Assembly: GCA_037783545.1 (NCBI GenBank)
Contig: JBBELK010000487.1
Coordinates: 186,001-250,000 of the forward strand
DNA length: 64,000 bases
Direction of reading: 5' to 3'
Source: Henricia sp. BOLD:AAB3569
Taxonomy: Eukaryota; Echinodermata; Asteroidea; Spinulosida; Echinasteridae
Part shown: positions 1 to 64,000 of the stretch, in pieces
Numbering within the stretch: the first letter of the stretch is position 1
How the letters are laid out: every line of letters begins with the position of its first letter
Notes under the pieces: generated by a model
The model's input: the letters and a program-made list of their open reading frames with translations, nothing else
Database searches by the model: none
What the model was told of the DNA's origin: nothing
Made by a program: the position numbers and the translations under genes

Positions 1-3000
1 CTACCCTAGTCTTTCGGAAAGACTGCCTTTTTGCGCGCAATACACGATGTACATAGACTATTCACCATTGGCCGCCAGAGGGCGCACCTGAAATACAGTC
101 GAAAAGTTTTCGAGTTCACGTTGTAAGTGTAGGTACGCCCTCTGGCGGCTAAAATGAACAATGTGGGGATCGCGAACTCTAACAGTAAATTCGGTCTTGC
201 ATCAAGACTAGGTCTACCCCACAAACGAGGTGGGGATTGTCAATTTCCGAGTGACAAATTTCCCACCCCTGGAAAAAATTTAGGTGACAAAATCCCCACC
301 CTGGGGCATAAAAACCAAATCCCCATCCCCTATAGGTGGGGACAACAATTGATAGGTGCATTAGATCATGGAGGAAGGTTTCTTCCTCCATGATTAGATG
401 AAATCAAGCCCCCTGTATTTTTCCACAGGGTCTCAAGCTATGCCCAGCCTATACTCCTTTTCCTCTCTGCCTGCTCGACTGTTTTCGGTCGAAAATAAAG
501 TACATCATCACAAACTGTATGTTCAAGTTTGACAGTAAAGTGTTCGAGTTATAGTCTCAACAACAAACTAATTTGAAATGCTGTTCAACAAAATTCACAA
601 AAACCAGGGCAAAACAAAATCTCAACACATGTCCTATAATGTTTGTTTTACATACCCATTTTTAATACATGTACCCGTAAACACATTGTATATAGTACCA
701 CTTGACCAATAAAGGAAAGAACGTGTCATCCAGGGTATAAACAGAAATTCACAGAATGGAATTTTAATATGATGTTTATGTCCTTGACTGGACATCTCTT
801 AAAATTGAGAACTGTTTGCATCACAAAACAGTCTGAAATGACCTAAGAGATTCTTTGCCTATTCTTGTTTGCAGTTCATCTCTCTCAAATAATGCAATCA
901 TGTTTTCTAAAAAAGCACATCAGTACTAGACGATTAAATAAAAAAGAGATGCCCACATGGAGAGCCAAGAAAGGAAATAACAGACCTTTTGATGTACAAA
1001 TTTCCTATATGACACAATGTTACATTTTTATCAATCCTGTTAATAGCATAGGTCTTGTTTGAGATTTACATTACTGTTTTTTTTATTGGACAACATCATA
1101 ATATTAAAAAAAGAACTATACATGTACAAGTATATGCAACAGAATGACCCCATTACCATCATGGAGGATTATAGGCCTACACATGCTGTTCCTTCTACAA
1201 ATGTGGATTGTTTACATCTAACCTGCAACATACATGTACTAAAGTGATGTTGATATGTCTGATATGGAGAAATTAATGACATCCAATATTCACGTTGTTT
1301 GGTTTGTTTGATTTTGTGCACATTCAATGCACTAAATTCCCTCACATTGCCCTGGTAGTTTGACTATAACAGTCGTGTATAATCACAACTCAGACCTTGA
1401 ATCTATGCAGTGACCACTGGGATTTACTAAATCATTTTTCGCTTTAGCATTGTACATTTTCGTGCCATTTCATTAAAAAAATGATTATCCAAAAATCACA
1501 GCCTTGAACACGCGTAGTTAAAAGAGCAGACGTGATATTGTCAGAGATTAATTACTGCATTCCAATGCACATCAGTGATCTGAAGTCTGTTTACAGAGAA
1601 TAAGCAGTCCCACTTTGCTGCAGCACTTGGTGCAGGCAGGATATTTGCATCCAAGTAAAAAAAAAAAACATTAAATCAGTATTTAAAATTGTCTTGAAAC
1701 AAAAGGTTTTAATCTTGGTTGTACTGGTTTGGTTTACATTTGCTTATTTCAGCAATTATGGATTGCCGACTTGTAGGCCTAGTTATACAAACAGTATATA
1801 AACACATACAAGTACTGAAACAAATCCCAAACTTATGAAAAAAGACATGTAAATGTAGTAATAATACGGTTGATGAAAATCACAATCACTGTGTCGTTGT
1901 TTTACTGCACATGGCATTTTGTAGGCCTACATGTATGATGCATGCAGTTATTTAAAAACTGGGCAGAGGGCACTTAACTTGTTCATAACATGAAAACAAT
2001 TATCGAAATACAGCTATACACCATTAGTAGAAGAGAGGTGTTACTTGGAACAGTGGGTATGTTGAAACATTTATATTTTCTTCCACGGCATTAGTTATTT
2101 TTAAGAAATATTGCATTGTATGCTAATGATGTTCATAGATTCACTTGACTAGTTTTTGAGTACAAAATGAGGTTAACGAGATGTCAAATTGTAGTCACTG
2201 TTTTTTAAACAGGCCAGCGGGTTTAGTTGGAACAAAATGAGGGGGCTAGTTGGAACATGTTTCATTGACCACATGAAACAGGCCACCTGTTTACAGTTGC
2301 CAGTCCCGAAGGTGGCAACTATATATACACGTTTCACTGCATTATAAGTGAACAGTTGTCAATGACTCCCTGTACCCCAAAGAGTTGATTAGCACCCCAA
2401 TTTACAGCTTAAGTGTATGCCTTGCTAATTAGGGTGATCACAGAAGTTATAGTAGTTTTTAAATGACAACATACCATGTTTCAACTTACCCCATAGGTGG
2501 GGCTAGTCGGAACAGCTGAAATGGTCATGTTCAAGTTGGATTATCCGAGAAACCAGCGAGTCTTAACATTTTATAAGCTCCATTAATTTGTAGCCCAAAT
2601 AATTATGTATGCTTAAAGTGGTACGGTTGTTTTTTCTTTAACCCCAACACTCCTCAATCCTTCAAAATCAATATGATTTTACATTAACCCTAGGAATTTA
2701 GGGTTACTAAATTATGTTAGTGTTTTATAGTCGATTTTGTGAAAAATGTTCCAACTAACCCCACCCTCCCCTACTTTGTACATGGGTATTATGATTTTGG
2801 TTTTGGGGGATAAACATTAATCATGCACACAAAAGGTTGTTTTTACTGGACCATGAATGGACATTTAATTGCATTTTATTCACTATTTCCCAGTACATGT
2901 ATTTACAAAAACAGCAATGTTATGACAAGTTTACTGATCGAGTAAAGGCAGATGAAAGCAGTGAGTTGAATAATAAATATCATCATAAGAGCAAGAAAAA

Positions 3001-3565
3001 CAACAAATTAAGACTTTGATTGTTTGATTTGGATGTCATCTCTTCTTTATATTAGGAGAATTTTCCTTTGTTTGTTTATACTCAGATCGGGGTAGAGGGG
3101 GGAGGGGGGGTGACCTCACTTCCTCTCTGGATTCTAGTTCCCCTATTTGGCATACCGTACGCTTCAGTCATTCTAGATCTGAGGCTCAGTTCACAACGCG
3201 GAAGCTGGACCGGGAAACTCGCCCGTAAAACGGCTCACATGTTCGGCAAATTTTATGTATGTTTACCGAACAGTTGACCTGTTGACCTTACGTGTTGTGA
3301 ACTCTTTGCTGATGCATACATTATTTTACAATCTTCCGTCAATCACCAACCACGACAATGAATAATGCAAACATCATCTGATATTAGCATAGTCTGGTCC
3401 CGCCCTCAAATGCCAAGATCGTAAAGACGTTAACTGGGTCCAAATCCACACGTACGACAGTCCAAATACAAGTACTTGAAGTGCGCCCTCTATTGGGCAT
3501 GCAATTAAGTGTGCTCACATGAACGTGTGACAAACACAGACAGTTAACGTCTTTAGTAAAGACTA
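1..3565 (+). mobile_element. 4412-bp palindrome-ended element, copy 1 (5' truncated by window)
   Basis: This is the right-hand 3565 bases of the same element seen whole at 7703-12114. Position n here matches n+8549 in copy 2, with no difference in the stretches I compared. It ends in the palindrome GTCTTTAGTAAAGAC followed by TA, and is followed at once by CTTTCAGCG, the same 9 bases that flank copy 2. No long ORF is present (longest about 80 codons), so no transposase is visible. The left end lies outside the window, so its left target duplication cannot be checked. Confidence 0.85.
222..362. repeat. CCCCACC-rich inverted module within the 4.4-kb element
   Basis: The stretch contains several facing copies of GTGGGGA/TCCCCAC with the phrase GTGACAAA...TTTGTCAC, and ends near CAATTGATAG. 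A diverged relative stands alone at 24345-24470, so this is a separate repeat family that the large element has captured. It also occurs at 8771-8911 and, inverted, at about 18190-18340. Confidence 0.55.
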
Positions 3566-3605
3566 CTTTCAGCGCTGAGAGGTTGTCCAAAAGTGTGGCT
3601 TATGT

Positions 3606-3678
3606 GCCTCGTTGGCGCAGTCGGCAGCGCGTCAGTCTCATAATCTGAAGGTCGTGAGTTCGAGCCTCACACGGGGCA
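3606..3678 (+). tRNA. tRNA-Met (CAT, elongator), unit 1
   Basis: This 73-nt cloverleaf has acceptor GCCTCGT paired with ACGGGGC (one G-T pair) and discriminator A. The anticodon loop CTCATAA carries CAT, and the T arm has GTTCGAG. It lacks the features of an initiator and matches the conserved animal elongator Met tRNA. Internal A and B boxes serve as the promoter, and a TTTT follows about 14 bases downstream. Confidence 0.95.
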
Positions 3679-3821
3679 GTCTCTGTCGTTTTGTAATGCT
3701 TCCCTTTTATATTATTGTTGTCTGCGTGAGGCTCAGGGTTTGGTAATGTCCTCATTTTAAACTGGAATGGCTCGTTTGGTTCCAACCATGCTGCTTGCGA
3801 CCTGAAAGACAGCTTCACGTG

Positions 3822-3894
3822 GACCACGTGGCCTAATGGATAAGGCGTCCGACTTCGGATCGGAAGATTGAGGGTTCGAATCCCTTCGTGGTTG
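3822..3894 (+). tRNA. tRNA-Arg (TCG), unit 1
   Basis: This 73-nt cloverleaf has acceptor GACCACG paired with CGTGGTT and discriminator G. The anticodon stem/loop CCGA-CTTCGGA-TCGG carries TCG, which reads CGA codons, and the B box is GGTTCGAATCC. A TTTT terminator lies a few bases downstream in GCTATTTTGG. The gene is 143 bp downstream of tRNA-Met on the same strand. Confidence 0.95.
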
Positions 3895-4121
3895 TGCTAT
3901 TTTGGCACGCTGACTCTGTCTTCTGTCTTCTAAAGTCGATCCGAGATGACCGCCGTCTCCAGAAGGGCTTACTTCATGTATCCATGTTATGAACAATGTT
4001 ATAGCAGGCCTTTGTGTTTGTGCAGTCAAGTTTGTCTCACAGGACAGTCTTCTTCAGCTAGCTCATGACAGACGATTGCAACTTTCAGCGCTGAGAGGTT
4101 GTCCAAAAGTGTGGCTTATGT

Positions 4122-4194
4122 GCCTCGTTGGCGCAGTCGGCAGCGCGTCAGTCTCATAATCTGAAGGTCGTGAGTTCGAGCCTCACACGGGGCA
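4122..4194 (+). tRNA. tRNA-Met (CAT), unit 2
   Basis: Exact 516-bp repeat of the gene at 3606. Confidence 0.94.
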
Positions 4195-4337
4195 GTCTCT
4201 GTCGTTTTGTAATGCTTCCCTTTTATATTATTGTTGTCTGCGTGAGGCTCAGGGTTTGGTAATGTCCTCATTTTAAACTGGAATGGCTCGTTTGGTTCCA
4301 ACCATGCTGCTTGCGACCTGAAAGACAGCTTCACGTG

Positions 4338-4410
4338 GACCACGTGGCCTAATGGATAAGGCGTCCGACTTCGGATCGGAAGATTGAGGGTTCGAATCCC
4401 TTCGTGGTTG
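4338..4410 (+). tRNA. tRNA-Arg (TCG), unit 2
   Basis: Exact 516-bp repeat of the gene at 3822. Confidence 0.94.
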
Positions 4411-4637
4411 TGCTATTTTGGCACGCTGACTCTGTCTTCTGTCTTCTAAAGTCGATCCGAGATGACCGCCGTCTCCAGAAGGGCTTACTTCATGTATCCA
4501 TGTTATGAACAATGTTATAGCAGGCCTTTGTGTTTGTGCAGTCAAGTTTGTCTCACAGGACAGTCTTCTTCAGCTAGCTCATGACAGACGATTGCAACTT
4601 TCAGCGCTGAGAGGTTGTCCAAAAGTGTGGCTTATGT

Positions 4638-4710
4638 GCCTCGTTGGCGCAGTCGGCAGCGCGTCAGTCTCATAATCTGAAGGTCGTGAGTTCGAGCCTC
4701 ACACGGGGCA
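4638..4710 (+). tRNA. tRNA-Met (CAT), unit 3
   Basis: Repeat of the gene at 3606, third unit. Confidence 0.94.
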
Positions 4711-4853
4711 GTCTCTGTCGTTTTGTAATGCTTCCCTTTTATATTATTGTTGTCTGCGTGAGGCTCAGGGTTTGGTAATGTCCTCATTTTAAACTGGAAT
4801 GGCTCGTTTGGTTCCAACCATGCTGCTTGCGACCTGAAAGACAGCTTCACGTG

Positions 4854-4926
4854 GACCACGTGGCCTAATGGATAAGGCGTCCGACTTCGGATCGGAAGAT
4901 TGAGGGTTCGAATCCCTTCGTGGTTG
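4854..4926 (+). tRNA. tRNA-Arg (TCG), unit 3
   Basis: Repeat of the gene at 3822, third unit. Confidence 0.94.
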
Positions 4927-5153
4927 TGCTATTTTGGCACGCTGACTCTGTCTTCTGTCTTCTAAAGTCGATCCGAGATGACCGCCGTCTCCAGAAGGGC
5001 TTACTTCATGTATCCATGTTATGAACAATGTTATAGCAGGCCTTTGTGTTTGTGCAGTCAAGTTTGTCTCACAGGACAGTCTTCTTCAGCTAGCTCATGA
5101 CAGACGATTGCAACTTTCAGCGCTGAGAGGTTGTCCAAAAGTGTGGCTTATGT

Positions 5154-5226
5154 GCCTCGTTGGCGCAGTCGGCAGCGCGTCAGTCTCATAATCTGAAGGT
5201 CGTGAGTTCGAGCCTCACACGGGGCA
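5154..5226 (+). tRNA. tRNA-Met (CAT), unit 4
   Basis: Repeat of the gene at 3606, fourth unit. Confidence 0.94.
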
Positions 5227-5369
5227 GTCTCTGTCGTTTTGTAATGCTTCCCTTTTATATTATTGTTGTCTGCGTGAGGCTCAGGGTTTGGTAATGTCCT
5301 CATTTTAAACTGGAATGGCTCGTTTGGTTCCAACCATGCTGCTTGCGACCTGAAAGACAGCTTCACGTG

Positions 5370-5442
5370 GACCACGTGGCCTAATGGATAAGGCGTCCGA
5401 CTTCGGATCGGAAGATTGAGGGTTCGAATCCCTTCGTGGTTG
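5370..5442 (+). tRNA. tRNA-Arg (TCG), unit 4
   Basis: Repeat of the gene at 3822, fourth unit. Confidence 0.94.
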
Positions 5443-5669
5443 TGCTATTTTGGCACGCTGACTCTGTCTTCTGTCTTCTAAAGTCGATCCGAGATGACCG
5501 CCGTCTCCAGAAGGGCTTACTTCATGTATCCATGTTATGAACAATGTTATAGCAGGCCTTTGTGTTTGTGCAGTCAAGTTTGTCTCACAGGACAGTCTTC
5601 TTCAGCTAGCTCATGACAGACGATTGCAACTTTCAGCGCTGAGAGGTTGTCCAAAAGTGTGGCTTATGT

Positions 5670-5742
5670 GCCTCGTTGGCGCAGTCGGCAGCGCGTCAGT
5701 CTCATAATCTGAAGGTCGTGAGTTCGAGCCTCACACGGGGCA
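5670..5742 (+). tRNA. tRNA-Met (CAT), unit 5
   Basis: Repeat of the gene at 3606, fifth unit. Confidence 0.94.
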
Positions 5743-5885
5743 GTCTCTGTCGTTTTGTAATGCTTCCCTTTTATATTATTGTTGTCTGCGTGAGGCTCAG
5801 GGTTTGGTAATGTCCTCATTTTAAACTGGAATGGCTCGTTTGGTTCCAACCATGCTGCTTGCGACCTGAAAGACAGCTTCACGTG

Positions 5886-5958
5886 GACCACGTGGCCTAA
5901 TGGATAAGGCGTCCGACTTCGGATCGGAAGATTGAGGGTTCGAATCCCTTCGTGGTTG
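5886..5958 (+). tRNA. tRNA-Arg (TCG), unit 5
   Basis: Repeat of the gene at 3822, fifth unit. Confidence 0.94.
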
Positions 5959-6185
5959 TGCTATTTTGGCACGCTGACTCTGTCTTCTGTCTTCTAAAGT
6001 CGATCCGAGATGACCGCCGTCTCCAGAAGGGCTTACTTCATGTATCCATGTTATGAACAATGTTATAGCAGGCCTTTGTGTTTGTGCAGTCAAGTTTGTC
6101 TCACAGGACAGTCTTCTTCAGCTAGCTCATGACAGACGATTGCAACTTTCAGCGCTGAGAGGTTGTCCAAAAGTGTGGCTTATGT

Positions 6186-6258
6186 GCCTCGTTGGCGCAG
6201 TCGGCAGCGCGTCAGTCTCATAATCTGAAGGTCGTGAGTTCGAGCCTCACACGGGGCA
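6186..6258 (+). tRNA. tRNA-Met (CAT), unit 6
   Basis: Repeat of the gene at 3606, sixth unit. Confidence 0.94.
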
Positions 6259-6401
6259 GTCTCTGTCGTTTTGTAATGCTTCCCTTTTATATTATTGTTG
6301 TCTGCGTGAGGCTCAGGGTTTGGTAATGTCCTCATTTTAAACTGGAATGGCTCGTTTGGTTCCAACCATGCTGCTTGCGACCTGAAAGACAGCTTCACGT
6401 G

Positions 6402-6474
6402 GACCACGTGGCCTAATGGATAAGGCGTCCGACTTCGGATCGGAAGATTGAGGGTTCGAATCCCTTCGTGGTTG
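6402..6474 (+). tRNA. tRNA-Arg (TCG), unit 6
   Basis: Repeat of the gene at 3822, sixth unit. Confidence 0.94.
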
Positions 6475-6701
6475 TGCTATTTTGGCACGCTGACTCTGTC
6501 TTCTGTCTTCTAAAGTCGATCCGAGATGACCGCCGTCTCCAGAAGGGCTTACTTCATGTATCCATGTTATGAACAATGTTATAGCAGGCCTTTGTGTTTG
6601 TGCAGTCAAGTTTGTCTCACAGGACAGTCTTCTTCAGCTAGCTCATGACAGACGATTGCAACTTTCAGCGCTGAGAGGTTGTCCAAAAGTGTGGCTTATG
6701 T

Positions 6702-6774
6702 GCCTCGTTGGCGCAGTCGGCAGCGCGTCAGTCTCATAATCTGAAGGTCGTGAGTTCGAGCCTCACACGGGGCA
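6702..6774 (+). tRNA. tRNA-Met (CAT), unit 7
   Basis: Repeat of the gene at 3606, seventh unit. Confidence 0.94.
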
Positions 6775-6917
6775 GTCTCTGTCGTTTTGTAATGCTTCCC
6801 TTTTATATTATTGTTGTCTGCGTGAGGCTCAGGGTTTGGTAATGTCCTCATTTTAAACTGGAATGGCTCGTTTGGTTCCAACCATGCTGCTTGCGACCTG
6901 AAAGACAGCTTCACGTG

Positions 6918-6990
6918 GACCACGTGGCCTAATGGATAAGGCGTCCGACTTCGGATCGGAAGATTGAGGGTTCGAATCCCTTCGTGGTTG
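6918..6990 (+). tRNA. tRNA-Arg (TCG), unit 7
   Basis: Repeat of the gene at 3822, seventh unit. Confidence 0.94.
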
Positions 6991-7217
6991 TGCTATTTTG
7001 GCACGCTGACTCTGTCTTCTGTCTTCTAAAGTCGATCCGAGATGACCGCCGTCTCCAGAAGGGCTTACTTCATGTATCCATGTTATGAACAATGTTATAG
7101 CAGGCCTTTGTGTTTGTGCAGTCAAGTTTGTCTCACAGGACAGTCTTCTTCAGCTAGCTCATGACAGACGATTGCAACTTTCAGCGCTGAGAGGTTGTCC
7201 AAAAGTGTGGCTTATGT

Positions 7218-7290
7218 GCCTCGTTGGCGCAGTCGGCAGCGCGTCAGTCTCATAATCTGAAGGTCGTGAGTTCGAGCCTCACACGGGGCA
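7218..7290 (+). tRNA. tRNA-Met (CAT), unit 8
   Basis: Repeat of the gene at 3606. It is the last unit before element copy 2. Confidence 0.94.
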
Positions 7291-7433
7291 GTCTCTGTCG
7301 TTTTGTAATGCTTCCCTTTTATATTATTGTTGTCTGCGTGAGGCTCAGGGTTTGGTAATGTCCTCATTTTAAACTGGAATGGCTCGTTTGGTTCCAACCA
7401 TGCTGCTTGCGACCTGAAAGACAGCTTCACGTG

Positions 7434-7506
7434 GACCACGTGGCCTAATGGATAAGGCGTCCGACTTCGGATCGGAAGATTGAGGGTTCGAATCCCTTCG
7501 TGGTTG
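7434..7506 (+). tRNA. tRNA-Arg (TCG), unit 8
   Basis: Repeat of the gene at 3822. Its downstream spacer is cut by the element at 7703. Confidence 0.94.
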
Positions 7507-7693
7507 TGCTATTTTGGCACGCTGACTCTGTCTTCTGTCTTCTAAAGTCGATCCGAGATGACCGCCGTCTCCAGAAGGGCTTACTTCATGTATCCATGTT
7601 ATGAACAATGTTATAGCAGGCCTTTGTGTTTGTGCAGTCAAGTTTGTCTCACAGGACAGTCTTCTTCAGCTAGCTCATGACAGACGATTGCAA

Positions 7694-7702
7694 CTTTCAG
7701 CG
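7694..7702. repeat. Target-site duplication, left of element copy 2
   Basis: CTTTCAGCG here is repeated at 12115-12123 on the other side of the element. It is also the natural sequence at this point of every 516-bp tRNA unit. Confidence 0.88.
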
Positions 7703-10700
7703 TAGTCTTGGCTCCAAGACCTTCGTGTTAGTTTTTGTTGTTGCTATACAGAATTCCCACAGCGCGCGATGAACAGTGCGCGAAACTATTGAGGGCGTTT
7801 TTTCATACATTTTAATCGATTATTTGGTGTATTCGTAGCGGTAGTACGTATTCGTTGCACTGGTATCGATACCAGTGGGGCATACGATACTGGACCTTCT
7901 CGAAGGTCTTGGCAATCTTGGCAGCAATTCTTAACTTTTTCTTTATTTCTCCCTTGGAAATCCAAGGGAGCCAATCAGTGATTAGGTTGGGACCATAGCG
8001 TGAATTATTCATTAGGCAAACGTAAAACAGGTTTATGTGTGTGTAAAATGCCTGCGGGATGTCTGTTGGGTTGATCGAGGGAAAACTCGGCATCGGGAAA
8101 ATTTGCGGACAAGCGAGCGCTGCGCCCGGGCCAGGCAACACCGCACTGCCTGCAGGCGCAGGCAGCTATCGGTACGGTCGGCCTTCCGGCTAACGGCCGC
8201 CGGTATTTCACCTGGGGATTTCAGTACCCTGCTTGTTACTCGTCTTGAATTAAATTCTATAGATAATCGATCTCATCAAACCAAATAAAAAGGTTATAAA
8301 AACAGACAAATAAGAGGGGAAATGTTAAGAGGTTACCGGTACCCCGATGTTTAAAAAAAGGATAATTTTGGAAGGGAAAACCAATAATTTTCTTATACAG
8401 GTCTATCAATTGTCCAACCCCCTCCCCCACCCCGGGCTACCCTAACCAAGGTTAACTCGGCTCGAATTTTATCATGTGGTAATTAATCTGTGGTAACAGA
8501 TTACCACATCGGATACAATTCGAGCCGAGCTAGGTAACCTTGGCTAGGTCTACCCTAGTCTTTCGGAAAGACTGCCTTTTTGCGCGCAATACACGATGTA
8601 CATAGACTATTCACCATTGGCCGCCAGAGGGCGCACCTGAAATACAGTCGAAAAGTTTTCGAGTTCACGTTGTAAGTGTAGGTACGCCCTCTGGCGGCTA
8701 AAATGAACAATGTGGGGATCGCGAACTCTAACAGTAAATTCGGTCTTGCATCAAGACTAGGTCTACCCCACAAACGAGGTGGGGATTGTCAATTTCCGAG
8801 TGACAAATTTCCCACCCCTGGAAAAAATTTAGGTGACAAAATCCCCACCCTGGGGCATAAAAACCAAATCCCCATCCCCTATAGGTGGGGACAACAATTG
8901 ATAGGTGCATTAGATCATGGAGGAAGGTTTCTTCCTCCATGATTAGATGAAATCAAGCCCCCTGTATTTTTCCACAGGGTCTCAAGCTATGCCCAGCCTA
9001 TACTCCTTTTCCTCTCTGCCTGCTCGACTGTTTTCGGTCGAAAATAAAGTACATCATCACAAACTGTATGTTCAAGTTTGACAGTAAAGTGTTCGAGTTA
9101 TAGTCTCAACAACAAACTAATTTGAAATGCTGTTCAACAAAATTCACAAAAACCAGGGCAAAACAAAATCTCAACACATGTCCTATAATGTTTGTTTTAC
9201 ATACCCATTTTTAATACATGTACCCGTAAACACATTGTATATAGTACCACTTGACCAATAAAGGAAAGAACGTGTCATCCAGGGTATAAACAGAAATTCA
9301 CAGAATGGAATTTTAATATGATGTTTATGTCCTTGACTGGACATCTCTTAAAATTGAGAACTGTTTGCATCACAAAACAGTCTGAAATGACCTAAGAGAT
9401 TCTTTGCCTATTCTTGTTTGCAGTTCATCTCTCTCAAATAATGCAATCATGTTTTCTAAAAAAGCACATCAGTACTAGACGATTAAATAAAAAAGAGATG
9501 CCCACATGGAGAGCCAAGAAAGGAAATAACAGACCTTTTGATGTACAAATTTCCTATATGACACAATGTTACATTTTTATCAATCCTGTTAATAGCATAG
9601 GTCTTGTTTGAGATTTACATTACTGTTTTTTTTATTGGACAACATCATAATATTAAAAAAAGAACTATACATGTACAAGTATATGCAACAGAATGACCCC
9701 ATTACCATCATGGAGGATTATAGGCCTACACATGCTGTTCCTTCTACAAATGTGGATTGTTTACATCTAACCTGCAACATACATGTACTAAAGTGATGTT
9801 GATATGTCTGATATGGAGAAATTAATGACATCCAATATTCACGTTGTTTGGTTTGTTTGATTTTGTGCACATTCAATGCACTAAATTCCCTCACATTGCC
9901 CTGGTAGTTTGACTATAACAGTCGTGTATAATCACAACTCAGACCTTGAATCTATGCAGTGACCACTGGGATTTACTAAATCATTTTTCGCTTTAGCATT
10001 GTACATTTTCGTGCCATTTCATTAAAAAAATGATTATCCAAAAATCACAGCCTTGAACACGCGTAGTTAAAAGAGCAGACGTGATATTGTCAGAGATTAA
10101 TTACTGCATTCCAATGCACATCAGTGATCTGAAGTCTGTTTACAGAGAATAAGCAGTCCCACTTTGCTGCAGCACTTGGTGCAGGCAGGATATTTGCATC
10201 CAAGTAAAAAAAAAAAACATTAAATCAGTATTTAAAATTGTCTTGAAACAAAAGGTTTTAATCTTGGTTGTACTGGTTTGGTTTACATTTGCTTATTTCA
10301 GCAATTATGGATTGCCGACTTGTAGGCCTAGTTATACAAACAGTATATAAACACATACAAGTACTGAAACAAATCCCAAACTTATGAAAAAAGACATGTA
10401 AATGTAGTAATAATACGGTTGATGAAAATCACAATCACTGTGTCGTTGTTTTACTGCACATGGCATTTTGTAGGCCTACATGTATGATGCATGCAGTTAT
10501 TTAAAAACTGGGCAGAGGGCACTTAACTTGTTCATAACATGAAAACAATTATCGAAATACAGCTATACACCATTAGTAGAAGAGAGGTGTTACTTGGAAC
10601 AGTGGGTATGTTGAAACATTTATATTTTCTTCCACGGCATTAGTTATTTTTAAGAAATATTGCATTGTATGCTAATGATGTTCATAGATTCACTTGACTA

Positions 10701-12114
10701 GTTTTTGAGTACAAAATGAGGTTAACGAGATGTCAAATTGTAGTCACTGTTTTTTAAACAGGCCAGCGGGTTTAGTTGGAACAAAATGAGGGGGCTAGTT
10801 GGAACATGTTTCATTGACCACATGAAACAGGCCACCTGTTTACAGTTGCCAGTCCCGAAGGTGGCAACTATATATACACGTTTCACTGCATTATAAGTGA
10901 ACAGTTGTCAATGACTCCCTGTACCCCAAAGAGTTGATTAGCACCCCAATTTACAGCTTAAGTGTATGCCTTGCTAATTAGGGTGATCACAGAAGTTATA
11001 GTAGTTTTTAAATGACAACATACCATGTTTCAACTTACCCCATAGGTGGGGCTAGTCGGAACAGCTGAAATGGTCATGTTCAAGTTGGATTATCCGAGAA
11101 ACCAGCGAGTCTTAACATTTTATAAGCTCCATTAATTTGTAGCCCAAATAATTATGTATGCTTAAAGTGGTACGGTTGTTTTTTCTTTAACCCCAACACT
11201 CCTCAATCCTTCAAAATCAATATGATTTTACATTAACCCTAGGAATTTAGGGTTACTAAATTATGTTAGTGTTTTATAGTCGATTTTGTGAAAAATGTTC
11301 CAACTAACCCCACCCTCCCCTACTTTGTACATGGGTATTATGATTTTGGTTTTGGGGGATAAACATTAATCATGCACACAAAAGGTTGTTTTTACTGGAC
11401 CATGAATGGACATTTAATTGCATTTTATTCACTATTTCCCAGTACATGTATTTACAAAAACAGCAATGTTATGACAAGTTTACTGATCGAGTAAAGGCAG
11501 ATGAAAGCAGTGAGTTGAATAATAAATATCATCATAAGAGCAAGAAAAACAACAAATTAAGACTTTGATTGTTTGATTTGGATGTCATCTCTTCTTTATA
11601 TTAGGAGAATTTTCCTTTGTTTGTTTATACTCAGATCGGGGTAGAGGGGGGAGGGGGGGTGACCTCACTTCCTCTCTGGATTCTAGTTCCCCTATTTGGC
11701 ATACCGTACGCTTCAGTCATTCTAGATCTGAGGCTCAGTTCACAACGCGGAAGCTGGACCGGGAAACTCGCCCGTAAAACGGCTCACATGTTCGGCAAAT
11801 TTTATGTATGTTTACCGAACAGTTGACCTGTTGACCTTACGTGTTGTGAACTCTTTGCTGATGCATACATTATTTTACAATCTTCCGTCAATCACCAACC
11901 ACGACAATGAATAATGCAAACATCATCTGATATTAGCATAGTCTGGTCCCGCCCTCAAATGCCAAGATCGTAAAGACGTTAACTGGGTCCAAATCCACAC
12001 GTACGACAGTCCAAATACAAGTACTTGAAGTGCGCCCTCTATTGGGCATGCAATTAAGTGTGCTCACATGAACGTGTGACAAACACAGACAGTTAACGTC
12101 TTTAGTAAAGACTA
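7703..12114 (+). mobile_element. 4412-bp non-autonomous DNA transposon, copy 2 (complete)
   Basis: The element starts TAGTCTTGGCTCCAAGAC and ends GTCTTTAGTAAAGACTA. Each end is a short perfect hairpin, and the ends share the terminal inverted TAGTCTT. It is flanked on both sides by CTTTCAGCG (7694-7702 and 12115-12123), which occurs once per 516-bp tRNA unit, so the element interrupts the tRNA array about 40 bp upstream of a tRNA-Met gene. The longest ORF is 109 codons and resembles nothing I know. A 9-bp duplication is known for MuDR-type elements, including the Rehavkus group, but no family signature is visible, so that assignment is only inference. Confidence 0.9.
8411..8550. repeat. Nested hairpin inside the 4.4-kb element
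   Basis: Inside the element, AACCAAGGTTAACTCGGCTCG is answered by CGAGCCGAGCTAGGTAACCTTGG about 60 bases on, around a central TGTGGTAAT...ATTACCACA stem. The same hairpin is present in copy 3 at about 18550-18660. It looks like an older small foldback element carried along with the large one. Confidence 0.6.
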
Positions 12115-12154
12115 CTTTCAGCGCTGAGAGGTTGTCCAAAAGTGTGGCTTATGT

Positions 12155-12227
12155 GCCTCGTTGGCGCAGTCGGCAGCGCGTCAGTCTCATAATCTGAAGG
12201 TCGTGAGTTCGAGCCTCACACGGGGCA
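12155..12227 (+). tRNA. tRNA-Met (CAT), second block unit 1
   Basis: Same gene as at 3606. Its 5' end lies only 40 bp from the right end of element copy 2. Confidence 0.94.
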
Positions 12228-12370
12228 GTCTCTGTCGTTTTGTAATGCTTCCCTTTTATATTATTGTTGTCTGCGTGAGGCTCAGGGTTTGGTAATGTCC
12301 TCATTTTAAACTGGAATGGCTCGTTTGGTTCCAACCATGCTGCTTGCGACCTGAAAGACAGCTTCACGTG

Positions 12371-12443
12371 GACCACGTGGCCTAATGGATAAGGCGTCCG
12401 ACTTCGGATCGGAAGATTGAGGGTTCGAATCCCTTCGTGGTTG
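12371..12443 (+). tRNA. tRNA-Arg (TCG), second block unit 1
   Basis: Same gene as at 3822, intact. Confidence 0.94.
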
Positions 12444-12670
12444 TGCTATTTTGGCACGCTGACTCTGTCTTCTGTCTTCTAAAGTCGATCCGAGATGACC
12501 GCCGTCTCCAGAAGGGCTTACTTCATGTATCCATGTTATGAACAATGTTATAGCAGGCCTTTGTGTTTGTGCAGTCAAGTTTGTCTCACAGGACAGTCTT
12601 CTTCAGCTAGCTCATGACAGACGATTGCAACTTTCAGCGCTGAGAGGTTGTCCAAAAGTGTGGCTTATGT

Positions 12671-12743
12671 GCCTCGTTGGCGCAGTCGGCAGCGCGTCAG
12701 TCTCATAATCTGAAGGTCGTGAGTTCGAGCCTCACACGGGGCA
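12671..12743 (+). tRNA. tRNA-Met (CAT), second block unit 2
   Basis: Same gene as at 3606, intact. Confidence 0.94.
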
Positions 12744-12886
12744 GTCTCTGTCGTTTTGTAATGCTTCCCTTTTATATTATTGTTGTCTGCGTGAGGCTCA
12801 GGGTTTGGTAATGTCCTCATTTTAAACTGGAATGGCTCGTTTGGTTCCAACCATGCTGCTTGCGACCTGAAAGACAGCTTCACGTG

Positions 12887-12959
12887 GACCACGTGGCCTA
12901 ATGGATAAGGCGTCCGACTTCGGATCGGAAGATTGAGGGTTCGAATCCCTTCGTGGTTG
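12887..12959 (+). tRNA. tRNA-Arg (TCG), second block unit 2
   Basis: Same gene as at 3822, intact. Confidence 0.94.
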
Positions 12960-13186
12960 TGCTATTTTGGCACGCTGACTCTGTCTTCTGTCTTCTAAAG
13001 TCGATCCGAGATGACCGCCGTCTCCAGAAGGGCTTACTTCATGTATCCATGTTATGAACAATGTTATAGCAGGCCTTTGTGTTTGTGCAGTCAAGTTTGT
13101 CTCACAGGACAGTCTTCTTCAGCTAGCTCATGACAGACGATTGCAACTTTCAGCGCTGAGAGGTTGTCCAAAAGTGTGGCTTATGT

Positions 13187-13259
13187 GCCTCGTTGGCGCA
13201 GTCGGCAGCGCGTCAGTCTCATAATCTGAAGGTCGTGAGTTCGAGCCTCACACGGGGCA
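13187..13259 (+). tRNA. tRNA-Met (CAT), second block unit 3
   Basis: Same gene as at 3606, intact. Confidence 0.94.
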
Positions 13260-13402
13260 GTCTCTGTCGTTTTGTAATGCTTCCCTTTTATATTATTGTT
13301 GTCTGCGTGAGGCTCAGGGTTTGGTAATGTCCTCATTTTAAACTGGAATGGCTCGTTTGGTTCCAACCATGCTGCTTGCGACCTGAAAGACAGCTTCACG
13401 TG

Positions 13403-13475
13403 GACCACGTGGCCTAATGGATAAGGCGTCCGACTTCGGATCGGAAGATTGAGGGTTCGAATCCCTTCGTGGTTG
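13403..13475 (+). tRNA. tRNA-Arg (TCG), second block unit 3
   Basis: Same gene as at 3822. It is the last intact Arg gene in the array. Confidence 0.94.
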
Positions 13476-13702
13476 TGCTATTTTGGCACGCTGACTCTGT
13501 CTTCTGTCTTCTAAAGTCGATCCGAGATGACCGCCGTCTCCAGAAGGGCTTACTTCATGTATCCATGTTATGAACAATGTTATAGCAGGCCTTTGTGTTT
13601 GTGCAGTCAAGTTTGTCTCACAGGACAGTCTTCTTCAGCTAGCTCATGACAGACGATTGCAACTTTCAGCGCTGAGAGGTTGTCCAAAAGTGTGGCTTAT
13701 GT

Positions 13703-13775
13703 GCCTCGTTGGCGCAGTCGGCAGCGCGTCAGTCTCATAATCTGAAGGTCGTGAGTTCGAGCCTCACACGGGGCA
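13703..13775 (+). tRNA. tRNA-Met (CAT), second block unit 4
   Basis: Same gene as at 3606. It lies in the terminal, otherwise damaged unit. Confidence 0.93.
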
Positions 13776-13918
13776 GTCTCTGTCGTTTTGTAATGCTTCC
13801 CTTTTATATTATTGTTGTCTGCGTGAGGCTCAGGGTTTGGTAATGTCCTCATTTTAAACTGGAATGGCTCGTTTGGTTCCAACCATGCTGCTTGCGACCT
13901 GAAAGACAGCTTCACGTG

Positions 13919-13979
13919 GACCACGTGGCCTAATGGATAAGGCGTCGGAAGATTGAGGGTTCGAATCCCTTCGTGGTTG
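13919..13979 (+). pseudogene. Broken tRNA-Arg, anticodon arm deleted
   Basis: This copy is 61 nt instead of 73. Twelve bases (CGACTTCGGATC) are missing between GGCGTC and GGAAG, which removes the anticodon loop and half of its stem. The acceptor and T arms remain, so both internal promoter boxes may survive, but the RNA could not act as a tRNA. The deletion lies between short CGG repeats, consistent with slippage. Confidence 0.93.
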
Positions 13980-13989
13980 TGCTATTTTG

Positions 13990-14981
13990 GTATTGGTTGG
14001 CATGCCCGCTCGCTCCGCAACAACACCGTAACCATAGAGACAGCTTATTATCGCCATATTGTATTCTACGTGTTTGAAAACCCGCAGAACTCAAAAGCGT
14101 GATCCAATTCCGTCCTTCACGCGTGAGGGACGGAAATCAAGAGACAAATGCCTTTCCTTAGTCAACAACAAATGAAAACTAAAGTGAACCTGTTTAATTG
14201 TTTACCTTCTACTGATGTTAATACACACACCCAGTTTATCACATGTTGAAATTGACTTTACAGTTTTATGCGGAGGTTGTTTTTATGCGTGAGGTACAGA
14301 TAATCAATTAAATTGACCAAAAAAAGCAATTTTTTAACATGCATTTTCAACTATTTCCTGAAAATGTGATGGCACAGTGTGCCTAGTCAAGATTTTTCTG
14401 TTAATTTTTGTAATATGATTGTAAAATATGGACATTTCTTTACAGATCGAGGTATTATTTTGATTAATTTAAGAAATTTTGAAATCTTCATCCAGTGTTT
14501 AACAATTTTTGGATCATATCACGCTCTCCACTTTCCACTAAAACAGACAAATATTTAATTTAGGCATACTTTCGTTTTATTCTGCCGCCTCCAGAAGGGC
14601 TTACTGTATCTGTGTTATGAACAATGTTATAGCATGCCTTTTTTTTGTGTTTGCAAAAAAGTCACATACGCTACTGGGCAAAATAGGGCCACTTTTACGA
14701 GCTAGATGGTCCAAAATGTTTACAGTTGGAAGAAAAAATACCCCACATTACGAGGATGGCCAATATCTATATTAGACCACACTCGTTCAGCTCACAACTC
14801 TCTCTAATATAGAATAATTTGAGGGCATACAAAATATTCATGAGCTCGACGCACGGATCTCTGCCTATTTACTGTGCACCCTGGCCCTAAAGATGATCTC
14901 AGAATAGTCAGAATCTTTTGGTCTGGAAACCAGACTACGTTGCTGGTTCCACATTGAACTGATTTTTAGGTCCACATACAT
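13990..14981. other. Array-edge spacer with a diverged unit remnant
   Basis: No gene is seen. At about 14580-14655 the sequence again resembles the 516-bp unit spacer (CTCCAGAAGGGCTTACT and GTTATGAACAATGTTATAGCA), but with clear changes. The terminal unit was therefore split by about 590 bp of other DNA and has decayed, unlike the uniform units inside the array. Confidence 0.6.
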
Positions 14982-14990
14982 ATTCCACAT
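14982..14990. repeat. Target-site duplication, left of element copy 3
   Basis: ATTCCACAT here is repeated exactly at 19403-19411, directly next to the two ends of the inverted element. Confidence 0.9.
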
Positions 14991-17900
14991 TAGTCTTTAC
15001 TAAAGACGTTAACTGTCTGTGTTTGTCACACGTTCATGTGAGCACACTTAATTGCATGCCCAATAGAGGGCGCACTTCAAGTACTTGTATTTGGACTGTC
15101 GTACGTGTGGATTTGGACCCAGTTAACGTCTTTACGATCTTGGCATTTGAGGGCGGGACCAGACTATGCTAATATCAGATGATGTTTGCATTATTCATTG
15201 TCGTGGTTGGTGATTGACGGAAGATTGTAAAATAATGTATGCATCAGCAAAGAGTTCACAACACGTAAGGTCAACAGGTCAACTGTTCGGTAAACATACA
15301 TAAAATTTGCCGAACATGTGAGCCGTTTTACGGGCGAGTTTCCCGGTCCAGCTTCCGCGTTGTGAACTGAGCCTCAGATCTAGAATGACTGAAGCGTACG
15401 GTATGCCAAATAGGGGAACTAGAATCCAGAGAGGAAGTGAGGTCACCCCCCCTCCCCCCTCTACCCCGATCTGAGTATAAACAAACAAAGGAAAATTCTC
15501 CTAATATAAAGAAGAGATGACATCCAAATCAAACAATCAAAGTCTTAATTTGTTGTTTTTCTTGCTCTTATGATGATATTTATTATTCAACTCACTGCTT
15601 TCATCTGCCTTTACTCGATCAGTAAACTTGTCATAACATTGCTGTTTTTGTAAATACATGTACTGGGAAATAGTGAATAAAATGCAATTAAATGTCCATT
15701 CATGGTCCAGTAAAAACAACCTTTTGTGTGCATGATTAATGTTTATCCCCCAAAACCAAAATCATAATACCCATGTACAAAGTAGGGGAGGGTGGGGTTA
15801 GTTGGAACATTTTTCACAAAATCGACTATAAAACACTAACATAATTTAGTAACCCTAAATTCCTAGGGTTAATGTAAAATCATATTGATTTTGAAGGATT
15901 GAGGAGTGTTGGGGTTAAAGAAAAAACAACCGTACCACTTTAAGCATACATAATTATTTGGGCTACAAATTAATGGAGCTTATAAAATGTTAAGACTCGC
16001 TGGTTTCTCGGATAATCCAACTTGAACATGACCATTTCAGCTGTTCCGACTAGCCCCACCTATGGGGTAAGTTGAAACATGGTATGTTGTCATTTAAAAA
16101 CTACTATAACTTCTGTGATCACCCTAATTAGCAAGGCATACACTTAAGCTGTAAATTGGGGTGCTAATCAACTCTTTGGGGTACAGGGAGTCATTGACAA
16201 CTGTTCACTTATAATGCAGTGAAACGTGTATATATAGTTGCCACCTTCGGGACTGGCAACTGTAAACAGGTGGCCTGTTTCATGTGGTCAATGAAACATG
16301 TTCCAACTAGCCCCCTCATTTTGTTCCAACTAAACCCGCTGGCCTGTTTAAAAAACAGTGACTACAATTTGACATCTCGTTAACCTCATTTTGTACTCAA
16401 AAACTAGTCAAGTGAATCTATGAACATCATTAGCATACAATGCAATATTTCTTAAAAATAACTAATGCCGTGGAAGAAAATATAAATGTTTCAACATACC
16501 CACTGTTCCAAGTAACACCTCTCTTCTACTAATGGTGTATAGCTGTATTTCGATAATTGTTTTCATGTTATGAACAAGTTAAGTGCCCTCTGCCCAGTTT
16601 TTAAATAACTGCATGCATCATACATGTAGGCCTACAAAATGCCATGTGCAGTAAAACAACGACACAGTGATTGTGATTTTCATCAACCGTATTATTACTA
16701 CATTTACATGTCTTTTTTCATAAGTTTGGGATTTGTTTCAGTACTTGTATGTGTTTATATACTGTTTGTATAACTAGGCCTACAAGTCGGCAATCCATAA
16801 TTGCTGAAATAAGCAAATGTAAACCAAACCAGTACAACCAAGATTAAAACCTTTTGTTTCAAGACAATTTTAAATACTGATTTAATGTTTTTTTTTTTTA
16901 CTTGGATGCAAATATCCTGCCTGCACCAAGTGCTGCAGCAAAGTGGGACTGCTTATTCTCTGTAAACAGACTTCAGATCACTGATGTGCATTGGAATGCA
17001 GTAATTAATCTCTGACAATATCACGTCTGCTCTTTTAACTACGCGTGTTCAAGGCTGTGATTTTTGGATAATCATTTTTTTAATGAAATGGCACGAAAAT
17101 GTACAATGCTAAAGCGAAAAATGATTTAGTAAATCCCAGTGGTCACTGCATAGATTCAAGGTCTGAGTTGTGATTATACACGACTGTTATAGTCAAACTA
17201 CCAGGGCAATGTGAGGGAATTTAGTGCATTGAATGTGCACAAAATCAAACAAACCAAACAACGTGAATATTGGATGTCATTAATTTCTCCATATCAGACA
17301 TATCAACATCACTTTAGTACATGTATGTTGCAGGTTAGATGTAAACAATCCACATTTGTAGAAGGAACAGCATGTGTAGGCCTATAATCCTCCATGATGG
17401 TAATGGGGTCATTCTGTTGCATATACTTGTACATGTATAGTTCTTTTTTTAATATTATGATGTTGTCCAATAAAAAAAACAGTAATGTAAATCTCAAACA
17501 AGACCTATGCTATTAACAGGATTGATAAAAATGTAACATTGTGTCATATAGGAAATTTGTACATCAAAAGGTCTGTTATTTCCTTTCTTGGCTCTCCATG
17601 TGGGCATCTCTTTTTTATTTAATCGTCTAGTACTGATGTGCTTTTTTAGAAAACATGATTGCATTATTTGAGAGAGATGAACTGCAAACAAGAATAGGCA
17701 AAGAATCTCTTAGGTCATTTCAGACTGTTTTGTGATGCAAACAGTTCTCAATTTTAAGAGATGTCCAGTCAAGGACATAAACATCATATTAAAATTCCAT
17801 TCTGTGAATTTCTGTTTATACCCTGGATGACACGTTCTTTCCTTTATTGGTCAAGTGGTACTATATACAATGTGTTTACGGGTACATGTATTAAAAATGG

Positions 17901-19402
17901 GTATGTAAAACAAACATTATAGGACATGTGTTGAGATTTTGTTTTGCCCTGGTTTTTGTGAATTTTGTTGAACAGCATTTCAAATTAGTTTGTTGTTGAG
18001 ACTATAACTCGAACACTTTACTGTCAAACTTGAACATACAGTTTGTGATGATGTACTTTATTTTCGACCGAAAACAGTCGAGCAGGCAGAGAGGAAAAGG
18101 AGTATAGGCTGGGCATAGCTTGAGACCCTGTGGAAAAATACAGGGGGCTTGATTTCATCTAATCATGGAGGAAGAAACCTTCCTCCATGATCTAATGCAC
18201 CTATCAATTGTTGTCCCCACCTATAGGGGATGGGGATTTGGTTTTTATGCCCCAGGGTGGGGATTTTGTCACCTAAATTTTTTCCAGGGGTGGGAAATTT
18301 GTCACTCGGAAATTGACAATCCCCACCTCGTTTGTGGGGTAGACCTAGTCTTGATGCAAGACCGAATTTACTGTTAGAGTTCGCGATCCCCACATTGTTC
18401 ATTTTAGCCGCCAGAGGGCGTACCTACACTTACAACGTGAACTCGAAAACTTTTCGACTGTATTTCAGGTGCGCCCTCTGGCGGCCAATGGTGAATAGTC
18501 TATGTACATCGTGTATTGCGCGCAAAAAGGCAGTCTTTCCGAAAGACTAGGGTAGACCTAGCCAAGGTTACCTAGCTCGGCTCGAATTGTATCCGATGTG
18601 GTAATCTGTTACCACAGATTAATTACCACATGATAAAATTCGAGCCGAGTTAACCTTGGTTAGGGTAGCCCGGGGTGGGGGAGGGGGTTGGACAATTGAT
18701 AGACCTGTATAAGAAAATTATTGGTTTTCCCTTCCAAAATTATCCTTTTTTTAAACATCGGGGTACCGGTAACCTCTTAACATTTCCCCTCTTATTTGTC
18801 TGTTTTTATAACCTTTTTATTTGGTTTGATGAGATCGATTATCTATAGAATTTAATTCAAGACGAGTAACAAGCAGGGTACTGAAATCCCCAGGTGAAAT
18901 ACCGGCGGCCGTTAGCCGGAAGGCCGACCGTACCGATAGCTGCCTGCGCCTGCAGGCAGTGCGGTGTTGCCTGGCCCGGGCGCAGCGCTCGCTTGTCCGC
19001 AAATTTTCCCGATGCCGAGTTTTCCCTCGATCAACCCAACAGACATCCCGCAGGCATTTTACACACACATAAACCTGTTTTACGTTTGCCTAATGAATAA
19101 TTCACGCTATGGTCCCAACCTAATCACTGATTGGCTCCCTTGGATTTCCAAGGGAGAAATAAAGAAAAAGTTAAGAATTGCTGCCAAGATTGCCAAGACC
19201 TTCGAGAAGGTCCAGTATCGTATGCCCCACTGGTATCGATACCAGTGCAACGAATACGTACTACCGCTACGAATACACCAAATAATCGATTAAAATGTAT
19301 GAAAAAACGCCCTCAATAGTTTCGCGCACTGTTCATCGCGCGCTGTGGGAATTCTGTATAGCAACAACAAAAACTAACACGAAGGTCTTGGAGCCAAGAC
19401 TA
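14991..19402 (-). mobile_element. 4412-bp non-autonomous DNA transposon, copy 3 (inverted, complete)
   Basis: This is the reverse complement of 7703-12114 and has exactly the same length. It is flanked by ATTCCACAT at 14982-14990 and 19403-19411, a 9-bp duplication different from that of copy 2. Different duplications around near-identical copies show that it moved as a unit. Unlike copies 1 and 2 it carries no tRNA units. Together with copy 2 it forms a large inverted repeat with 4.4-kb arms and a spacer of about 2.9 kb. Confidence 0.92.
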
Positions 19403-19411
19403 ATTCCACAT

Positions 19412-19780
19412 ATGAACACGAGTCTACCCGTACCCATATGCGTACTGGATAATTAGAAAATTTGGACGTAGGCCTAGATTTATATGTAATTCACTTCGGT
19501 TTCGACTCAATGAATATTTCCAAAACCAGGTCCAAACCCGAGTTTTATTTAGACCTATTAATGCGCTCAATGGGAATTACCTTTTAAGGATGCAAAAGAT
19601 CACGTGTATTAAATCAAACAATTTTAATATTTCAAGCATTATAAGCCAATAAGCCAAATGTGTGCCCAAATTTCTGGAAATAAAACCTTTTGCGTGAAAC
19701 CTTTGCACATGGCTGGCACCCCGAATTCTTCACTTTCAAAATAGGTGGTTTGGTAGTCCTCGTACTATATGCTGTTGTTG
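19412..19780. other. Unique spacer right of the inverted element
   Basis: Between the 9-bp duplication at 19403-19411 and the foldback repeat starting near 19795, I see no gene, tRNA or repeat structure. Confidence 0.5.
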
Positions 19781-19794
19781 CCACATGCTGTACG

Positions 19795-20148
19795 CTATAG
19801 ACAGCCGAAGTGTGACGTGTGCGTTGCCATGGCAATTGGCTCTAAACATCATGGACGTCGGAAAAAGTACCATTGCAAAAGTACAGGGCCACAGTTTAGT
19901 GATTTCTAGTGTAGAGCCAATAGACAGCCGAAGTGTGACGTGCGTTGCCATGGCAATTGGATCTAAACTATCATGGCCGTCGGGAAAAGTACCATTGGAA
20001 AAGCACTGGGACACGGTTGAGTGATTTTTAGTTTAGATCCAATTGCCTAGGCAACCAACAAAAGGTGACGTATTCACTTCGGCAGTCTATTGCCTATAGG
20101 CAACCAAAAAAGATGAAGTATTCACTTCGGCAGTCTATTGCCTAGTAG
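19795..20148. repeat. Foldback repeat with internal tandem duplication
   Basis: TATAGACAGCCGAAGTG at 19795 and again near 19920 is answered by CACTTCGGCAGTCTATT at about 20078 and 20123. Between them the phrase GTTGCCATGGCAATTGG also occurs twice. The layout is two overlapping inverted repeats, as expected from a mariner-type MITE inserted in or duplicated beside itself. It is related to the simple MITE at 53049-53217, which has the similar end ATAGACTACTAAAGTG. Confidence 0.65.
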
Positions 20149-20543
20149 CCAACAGCCTGGTTGCTTTATGCCATTCTCTCTACGGTGAACATGCTATTGA
20201 TTCTGTCCTTCACACCTGCCACATGCACCCGGTCACATTACATAGCAACAAAGTTTAGTCTGCTCATATGGATACTCGTGTGTGCATGTGAAAGGTAGCG
20301 AAACAGTACATCAGATGCTATTCATGTGAAACATGCAAAAGGCTAATTGTTCTTAGCAGAATAAGGTAACCCTTAGCATGCTATTGGCAACTTGGGTCGC
20401 AATGTAGTGCATGCAAAAGGATATGAATGGCAGGAGGCTAAGCAGCGCTATGACCATGGGCCATGACACAAGCACATTTCAAACAGACACAATTGAGACA
20501 AAAATGTAATCTGAAGCAAAACGTTTTAATAAATATATTTCAT
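20149..20543. other. Spacer, nothing recognised
   Basis: I see no ORF, tRNA-like sequence or clear inverted repeat in this stretch. Confidence 0.4.
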
Positions 20544-20753
20544 ATTGAAAGATGAATTTAGAAACACGAGAAAATTGCAGTGCCCCGACTGGGATTCGAA
20601 CCCATGTCCTTGGCTTACATGGCCAATTGCTCTACCAACTGAGCTATCTGGGGATCCCGCCAGAGCGCCGCAACAATCTCGTGCCAAGGACCTGGGTTCG
20701 AATCCCAGTCGGGGCACTGCAATTTTCTCGTGTTTCTAAATTCATCTTTCAAT
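20544..20753. mobile_element. Palindromic element built from a tRNA-like sequence
   Basis: The outer arms of about 68 bp (from ATTGAAAGATGAATTTAG to its mirror ending at 20753) are almost perfectly complementary. On the minus strand, left arm plus centre read as a degenerate tRNA with D-arm TAGCTCAGTTGGTAGAGCA, anticodon stem/loop TTGGC-CATGTAA-GCCAA (TGT, Thr-like, but without U33) and T arm GGGTTCGAATCCC. The plus-strand right arm carries only the 3' half of the same tRNA. The acceptor stem pairs poorly, so this is a tRNA-derived repeat and not a working gene. Confidence 0.75.
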
Positions 20754-21113
20754 TATCAAACCTACCATAAATATATCCCTTCAATATTTCATATTGCACA
20801 ACGTTTTAGGTACATGTACTATACATTTCAAAGTTAAAGTTGTTTGTAAAGCTCTTTGAAAATGTGCCGTCTGTACACAAAACAGATTTAAACTTGCAAA
20901 AAATAAACTTTAGTATAAATGTCCTCAGTTTGCCAAAGTTATAATTATTAGCTTTCAAATAAACACACAAAAAACAGAAAAACCAACGGGAAATAATATA
21001 TCCAAAAGGTGTACACTATGAAACTTTCTGCAAACTTTGATATTTGACTTACTTTAAGAAACTGCAATGTTTGATTCAAATCATATTTTCAATGTGAAAA
21101 CATTTATTAGTGG

Positions 21114-21490
21114 GGTACCGTGGCCGAGTAGTTTGGATCACTGACTCGCAACACTCGGGTGAAAACTTGGGGTTGCGGGTTTGATACCCGGCCGTGGTAC
21201 CTTTACCCTTGAGCAAGGCACTTAAACACTTGCTCCATCCTTCGGAAGGGATGTAAAGCCGTTGGTCCAGTGTGTTGTGTAACGCACTTAAAAGATCCCA
21301 GAGCACTCTTTTGTGAAGAGTAAGAGGAATTCCCAGTGTATCTGGCCGTCGGCTGCCAATGGCACCACCCACCTATGTACCTCGATGTTTAGGTGGAGTA
21401 TTAGATCCTTAAAACCCATTATAATGTGCAGCGCATGTGAACATCCACATGGAATGTGCGCTATACAAGTGTAATAATATATATGTAATA
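21114..21490 (+). mobile_element. tRNA-headed SINE (Leu/Ser-type head)
   Basis: Bases 21114-21201 form an 88-nt type II tRNA-like head with matching ends (GGTACCG and CGTGGTACC), A-box GTGGCCGAGTAG and B-box GGGTTTGATACCC. The body begins CCCTTGAGCAAGGCACTTAA and continues through GATCCCAGAGCACTC to a tail ending in CTATACAAGTGTAATAAT and AT-rich repeats. This is the usual plan of a tRNA-derived SINE. A 5'-truncated relative lies at about 52745-52950. Confidence 0.8.
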
Positions 21491-22025
21491 ATATACTAAC
21501 CCTGATATGATACATACTACTCGAAATTGACCGAGGATCACTTGCTAATTTAGTTATTCCACCAAGTTGGGGCACAAAGTGAGACATTTCTTCATTTACA
21601 CAAAATGGCCAATTAGTGAACAGCAAGTTGTCAAGATGTTGCACGATATGGTTGCTTTGTCTATTCTGATTTTTGTTTATTAATCTTCAGTCTTGAGAGA
21701 CTTTGACAATGTTGAAATATTTGAAGTAACTTGATATCATTGATGTAACGGGGACGTCATGACGATTTATCCCATTTCACTCGGGCCCTCAAAAGTGATC
21801 TTGTTGAATTTGACATTAGCACACTGTTCTTGATGTAAACAATCACTTTTAATCAAAATGTTGGGGATTCTATTTTGGTTCAAGAAAATCTGTTGAAAAA
21901 CACTAAATGTCACACCTGCATTTTCCCTGCATTTGCACAAAATCCCATTTAATTGAATGTGCTTCTCGATTTTGTCAAAAATAATGGAGGTTTTTAATTT
22001 ATCTCACCCAGCAGCTGGTATTTCC

Positions 22026-22180
22026 GTGTACTATAGAGCCTTTGCAAAGCGGCCATGACAGGGGGCAGTCACATTGTTACCATGTGTCATGCATGAGTAG
22101 GTGCTTTGTGGTTCTATTGTTACACATTTAATAAGAAAACCTGCCCCCTGTCATGGCCGCTGGTGCAGAAGCTCCATTTG
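22026..22180. mobile_element. Short MITE with GGCCATGACAGGGGGCAG arms
   Basis: GCGGCCATGACAGGGGGCAG is mirrored by CTGCCCCCTGTCATGGCCGC about 80 bp on. The outer edges TATAGAGCCTTTGCA and TGCAGAAGCTCCA pair more loosely. A diverged member of the same family is at 49923-50046. Confidence 0.7.
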
Positions 22181-22271
22181 CTCATAAAATTCATAAGTCA
22201 CTGATGTAACCGGGGAATGCCATATCCCAACTTTATGGAATGACCCAATTCTGAAATAATACATGTGTTAA

Positions 22272-22406
22272 AGGTTTCCTGTAATCCAGCAGGACATTGT
22301 GCTTATAACCGAGTTTGATATTGTACCACACAAAAGTAGTCGTTTATTTTGTATTTTACACTTTTTGTGAGTTAAGCACAATTTCCTCCTGGAATACAGG
22401 AAACCT
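22272..22406. mobile_element. 135-bp MITE, AGGTTTCCTG ends, TTAA-type target
   Basis: AGGTTTCCTGTAATCCAG near the left end is mirrored by CTGGAATACAGGAAACCT. The left flank is TTAA and the right flank TTAT, i.e. a TTAA duplication with one change. It has the same AGG start and target as the elements at 32681, 41254, 41998 and 50107. Confidence 0.65.
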
Positions 22407-22409
22407 TTA

Positions 22410-23640
22410 TTATGTAATCTGCGCTCTTACATAAGGGATCAATACATAATATATTTGCCTTAAGCAGGGTTCACCCAAAGTGTTATATGAGTAGTGGTGC
22501 CACTACCCTTTGGCAATCAGCCACTACTCTTTCACATTCAGAGGTTCCAACAATATTCTTAGAGAATATTTCTTTCTGAGCTCTCAGACATTAAAATTGA
22601 TACAAAAAGGCAAAGAAACTGATAAATGTACAATAATCGAAGTGGAAACTCTCCAGAAATTCAATGTTTGTATCATGGCAGTATCACACTATGGATGGCA
22701 AAAGTGAACAGACAACAGACATGCATGTCATCTCGAATATATTTTACCACTATGCTTTAACAATTTTCTGGGGGAAACACTGCTTAAGGATTCTTAATTA
22801 TTACTTTTAATAAAACTATATACATGTATAAAAAATATCAGTGATCCTTGGCAAATTTTAAGTAGTTCATGCATTTACATATTCTTGTACCCACCTCCCA
22901 CCGCGGACGTCCCATTCTTCCTCTTTTGTTTGGACTGTTTTTTTTGCTTTCAGTGTACACTAATCCAAACGGCGGACCCCCTTGGCAATCTGAAATACTA
23001 CTTATCAACATTTTTCTGTCAGAATTCCAAGTATCAACATGGCCCTCAATTCCAAGTATCATACATGGCCCTCGGAAAACGCCCCCTCCCCCACCCCACA
23101 ATTTGTAGAACAGTGAAAATGTTGAGAACCTTGGACGCCCCCTAAATCAATTGAAAACAGAACAAAAACTTAAACTGTCATTGACTTTCTAAGATGTTCC
23201 AAATGTCCAACCTTGCTTTGGTAATTTCGTATAAAATAAGGGCGATTTAAAAGTGGTCTGACTTCTTTCGGATAAAAATCTCGTGTCTGAACGACGTGTT
23301 GACCAAGGGTCTGTTGTGGCAACCACAACGAGAAACAAGTTTGTGACAACATTACTGAATTAACCAGCTACGGTTGTCAGAAACCAAAGTCGATCGTTAT
23401 CTGAACCAGTGATTGTGTCAGAAACATGTGCCCTGCACATAGTCAATATTAATATCATGCTTTTTAAAAATAGTGGCTGAAACAGACTAATAAATAATTA
23501 CATAATGATAAAAAATATGTATACATGCATTTTCGCCAACTACCTTGCCTGCCAACTAAGAGCTGTAGGGCTGCTGCATTTAAAATATCTGTCCAAGACA
23601 TGACAGCAATAAACAAATAAACATTTTGTTCATATTAAAA
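22410..23640. other. Spacer, nothing recognised
   Basis: Only short chance ORFs are present, including a pair of overlapping ORFs at 22838-23145. I see no conserved motif and no repeat structure. Confidence 0.4.
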
Positions 23641-23643
23641 CAC

Positions 23644-23916
23644 AATCCAAGATTGCTTTTATCTCTCTGAGTCTGTATAAGATAAGTTTCACATCTTCCT
23701 TGTTGTGCACGCACACATTTTTAAAAACACCTTTAGTTGTAATTTTATTTAAAAGTACCATCTTGGAAAGAAAAAAACAGAATCCAAGATTGCTTGTATC
23801 TCTCTGAGTCTGTATAAGATAAGTTTCATCTTCCCTGTTGTGCGCGCACACATTTTTAAAAACACCTTCAGTTGTAATTTCATACAAAAGTACCATCTTG
23901 GAAAGAAATAAACTTA
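23644..23916. repeat. 137-bp tandem duplication (two diverged copies)
   Basis: The stretch from AATCCAAGATTGC at 23644 repeats from 23781 with scattered changes. Both copies end in AAAAGTACCATCTTGGAAAG. The two minus-strand ORF halves here are products of the duplication and not evidence of a gene. Confidence 0.85.
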
Positions 23917-24344
23917 TGTCATGTTTGTTACGGTTGCCATCAACACTTTGAGTAAGGATTTGTTTATGAACTCATCTAGTAAAATTTGTGGTCATTGGAA
24001 AAGACATAATGGCCCTTTAACATGCCATCTCGGAAAGCTTCCCCGAATTAACTTTATCTTGGTAGAAAAAGAAGATTTATTTGTGATGAAATATGCATTT
24101 GTTCACCTTGCTAAATGATGAAGACGTTGCAGTCTTGGTTTGCATTCATCAGCCTATGAGATAAACAGATATGATGAGAATGATGAGAATCATGTCAATA
24201 GCAGTTCTGCATATGATATTACAAGAACTGTAACACTGTTACAACTACAATACAAAAATGCAGCTTCCAGAACTCCTGCTTTAATATGCACCTACATTGC
24301 AATTTGAAAAAGAGTAATTTGCCACAGGGCATTCGCTATGGATG

Positions 24345-24470
24345 GTGTTTTTTGTCACCTAAATTTTTTCTCAGGGGTGCGGATTTTGTGGCACGAAAAG
24401 TGACAATCCCCACCTCTTAGGTGGGGTAGCCCGGGGAGGGGCGAACAATTGATAGGCGCAATATTTCGAT
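24345..24470. repeat. Solo relative of a module in the 4.4-kb element
   Basis: TTTTGTCACCTAAATTTTTTC, GTGACAATCCCCACCTC and GGTGGGGTAGCCCGGGG match phrases found within the large element (222-362 and about 8411-8450). The module therefore has a life of its own. Confidence 0.6.
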
Positions 24471-24772
24471 GATTATTTGGACTTTGACTGTTCAACTTGG
24501 GGGTAAAACGACTGAGAGATTAAGACTATATCCTGGGCTTAGTGATGTGGCAGGAACAAAACTGGGTTTATTACATGAAAACTGATACTCCATTAGCCCA
24601 TCCATGCTTATTATCCGAGATAAGGAAAATGCTGGATTAATCAAATGTGTGGTGAATGATGGCTGGTTTAAAGGAGCCCAGATTAAAAAGAAATTTACCA
24701 GGAGCAGCCAAAACCAACAGGATCTAATTTCATATTGCTACTTAACAGACAATTTTTTCATTAACCGAGCTA

Positions 24773-25054
24773 GATTGGTTCCCGATCCTATACAAGGATC
24801 GGTAGAGGGCGCTTCATTTTGATCTGTGATTGGTTGTCATTTGCGCGTGTGCATTGTGTGCTTTATAATTATAGATTGGGGAAGCCCTTTAGGCAATGTC
24901 AAACTAGGTTAGAAATGTCAAACTAGCGAAATGCAAAATAACACACTAGCGCAATGCAAAGTACCACGTGACCACGGGCAGGTTTCTGCCCGTCATGGCT
25001 ACCCTATACCGATCCTTGTTTTTTCGCAATAAGCTATAGGATCGGGAACCAATC
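24773..25054. mobile_element. 282-bp MITE with 20-bp ends
   Basis: GATTGGTTCCCGATCCTAT at the left is exactly mirrored at the right end. The inner sequence AAGGATCGGTA/TACCGATCCTT extends the arms. No target duplication is clear. It directly adjoins the retroposon tail starting near 25058. Confidence 0.8.
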
Positions 25055-25057
25055 TTT

Positions 25058-25256
25058 AACTCCGATCAGCAGACACTCTGGACCGTTTCAAAACCACTCT
25101 CAAATCCCATCTATTTCATCTAGCATACACCCACCCTCTGTAAAATAAATATTTTGTTTTGTAATGTACAGCGCATTGAGATTTCCTTCAGTTATGTTTT
25201 GCACTATATAAGATCGACTTATTATTATTATTCTTATTATTATTATTATTAACTGA
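25058..25256 (+). mobile_element. 3' end of a non-LTR retrotransposon (CR1/L2-like)
   Basis: Bases 25060-25143 encode the end of a reverse transcriptase-type polyprotein, with the recognisable DRFKTTLKSHLF and a TAA stop at 25141. The following 3' UTR has TACAGCGCATTGAGATTT and CACTATATAAG, then a (TTA)n tail to 25256. This ending is common in CR1/L2-type elements of marine invertebrates. The remainder of the element is absent, a typical 5' truncation. Confidence 0.8.
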
Positions 25257-25496
25257 GCATCAGGCTTTTTCATAGATATTGTTTTTAATAAGCATTGAAA
25301 AGCCAAACTCTGCTTTTAATAGTGATGCAACTATAGCCATCTCCATACTCACACTTAAGCAAAGCACAACTTGCCTACTACAGTAAGCACGCCTTTTAAG
25401 CTAATGCTTAAGCAGCCCTATAAAATTGGGCTCATACAGGTTGGCGATATGTAGTGAAATAGGAATGTAGTACATGTAAATATTATAAGCAACTAA

Positions 25497-26090
25497 AGCC
25501 CGCCGCACACGTGAGGTCGTTTGCTGAGCAAACGGTCATTCGTGGCCGTTTGCTCAGCACTTGGCTCACGTGTGCGGTGGCTATTTTGCTGCGTTTTTTG
25601 CCTCGCGAGGCCGTGAGCCAAAAATCTAACGTGTTTGATTTCTTTTGCCTCGCGTGGCCAAAATCTCACCGTGTGCGGGGGTGATGAGCCAAGTGCTGAG
25701 CTAAAATAAATGTAGCTGGCCAATTAAAACCACGCGCGCGATACGAAAACAGCGCGCGCACGCGAACCCCGCCAAGGTCACCACACTTTAGCAAAAGTTT
25801 GGTGACCTTGGCGGTGCCCGCGCTCGCGCTGTATTCATATCACGTGAATAGGGGACGGTTTTAATTGGCAAGCTACATTCATTTTAGCTCAGCACTTGGC
25901 TCAGCACCCCCGCACACGGTGAGATTTTGGCCACGCGAGGCAAAAGAAATCAAACACGTTAGATTTTTGGCTCACGGCCTCGCGAGGCAAAAAACGCAGC
26001 AAAATTTCACCGCACACGTGAGCCAAGTACTGAGCAAACGGCCACGAATGACCGTTTGCTCAGCAAACGACCTCACGTGTGCGGCGGGCT
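25497..26090. mobile_element. 594-bp foldback element, TAA target duplication, in MLH3 stop codon
   Basis: Two arms of about 240 bp, beginning AGCCCGCCGCACACGTGAGG, are near-perfect mirrors. A second hairpin (CCGCCAAGGTCACCA mirrored by TGGTGACCTTGGCGG) fills the centre. TAA flanks both sides (25494-25496 and 26091-26093), as expected of PIF/Harbinger elements. The right edge lies inside the MLH3 stop codon. The two similar ORFs on opposite strands are just the two arms. Single ends of related sequence occur at about 55432 and 58242. Confidence 0.88.
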
Positions 26091-29000
26091 TAAAGTACGA
26101 AAGACTGACTAACCTTGTCAAATTTCCTAGTGAGAAGTTTAAGGTCAAACAGGGGTACCAATGATGGCCTTCCATGGGCACACTGAAATGGCAGGTCACA
26201 CTGAGCAAGCTGACCAATCAGAGACAAGCATTCATGATGACTCAGTTGGTCGCCAAACTTGATTGCACCTGAGTAAAATAAAAATGACAATCTGTGCTGA
26301 TCTCATCAATATTATACTGATTATACTGGTGGATATCTGCCACCGGAAACAATCTAAAAGGGAACCGATTTCAAGAAACAAGATATTGAGCTGAAGTGGT
26401 GTGATGGTCTAGTGGATAGTGCATTAGACTTTTGGGGCGATATAAGTTCACGGTTCGAGGCCTGATTACTGCTATTGCACATTGCCTCTCTCCTCCCTCT
26501 AGTGTATAATGGAATACAAGCAAATTAATTAATTACTGACTGAGAACTCAACTAACTGCTGGTGGTAAACCTGCGATGGACTGGCATCCCATCTAGGGGG
26601 AGTAGCAATGCTCAGACTAGTCATTCTATGTCAGAAAACCAGGGATGAGCACCCAGGGGCGGATCCAGGATTTTGAAAAGGGGGGGAGCGTGAAATTTTT
26701 AAGCATGAAATGCTGAGGACAATGAAATAGCGAGCGCGTAGCGCGAAGCCCTGACGGCTTCTAGATGGATTCTAGATGCTCTGTGGTGCGATCTGAGGCA
26801 ATATTTTTATTAATTTTTTATTTTGCACCCCCCACGCCCCCCCGCCCCCCCTGGATCCGCCTCTGGCACCTGTCACATGAGCCAGTAAACACTTGAAGCA
26901 ACTGACTTACACTCTTGATTGAACAGAAGAAGGAGTTACACATTAATCAGATATACATTAAGAGATGTGACCCACAAAGAAGCTAGCACAAGCTTCTAAC
27001 ACATTTGGCATGCCTCAAAATTCATGTTCAAAAGGGCACGGCAATAATTGCCTTGCCTTTTCCCACATTTCAAGGGCATCACGGCAATTCTGTCAATTTA
27101 AAAAGGGCATCACGGCAGTTTGCTTGAACTTGGAGGGCACCACAGCAATCATTAATAGTACTTAGCTGGGGTTGCAGTCTGAGGGTCGTCTCTTTTATTA
27201 ATCTGCGTTGATCATGGGATATTGCTCCCACCTCATCGATAAATCGTCTAGATACTAATTGGACCTTTTGTTGACATTCGCAACGAAACGCAGTGCCTGC
27301 GGTCGCCATTTTGTGTGCTACGCAGGCGCAATGACCACGGTTATATCACGAATGTCATGCTAATGCTCGAGCATCTTCGTCTTTGGCCGTATTCCGCAAT
27401 CGACACGTAAGTGCATGTGTACTTCATCATAGTCGACCACGAGTACACGCACGTGCTGTACACCGAACCCATGACCGAACCGCAAACGGATACCAATGAA
27501 GCCCGCTCAACATATTACATGTACAATTTCGCACGGAAACCAGGGCGAAGTTCGATTGAGTGACTACTTTTTGTACACGTAGGCTACTGTGCGCGCTGTG
27601 TTAAAGTTCGGCGTGGTTTTACAAAAATTTCGTACAGTTTCGGTGCATTTTTAAACACCAATGGCAAGGCTAGTTTTGTCTCCGAAATGTGTCACTAAAA
27701 GTGGGAAATTTGACATTTTTATATGTGTGTTTCAATAAAGGGCACCGACGGCAGTTTAATCAAAAGGGCACAGCAATTTATTGCCATGAAATATTCATGA
27801 TTTTGAGGGCACCGCGGCAATGGCACAAGGCACCGACAGCAATTGTAATGTTGTCTCTCCTGAGATAGTGGCCACAAAAAATGACAGTACATGACTTGTA
27901 TGTGCACTGCAATGATGACAATTTTTTTAAAAAATGGTATTTTTCATTCAGTTGTTCAGTTGAAAACTGATGAGGACCTTGGCAATTTTTACCAAAAAGG
28001 TTCACTGTACAAACACGACATATAAGTTGATGCATGTTTGTTGCACCTATGTGACTCACCATGGCAGGCCTGTGAGTTGAGAATCTTGATCATAGTCCCT
28101 GGCAGGACAGCATTTGCACCTGAGGTCTTCTGTAATGTTTCCAGATGCTCAGAAAGTAGCGTCTGCAAAACAGCAATCAGGAATGTTCGCTGAAATTTCA
28201 GTTTATTTGGACTTTGACCAAAATTTAGCCCTTTGTAAGTCAGGTACTGCAAAGGGTATGTTTTGATAATTGATCGAGTGGATAGTCTTAAGAAATGTTA
28301 ACCTAAATCAGTTCCAATTAAGACTATGTGGTGTGACACTGATAATACATGGTGAATAGGCAATATCATCATATTTATAATGATTCTCACAATATGAACG
28401 GTTAGTGCTCCAGAAAAGGCTGTAAACAAATCAGGCAACTGATCCAGAACTTAGTATCAAGCTGTAAGCTAAGATTCATACAGTATGTGAATATACTGAC
28501 ACCTACTGGTACATTAGAATATCTGGCTTCGTACAGATAATCCATGAAATTAGATTACACTGGCATTTTGGATCTTGCACTGACCTATACGTGTGTACCT
28601 CTCAAGAAACTTTCTGGAAATTTCAAGTCTCGTTCAGGATCTGCACGATACAAACAAGTTAATCACATATCTGCCCAGTTCTGAATTCAGATCCACCCCT
28701 AAGAAACAAACATTCCCTAAAGATTGGGGGAGTGAATTCGAAACTGTACCTCAACCATCGAAGCCGCCACAGTCGGTCTTCCCCTCCTGAGCTCCCCCGC
28801 TTCCCTCTCAACGAGGCACGCCGGGAGTCTAGTTATCTCAACTCTACCTTCCTCCATCTCATCACCCCTGTCACCGTCTAAGATGCGATATGAGATACCC
28901 AGCACCTCCAACTTATCCCTGAAGGACTGGAGCAGACGCAGCTCTCTGTGGGACAGCGTCAGTTCAACTGATGGGATGACGTTGGAAGATTTGACTGATG

Positions 29001-32000
29001 ACTGCTCTGTGCTACATGTACTGTCTCCATCATCACTACCGGTGGTCGAGTCTTCAAATACATCTTATGGATAAAGAATGGTGAATGCATAGTTCCGAGA
29101 TTGCCCAGTTAACCCCGCCCCTTAGATATTGTTGCTATGTGCTCACAAGCCATCGCAAAAAAATGGCGACATGTACGTACAAAGCAACGGGACTCGGCAT
29201 GGAAAGCACCGATTCATTGGAGAAAACTCAAAGGTATTTATGTTTTAGGGTCGACAGTTACCGTAGCACACACTGAGCGAAGGGCTAGTAATGCAGGGAT
29301 GACATATATTTCATAAAAATGCGCTTTCCTACCTTTGAACAGCGAATCGCCCGACATTAAAACCAAAATTCACCCGGTCACTGGCGCATACAACATACAA
29401 ACTGTATGGGCAGAAAATCGCGTGATGATTGCATCACTTTGACCTATGTGGGCGCCCTCTGCTAGCTCTGTTGTGATTGGTCGCGGGTTTGGCTTGATTG
29501 ACAGGTCGGAACTATGCATAATGAGCACTTCCTATGATTTGTCTTTTGAAAATTACACTAGAAAAATGCACTTAAAGTGAATTTAAATGCTTACTAGTTG
29601 AATACCATTACAAAATGTGTACGTGGTTTGCAGTAGCACTATGTAAATATTTCTGTTGTATACTTATGTGTAGTTCTGAAAAGAACCGGTGAGTGAGAGC
29701 CACGCATATACAAAAGAGATATGGTCCTACCGCAAAAACATGTCGATTTCCACTATGCATAGTCGTACTTAGAATCTTTGCATTGCCAGCATTTTTAATC
29801 ACTTGATGACATTATTGTTTGGAAAAACTGAAGATTCAAATTCTTGAAGACTGAATATTCAATGCTCCAATTTTGCAAATCTTATCACGCACTCAGCAAA
29901 TCATCAAACACATGTTTACAAGTTCACCAACTGCTGTGCTGATGCATGCTCAGTTTAAAAAGTTACCATCTCCTTATTAGAGGTTCGGAACCAAGATTGG
30001 AACTCTACCCGCAAAAAAAGTATTGTATTTTTCTTGAATGCTTTTTCTATTCTCTTTTTCTTGAATGCCATTTCAACAAGCAGAGAGAAGTTTAGCAACT
30101 ATGTTTTGTTAGATGACAGTGCCACTGCATCTTGTGGTTAGATTAGCATGGACAAACTAACAAGTTTGAATAAATTCTACTTTTATAAACTACATTCATG
30201 GCTTCATCAATTATGTTACAAGTTGAAGATGGAATTTTTGTCACCATTCAGTTTCACTATGTACAGTACATGTATGAAAGGTCGCCAAACACTTGTTCGT
30301 CTGCGGTGGCCTAAAGAGGCCGAGTAGAAAACATCCACGGTTGTGATAATAATGCTGATAATGATAGAGTCTTATATAGTGTAGATATCCACCGCGGAAA
30401 ATGCTCAGGGCACTGGTAATATTTATAATCATCCCTGGTTTTTGGGCTCAATTATATCATTCCTTAAGCATTCTCAACTCTTTGGGGAGTATATTGCCCA
30501 GACTGCTGGATTATAAGTGCTCATGAGCTTATCACGCACATCACATTCACTGCCGTCGCAGGTACCCATTTACTCCAGGATGGAGAGAGACAATTTATGG
30601 CAAAGTGCCTTGCCCAAGAGCACATGTACATCGTACAAGCTGAACTTGAACCCACAACCTTCAGAAAGAACCAAAGTCTTGAGTACGAGAGGGTTCAACA
30701 TGTACCTGATATGAGTTGCTCCAGCCGAATCCTCTCATGTGCAGCATGCTGATCAATCAATAACAGCAGATTGGGATCAGTGGCATGGTTAATCTCATCA
30801 GTTCGCACCATGCAAGCAATGAACTTGTTGTCCACTTGGCCAAGCACCTGTTGGGAACAATTGCTAAACATCAGATTTGGAATCTGTTTTACAGCCATGC
30901 CATCAAATCTGGTACCAAATTAGGCAAGACATCAGAACAAAGGAATTTGTGCAAATTACAGAACCATATTTTATATACATAAATGTACCAAAAAAGAAAC
31001 ATTTTGTTGTTGTTTCTGTCAAAGTTCTTTTTTAACTTACAAGCAAGCCGTTGGCACAGGCCACAAAAAAATACCATGTGTGTGACACAACCCCCCCCCC
31101 CCCCCCCCCCCCACCCCCACCCCCACCTCTTTCCCTTCCCCCTCCCCTCCCCCACTGCAATGCAGGCCAGGATACATGGCCACATCAAGGGCACCATTCT
31201 CTACATGTACGTAATTAAGCTTGTAGCATATCAAGCCATTTTGCATGTAAAGCAGCAGTCAATTACTGAACATCAAAGAGGTATTAATTTTGGCCCTCTG
31301 TGAGCGAGTACGCCAACTTCGAAGGCTAGCCGAACACAGTCAATTGCAAATAATTTGGTCACTAGTAATACTATTGTCTTGCCTTCCTGGGTCCTATTTC
31401 ATAAAAGTTAAAAACATTCTTAAGTGGATTTAGGCACAATAAAATCAAATTTTTCCTATCTTTAAAAATGTGAGTTAAGAATGTTTATTTAGGAATGTTT
31501 CTAAGTGGGCTTTCAGTGATCTCCACTGGTCCAAATTTTGTCCGGGCACGCCGATGTCGCTCAGCGGTTTTAGCGATGGCGGCAGCACTACAGCACGTAC
31601 TCACCCAAACACACAACTACGAACGCACCCGGACGTACGTCGCAACACAGTGGTTGGCATGCAGCGCCCTCCGGGCGGCACAATGTTTTGTCCGGGCGGC
31701 AAATTTTTGTCCGGGCGCTAACGGTACCTCTGATGATTTTGTCCGGGCGGCGCGCCCGGACAAAACCGGTAGTGGAGATCACTGGGCTTTATGAAATAGG
31801 ACCCTGGAGTTTTTTGGGCTGTCTGCTGTGCATCACGCCACCATTCTCCAAAGTACGTCCGTACAATGTATTCAGCCTGACGTGCTGTCTTAACTTAGCT
31901 GTCTGCAGCCAGACCTGAAGACGGATTTCACATGCTGCTGCTACTACAAACCAGGGGTGGATTGCAATATAACCGTCTTAAGTTTGAGACACATCATACA

Positions 32001-35000
32001 TGTATGCCACAACTGAATGTATGCGTCTTAAACTTTGTGTCTTAAGACGCAAGTTATGACACAAATTTGTATTGCAAGACAAAATAACCTATGTCATCTT
32101 TTTGTCTTAAGATTTAAGACATCTTAACTTCCTTTATTGCTATCCACCCCCGTTTTATAATGTCACAGTTGTGACAAGTGTTACCCCATTTCCTGACAAC
32201 ATTGAAACACCCTAATAATGGCAACACTCTAAAGGTACCTTGATATCTTGAAACAGTGCTTTGCTGAATTTGTATGGGTGTACTGTGTTCTGAGCCCTGA
32301 TGGCATTCCGGGGCATGTGGTTGCACTGGGCATCGATGATGTCTGACTCAAGTGATGCAAACATCGGGTTTGTCCAATTGTCAAATAACTTGTCCATCCA
32401 GCTCTTGTCATCTGTGGAAGAAAATGAGCAAATGATGATTTCTAATTACAATATAGAGTTGAACACTGATATAACAAGGTCCGCACGGTGGGACTTGGCA
32501 AATTACCTTTTTATCACAGTATTCTCGTATTATCAGTCTTGAGAACAAAGAAAAACAAAGACTCGGGACCCAAACTTTTCCTTTTTATAAGCATTCCTTT
32601 GTATTGACAGCGCTCTTATTATTAGTGCCTGACTATACTCTTAAAATGTTTGTTGAATACAGTGGACTTGTGGATATTAAAGGTACACACCGGCCTACTG
32701 TTTACATGATTTAGTAATGTAGAAGCATTGACAATACTTTTTTGATGGTCGTTGTGAAAAAAAATCATCAAAATATCCCGTAATTTACTAAAGAAGTCAA
32801 AAGGTCAAAAGACGGGTTATATGCTTTACCAGCCGTTGCAACTACGCGCGAGACTTTGTCACAAACGATTCGCTCTTTTCCTACTCGGGATATCTCCAAT
32901 TTTCTGATCACGATCTCACTGGACAGCCCGGACGACCGATTATGAATTTCCGCTTTCTCTGGAGAAGTTAGCATCATGTTTTTTCTTCACGAACGTACAT
33001 GTACACCAACCAACCCGCCGTGTGTGCACTCAGGATATTTGCCGTGCTGTGCGGGGCGATCCACCGTAGTTTGCCATACTAGCACGCGCTCGCTGAGTCC
33101 CATTATCCGGACTCTCGAAACAAACATTTCTGTTCGAATTTTCATACTTATGTTTAACTTTGTTTCATACCTGTATAAATAGTCTCTCTTTTGTCAACTA
33201 CTTATAAATATTGTGGAAAAATCAGAGTTGAATTTGGTGCAGTTCTGCAGTAAGAAACTTTCATGCGACTGGACATGCGACTGGACACAAAACTAACTCG
33301 CAAGACCATGTGACTTTTCGGAACCAGAATCTGGTTCCGAAAAGTCACGTGACCTCTGTTTTTTGAAAATTGCTAAAAAACGGCAAAATTATGTGGGTTT
33401 TTTTTCAGGATATGTTCAGTTTATTTCGGAAGGGCATTTAGAATATGGTATGGGTCAATTTCGAGCCCAAAATAGCCCAACGAAGCCGGTGTGTACCTTT
33501 AAACAAGGTCCAAGAAGACATATTTTAAGTGCTTCGCACAGTAATGAAATGCAATATTTTCCATTTCTGGGAGAATCCTGCAGTTAAGCCTCTTAGCAAA
33601 CAAACCTGTGTGGGATCAGCTGACCTCTGGATCCCAGCATCTCAAAGACAGCCCCAGAAGTAAAGTGTTCTCCACTGCTAAACATTTTGTCCGGGTGCGC
33701 TGAGCAGCACCCTCACGCGGTGAAGACTGATCAACCCCCTGTTCACCGTGTGATGAGGGTGCTGTTAAATAAAAATGCATGCAACTCTCATAGCCGTTAT
33801 CGACCGCGGATTGGGTCGCCGATGCAATATATATGCGTGGTCAGTGAACGACAATGAAACCAGCGGCCAGGGAAACATGTTTGGCTACTCTACACCCAGT
33901 TTTGGAATGACTCGGCCGTACTCCTGAAGTGTTTTAGAGGGGAAAATTGATTATTTTTGTCCGGGCGGCCGAGTTTTTTCTCTGGGCGAAAAATTTGTGT
34001 CCGGGCGCTAACGGTACCTGTGATGATTTTGTCCGGGGGGGGGGGGGGGGGGGGGGGGGGCAGCGCCCCCAGAGTGGTGTACCCTGTAATGTATTGGCAC
34101 AGTAACAATGTGATATTGCTGCCTAATAAGATGGTCCCATGCAAAGGGTCCATACCTGTTAGTAGTTTGCTTGGAGATTCTCCTCTCCATTTGGAAGCTA
34201 TCTGGCCATCCTGCTGATCTGGGCGAAAAATTTGTGTCCGGGCGCTAACGGTACCTGTGATGATTTTGTCCGGGGGGGGGGGGGGGGGGGGGGAGGGGCA
34301 GCGCCCCCAGAGTGGTGTACCCTGTAATGTATTGGCACAGTAACAATGTGATATTGCTGCCTAATAAGATGGTCCCATGCAAAGGGTCCATACCTGTTAG
34401 TAGTTTGCTTGGAGATTCTCCTCTCCATTTGGAAGCTATCTGGCCATCCTGCTGATCAATATGATCCTCCACCATGTCAATGAGTGCCGAGTGGGAAGAC
34501 GGTGACAAGTCAGTAGTTCCCTTGGTTTCTGCTGCAGGCTGATCACCAGCCCTTGGTGATGTGCTCAGGAATGGCTGGGCACACAGTGAATGGACTCTGT
34601 GTAGGTGAGATTTCTTCCTTCCTAAAAATCACAATCAAAAAAGTGGAAAGGTATTGACAAATTTTAAATTAGCACTGGCAGCCTCATTACATGTTGAGCC
34701 ATTGTATTGTCTTTTCATTTGCAAATTTTATCACAAAAGAAGGCAGTGATATGAGACCCTCATTTTCGATGACAATTTGAAATTCCTCAATGGGCGAGGG
34801 AGGAGTGATGTCAGCCGGTGAAAAAATCCATTGTTTTTCACTGGGTGTGCGAACTGTGTGCATAGCAACCGATGAAAAAGATTAGCGTACTGAGTCCGCA
34901 CTTTAAACTTGCGGCCCATTCACTTCTAAGCGAATGATGCTGGGAACAAGATGATGCACAAGTGAGAGTTCCCCGATGTACGCCCTCACCCATATGCAAG

Positions 35001-38000
35001 TTTAGTTGCACTACCCAAGGCTCATAGGTTGCAATAACCGATACCCTTGACTACATGTACATGTAGCATGTTGCAGCGACCAGAAGAGCTCAGAAGAAAT
35101 CCTGCCAGCCAATTGCAAAAAAATGCCACAAAAAATGAGTCAAATGTCGTGCAGTCTGGACCAAGTTTTTGTGACCAATTCTAGAAATCAGTGGCTGATC
35201 CAGGAATCTTTCAAATTAAAAAATAAAAATGAAATTTCAGGGCAATACCCCAAAATTACAAATGGTAGGAATTTTCATTGTATTTTCGCATATTAATGGC
35301 CTGGATCCACCGCTGATTTCTGGTGGTGAAAACTCGGCCCAAAATCTCCAACTCATTTTGCCAGAATGGATCACAGTTAAAATAAACGCATGCATAAAAT
35401 TACTACCATGGTCTTGATGTTCATACCAAGCAAACCAGGACTATATTGGTTTTGTGAACTTTGTGTGTATGCCAATATTTGCAAGGTATGCTTTGTAACA
35501 TTTGCTGCAAGAAACCACATGGTGAACATACTACAAATGAGTGCGTACAGTTTTAAAGCATACCTTGGTGTTTTTGCGAGTGAAATTTGGCATGCAAGTT
35601 TAATTGATCACGTTCAAATGACGTCACTTCCTACAAAATGTCACGTGCATCAGGATTTTTAGCGTAATTATTTTGTGACGCGCATCGGTTGCACCGTATT
35701 TCGAACAAATTTTGAGCAACACGCGCACGTTTGGAACATTTACCAGGGTGTGTGTGCGTACTTGATGGCGTTTATTATGCAGTAGCATTTTTCCTACGAA
35801 GATGGCGTCTGTGAGAGTGATCAATATAGCACCAATACAGCATTTGATCTGTTTGGTACAAATGTGCAGACCATGGCAGCAACATTGGTTTCCATAAATG
35901 CATGCATTAACATTGTAATATACATGTACAAAATGTACGGTAACATTCAGTCAGTGTTTGATCACTCACCAGTAGGAACAATCACTGCAGAAGGACCACT
36001 CCTTGCACGTGTAGCGTCCTCTCCAGCCCCTTTGTCATCTTGCTGTCCATCGCCACCCACAGTTGGGGCTTCCAAACTGCAATTACCCGTGCTTAAGTCA
36101 ATGTACACCTGTTGCTCCAGCTTCGTATCGTAGTGACAGCTCCAAAATTTGCCACAAATGTCTGTGATTACATTTTCAGAGGAATCTCCCTGTTCAACTT
36201 CCGACACTTGTTCACTTTTGTCATCATTCATTTCAGATGGTATAGGTTTTTCCTTGTTGACCACACATGTATCTGTTGGCTCCTGTTCAGACTTTTCATC
36301 CTTTAGAGGTGATGCTGACTTGTCACATACATGTATATGAACTTGATTTGGCATGTTAGAGGAAGATGTGCAGTGTGACAACACTTCCTGCCGAGTTTCA
36401 GGCAGTTTTGCATTCGTCTCATTATTAGGGCTTCTTGTGCCAACTTCACTCCAAATGCTATCCCGAGCAACACTTCTATCAACTCCGCATGCTTCTAAAG
36501 TCACTTTGTCAATCCCTGAGGGTGCTTCACAAATGTTGGTGTCTAATTTAGAGCATTCCGATGGCTTGGTTCCAATGTCTACTGCTGGTAAATCGTCCGT
36601 GTCTGAATCAGTGGTTTCACCAAGGCTCACAATTTCAGGAATTGTGGAAGAGGCTTTCGCATCGTTTGCTGATGATTCATCATGAATTATATGTACTTCG
36701 GACTGAGACTCGCTATCTGTAAGGCTTACGAATCTGACTTCCCTAATCCTTGGGCTTGGTGTGCAGCGAGGATTAGTCAAAACTGACATGCTTGAATCAG
36801 AGAGTATCTCTTGAATCTTGGAATGAGTGTTTCTGAGTTCATTCTCCGATGACAATTCATCAGAATCAGTCTGCAGGCATTGAGCAGTTACTATTGAGTC
36901 TACTGCAGTCTTTTCTTCAAGAGTAGCACCACTGGTCTCAGGTTCTTCTGCAATCTCAAATACACTCAATGAATCCTCCCTGTTTGTGCAACGTTTCTTT
37001 TCTTGACTCCTCAAAGTACAACTGCCTGAATAATTATGGACTTCTGTGTTTAGAGGTGGAAGATTATACCTTTCTCTTTCAACTGACTTTGTGGTTTCTG
37101 AAGAAAGCACATTAGGTTCCACATTTTCATTTTGCTTCGCACTACTTCGTTTTACAGTACACAAGCACACTGCGTCTTTCGGGAAGAAGTAGACGGGTTG
37201 CGGCATGTTTGGTGGTTGTGACTTCAGATTTCTAGTAATAACATCTGGAGCTAAGACTTCTTGGACCGACTGGAGAAAGCTGCCTGATGTTATAAATCTC
37301 TTTGGCAGCGTGGCTTCCATATCACTCATTTCAATGTTGTACCGATTTCTGCTTTGTGACATAGAATGGGCATGATGAGGATCTATTGAGAAACTTTTAG
37401 ATGCAAGTCTTTTTAGATTTGGCTTTGGGTGACTGCTGTAGTTGTCTGAATCATTTCTCTCTTTGTATTGCGTAGATCTGTCCAGCTGTTTGTATTGCTG
37501 CCCCATGAATGTCACATGAGGCTTCACGGACAAATCACTCCTTTTGTCAGTCTTCATAACAGGGCAGGTTTTAGAAAGATCGTCTGCATTTTTACTAGCT
37601 TTAAGTTTGTCACGCATTGGCCAATCTTCAAGCAATGGTTTGTCCATTGTTGCGTCACGTTTATCTTTCAACTTTGAATTTTCTGACACTGCTCTCTCAG
37701 ATGCAACATTGCTGCCTTTGACTGGGCTAGCAGGACCACGCGGTGGTACTTCAACTTGTGCTACTTTTTCATCAGTTCCATTGTGGGCCACTATTTTTAA
37801 TCCCCCCAGATTTCTCTTCTTCAATCGAATAGGAGGCGAGGCGGTGACACACGAAGGGTGCCGTTTCAGACCCTTGTCTGGGGTAAAGAATCTGCTAGTG
37901 GCTTCCTTATCTTTTCCAGAATCCAGCTTGGACGTTGAGTGCTTGGTAGACTTGATTTGAGCAGTCGCTCTTTGAAGTGAGTTCTTGAAAATCTGCAGTG

Positions 38001-41000
38001 AACTCAACAGCCTACTTAGATACCTATGTGTTTCTGGTGACTTACTGCTGGAGGAATTATGTGGCTTAAGAGAAATAAAGGAATGTTTGGCTTTCACATC
38101 CATGTTCTCATGGCGTGCTTCATCAGTCAATATTAGAGGCTTGGTCTTGGTAACACTGGGAGTTATGGCTGCTGTTGATTCTGATGAGTGGTGCTCACTT
38201 TTGTCACTCATGTCTGCATCAAAATTTGAAGTTCCCAAATTGATGGCTGGTGATGAGGTAATCCCATCCATCTTTCTCAACGTACATGTACCTGTACTTC
38301 TCAACTCTGGTGTAGCAAACTGTTCCGTACATTCTTCGATATTTGGAATTATCCGGGTATTACTTGATGAATGCAACTTTATTTCAGGACAAATCTTGAG
38401 ATGTTGTTCTCTTAGACCACTTTCGGTGGTTGCCGGTGAACCATCCGTTTGATTCTGCTGCACAACACATGGATTATCAACATCTTGTGCAGCTGTGGTC
38501 TTTTCATCTGGCTTAAACTCTGGTAAATCATTGGTCTTACAGTCTGTAACGTGTGCAACCACAGCATTGCCTTGAACATCTGTGCTTTCATGCTGTGAAT
38601 CGGATGAATGCTCATCAAGTGCCGCCAAACAGCTTGTTTCATGTTCTGTGGGAAGTATTAAGTGTTTCTCAACAAGTGATTCATCCATTTTCTTGGATTG
38701 TTCTTGTAATTGACATGGTGCTTGTTGGACATTTGGATTTTCTGCACATTCCGTAGGGCATAAGATAGCAAATTCTTCATGCAGCGTCTCTGCATTATCA
38801 ACGTGTAGGGACAACTGTCCATGTTCAATCAACTCTGATGGTAGGATGGAGAAGTCTGTAGAACTTTGCAAATCAGGCCATTGGCTTTTGGTTGAAACTG
38901 AATTGCAATTTCTGTCTAGAGATTGTGACATTGCCTGTACAACACTTGCGTGCTCCTCAACAAGCCTGCCACACCTATCAGTAGAATGATGTATGCAAGC
39001 ATTCAGTTCTTTGTCATTGGTGGGGAAATCTTTGTTTCGAGTATGATGGTCAGAATTTATAGGTTCATCAGAAACATGAAGTGTTTTAATTGCTGTCCCA
39101 TCAACCAACTTTCTAGAGTCAGGTATGCAGGAAGCATAGTCCGTCTTCGGAAGGACTTGTTTCTCCGAGGTCCAGCTAACCTTTGGTGGGTTGGTGCTTG
39201 GCTTACTGGTAACTCTGCATTGTGATCTTCTGACAGTTAAAGACTGCAGCGTGCTACTGCATGAGAGTGCAGTAATTCCCCTTCCATACTTCTCAGAGAG
39301 GGTCATGCCTGAACGTTCTTTGGTTGTCTCTTCTTCAACAATAGCATCTTCATCTTCTTGACTGGATCCATCATCCAGCATAAAGATTCCATTCTTGGCA
39401 TCGGGACTTCTTGATTGGCTTTCCTTGTCAACTTTATCCGACAGATTCTCCCGAATCAGAAACTGCTTCACAAGCTGTTCCATGCAACGTAGCACTTCAT
39501 TCCATTCTCGGAACTCCACCAAGGACTTAGACGGTTCAAAGCAGATATCGTAATCTGAAAGCGGACACTTGATGTTTAGGACAAAGATTCCGTAGTGGTC
39601 AGATGCTTTCCCTGGACTGCTGCTGAAATCTGCCACAGACACGTCTGTCGAATTTGTTGTATTCTCTTTTTCCCCGTACCTGGGCTTTGCATGTGTAATC
39701 GAAGATTTCCTGAGAAGATAGTTGACGACTTTTTGGAGTCGCGACTTCAGAACGAGACGATTGTTTACGTACACAAATTGCAAGTTCTTGTTGGGGTGAC
39801 CTTCGACACCAATGTATCCGGAAATGTTGAATTGCCCATGTTCATGATTCACCTCTTTCAAGCTTCTCGCCTTGGCTTGACCAAACAGAAATCGGAATGT
39901 GTTGACAACAGATGGCGTGATGCGAGTCTGGATTGACTTCAGTCCAGTGGTGTCATCTCGAAGTGAAAACGACACTCCTGGGTGGATTAATGCGACACCT
40001 TCCATACGCTGACAAACCCTCTCGTAGTCCAGGCTGGGAGATATCATCTTCCTCCTAACGGGCATATTGTAGAATAGGCCATGAGCCGTGATGGTAGTTC
40101 CAACACTTGGTCTCTTAACTGATGCCTCAAAAACCTGCAAACAATAATCACAGACGTCAAAGTAAGGTTTCGTTAAGCACACATGGTATCAGTGTTCTGC
40201 ACTGGTCCATATTTTGTCCGGGCGCGCCGATGTCGCTCAACGGGGGAGGGGAGCGGGGGGTGGGGGGTGGAAGGGGGGGGTGGGGGGTGGAAGGGGGGGG
40301 TGGGGGGTGGGGGGTGGAAGGGGGGGGTGGGGGGTGGAGGGGGGGCGGGGGGGAGAGGGTGGGTGTGGGGTGTGAAGACGACGATTTCCAAATAGGCCAC
40401 GCACGCGCTTGCAACGATCCACCCGTATTAACTTTCTACACCACTGCGCTGAGCATGCAGCGGCCTCAAGAGATGAACACATTCACCACTTGAGGGCGCT
40501 GTTCGAGACAAATGCATGCAACTGTCATGGCCGTTATATCGACGCTGATTTGCGTGTTTAGTGATCGATAATAGCAAGCGAATCATGTTTGGTGAATTTA
40601 CACCTCATTTTGGAATTACTTGGCTGTACTTTGAGTGTTTTAAAGGGAAACATTTTATTATTTTTGTCCGGGCGGCAAATTTTTGTCCGGGCGCAAACGG
40701 TGCATGTGATGATTTTGTTATTGAACGCGCCCCTTAATTCACTTCCTATATGCCCAAATAGAAAACAGGACAGTTTTTATAAAATGAATATGCGCTTACA
40801 TCATGTAAGTGATAAGTGTGCGCTTGAGCACAATAACAAATGCTTGTGGTTTTTTTTTAATTAGCACCTGTACACTGCAGATAAAGGATACAATCAAGAA
40901 AGTAAACCTACCTCTGCCTTGCCATCCCTGAACATCTTAGTCCAAGTTACATCAGAATCCTTTGCTCTGCTGACAATCTCGAGAACTCTAGACATATGGC

Positions 41001-42471
41001 TGATGCTCGCAAGAGCCTCCCCTCGGTACCCAAAGTGTTTGAGATTGTCCAAGTCGGCTACACTGTGGCACTTACTGGTGGCATAGTACTGCCCAACCAG
41101 GTCAAAATCATCCCTGGTCAGCCCTTTTCCATTGTCTACAACCTGTGAGGAATATTAAGAATCAAGGGAAGAGGGGGCAGCAGAAAGGTAATTTTTGTCC
41201 TAGAATGATGTTTATCATCAGGACCCCACGATGCCGACATAAGGCACAATTAAAGGCAAGGCTCGTCAATGCGCGCGCGAGTTCAAATTCATGCCACAAA
41301 ATACGCAGCTCCATGCCTTTGCTTTGGAGCTGCGTATTTCGTGGTACGAATTTAGCCTCACGTGCGCATTGATGAGCCTCTGCCTTTAAATCATTAAAAA
41401 GCCAAACCACCAAATTAGTGAAATACCTTTGTTAAATTTGACACTAAGTACGTCTAAAAAAACTATATTCATTTCATAATTTGACAAACCTCTGTTTACA
41501 AAGTTCTAAAATTAGGTTCAGTGAACTTGATATATAACATCTCATCAGAGTAATGAATAAAATATGTCATAGTTTTGACAATAGTCATATTTTTGAAAAT
41601 AATGGATTGTTGCTTTTTTTAAAAATCTATCAACCTTGTTGAATAATCAGAGCCTGACTTTTGGGGTCTTTTCACAGTAGCCTAAAGGGTCACATTTGGC
41701 AAAGAGACCATTATTTTCATAATATTAACTTTATAAATCCTGTTTCAAACCAAAATAAATAACTTTATTTTGTTCTGAGAATATAATTTTGAAATCCCTA
41801 ATGAGTAACAAATATGCCTAAGGCAAAAACTATTCATTCTCCCTGACGCAAGCTAAATCAATTACCGATTAATTGCGATCCCCATTGCGAAATGATTCGA
41901 ACCGGCCATTCAACACTGGCTAGCTCGGTGGTCGAGTGGTATAAGACGTCTGCCTTGTTTGCAGGAGGTCGGTTGCAGAAAACTTTTCTGACATTAAAGG
42001 CACAGGCTCGTCAAATTCGTGCCACGAAATACGCAGCTCCATAGCAAAGGCATGGAGCTGTGTATTTCGTCGCACGAATTTGGCACGCGCGCATTGCTGA
42101 CGAGCCTGTGCCTTTAATTTTACTAACAACATCCAACTGAAATATTTTGTTACGCACCAACTATACATGTACACCAACGGTCTAAACTTATTGTTGAGCC
42201 TTCCTAACAATAAGTTGGAGCTCTCACTTATTGTTGGGAGAGGCTTACAATAAGTTGGGACCCTTGGTGTAGTTGGGGCATAACAAGTTCATAAAATTTA
42301 AATCTAGCAAACCTGTATTTTGCCATTTGGGATGTCAACTCTGACAGCGATACACGTAGCTTCTGCATCTACACTGTTCAGTACCAGCTCTTCCACACAC
42401 TGCGCTATGCTAGGAATGGCTATACCAGAGCGCAGACTAGCCCTTGCTTCGGGAGGTAGCAAGCAAATCAT
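26090..42471 (-). CDS. MLH3: DNA mismatch repair / meiotic crossover endonuclease MLH3, complete, 9 exons
   Basis: MutL-family subunit that pairs with MLH1 as an endonuclease in mismatch repair and meiotic crossover formation (family knowledge). Exons in transcript order: 42471-42313, 41142-40912, 40134-35970, 34621-34394, 32411-32239, 30847-30706, 29063-28750, 28162-28060, 26268-26090. All have GT/AG borders and join in frame to 1,897 codons plus stop. Seen in the translation: GHKL motif with E28, N32 and D35; DNGKG at 56-60; GYRGEAL at 91-97; GTTITAHG and MPVRRK in exon 3; [12 protein letters not shown] at 1684-1695 (endonuclease metal site); SQACHG at about 1835; QCAHGRP ending at 1873. 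The start matches the human N-terminus closely. The protein is longer than the human one (about 1,450 aa) because of the linker, but its tail after the CAHGRP motif is shorter. The stop codon is partly made by a transposon. Confidence 0.96.
26397..26640 (+). mobile_element. tRNA-derived SINE in MLH3 intron 8
   Basis: A tRNA-like head (GGTCTAGTGGATAGTGCATTAGAC, then GGTTCGAGGCC) is followed by a body containing CGATGGACTGGCATCCCATCTAGGGG, a phrase typical of invertebrate tRNA SINEs. The tail is not clear because another element begins at 26654. Confidence 0.6.
26654..26865. mobile_element. hAT-type MITE (CAGGGGCGGATCCAGG ends)
   Basis: CAGGGGCGGATCCAGG is mirrored by CCTGGATCCGCCTCTG, with C-rich and G-rich subterminal runs. 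This end sequence is widespread in animal hAT MITEs. GCACC flanks both sides, a partial match to the expected 8-bp duplication. It lies in MLH3 intron 8. Confidence 0.8.
27035..27850. repeat. GGGCA-CGGCAAT motif cluster in MLH3 intron 8
   Basis: Variants of AAGGGCATCACGGCAAT recur at about 27036, 27070, 27105 and 27135 and again at 27738-27842, with facing copies such as ATTGCCTTGCC. They bracket about 590 bp of unrelated sequence (27160-27735). It looks like a foldback element with tandem subterminal repeats, but the ends cannot be fixed. Confidence 0.45.
30270..30705 (-). mobile_element. SINE-like sequence in MLH3 intron 6
   Basis: Read on the minus strand, the phrase TGCTCTTGGGCAAGGCACTTTGCC followed by a Pol III-style body resembles the core of tRNA-derived SINEs seen elsewhere in the window (21114). 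An AT-rich GATAATAATG stretch near 30340 may be its tail. Boundaries are uncertain. Confidence 0.4.
30706..30847 (-). CDS. MLH3: MLH3 exon 6: endonuclease active-site exon
   Basis: This exon encodes [11 protein letters not shown] and then [12 protein letters not shown], the metal-binding motif DQHA-x2-E-x4-E, with every key residue present. The acceptor is CAACAG and the donor GTACAT. It starts in phase 0 and ends in phase 1. Confidence 0.95.
31083..31127. repeat. Poly-C / CCCCA tract in MLH3 intron 5
   Basis: A run of more than 20 C followed by ACCCCC units sits close to intron-5 sequence. It is a simple repeat of likely variable length. Confidence 0.9.
31386..31806. mobile_element. MITE with GGGTCCTATTTCATAAA ends, split by a hAT-like element
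   Basis: CTGGGTCCTATTTCATAAAA at the left is mirrored by TTTATGAAATAGGACCC at the right. Removing the insertion at 31514-31782 and one 8-bp duplication leaves about 144 bp, a normal MITE size. It lies in MLH3 intron 5. Confidence 0.75.
31514..31782. mobile_element. hAT-like element with TGTCCGGGCG internal repeats
   Basis: The ends CAGTGATCTCCACT and AGTGGAGATCAC are inverted. TGGGCTTT is present on both sides (31506-31513 and 31783-31790), an 8-bp duplication as in hAT elements. Inside, TTTTGTCCGGGCG occurs several times and ends in a hairpin GTCCGGGCGGCGCGCCCGGAC. Partial relatives at 33668-34060 and 40185-40720 lie in other MLH3 introns. Confidence 0.75.
32681..33498. mobile_element. 818-bp element with TTAA target duplication in MLH3 intron 4
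   Basis: AGGTACACACCGGC at the left is mirrored exactly by GCCGGTGTGTACCT at the right, and TTAA flanks both sides (32677-32680 and 33499-33502). An internal hairpin around CGGAACCAGAATCTGGTTCCG is present. No transposase ORF is seen. A TTAA target is the rule for piggyBac-type transposases. Confidence 0.82.
33668..34060. mobile_element. TGTCCGGGCG element, second copy (MLH3 intron 4)
   Basis: It starts AGTGTTCTCCACTG, then ATTTTGTCCGGGTGCG, and after about 250 bp repeats TTTTGTCCGGGCGGCC and TGTCCGGGCGCTAACGG, ending in a long poly-G run where the 31514 copy has its terminal hairpin. Confidence 0.6.
33981..34454. repeat. 237-bp tandem duplication copying the 3' end of MLH3 exon 4
   Basis: Bases 33981-34217 are repeated at 34218-34454, starting TCTGGGCGAAAAATTTG. 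Each copy has the end of the TGTCCGGGCG element, a poly-G run (different detail in each), about 80 bp of intron, a splice donor and the last 62 bases or so of exon 4. The copy joined to the rest of exon 4 is the upstream one in transcript terms (34394-34621). The other (34156-34217) is a stranded exon fragment. Confidence 0.9.
35970..40134 (-). CDS. MLH3: MLH3 exon 3: rest of ATPase domain and giant linker
   Basis: This single 4165-bp exon encodes 1,388 codons. The first 230 or so complete the ATPase and transducer domain ([36 protein letters not shown]). The remaining roughly 1,150 are a hydrophilic, Ser/Thr/Glu-rich, low-complexity linker with no motif I recognise. The acceptor is CAG before GTTTTTGAG and the donor is GTGAGT at 35969. 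In human the first coding exon also contains this linker, but here two more introns split the N-terminus. Confidence 0.95.
40190..40720. mobile_element. TGTCCGGGCG element, third copy, with G-rich satellite (MLH3 intron 2)
   Basis: CAGTGTTCTGCACTGGTCC and TTTTGTCCGGGCGCGCCGATGTCGCTC match the start of the 31514 copy. TTTTGTCCGGGCGGCAAATTT near 40670 matches its end. A purine-rich tandem repeat (40240-40370, GGGGGTGGAAG/GGGGTGG units) has grown inside. The right end is not clear. Confidence 0.65.
40240..40370. repeat. G-rich minisatellite (GGGGTGG / GGTGGAAGG units)
   Basis: About 130 bp of strand-asymmetric poly-G/GGTGG with a recurring unit of about 29 bp. Short ORFs on both strands here translate only to Gly- or Pro-rich strings. 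Confidence 0.9.
41254..41385. mobile_element. TTAA hairpin MITE, copy 1 (MLH3 intron 1)
   Basis: AGGCAAGGCTCGTCAATGCG is mirrored at the other end by CGCATTGATGAGCCTCTGCCT. The centre pairs ATACGCAGCTCCA with TGGAGCTGCGTAT, so almost the whole 132 bp folds into one hairpin. TTAA flanks both sides (41250-41253 and 41386-41389). Confidence 0.9.
41928..41990 (+). repeat. tRNA-like 5' half next to a MITE
   Basis: GCTCGGTGGTCGAGTGGTATAAGACGTCTGCCTTGTTTGCAGGAGGTCGG resembles the D and anticodon arms of a tRNA, but no T arm follows before the MITE at 41998. It is probably a tRNA-derived SINE head cut short or interrupted. Confidence 0.45.
41998..42113. mobile_element. TTAA hairpin MITE, copy 2 (MLH3 intron 1)
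   Basis: The ends are AGGCACAGGCTCGTC and GACGAGCCTGTGCCT, with the same central ATACGCAGCTCCA hairpin as copy 1. TTAA flanks at 41994-41997 and 42114-42117. Confidence 0.9.
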
Positions 42472-43870
42472 TGTAGCGTCACAATCATTTCAGGTTTCAT
42501 CTCTTCTCATCATGTGCAGTGCAGTCCATTCCTGTTGAATGATTGACAAAATTAAGTTAATTTCTACCAGAATGAGATGATTGTGGATTTTGTTAATTGA
42601 TCCTATCGAGTCACACTTAGGACTAAATTTACGAAAGGTGATCATCGCACGTTGTAATACTTGCGACTTAACCACATGTGAATAAAGCCCGGTTTCCATA
42701 TAGACGTAACAAACGCAGAGAGTACCGCAAACTAGCAACACAAACAGTAACGCAGACAGTCAGCAAAGTTGAACCAAGTTTAACTTTGCCGATTGTTTCC
42801 ATCAGTGTTTGCATTGCAAACAAACAGTCCCAACTTTACTCAAAGTGTTGAAAACAATGGTAACAAACACGATAGACACCAAGCAAGGTTGTTGCACATA
42901 GTCATCTACTTCTTTATGTGCGGTGCAAGTAGTATACTTCCACAAGTTCCAGAACATCCGAGTCTATGGGAAAGAGACAATCATCTTGTGAACACAAGAT
43001 TAAGTCGTGGACGTGGGAACGAGATAATTATCTCGTGGCCTCGAAATAATGTCATGGGAACGAGATAATCAAATTCAAGTCGTGGGAATGGGATAAAAAT
43101 ATTTTTAACCTCGTCACTTTCACTACAGGGGCGCGTTTAACAGCACAATACGTACGCTGGTATTCCATCCCAGCATACCGAAAACACTGAACCCAATACG
43201 TATTGCATCCCAATCAATCCCAACTTAACTGGAATGTGGTACGCTTAATATACCAAGATGGAGGACGGATAAATTGAGGCTACTACTGCCTCATAGGGAT
43301 TCAAGTCAATATTTTGCTTCAACATTCGGCATGTCGAGGAGAATTTCGAAGTGTTTATTCTTCGACTGTGGAAGACCACTGCCGGTTGAGTTAGCAGTTT
43401 TGATTTGCAATTTAAATGTCAGAATCTTTGCGTTAAGCGTGCAGCCATAGTGCTTTGCAAACCGCGTTGTCTTTACTCATTAGTATAGTCATGTTTGATC
43501 GTACGTTTTGTGATGCAGTCATTCAACAAGCCGTTTCGGTTGCATGATACAGACGCTGTCATACGTATTTCGGTAAATTGTGCTTTTGAACACGCCTCTC
43601 TGGATTCTCTAAAAATTACACTAGCTTGACTTGCGACGGAAAGAACCAGCACTGCAGCAGTTAGCAGGTGTCGTTGGAGTTTTAATTTTTAGAATTATCT
43701 AAACTTCCGATTTCAGTTGTGACCTAACGCTAGGCCAAGGCTATAATTGGCGTAATAAAAAAGTAAAAAAGCTAGTGCCAGCGGCTAGCCCATGCCTAAA
43801 TCTAGTCCAACTGCTAGCATGACGCTCACAGCTATTCTTGTGAACAACACAAGATGACATGCAATTTCGG
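42472..43870. other. MLH3 upstream region; no gene seen
   Basis: This lies immediately 5' of the MLH3 start on the minus strand and should hold its promoter and 5' UTR, but I see no TATA box or other site I would defend. At 42985-43095 there are facing copies of GGGAACGAGATAATTATCTCG, related to the satellite at 59481-59628. Confidence 0.4.
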
Positions 43871-43879
43871 AAATTTATA

Positions 43880-44085
43880 AAACCCGGAGGTCGGAGGTGG
43901 TCGGAGGTACCCAAAGGTACCCGGAGGTAGATTGTTTTTGCTAACGTGTAGTTGGTCCGTTGACGGTGGCTCCGGAGCTACGCAGTATTAAAATAACAAG
44001 CCGGAGGTAGGTTGTAGCATGTACTACACGGTCACAACAAATTCTACCTCCGGGTTACCTCCGACCTCCGGGTTTTAACGACACC
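43880..44085. mobile_element. Foldback element with CCGGAGGT tandem ends
   Basis: AAAACCCGGAGGTCGGAGG at the left is mirrored by CCTCCGACCTCCGGGTTTT at the right, with more GGAGGTA units just inside each end. The centre includes GTTGACGGTGGCTCCGGAGCTACGC. A second, reverse-oriented copy is at 45218-46270 and has been split by another element. Confidence 0.8.
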
Positions 44086-44396
44086 CTGCAATTTCGATTA
44101 TGATTAACACATTTTTATAAAGCACACAAATTTTTGATTAAGCAAATTTATCTGCTAAACAGCTTTATGAAATTGGCCCCAGGGCTCTCTGCTCTGAATG
44201 AAATGAATCTGACATTTATTAACAAGTCGCGCAGAGAGCCTGGATGTGGCTGTGTGTAAACATGGAGGAAGGAAACAAACTTGTTTCCTTCCTCCAGACC
44301 ATCATGACCATGGTGTAAAGCGTCAAAAAAGTCAGAGGCAGTCGCAGGTACTCATGTGGACTAGCCTGAATGAATCATGGTACTATAGGCCTAGCT

Positions 44397-44529
44397 AAGA
44401 TAATCTCAGCTCTTGCTTTATCATTTGTCATTGGGATGTGGTCTTTTCACCAGCCCCTAGAAAAGACCGCATCTGGTGAAAAGACCACATCCAATGACAA
44501 ATGATGAAGCAAGAGCTGAGATTATCTTT
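44397..44529. mobile_element. 133-bp near-perfect hairpin MITE
   Basis: AAGATAATCTCAGCTCTTGC is mirrored over about 60 bp by GCAAGAGCTGAGATTATCTT, through GGTCTTTTCACCAG/CTGGTGAAAAGACC. Only about 16 bases form the loop. Confidence 0.88.
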
Positions 44530-45217
44530 TGTCTGGAGGAAGGAAATGTTTTTCATTGACATCATTCATTGTTCGTGTTTACATGTCATGCAGTCATCCG
44601 TGTCACACCAACAGATATCTATGGTCACACCTCAGTCTTTTATTTGCTGATAAAATTTGGCCGGAGGCCTAGACACTTTTTGTCTTGCTCACTGGCCATC
44701 TCCATAGGCCATGCGGGCGGCCGGCTGGCGCTTCGAACACTGACGAACATTTCGCACGCACATTGCAAATGCATTGCGTGCCGTGGTTTGCGTTCCACTC
44801 ATAATGCGAACACGCACTGCCACCATTTGAAACGTTCGCTAATAGTTCGTACACACTTTTTAGACGACTGCACAAAAACGCTTTCAGCGTTTGTGTCTGG
44901 TCACTCTGGTGACGAACGCAGCTAGCTCGACAGCTGTATGCACTTTCATTGACGTATCGATAGAGGGCGCACATAATAAACACGATTGTTTACAAACAGT
45001 TTCTAAGATACCGGTCTGGTCTGCCACTCACAAATTTCCAATTTTTTGATGTAAAAAACCGAACACCGCCAGCAAAACAGTTCCAGGTAGGCCTAAACAC
45101 ATTTTCATTCTTGTAGATTCTTCTATTCATTTAGTTTTTCTAATATGATATGAATACACAAAAGTAAACACAAAAGAAAGTCTTCCAGTTTTTAAGAAAA
45201 TACTAAGGGTGTGGTTG
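44530..45217. other. Intergenic stretch, nothing recognised
   Basis: Overlapping ORFs up to 118 codons at 44569-44983 run on both strands without any motif I know. No strong inverted repeats are seen. Confidence 0.4.
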
Positions 45218-45349
45218 AAACCCGGAGGTAACCGGAGGTTGAATAAACCTACCTCCGGCTTGTTATTTTTTAAAAGCCAGGCCTACCCAGTGTTCTCCAC
45301 TGCATACCGATTAGCTCCGGGGCCACCATCAACGCACCAACTACACGTT

Positions 45350-46231
45350 TATCTGCATGGAATAGCTCCATGGCCGAGGTTACCTCGGCTCAACTATCAT
45401 GTGGTTTTCTCTATTACTAGTATTAGAGCCGAGGTTACATATCAACATGAACACGATATCTCAAAAAATTCAAATCAAAACGTGTCATTTTCTCCCCGTG
45501 ACACACTAATCCCCCCGGGACTCACCCAACCTTGTCAGGCATAACCACTACGCAGGTCCTTGAGGGAAAAAACAAGCCACGATGAAGATTTAGCCTACAG
45601 TTAAGTTAGTTGCAGTAAAAATGGTCTGGAATGACAGCTGATACAAATTCAAGTCTTGTCTATGCGATGTGTCCATCCGTGTACAAAGGAATGGCTATGC
45701 GCGGTCGGTTACCAGACTACCAGTGCAGACTGAATTTGAGATATCGTGTTCATGTTGATATGTAACCTCGGCTCTAATAGAGAAAACGGGTGATACTATA
45801 TACCGGAAAACACCGGAAAATACCGGAAAACACCGGAAAACTCACCGGAAAACACCGGAAAACACCGGAAAACATACTAAATACCGGAAAACACTAAATA
45901 CCGGAAAACACCGAAAAACACCGGAAAACATACTAAATACCGGAAAACACACTAAATACCGGAAAACACCGGAAAACACACTAAATACCGGAAAACACCG
46001 GAAAACATACTAAATACCGGAAAACACACTAAATACCGGAAAACACCAGAAAGCACTTTAAACACCACCCCCACTACCTGCAGAAAACACCATAAAATAC
46101 TGTTTTCCGGTGTTTTCCGGTATTTAGTATGTTTTCCGGTATTTAGTATGTTTTCCGGTGTTTTCAGGTAAATAGTACTACCGGAGAAAACCACATGATG
46201 TTCGAGCCGAGGTAAACTCAGCTACTACCGG
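45350..46231. mobile_element. 882-bp hAT-like element with 8-bp duplication, nested
   Basis: TACACGTT is present on both sides (45342-45349 and 46232-46239), while the uninterrupted relative at 43880-44085 has it once. Subterminal arms pair TTACCTCGGCTC...CATGTGGTTTTCTC with GAGAAAACCACATG...GAGCCGAGGTAA. A CACCGGAAAA satellite fills the interior. No transposase ORF is seen. Confidence 0.85.
45798..46165. repeat. ACACCGGAAA minisatellite with inverted tail
   Basis: Units of 10-11 bp (ACACCGGAAA, with variants ATACCGGAAA and ACATACTAAA) run from about 45798 to 46050. The reverse-complement motif TTTTCCGGTGTTTTCCGGTA fills 46100-46165, so the tract can fold on itself. Confidence 0.9.
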
Positions 46232-46919
46232 TACACGTTAGCAAAACACCTCCGAACTCCGGGTTTTATAAATTTCCAAACTAAAGGCTTAGTTTCTAGA
46301 AAAATATTGTCAGGATTAATTTATTGTTTTACTAATTAATCATGCTTTTTGAAGTGTCGAGTGTAGGCCTAACTGTTGCATTGGCAGCCTTGCAATGTTT
46401 GTGCCATTCTGTGTATTGTCTTTTGTTTCATGTGTAGGACACGTCAAAACGGATGAGTTGAATTTGTCACATGAGTTGGTTCACACTATTTACGCATCCA
46501 ACCGCATGCGGAGCTGAACAAAACACAAGGGAAGCACGCATCGCGCGTTTTCATCCATTCCTTCCGCGAGCAAAGCTAACTCAGCGATCCAGCCACCCGA
46601 GTTCAGCCCCATGTTCGAAAATGATCGAACGGCTTTTTAAAAAAAAACTTGGATGTATTTTGATTGCGCTATTGTATGTACAACGGACGTGACGAATAAA
46701 AAATCAACGGACAAGTAGACCTCGGATCAACTCTTCCGTCATCTGTCAATTTGACATACGAAACCTTCGGATACGGTAATTTTTCTACTCGACGTACGTA
46801 AATTGAAAGCTTTACATACGTCTGACCGGCAAAAATAGTGCAGTGTGAACCCGCCCTTAGGACCGTTGGCATAGTTGGGACTTGACAGATCCATGATGTA
46901 AACATGGTAAAACGATTGT

Positions 46920-47646
46920 AGGTCAAGTCGCCCCCTGACCGACTCACCCCCTGACCGGCTCGCCCCTTACCAAGTCGCCCCCTGACCGACTCGCCCCCTG
47001 ACCGAGTCGCCCCCTAACCGAGTCGCCCCCTGACCAACTCACCCCCCGGCCCAATTGAGAAAAGTGGCCCGAACGCGAACGCGCAAAGTTTTCGTTTGCG
47101 CACACGAATTCGCAGAAAGTTTAAATAGTTTGCAGGTACATGCAGGCGCTAGGCAATTGTCGGCTGCATTTTCCCCAATAGTAGCAAACGTTAAAAGACG
47201 TACATGTAGGTAACGGGAATGTGTTTACAACGCCAGATACGCATGGCATAAGGCTTTATTTTGTTTTGTTTATATTTTTATTTATTTTAAACATTTTGTT
47301 ATGGGCGAATAATGTTTCCAAGGTTGGAATCGGAAAATGTTTATACAATTATAAGGAAATACGGCAGTCAAGAACCTACATTGTATTCAGCCGTGTGTGT
47401 ACTATTTTCCTATAACATAACGCAAAAAGAATCACGATGGCCCGGCGCCACTTCGCCAAACACTTCATAATTCGCGATTGGCCACTTTACATAATTGGGT
47501 CAAGGGGGCGAGTAGGCTAAAGGGCGACTCGGTCAGGGGGCGAGTAGGTCAGGTGGCGACTTGGTAAGGAGCAAGCCGGTCAGGGGGCGACTTGGAAAGG
47601 GGCGAGTAGGTAAGGAGCGAAACACGGCCAGGGGGCGACTTGACCT
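46920..47646. mobile_element. 727-bp element with GTCGCCCCCTGACC tandem inverted ends
   Basis: AGGTCAAGTCGCCCCCTGAC begins a run of about seven 17-bp units to 47045. The right end (47510-47646) is the mirrored array, ending GGGGGCGACTTGACCT. About 450 bp of unique sequence lies between, with no ORF of note. No target duplication is clear. Confidence 0.82.
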
Positions 47647-48026
47647 GATTCAGTAAAAACTTAGTGACAATTACCCCGTTCTTAATTACTAAGAAATGGC
47701 TTCGTTCAACGATGATTGGACGATGATTCGACGAAGAGATTTCCTGATGTGAACGCATGCCTCTTCATTCGACAATGATTAGAATCGCTTCAATCGATGA
47801 AGGAAATAGCTTCATTCGACGTTAAGTGATATGAATGCATATGCCGGCTCCACGGCGCCCTATGCTGGATACGCCACTGTTCAACTCTATTAGGGTAGAT
47901 TGAATTTGAATGCTGAGATAATTGCTCAGTTTCAGATCTGGCCAGACCTGCGTAAAGAATTAGATTTAAGCATTTAATGTGACAGTTATAGTTAAACATT
48001 ACAATAACTTTTTGGTTTCATTTCAG
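47647..48026. other. Region before the ZC2HC1C-like coding exon
   Basis: No ORF is supported. The end of the stretch is intron-like, with a pyrimidine-rich tract and TTTCAG at 48021-48026, so a non-coding first exon should lie upstream, but I cannot place it. Confidence 0.5.
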
Positions 48027-48046
48027 ACCGATGTTGTGTGACCACA

Positions 48047-51000
48047 ATGGCTGACATTCAATCCTATTCCTACCTCAGGAAAGATTCAAGACATCGTACC
48101 AACTCATCACATATTCCAGTCCCTGCTGGGAAACGCAAGGAGAATAAAATGAGCAGACCAAAAGCGAGCGCTTCTGAGTCATCACGCCTGCTTCTTATGC
48201 AGAGCAGATACCAGCAACAGCTTCTTCATGAAAGAGAAGCCAAGTTGATTAAAATGTACCAAGAAAATCAGAATGCAGCACTCGGCCGGCTTAAGGCCAG
48301 TGGCCCCAAACAAGGAATTGTCAGAGACTTCTTCAGGGAATGTCGCAAAATAGAGCAGTCGGACACTATTGGTCTTTCTTTGAACAGAACAGAGCATTTT
48401 CAACAGAAGAAATACGAAACTAAGGAAGAGTTGATGGAAAGAGAGAAGGAGAAAGAAAGGGAATTGTGTAGCATCAGGCAAGGGAATAGGGCTACGCTCC
48501 TGCCACAACATCGTTATGTGCTCAGTCGGTCCAAACCTTTGTCTCCTGTCAGAAAGGAGCACTTTCAAAATATGGAAAATGCATCCCGACCACTTGGCCC
48601 AGACAGGCAGTTTCAAGAAATAAGTCCCTGCGATGACTTAAAGAGTAGGCGGACTCGGATTAATTTAAAGCAGCCTATGGGTTGCCAAGATGAAGCAGTG
48701 CCAGAAAAAAGTAAGAAACTGAAACGGGGTCAACGAACAACTTGTCATGAAGAGTCTGACCACAAGCCTTTTAAAAACAAGCCGATGTCACTTCGTGAAG
48801 GTAACAACACCCAAAGGAATCAGTCACAGAGAAAGTCTGATTTGGCAACTCAAAGACCAAGTGAAGATCCCAAAGAAGGTTTTGTTGAATTATATAAGCC
48901 ACGCAGAGAAAAGCCCATTCAACCAGAGTCGACACAGTTGAACAAGTCCCAACAAAAGCTTCAAGCAAAGCAAAAGCCACAGGCAGCATGCCCAGACAAG
49001 GAACTGCCCACACCAGCACACACCAAGAGAAAGTCAAATCGTAATTCAGATGCCAATGGGACAATCGGTCATAATGAGGATATGTCTGATTACCAGAAAT
49101 GGCAGTTGGAGCAAGACCTGAAGAGGGCAAACAGACTAGAAAAATATCACAATGAGAAAAAGCACCAACCCATGGACAATCACAAATTTGATTATGATGC
49201 AAAAGAACGGAAAGTAAGGCATGCACAGCAGCATCAAAGAAGGAAAGACTTAGATGATGCGGAAAAACAGCAAAGGTATATGAAAGAAATTGAAGAAAAG
49301 ATATCAAGAAAGAAACTTGAGCTAGCCCAGCTATACGGGGAATCAGAAATAGAGGACTATCCTCTTCAACCACAACTAAAACTTACAAGTGATGCAAGGT
49401 CGTCCCAACCAAACAAGCCACATAATCAACACACAAGACAAGACTATTTGCCTGAAAAGAAGGAATCATCCAAGTTTTCTAACAACAAAACTAAATCTGA
49501 GGATGTGAGCTCACGGACATCAAATGATGGTATAATTACTAAACCTGTCAGAGTCAGATCCAAGACTAAACCTCAACCAAAACCCAGTCAGCACCAGCAC
49601 AAAAGTGAAGAATTGACGCACATTTCAGATAATCGAAGTGAAATAGCCAAGCTCCCTGCAGACAATTACTATGCGGAGATAGCCCAGTTGCCAGAAGCAA
49701 GTGTCGTAAATTTAAACCTGAGGGCATGTCCAACTTGCGGAAGACAGTTTGCCGTTGACAGACTTGCTAAGCATGCCAAAGTTTGCCAGAAAGCAACCCA
49801 AAAAAAACCAAGAAAGGTTTTTGACATTCAGAAGCAACGTTTGGAAGGAACAGAAATGATGGAATACGTGAAGAAAGGAAAGCACGAAAAAAATGAAAGA
49901 TCGGTAAGTTCACACATATTATAGGCCCTTTGTACGGCAGCCATCTTAGGGGACAATCACATAGTTATTGTTCGTCATGCATGAGCAGACACTTTTACTA
50001 AATAAAATCCTACCCCCTAACATGGCTGTCGGTGCAAAGTCTCTATACAGGCAGATGGGGAAGTATCCACTCTTCTGAGGAACATCAGCTCACTTTTTGG
50101 GCTTAAAGGCACAGGCTCGTCAGCAATGCGTGCACGCCAAAGTTGTGCCACGAAATACGCAGTTCCATAGCAAAGGCATAGAGCTGCGTATTTCATGGCA
50201 CGAATTTGGCGCGCGCGCATTGCTGACGAGCCTGTGCCTTTAAGGGGACTGATTTGGAAGAATGTCAAATTGCCACTGCCTTCGAAAATAAGGGTCTCAT
50301 CAGTGATTTGCAGATGAAAAGAAGTATGACATAATACAATGTCCCAGCATCTGAAACGATGCTGCCCATACTAATTTGAAATCTGTTAATTTAGATTATT
50401 TGTTTCAGTTGCTTGTTTGTATTTTTGATGACACCAGACAATGTTCAGGCTAGTCAGCAACTAAGAGAATGTCCGGCAAGCAATGTTGTATTTCTCAGTT
50501 CTGAGACAACATTCAGCAGTAACATCATCTCTGAAAACTCAACAGAACAAAGTCATAAAAATTTGATAAGTCAAAGATTTACAAGTCTATAACATTTTCC
50601 ATTTTGGTGCATATATAACTGTCGCTATAAAAGTCTCAATTGTTTTGTTGTTTCAAAGTTTCCCACGTGTTCAACTGAAAATTGACTGTTCTTCTATGTT
50701 CTCAAAAACATGCATTTTGAAAATCGCATTGTTTGCATAAAATTGTCGCACGATTGTTACAAAACTCACACAAAAAGTTTCGCATGTGTAACTTTGCACT
50801 TACCCAACTTTGCATAAAGTTTTGTGAAATCATTGCTGCGCCTTGAACACCCAGCAGGGTGGATATGTGCGCGTTACAAATATTATTATTATTATTATTT
50901 ATTGTAGTTGACTTTCACAAGGTCATCTCAAGGCCGTACACGTCCTCACAAGTCAATGGGTCTTGGTTTAATTATTAAAACCAGGAGCAGTTCTACTGAA

Positions 51001-51386
51001 CTGCAACAATAGCCTGCTTACATGTTTATTCTTTATGAAGCTTGAATTGTGGTAGACTCACAATTTTATTATTTGTCATCATATTTTTCTACAATCAATG
51101 CATATTTGGTTCTTCTAATCTTTGCTAGAAGAAGAAATCCAACTGGAAAGAGACTCACAACGAGTTGATCCGAGCCATCAAAGATGCCAGGAAGGTCCAA
51201 AACCATCTGGCTAAAGGAGGCGACCTGCGAGACCTCCCTCCCCCAGCCCCTACTCAGCACTCTGACTACAAGCATTGCCCACATTGCCAGCGACGGTTTG
51301 ACCCCGCTGTGGCTGAGAGGCATATACCCAAATGTAAAGAAACCAAAAGTCGACCTGCACCTCCAAAGAAATATGGAAGGCGCTGA
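48047..51386 (+). CDS. ZC2HC1C: Zinc finger C2HC domain protein 1C-like (ZC2HC1C / FAM164C), 2 coding exons
   Basis: Coding exons are 48047-49903 and 51129-51386, joined in phase (GTAAGT donor, TTTGCTAG acceptor) to 704 codons. The first in-frame ATG, after the acceptor at 48026, is at 48047. The protein is very basic, charged and Gln/Lys-rich, with a predicted helical QSRYQQQLLHEREAK near the start. It ends in two zinc knuckles, C-x2-C-x11-H-x3-C, at C561/C564/H576/C580 and C669/C672/H684/C688, the hallmark of the ZC2HC1 family. The bridge between them (KVFD..., KSNWK..., RAIKDARKVQ..., GGDLRDLPP) and VAERHIPKCK fit the human 1C paralogue best. The human protein is shorter. The molecular role is not established. 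The gene is divergent from MLH3 with about 5.6 kb between start codons. Confidence 0.9.
49923..50046. mobile_element. Short MITE in ZC2HC1C intron
   Basis: TAGGCCCTTTGTACGGCAGCC is loosely mirrored by GGCTGTCGGTGCAAAGTCTCTA, with TTAGGGG/CCCCTAA inside. It is a diverged relative of 22026-22180. Confidence 0.65.
50107..50239. mobile_element. TTAA hairpin MITE, copy 3 (ZC2HC1C intron)
   Basis: AGGCACAGGCTCGTCAGCAA is mirrored by TTGCTGACGAGCCTGTGCCT and the central ATACGCAG hairpin is conserved. TTAA flanks at 50103-50106 and 50240-50243. Confidence 0.9.
50820..50905. repeat. SINE tail remnant with (ATT)n
   Basis: GCCTTGAACACCCAGCAGGGTGGATATGTGCGCGTTACAAAT followed by ATT repeats looks like the 3' end of a tRNA SINE. 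The head is missing. Confidence 0.5.
51129..51386 (+). CDS. ZC2HC1C: ZC2HC1C-like second coding exon (second zinc knuckle)
   Basis: This exon encodes KKKSNWKETHNELIRAIKDA, then the knuckle CPHC...H-x3-C and a basic tail to TGA at 51384. It is the most conserved part of the family. The acceptor is CTTTGCTAG. Confidence 0.93.
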   Translation, partial: KKKSNWKETHNELIRAIKDARKVQNHLAKGGDLRDLPPPAPTQHSDYKHCPHCQRRFDPAVAERHIPKCKETKSRPAPPKKYGRR

Positions 51387-51488
51387 TTATTCAACCGAGC
51401 AGTCTGCATTCATGTGTATAAGTAATGCTTATGACCATGTTAGGTCCCAAGTCACTTTACATAGACTCATTGAAGAGTCTGTGGATTT

Positions 51489-51692
51489 TCAGAGCTGCCA
51501 ACCCTCCCTGATTTTGCAACAGATTTCCTGGAAAATGGCTGATCTTGTAACTTCTGAAAAATTAGAAATTCTTCTGGAATCCTTCTGTTATGTAACAACA
51601 TCGGAGATTTTGAAATGTGTCTGAAGTCAGGAAATCAAGCTATTTTTCGGGTGTCTTCTCCAAAATCAGGGAGGGTTGCCAGCTCTGGGATT
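51489..51692. mobile_element. MITE in ZC2HC1C 3' region
   Basis: AGAGCTGCCAACCCTCCCTGATTTTG at the left is mirrored by CAAAATCAGGGAGGGTTGCCAGCTCT at the right. Since it starts only about 100 bp after the stop codon, the 3' UTR probably includes it. Confidence 0.8.
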
Positions 51693-51710
51693 TTGTCCTA
51701 AGCTGTTGCA

Positions 51711-51978
51711 GTTTAATACCAGTGGCCAATTTCATGGCGCTGCTAAGCACCAAAATTTGCCTACATGTAGCAGGGGATTTGTTTGCTTTATTTTGCAAAA
51801 ATGGATTGCCAGCCAAAATCGTAAGTGATGCGTATTGAAAAGTATTCTCCTACTCTTGCGAAGAACACAAGTTGGCATCTAATTTTGGCTTGCAATCCAT
51901 TTTATAAAGAAAACAAATCCTGTGCTAAGCAAATTGTTGTGCTTAGCAGCGCCATGAAATTGGCCCCTGGTATTAAAC
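51711..51978. mobile_element. Foldback MITE, GGCCAATTTCATGGCGCTGC arms
   Basis: GTTTAATACCAGTGGCCAATTTCATGGCGCTGCTAAGCAC is mirrored at the right end by the same sequence with one or two changes. The phrase is a diverged form of the GGGTCCTATTTCATAAA family at 31386 and of the lone end near 44165. Confidence 0.85.
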
Positions 51979-51991
51979 GATTACTGTATTT

Positions 51992-52223
51992 AGGGTGGAT
52001 TCACACTGAGCCTTTTCGTGCGTAAATGCGACACGCGTCGCTTTTGGAAAAGTGAATTGGAAAGACATGAGGCACTGAAAATTACAGAATCACAAAAACA
52101 CTTTCCGCCCAAGTTCATCTTGTGATTTTTAGTGTCTCATTTCACTCCAAATTCCATTCAAACCACTTTTCTCAAAGCTACGCATGTCGCATTTACACGC
52201 GAAAAGCCTGTGTGAATCCACCT
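51992..52223. mobile_element. 232-bp MITE, GGTGGATTCACAC ends
   Basis: GGGTGGATTCACACTGAGCC is mirrored by GGCCTGTGTGAATCCACC in approximate form (the right end reads AAAAGCCTGTGTGAATCCACC). The inner GCGACACGC/GCATGTCGC extends the arms. It starts only a few bases after the previous MITE. Confidence 0.82.
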
Positions 52224-52358
52224 TTGTGAGCGACAAGGCTTCAGTCATGGACATCTGAGCCAGGTTACAAAATATTTTCATTGGGAAGAAAATTTCAAGG
52301 AAATTAAGGTTGCATTTTATTTAAATTCTTTAAAGATTGTGCACCAAGGTGGTGCACT

Positions 52359-52364
52359 TAATAA
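52359..52364 (+). terminator. Possible polyadenylation signal for ZC2HC1C
   Basis: AATAAA about 970 bp after the stop codon is the first plus-strand canonical signal I found. Use of it is unproven. Confidence 0.3.
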
Positions 52365-52744
52365 AGTCCATGGGATTATGTAATCATGTGCGTGTGTGCA
52401 CATCCCAAATGTTTAAATTCTTTGATTAGAGGCAAATCACAACCGATTCGCTTCTTGAACAGAACTACTATTGGCTGAACAGCGAGGCTGGATGTGCAAT
52501 AAAAATGACTTTGACTTTTATAACTTGGTAAAACCATTGTAAAACATGGCGTTTGTATGTAGACAAACGCCATGTAAGGAGATCATATACCGGTATAGTG
52601 TGCGCTCTGCAAAATTGAAGATGGATGCTCTGCACATTGCAGACAAGGCATGGTTTCATAAACATATAGTGAAGGTTGATGGCTGTTTTCGCAATGCCCT
52701 AAATTTCGCAAAGCCCCAATTCGTTTTTCAGAGGTACATGTATA

Positions 52745-52950
52745 AGATCTCGTCCAGTGTGTTTAGTATTGGTAACGCACTCTAAAGATCCCAGAGCATT
52801 CTTTCGTGAAGAGCAAGGGGATATTCCCCGGTGTCTCTGGTCACTTTCTAATTCTTCATGGGTTTCCTCACGCTTGCGAGTGACAGTACAATGAGCACTA
52901 TTGAGGAATCCTTGGTATGAATACCAGAAAGAAATAATAATAATAATACT
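52745..52950 (+). mobile_element. 5'-truncated SINE
   Basis: TCCAGTGTGTTTAGTATTGG, AAAGATCCCAGAGCATTCTTT and GTGAAGAGCAAGGGGATA match the body of the SINE at 21114-21490. It ends in AATAATAATAATAC. The tRNA head is missing. Confidence 0.65.
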
Positions 52951-53048
52951 AATATAACATTTTGTCTGTGATTTTGAACTTTTACATTTCGTGGTGGTTT
53001 TTCCTCTACAAGTTTATATTTTTTGAAATGTTTTGCACTGATATTGTA

Positions 53049-53217
53049 ATAGACTACTAAAGTGAAAACGCCACCCTTTGTGTGTTGCCATGGTTTTTGG
53101 ATCTACACTGAAACCAGTGAACTGTTTCCCTGCGCTATACCAGAGGACGTTTCAGATTACCAGCGAATGTTTAGACCCAATTACCATGGCGACTGACGTA
53201 ACACTTTAGTAGTCTAT
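53049..53217. mobile_element. 169-bp mariner-type MITE, TA duplication
   Basis: ATAGACTACTAAAGTG is mirrored exactly by CACTTTAGTAGTCTAT and TA flanks both sides. The inner GTTGCCATGG...CCATGGCGAC arms also pair. It is related to the complex repeat at 19795-20148. Confidence 0.85.
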
Positions 53218-53707
53218 TATGGCTGAAATTTGTGTTAAGGCCTGGGCCCACGTTCATAGAGCTGCTTAACGGCCGATCTTGTGCTTAACAGGCGGACAAG
53301 CGGTCTACAGGATTTTCATTTTATTGGCTCTGTATAAAGCAAGTCTTTTTGCTTAACGACGTAAGCAAGCCAAATCTTGCCTTAACCCTCCAGGTTTTTG
53401 TTTGTTTGTTTTTTGGGTTTTTCTGTGTGTGTATTTTTATTTTATTTTACTTGAGCATGCATCTCTCTTTAAAACGTGCCCGAGAACGTGCCGGTTTGTT
53501 TTCTTATAGCGGCTGTTCTACGTACGCCGGTGAAGACATCGCAAATCGTGATCGAAATTATCTGATATAAAGACAAAGACCGGTTTTTCGCAACAAAGAA
53601 AATCCCCTGTTCCAGAAATGTTCACCGCAAGTCAAGTTTGGGCTCGCTACAGTTTTCGGCCGCAAACTATTTTGACGGGTATCATGTTGTCGGGCGAATG
53701 CACCCGC

Positions 53708-53872
53708 CTATAGACCGTATCCAATAGCTGCCATCTTGTTGGGAAACGTTTGATATTTAAATTAGTCAAGAAATGAAAGCACAAAAAGTGAAAGCATGCA
53801 TGTCCTCGAGGAACTGCCCAAGGAACTGCCCTACAAGATGGCAGCTATTCGATACGGTCTCTAGATAACCAC
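53708..53872. mobile_element. 165-bp MITE, GACCGTATCCAATAGCTGCC arms
   Basis: TATAGACCGTATCCAATAGC with TGCCATCTTGT is mirrored by ACAAGATGGCAGCTATTCGATACGGTCTCTA. The loop contains a short direct repeat of GGAACTGCCC. Confidence 0.8.
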
Positions 53873-54419
53873 TTAATGCGGCTCCTTCAAGTATGCCTGA
53901 CGCTGCGCTATCTATCCTTCCAGGACATTTGCCATTACCGTCGGAGACACTTGCCCTGTTGGAAAGGTGCCCGACTGCTTATGCGCTAGCTCCAAGCCTC
54001 GTCTTCGGGTCGAGGCTTGGAACGCATACGTACACCTTTTAAACCAGCAGTTTGCATTCTATAGAACTGACTCGGGGGACACGTTCAAACGCGTGAATAT
54101 AGGTATATAGCTTATACATCTTTAAGAGTCAAATACGATCACTACTAGGTTGTCTCCCATTCTCATACATTCGTGTGACCATAGACAGAAGAACTATGTT
54201 TCTAACGTAATTTCTGATGCGCATTTTATGGTTTAATCAGTAATACGTCAAAAACACGATTCTCGTCAACATTCTATAGACAAGAAGTATATATTTTATG
54301 TCTTTATTTATGCTGAACACCATGTGTCTTATTATTTAAAAATTTGAATGGTTGCATAAGTTTTAGTACGTGCACCCAATTATTGTTTTCTGTAACATTT
54401 TCTTCCATGCGCTGGACTT

Positions 54420-54561
54420 GATGTCAAGTCGGTAATCGGATCGATTTCTTCAAAAACCATTCACGGCAGCCGCGATGCTGTGCCGGAATGTAAAATGTAA
54501 AATGCGTCCAACGGACCAAATTACATATTTTTTATATACGACTGTCTACCGACTTGATATC
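54420..54561. mobile_element. 142-bp MITE, GATGTCAAGTCGGTA ends
   Basis: GATGTCAAGTCGGTA is mirrored by TACCGACTTGATATC with one change. No further pairing is obvious. Confidence 0.65.
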
Positions 54562-55015
54562 ATCTACCCATGCGCAGGAACTAAGCACGACCACGCATTT
54601 TAGTCTGTATGTATAATGTGAAAAAAAGTTGTTTCGCAAAAAGTAGAAAATTATATTTTCTGTGTTTATTGCCATTTAAATTGCCAAATATTGACATGAA
54701 ATAAAATATTTTGTCAATGTGAAATGAATATCCGTATAGAATGACATTTGACTTTTTGTCAGAATTGGTTTTGTAGATGTCAGTAGGCCTATATGTACCA
54801 AATTGAGTTGTCTTTCTCATCATATACGCCATCATACACGTTCACGCGGGCAGCTATACAGGTATTACGTAACCAGTTTCAAACTGGTTAATTATAATTG
54901 CGTCATTGCGGAATATTTTTATTTTGCTCTGAAATATCTTTGGTTTCGCCTATGATGAGGTCTTTCCCTTTACCACACCGAGTAATTTCGAGTAATTTCG
55001 AGTAAATTCGTGGCA

Positions 55016-55431
55016 AAAGCGGGCCTCCCACTGTGCGATTTTTACCACGAATTAGGTACGATTAGCTACGATTTGGTACGATTGTGTGTAGAGTCTATAG
55101 ACAGTTTCTGGCAATCGTATACCAATTCGTAAGAAATTCGTGGCAAAATTCGCACGAATTTCCTACGATTGGGTATACGATTTGGTATGAGTGTGTGTAG
55201 AGTCTCTAGCAATCGTACCAATTCGTAGGAAATTCGTGGCAAAAATCGCACAGTGGGAGGCCCGCTTCGCACAGTGGGAGGCCCGCTTTAAGCCTCCCAC
55301 TGTGCGAATTTGGCCACGAATTTTCTACGATTAAGTACGATTGTGTATAGACTCTATACACAATCGTACCAAATCGTAGCTAATCGTACCTAATTCGTGG
55401 CCAAAATCGCACAGTGGGAGGCCCGTTTAAG
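55016..55431. mobile_element. Two abutting MITEs, CCTCCCACTGTGCGA ends
   Basis: The first copy runs from AAGCGGGCCTCCCACTGTGCG (55018) to CGCACAGTGGGAGGCCCGCTT (55267). That 21-bp end is then repeated once in tandem (55268-55288) before a second, shorter copy (about 55290-55428) with the same ends. Both contain the inner phrase TACGATTNGGTACGATT in facing copies. Confidence 0.8.
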
Positions 55432-55599
55432 CCCGCCGCACACCTTTGTACCGGTATGTATGTATAATATGTGCGCGCGTTCAAATCATAAACGCAGCAA
55501 ACGCAGATCTATATGGAAATGCGCATGAGGCGCCTCCTGTTATTTCGAATACGCGCAATGCCGGTCAACTTTGGACGTACGTAACCTACATGATTGGCG

Positions 55600-58500
55600 A
55601 TGGCTGAACCAAAACAGGTAAGAAAATAGTTTTTATTGACTTTTGTTTTCTACTTTCAGGTTTTATAATTAGTTGGGCTATTAAACATGCAGTGGAGACG
55701 ACGACATCTAACTTGTGCTAGGCTGAAGCCGTATAATACTCGACACAGGTTGTTTTCAAAATCACTGGATTCTGCTGCAGGCTCGGTGTCTGCGTTTTTC
55801 TGTGTACCTTGTTGTGTGTGTAGTGCACTAGCGCATAGCGCAGGTTGGACTCCTTATACAGTCGTAATGTCCCAAAAATGTTATCAAAACTTGACCGAAA
55901 AACCTCAAGATAGAAGTGGTTCCAACTGTTCAATGCATTGTTTCCGGCCGAGATGATTATGAGCAAACGAGATGAGTGCATAAATATTATAGGCCTACGT
56001 TTGCACAAGCATTATTTATTATTTTATTTTACAAGGGCGCCATTTTTTCATTGTTTTCTCGGAACGTAGATGAGGTAATGAGCTGACTTATACACAAGTT
56101 GAGGTTTAGTAGAGAGGTTCGGCAAGCTCAAATTCCGCGCGCGTATACGTATACGTATCATTTTCAGCTTTGACGTAATCACTTTATGCGGTCTCCTCGT
56201 ACGTGATGCGGATCAGCCACACGTACGACAACGTATGTGAGCCGTTTGACACGGGAGCGGTACGTACACAATTAATATCGACCCTTTACACCAAATTAGT
56301 TCCCAAACGGATACGTATACGCGCGCGGATTTTGAGCTTGCCGAAACTCTCTATTGTATCCTCATTTACACGTGCCGATAACCCCTTACCCCATTGGTAA
56401 ACAGTTTTCCAAAAAAATATATCTACCATTAACAATGGAACCAAACAAGTCGCTTATACTTCCCCCATGCACAGATACTGCCAGCATTCAACAAGAGCAG
56501 TCTCCTGTGTGCATCTATCATCTCCCCAACCACCGTCCGCCTTACGATACGCAAAAGCCGCAGTGCGTCCGATATGTCCGTACTCGAGCAAGAAGTGCAC
56601 GAACAGCACCAGATGTCATTATGGAGTAGCAATGACTCCGTGCAGCGAAGCCAAAGTTTGCCGTCTGGTCTCGTCGCTCAACCATCTCATGTTGATAAAG
56701 ATGTAACGTTAGTGGGTGGGAGTGAAATTGGGTTTTATTCCAATGCACCGAATACTGGAGACGTGTCAGATGCTTCAAACTCTGACGCTGTTGGATCATG
56801 CGACAAGATCATCCAACTGGTAAGTAGAAACACGTCGAAAGGATGAGGCCTAACAGTACATTTTGTACCACTGTGTCCGAAGATAGTTTCCTGGGAGGGG
56901 TTTTGGACATGCACACTGCACTGGTGGGACATAATTGTTTTTCGGACATAATGGGTCCAAAGCTGTCTACGGACGGACGAGATGCTCATGACACAATCGT
57001 CTTGTACTGAAGACGTTATAGTGAACTACGAGTTAAAGTGATAACTGATAACCAGTTAGCGAAGGAAATGCTCAGTTCAGCGGTTTCGAGTATGCACGGT
57101 ACATGTACAGTGCTAATACTTTGCGCCGTAAAATGCAGCTAGATATTCCTAAATCCTAACTCAATTTACCAATAACGGGCTGCACGTGGTGTGATGCGGA
57201 TACACTGAGTAATCACAGGTCTGTCTGGTACCACTGATATGAGGCCTCGAAATAGAGGCGAAGCTTTGGTAAAGATAAAATTGTCTACAAAAGACCATGG
57301 CTACCATAAGCAATTTCTTCAAATTATCGACTAAAAGTCTTAAAATACTAATGTCTGAAGATAATTTATTCACATTTCAGGAGGAAAATAAGAAGCAGTC
57401 AAAGATGACGGTAGCAACTCTGGAAAAGACCATTAGTCACATGAAGGTATGGGAATTAAAGCATATGTACGCCCCTCGATATGATAGGGATATGGGTATG
57501 CACGAACATGACAAATTCCTGCATGAGCTGCGTCTCCTGCATCACCTTCCTTTGCAAACATCTTTTAAAAAAAACATCACACTTCCTCTTCGGGCCGTTG
57601 TCATCCGTCGAAAAAGCCTCGGGGCCGCTTTAAGCAAAGGTAAAAAATGATTCTGATTTGTGTATACTGGGTTCAACCAAGAGCCGAGGGCAGTATATAT
57701 TAAAAATGTTACTTTTAAAGACGTTTATACCTGTGAGTGTCTACAAATTATCATTATGTAGACAAGGCTTTGTCGCGATTAATGTAAAATATACCGCTGT
57801 ATTTTTCTTTCCACTTCAAGGATCACATTGAGATACTGGAAGGGCAACTGAAGGAAGAGGCGGAAAACAGCCATCTGCTTAAAGAAGAGTAGGTTAATTT
57901 ATTGTCAAGGCTCTCAAACTTTGGATGCTAGAAAAATCGCCAAGGCTCTCTCATACTTTACATCAGCTGAGTACAACAGTGAGTCCGTATTACGCGCAAA
58001 CCAAATGCTTTTTGTTATGTTCAAATACACTTGTTAGCTTTCTCGTTCATTTTCCTCGACGTATATGATGAGCGCCTTCTGTGATTTAGCACCGTGCATT
58101 CATGCTGATTCATGTAAAATTTTAAAATTGTAGGTATCATGTTTAACAAAAAAGGACTGGTCTTCGCTATCTGTCCCGTCTGGACGACAGCAATGCAAAT
58201 GGTAGAATATGTTCGGAATCAACCTCAAATATACTTTTAGGCCCGCCGCACACCTTAGCTGTACAGTTTACCTTCCAATAGGACACCAGATCATCGGATG
58301 CGGAAAAACCAAACAAGTTTGATTTGCCCGGTCGTGGATAAAATCTATGAAGTCTGTGAATACAATAGGAACAAAATGACAAAAAGATCAAAGGCTGGTT
58401 GTGTGTGCGCGCGTGTATTTCTGTAAACAACATTAGCATAGAGTTATTGAGGAAAGTTCGTAGATATATTTTGTTTTCCCAGGCTGGAAGCATCTAGGAG

Positions 58501-61500
58501 ACTCTGCTGCCAGCTGCACGAAGCGTGTTCCCGCGGTGACATTGGACCGCAGTCCGCCGAGGCGCCTTGCCCTGATGGAATCAAATGCCGCTTCGTGCAA
58601 ACTCTGCCGAATGCAGAGAGAATGTCGGAGGGTGACAACTGGCAGAACCAAGGTACACTTGTACATAATGATTGTGTCCGTTTGTACCAGTGTGTCCGCA
58701 GACAACTTTGGGCTCAATGTGTCCGCACCAGTACCATTGTGTCCGAAGCAATTATATCCGCACCATTGTATCCGTTTGTACCACTATCTCCTCACCAATG
58801 TGTTCGCATCGTTGTGTCCGTTTATAGCACCATTATGTCCGCACCATTGTGTATTATGCCTGCACCATTGTGTCCATTTGTACTACCATTGTGTCCGACA
58901 AACCATTACGTCTGTACCATTGTGTCCGAAAAAAAACACTATGTCCACAACTAGCAAACCGTTTAAAAAAAAAAATGGTACAAACGGACATATTAATCAG
59001 ATTCTGTGTTGAAATTTAGTTATTAAGTCGGTATATATTTATAGTAATATTGTTGTACCTCGTATTTCGCTAGTAGAGCATCCCCCGTTTGTTTGAGGTC
59101 TTCAGTTCAAATGCCGACGATGGACCATATCATTTTGACTCTCCCGTGCCGTAATTTCTCCATTGTGTGCGTCCATTTTTATTTGTTTTTTATAATTGAC
59201 AATATAATGCCGTGTTTGTTTGGCAGAAACGCGTGATGTAGGTACACTGTGCAAAAATGACAGAGTTTACAGAGTAGCGGAGGAATTTGAAGAAAACATC
59301 AGATTGCAACAAACCAAGGTAACTAAGGAGCACTGATGGAGAAACGAAAGTCGACAACTATATGCCACTTCGAATATTCTAATAATTCATAGTACATGTA
59401 TTACAAATTATATACCGACGCCATGGAATATCTGCGGCGCCCGGGAAGTGACGAGGTAAACAAATTATTTCGTTCGCATTATCTCGTTCGCATTATCTCG
59501 TTTCCACGAGATAGTTATCTCGTTCCCACGAGATAATTATCTCGTTCCCACGAGATAATTATCTCGTTCCCACGAGATAATTATCTCGTTCCCACGAGAT
59601 AATTATCTCAATCCCACGAGATAAGTCGTCGCCACAAGATAATAAGTCATGGAACGCCGAGATAGTTTTTGTTTCACCTCATCGCTTCCCGGGCTCCGTA
59701 CATATCTACTGGTGTTTGAATCAATATTTTTAGACCATTTTCTTTATTCGCATAGATTGCTGACTTGCAGCAAAAATGCAAAGAGAGAGAATTCCAAGTG
59801 AAAACGCTGACCCATCAGTTATCTGGCTACATCAGTCGAAGCACTAAACTGGAGGCTGAACAGGGTATGGACGTTGCTCTCTCTAAAATCAGTTTGAAAA
59901 GGGACGAGTAACCCAAAATACAACAATGTAATCAATTATTTTAAACATTTGCAACTCCGCAATAATATGATAATTGTCCAAACTGTCATTCAGCTGTCTT
60001 CCTCGCTCAAAACCAGATGGGTCTGAATAATAACAATTATGTAAAATGGAACTCCACATAAGGAGGTTTAGATGCACGTAAAACGCTAACGTGAATGCAA
60101 TGTTTTTTTCAGCACCGGTCATATCATGACTTAAGAGGTCTTAGAACTTAGGCTCGAATCTTGGTCACACAGAAACAAACTTATCTCGCCACGAAAGTCC
60201 AGATGTGGGTTTTTGGTTTTCATCTACTCTAAGATCAAAGCATGCATAAACCAACGCCAATCATAAAAATGTAGAACACAAAACAGTTGCTTGCTTGATA
60301 AATGTTATAACACACAAAGTATGCCAGTGTTTTTCTGGAAAAGGTATTTCACATTTATTTTTTTGTTGGTATTCTACATTCCATTCTTTTGTTTATTTTG
60401 CTAGTTTCATTGAAAGAAAACTATCGGCGAGCGATGCAGAAAGTCAGGTCCAAAGAAGACCAATTGCGCCACGCCCATTCGTTACTGGAGAGAACAGTGC
60501 GAGAACTGAGCGATCTTCAAGAGAGCAAAGTAATTTCAGAGTGTCTTTTTGCACCACTTTAGACTATTTTTTTCTCATTCTACAATCTGATCGATGTATT
60601 TTTATGGTTTAGGCCTATATGTTTAAAACATACAAATCGAATTTGTGTTCAGTATAAAATCTCTCTTTTTTTTTTACCAAAGGTGTCTCTTATGGAGAAG
60701 TGCACAGAACTAGAACAGCAAGCAGACCATTACCAGAACGAGGTCGTGGATTTGCAGGATAATTTGTACTTCAATAGTCGAAAATGCAGAACATTAAACC
60801 GGAAGATTGAGATTCTTAACGAGTCACTGGAGAACAAGCAGGTATTGCAGAATTTGTGGCAAAATTATTTCAAAACGGTTATAATTTTTAAAGGTAATTT
60901 TGTGAGGAGATTTAGCTTGCGTCGGATCGGGCGAGAATGGTAATTCTGCATGAGAATAGACAGGCTTTCAACCTTTGTCCCTTGTGAATGGGATACTTGC
61001 ATAGTTATCAGAGGCTTGAGAATGGCTCAGGCCTGATCGGTACCTGAAGCAAGACCAAGTTCTGGTCGATTACATTTGCAGCTCGAATTGTGTATACAGG
61101 TGCCGTGAAGTTACATCTCAACAAATGTAACGAAATTATTTATTTTATTAAAACAATTCCAGGGCGTCAGGGCACAATGCACTTGCAAGGACCTTAATTT
61201 TGGGCCACTCATTCAGTATGGGATTAAGGCCGTGGGTCCAATGTGTAGCGCGCCTCTTTGTAAGCAAAACTTAATTTCCCTGTGTCTCGAACTGGCTGTC
61301 TTGGGTACTAGCTTGCATGACAATTCAATTTAATTTGTTCAAATCATTACAAGCTGCATGAAGTAGGGAATTATTGCGTCGGTCCAAACGATGCTAAGTG
61401 GAAGTGGTTTTGCCCATTCACAACGCGGTAGTGCATATATACCGCGTCGTGAATGGCAAAATTACTTTCACTTAACATCATAAGTTTTTCTTTGTCTCTT

Positions 61501-64000
61501 GTTTTTAGGGAGAAGTGGAACAGAAAGAAACAGCTCTGGAGGTAAATCTGCCTATAGTATCATACATAATATTTTTGTGCAAACACAAACGACTCAAGTA
61601 GTTTGGTTTTTGAATAAAGTTTCGCACACACGGTGCATAATTATACTGTCACGTCAGTGACTGACTACCATTTCGCTCATTTGTAATGTACGTTTCCCAA
61701 GGAAGTTTGAGAGACCATTTTATTTTATTTCATATAAGACCAAGAATACGATTCTGGAAGCGATCAAGACCATTGCCTTCACGTCTTCATCTCCGGGCAC
61801 AAGCAGCGTCGTGAGCACGCCAAGAGATGATTATTTGTCTCCGCACAACGAGCCGGCAGACCGGCGTAACATGTCACAGATTGCCGGTTGCAAGGGCACT
61901 TCTGCTACCACATGCGGTTATGAATTTACAAGCGATGAAGATAGTCCAATCCAAAACATGCCATGTCAAAGTGAGAAACGAAGTTCAGACACCGATTCCG
62001 AGTCTGGGGTCAGCAGCAGTCCGTACCAAGATTCAGTGGCAAGCAGCACGAGGCCAACAAATCGCAAGCCTGATATAAACTGGCTTGATGATGATGCGGA
62101 CGATGAGGGAGACGACGAGGACCCATGTGAAGCCGATCTGCCCACGGTACCAGACAGTGATGATGTGAAGTACGGGGTGGAGGCAGAGGGGCTTTTGCTG
62201 CGGAAACACGAACAGGAGAACTATGCCATGAGGTCCAGGGACAGGTGTGTTTTAACAGGCCTATTGTATTGAAATAAAATTGATGGATTTTGTGTTGAGT
62301 GAATGGTAAAAAGAAATGTGTGTGTGGACTTTTTTCTCCCACAAAGGTATCGTTTTACTCGAAAAAAAAATATATAGGCCTACTGTATATAACTATAAAC
62401 GTATGGTCTTTCTTGTCGACGTATGAAGTAAAATATTTGATTACTCCAAATTATGTTATGGGCCTTGAAAGTAGGCACAGTTCAATTTGAAACTCAAAAT
62501 TAATTCTTCATATCTTGCATTCCTTGTTAACAGATCATGGCGCTATGTGTATGTCGTTCAGCATGGCACATTGCTATGGTTTTATGAGACGAGGGATCAT
62601 AAAATACGAGGCAAAACCCTTCACGATGAACCGCCGGTCGATCTCACAAATGCATACGTCAGCGTGGCTCTGGAGTACACACGGAGGAAACATGTTTTCA
62701 GATTGAAGTGAGTATTCTACGAAAGTCTCTGTGATGTCTCCGCTAACATTTCTAAATGTTTTTTACCGTTCAAAGTGAACGTACATTCAGCTCGAAATTG
62801 CACGATTTTTAGGCGGCAAAAAGTGCCGCTGTCCGAAACTGATGAATGTTTGTACCCGAACCTCATGGGCAGGGACTCGGCATCCAACGCCTCTTCTTAC
62901 TCCCATGCACGGCTTATTTACGTAGAGAGCAGTTCTGGCGGCTTAGGTTACAGAATGCCTTCAGATCAGTGCACCGCAAGTTTTGGCGCAAGTCCAATTT
63001 TGGAATTAATTGTAGAGGCCTACTCTTCCAAAAAGTAACACAATTTTCTCAAAATATAAATTTTTGATCAGAACACAAGTTTGTTGAATGCAGTGTACTT
63101 GTAGATAACAAGGCACTGATCGACCACTCATTTTTGAATCACTTTCAAGACTGTTTCACTACAGTGATTTCGTCCAGGTCCAATTAGACCTGTTTGAACA
63201 AAGTGATTCCCAAAACAATAAAATCAGAAATGTTCTGTTTCTTTGAGGGCTCTCAGAAAATATATTAGTTGGGTTTCAACCTGATTAAACCTGTGGAATG
63301 AGTTCACCCCCACACTTTAAATCTGATTCTCTGTTGCCACCACTGCGCCGGTGTATTTACACAGTACAGAACCAGAACCAGACCCGAGTCGCGCATCTAA
63401 AAAAAAAAAGCCCGAGAAGTGCAAGCTTCAGGGAGGCACTTCAGGCAGAGGCGCACCCTGCCTCAGCAGCTCTTACGGTGGCTGGTGCAGTCAGCCTTGC
63501 CACTTGAGGCGTTCATACACGTTACTGACTGATAAAATATGTTACATCCGGCCTTCTTGATCGAAGCATAATTTGGGGGTTTTTTTTCACAAATTTTGTA
63601 GTAATTTTATTTCATTCAAGAAATAAAGTATGCAGGTAAAACGCGAACGTGAACGTGAAATGCTTTGATCAGTCTTTGTCATTATTCCGAGAAGATCTTA
63701 GAACAGATGAAAACCAAAAACCCACATCTGTGACTCTAATGACGAGATAAGATTGTTGCTGTGACCAAGATTCGAGCCCGAGTTCTAGGAACTCTTTATG
63801 ATATCCTACACGTGCATCTAAACCTCCCTGTTACTAGTGAGCGACTGCCTGTTTCTCTTACAACATGATATTTTAATCCTGATAGGCTCGCCACTGGCCA
63901 GCAGTTCCTTTTCCAAGCAAGAGACGAGCGCGAGATGGTGTATTGGGTGTGCTGTATGGACAGTGCAGCGCGTTGCCAGACAGCGTCGTCTAATGGCATC
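55600..64000 (+). CDS. Coiled-coil protein with beta-spectrin-type PH domain, 3' end beyond window
   Basis: Thirteen exons were inferred, all with GT/AG borders and continuous phase: 55600-55617 (tentative start MAEPKQ), 56475-56819, 57381-57446, 57821-57888, 58483-58652, 59227-59318, 59756-59864, 60405-60529, 60683-60841, 61509-61541, 61739-62244, 62534-62707, 63886-64000 or beyond. They give about 660 codons. The middle (about 57381-61541) is charged and heptad-like, a long coiled coil. Exon 61739-62244 is Ser-rich, then very acidic (DDDADDEGDDEDP). The end, from EGLLLRKHE, is a PH domain of the kind in beta-spectrin: RSWRYVYVV, LTNAYVSVALEY, KKHVF-like RRKHVFRL, then LFQARDEREM and the W of the final helix. 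Such PH domains bind phosphoinositides and place proteins at membranes (family knowledge). I see no spectrin repeats or GAP/GEF domain in the window, but one may follow. The first two exons are the least certain. Confidence 0.8.
56112..56351. mobile_element. 240-bp mariner-type MITE, TA duplication
   Basis: GAGAGGTTCGGCAAGCTCAA is mirrored by TTGAGCTTGCCGAAACTCTC in near-complete form (the right arm reads TTTTGAGCTTGCC). The arms continue through CGCGCGCGTATACGTATACG. TA flanks both sides (56110-56111 and 56352-56353). It lies 123 bp before the acceptor of the second PH-gene exon. Confidence 0.85.
58653..58990. repeat. TGTGTCCG-ACCATTG minisatellite
   Basis: Variants of CCATTGTGTCCGCA and TGTGTCCGTTTGTA recur about a dozen times, ending in the facing TGGTACAAACGGACA. 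It begins right at the donor of the preceding exon. A related stretch, also with facing copies, is at 56865-56980 in another intron of the same gene. Confidence 0.8.
59439..59694. mobile_element. Foldback element with palindromic ATCTCGTTCCCACGAGAT satellite
   Basis: GCCCGGGAAGTGACGAGGT is mirrored by ACCTCATCGCTTCCCGGGC. The interior (59481-59628) is a 22-bp tandem repeat, AATTATCTCGTTCCCACGAG, each unit itself palindromic. Related facing sequence lies at 42985-43095. Confidence 0.85.
60050..60262 (+). repeat. Dispersed repeat, direct copy in PH-gene intron
   Basis: GGAGGTTTAGATGCACGT, GGCTCGAATCTTGGTCACA and AGATGTGGGTTTTTGGTTTTCATCT also appear, reverse-complemented, at 63640-63832. The family is unidentified. 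Confidence 0.75.
61739..62244 (+). CDS. PH/coiled-coil gene: Ser-rich and acidic exon leading into the PH domain
   Basis: This 506-bp exon encodes TKNTILEAIKTIAFTSSS..., a Ser/Thr-rich stretch with many SD/SE pairs that look like phosphosites, an acidic run near 62080-62125, and then EGLLLRKHEQENYAMRSRD, the first strand of the PH domain. The acceptor is ATATAAG and the donor GTGTGT, leaving phase 2. Confidence 0.88.
62534..62707 (+). CDS. PH/coiled-coil gene: central PH-domain exon
   Basis: This exon encodes RSWRYVYVVQHGTLLWFY, DEPPVDLTNAYVSVALEY and TRRKHVFRL, strands 2-6 of a beta-spectrin-like PH fold. It is continued by 63886-64000 (LATGQQFLFQARDERE, then MVYWVCCMD). Basic residues near the first loop (RSRDRSWR) are in the usual place for lipid contact. 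Confidence 0.92.
63640..63832 (-). repeat. Dispersed repeat, inverted copy in PH-gene intron
   Basis: This is the reverse complement of the repeat at 60050-60262 with scattered differences. Together they form an inverted pair 3.4 kb apart within one gene, and it ends just before the exon at 63886. Confidence 0.75.

Follow-up and report, generated by a model that had tools for sequence, protein, structure and literature searches.

Mutator-like elements (MULEs) are described with target duplications of 8–11 bp and inverted repeats of 14–500 bp, with groups lacking inverted repeats listed in the same survey (PMC6446971). A second source gives inverted repeats of 13–1193 bp and, for most arthropod MULEs, conserved G/C bases among the three outermost base pairs (PMC13359780). 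Evidence for MULEs in chordates is limited (PMC6446971), and a MULE transposase would carry greater weight if the host were a chordate. Rehavkus elements share 9-bp duplications with the family reported here, and have inverted repeats of 26–400 bp and a minisatellite ahead of the 3' repeat (PMC6446971). Muta1, an active Mutator-like element of Aedes aegypti, resembles our family in its duplications of 8–9 bp, the palindromic motif at its ends, its numerous non-autonomous derivatives, and its identical copies; it has 145-bp inverted repeats, tandem repeats of 12 bp in subterminal position, and a transposase of 504 aa (PMC5225508). Tm1, a Mutator/Foldback element of Meloidogyne, is similar in its 9-bp duplications, its MITE-like and longer non-coding members, and its 7-bp outer motifs, but these motifs are asymmetric and its repeats are mostly ~14-bp tandem arrays (PMC3169594). 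Further points of comparison are Helitron2/Helentron elements, which also carry palindromes at both ends (PMC3627910, PMC4067079), and Dada elements, which insert at small-RNA gene arrays (PMC3706591).

The window analyzed here, a stretch of 64,000 nt from the sea star Henricia sp., contains a 4412-bp non-autonomous element in two complete copies and one partial copy. Copy 2 (7703–12114, forward strand) lies inside a tRNA array, copy 3 (14991–19402, reverse strand) is inverted and lies outside the identical array units, and partial copy 1 (1–3565, forward strand), inside the array, is cut by the window start and comprises element positions 848–4412. The original prediction, made from the letters alone, that these copies are identical was borne out, as copy 2 matched the reverse complement of copy 3 at 4412/4412 bases and copy 1 matched the corresponding element positions at 100% over 3565 bp. 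Equally, the complete copies are flanked by exact 9-bp duplications of different sequence, as had been claimed: CTTTCAGCG for copy 2 (7694–7702 and 12115–12123) and ATTCCACAT for copy 3 (14982–14990 and 19403–19411). The right flank of partial copy 1 is CTTTCAGCG, as for copy 2. A simple inversion between copies 2 and 3 was rejected because it would swap the flanks, yet the duplications match at each copy.

A single combination of exact 9-bp duplication and 7-bp inverted repeat (50–6000 bp apart) is weak evidence alone, because 100 dinucleotide-shuffled versions of the window gave 19 such combinations; the window itself holds 4. An exact 9-bp duplication accompanies 3/3 independent insertions of the family, two large and one of 204 bp. 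A blind scan required a palindromic tip starting with TA at each end and a 9-bp duplication mismatched at no more than one position; from 101 candidate left tips and 99 candidate right tips, it gave six rows. Both large copies account for two of these rows and the 204-bp element nested in each for two more. In the remaining two, the left tip of a 104-bp insert is matched to an end of the 204-bp element. We consider a non-autonomous cut-and-paste DNA transposon family the best explanation, with a probability of roughly three in four; a point against it is the small number of independent insertions in the window, two large and one small.

The array surrounding copies 1 and 2 consists of 516-bp units encoding tRNA-Met(CAT) and tRNA-Arg(TCG). 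Eight identical units lie between the two copies (3566–7693, forward strand), followed by the left duplication of copy 2, and three further identical units plus a fourth, partial unit lie at 12115–13990 (forward strand). All 11 full units are 100% identical to one another. Rfam yielded 25 matches at gathering score, every one a tRNA, and no other structured RNA among them. Copies 1 and 2 occupy exactly one common position, 40 bp upstream of the tRNA-Met gene, and CTTTCAGCG is present once at each of the 10 uninterrupted unit junctions, which thus represent natural empty sites. Most simply, the two array copies derive from one insertion that would have been amplified along with the array. Since they occupy one array site, the independent large insertions number two rather than three, and copy 1 as a third insertion is unsupported, its site and duplication being common with copy 2. 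The recurrence of the element at one and the same array position makes this locus a clear candidate case of a transposon carried along by array amplification. The copy number within the array is doubtful.

The shared position could also reflect target-specific insertion into tRNA arrays by a Dada-like element, which would place both copies at one site. We regard this as improbable. Dada has strict targets and produces duplications of 6–7 bp inside multicopy RNA genes (PMC3706591), whereas here the duplications measure 9 bp, the array site lies in the spacer, and the targets vary: copy 3 has another duplication and sits beyond the identical units, and a third target received the nested member. 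Moreover, amplification of the array explains both the 100% identical units and the copies within them without re-insertion. An assembly artefact, i.e., false duplication of copies and units, might be suspected from the complete identity of the 11 full units and of the overlapping element copies, and from a window that begins inside an element copy. It appears very unlikely, as false duplication cannot produce an inverted copy 3 with different flanks and its own duplication, nor nested inserts with an independent empty site.

These nested inserts include a smaller family member that the earlier reading of the sequence had missed. The 204-bp relative is MITE-like and located at 8556–8759 (forward strand) inside copy 2, with further positions at 7–210 in copy 1 and 18346–18549 in copy 3. 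It has TAGTCTT palindromic tips like the large element (TAGTCTTTCGGAAAGAC and TAGTCTTGATGCAAGAC) and its own 9-bp duplication, GGTCTACCC, at 8547–8555 and 8760–8768. A second nested insert of 104 bp (8443–8546, forward strand; ends TAACCAAGGTTA and TAGCCAAGGTTA) adjoins it, so that the left GGTCTACCC also forms the right flank of this insert; its flanks, GGGCTACCC and GGTCTACCC, are alike at 8/9 positions. With its TA-started tips, the 104-bp insert may be a further relative. A related sequence at 24350–24441 (reverse strand) lacks both inserts and represents a natural empty site. Aligned with both inserts and the extra duplications left out, it is identical at 79/92 positions, with no gap at the insert junction, one gap elsewhere, and 18 aligned positions left of the junction. 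No more 204-bp relatives were detected in 19412–64000 (nhmmer; one row, E 9.2).

Taken together, the insertions (two large and independent, one small and nested), the natural empty sites, and the zero divergence support the earlier claim of recent mobility, and the 4412-bp element and its relatives appear to form a genuine transposon family that moved recently. The word "recently" depends on the zero divergence between copies, and gene conversion could give the same identity of copies 2 and 3, which is a second point against the best explanation.

Both ends of the large element share an inverted repeat of 7 bp, TAGTCTT, with additional partial tip and subterminal conservation. The left tip comprises TA and the palindrome GTCTTGGCTCCAAGAC (7703–7720, forward strand; GTCTTGG-CT-CCAAGAC), and the right tip, read inward, TA and the palindrome GTCTTTACTAAAGAC (12098–12114, reverse strand; GTCTTTA-G-TAAAGAC). 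The repeat of about 7 bp and the small palindrome at each end are thus as originally predicted. Across the four distinct tips, the varying middle letters are paired at 7/8 positions, the best among 24 permutations. The tips had further been called hairpin-capped. In single-stranded DNA folding, 3/4 end pieces were unexceptional (z −0.86 to −1.46), which counts against a hairpin mechanism, and one was moderately stable (z −2.75; 3/200 shuffles as good). The ends are better read as palindromic.

A rival possibility is a Helitron2/Helentron-type rolling-circle element with hairpins at both ends and short terminal repeats. In Helitron2 there are two end hairpins and a 5' repeat placed 0–2 bp from the end, and compensatory changes occur; duplications of ~7–19 bp flank some of its non-autonomous members in C. 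reinhardtii (PMC3627910). The layout of Helitron2 and Helentron-type elements is asymmetric, with a 3' repeat ~20–60 bp inward and upstream of the 3' stem-loop, they use a rolling-circle enzyme, and constant 9-bp duplications are undescribed in the cited text (PMC3627910, PMC4067079). Here, in contrast, the ends are symmetrical, the TAGTCTT palindromic tip starts both of them, and the duplications are exactly 9 bp in 3/3 independent insertions of the family. A rolling-circle origin is accordingly highly improbable.

A second shared feature lies further inward. The motif GAGGGCG was found at 4/4 distinct ends in the same orientation, 69–89 nt inward. In the large element it starts 89 nt from the left tip (7791–7797, forward strand) and 76 nt from the right tip (12033–12039, reverse strand), with a second occurrence at 159 nt; in the 204-bp element it starts 72 nt from the left tip (8627–8633, forward strand) and 69 nt from the right tip (8685–8691, reverse strand). 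A pattern combining GAGGGCG with a tip whose middle comprises five letters gave nine matches in the window, every one of them within this family; the mean over 100 shuffles was 0.00. The pattern covers 3/4 distinct ends, the exception being the left tip of the large element, with its six middle letters. The exact pattern of tip and AGAGGGCG had 0 matches among viral contigs.

Consistent with the earlier claim that no transposase is encoded, a Pfam scan of the 41 stop-to-stop ORFs of at least 40 aa wholly inside the element revealed none. The matches obtained, to 10 families at E up to 0.1, were all weak and unrelated, the best being Plectin (0.0039). Likewise, no Pfam transposase was detected among 64 ORFs of at least 90 aa in 19403–64000 (scanned as sets of 10 and 54), and among the ORFs covered by these scans the window showed no autonomous copy. 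A transposase encoded elsewhere would act in trans on the family members, i.e., the 4412-bp element, the nested 204-bp miniature, and perhaps the 104-bp insert. Its presumed binding sites are the palindromic tips (TA-GTCTTnn..nnAAGAC), which it would probably contact as a dimer on double-stranded DNA, with the subterminal GAGGGCG assisting. After excision, the element would be joined to a target whose strands are cut with a 9-bp offset, which would yield 9-bp duplications that differ in sequence.

Another cut-and-paste superfamily, such as Merlin, hAT-like, Kyakuja-Dileera-Zisupton, or an undescribed one, could be suggested by the TA start of the tips, the inverted repeat of merely 7 bp, and the lack of a detected transposase, and is a serious alternative at somewhat less than even odds. 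On the other side, the constant 9 bp fit the MULE range (PMC6446971), and Muta1 provides a case of palindromic tips within the MULEs (PMC5225508). A MULE transposase is therefore the most likely type, at about an even chance, even though the 7-bp inverted repeat is shorter than either published MULE range, MULE groups lacking such repeats aside (PMC6446971, PMC13359780), and the tips, which start with TAG, differ from those of most arthropod MULEs (PMC13359780). The original guess of MuDR/Rehavkus held in part: the 9-bp duplication and the palindromic terminal motif agree with it, as in Muta1 (PMC5225508), but the Rehavkus features do not. Rehavkus membership was rejected on the two features tested, the inverted repeat measuring 7 bp instead of 26–400 bp and no minisatellite being found (PMC6446971); Tandem Repeats Finder reported no tandem array within 1–19411 (score at least 50, period up to 500). 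The element differs from Muta1 in its 7-bp shared repeat, without reported tandem repeats or a detected transposase.

No published description of the family was recognized from titles and abstract starts, in a coverage that leaves most subscription journals outside. On present evidence, the palindromic-tip family is odd in detail and not a new kind of biology. We consider it unlikely that it represents an undescribed cut-and-paste lineage whose recognition unit combines a covarying TA-palindrome tip with GAGGGCG at a near-fixed distance, a motif that presumably resembles the CTCF core; a host architectural protein may then aid end pairing, and the 104-bp insert would belong to a second, similarly built family. 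If such tips are general, TA-palindrome, 9-bp duplication, and GAGGGCG ~70–90 nt inward would provide a searchable signature for non-autonomous elements, and a test of a transposase reading palindrome geometry versus fixed letters.

Regarding other features of the large ends, CGAAGGTCTTGG (7901–7912, forward strand) is an inverted copy of the left-tip inner arm (7714–7725), and TAAAGACGTTAACTG (11971–11985, forward strand) is one of the right-tip inner side (12090–12104). The nested foldback formed by these 12- and 15-bp inverted copies is suggestive only, because 34/340 stepped, overlapping 260-bp window pieces also hold a 12-bp inverted repeat. Among shuffled large-element ends, comparable inverted copies occurred in 1 and 2 of 1000.

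We compared the copies of the 4412-bp non-coding element, and copy 2 (7703–12114) matched the inverted copy 3 (14991–19402) at 4412/4412 bases, while the partial copy 1 (1–3565) corresponded to element positions 848–4412. The duplications bordering the large copies, CTTTCAGCG and ATTCCACAT, were both exact. The original prediction of two equal full-length copies without differences, bounded by different exact 9-bp duplications, was hence borne out, and the observation is genuine given two amendments, i.e., the array setting and a nested relative. The total identity of copies 2 and 3 suggests recent movement, although gene conversion could also have produced it. A simple inversion between them was rejected because both still have matching duplications.

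The first amendment concerns a tandem array in which every 516-bp unit carries one tRNA-Met(CAT) and one tRNA-Arg(TCG) gene. Eight identical units fill 3566–7693, and three further identical units plus a partial fourth begin at 12115 (array segments 3566–7693 and 12115–13990; 11 full units, 100% identical). The final partial unit has a 12-bp deletion within its tRNA-Arg gene (Rfam score 47.9 vs. 68.6). CTTTCAGCG is single at ten uninterrupted unit junctions, an exact natural empty site, which sets the boundaries with TA at both element ends and CTTTCAGCG as the only duplicated part. Copies 1 and 2 occupy one unit position, which lies 40 bp upstream of tRNA-Met, and share one duplication; we therefore counted two independent large insertions (n = 2). 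The array period with insert is 8549 bp (8 × 516 + 9 + 4412). The simplest account is a single insertion that was carried along as the array was amplified; repeated insertion at one array site is less likely. Of the three copies originally described, all hold as identical sequence, including the partial one, but copy 1 is not counted as a separate insertion.

The second amendment is a 204-bp relative nested in the large element (8556–8759), which starts with TAGTCTTTCGGAAAGAC, reads TAGTCTTGATGCAAGAC from the opposite end and has exact GGTCTACCC on both flanks. It is adjoined on the left by a 104-bp insert (8443–8546) with ends TAACCAAGGTTA/TAGCCAAGGTTA and flanks GGGCTACCC/GGTCTACCC, a 9-bp duplication with one mismatch; its left tip is a palindrome with a 5-bp stem, and its right tip has no exact palindrome. 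The surrounding DNA has a diverged paralog at 24350–24441 (minus strand) that lacks both inserts. With the inserts and extra duplications removed, 79/92 positions were identical without a gap at the junction, in an alignment with one gap elsewhere and 18 aligned positions left of the junction. As the nested flanks and the paralog, with no gap at the junction, join the large-copy data, the 9-bp duplication of this TAGTCTT family, named for the 7-bp inverted repeat at its tips, is shown in three independent insertions. The 104-bp insert would have come first; the 204-bp insert would then have entered its duplication, and the 4412-bp composite would have moved last. The stretch surrounding the nested inserts (8403–8904) has inverted ends CTATCAATTGT/ACAATTGATAG and may be an older repeat element in its own right. 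Direct and inverted TAGTTGGAACA-like motifs at 10586–11311 within the large element are perhaps a further nested relic.

In 100 shuffled windows, 7-bp inverted repeats accompanied by an exact 9-bp duplication occurred 19 times, and one such case alone therefore means little. When 101 left and 99 right tips of the TA-palindrome type were scanned blindly for 9-bp duplications, allowing up to one mismatch, six rows resulted. Four were the two large and two nested 204-bp copies; in the other two, the far end of the 204-bp element was matched to the 104-bp insert's left tip. Most of the weight of evidence for the insertions lies in the empty sites.

Each of the four distinct family ends opens with TAGTCTT and retains a palindrome, with stems of 7, 7, 8, and 6; the letters that separate GTCTT from AAGAC vary (GGCTCC, TACTA, TCGGA, and GATGC). 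Inner tip pairs were complementary in 7/8 cases (binomial p 0.0004), and the observed pairing of left and right halves was the best among 24, which in this small sample of four ends points to conservation of the palindrome itself. The subterminal motif GAGGGCG lies 89, 76, 72, and 69 nt inward of the four tips in a common orientation, with a second occurrence 159 nt inward at the large right tip; elsewhere in the window it occurs six times in 44,589 bp (both strands counted). A pattern of GAGGGCG and a tip with five middle letters, spanning 3/4 ends (the large left tip has six), gave nine window matches, all within family elements, with none expected (100 shuffles). The GAGGGCG context in the 204-bp element resembles what we take to be the CTCF core. 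Single-stranded DNA folding of 45–60 nt end pieces gave z-scores of −1.35, −1.46, −0.86, and −2.75, because of which we prefer a double-stranded palindromic protein site over a single-stranded hairpin, and we read the predicted hairpin ends as palindromes. One scan of viral contigs for the exact end pattern returned no match. Three more GCGCCCTCT (AGAGGGCGC) sites lie outside the element (24804, 29452, and 44962), and CGCCCTCT occurs 12 times in the window vs. 0.7 expected from shuffles, 9/12 inside element copies.

No Pfam transposase was found among the 41 stop-to-stop ORFs of at least 40 aa wholly within the element (top match E 0.0039, unrelated family), in agreement with the earlier claim that it encodes none. 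Because the duplications are a constant 9 bp and the ends symmetric, we propose that a DDE transposase with a 9-bp staggered cut would move the family in trans. We put the probability that the family is a Mutator-like element (MULE) at about one half. Against this count the inverted repeats of MULEs, longer as a rule, and the G/C conservation described within the first three bases of most arthropod MULEs (PMC13359780). The MuDR/Rehavkus guess fits in its 9-bp duplications, but the family lacks two tested Rehavkus features (26–400 bp inverted repeats and a minisatellite before the 3' repeat). End hairpins also occur in Helitron2 and Helentron, whose ends are asymmetric (PMC3627910, PMC4067079), whereas those of the TAGTCTT family are symmetric. 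Dada likewise inserts in RNA gene arrays, but with duplications of 6–7 bp inside genes (PMC3706591).

In 19403–64000, the Pfam scan of 64 ORFs of at least 90 aa (10 + 54) revealed no transposase. Among the first 10 ORFs, two had matches above cut-off: a 1408-aa ORF (35965–40188, minus strand) matched an MLH-like DNA mismatch repair C-terminal domain, and a 638-aa ORF (48008–49921, plus strand) matched a C2HC zinc finger. Weaker matches among the 64 were not transposases. We take the host for a eukaryote and, with some probability, an animal. The closeness of these two ORFs presumably recalls an animal gene neighbourhood. Other features include an inverted repeat of about 600 bp at 25496–26091 (90.8% self-match on the opposite strand) and a short inverted repeat (20538–20614/20683–20760), one arm of which is overlapped by a tRNA-Thr(TGT) gene (20580–20654, minus strand).
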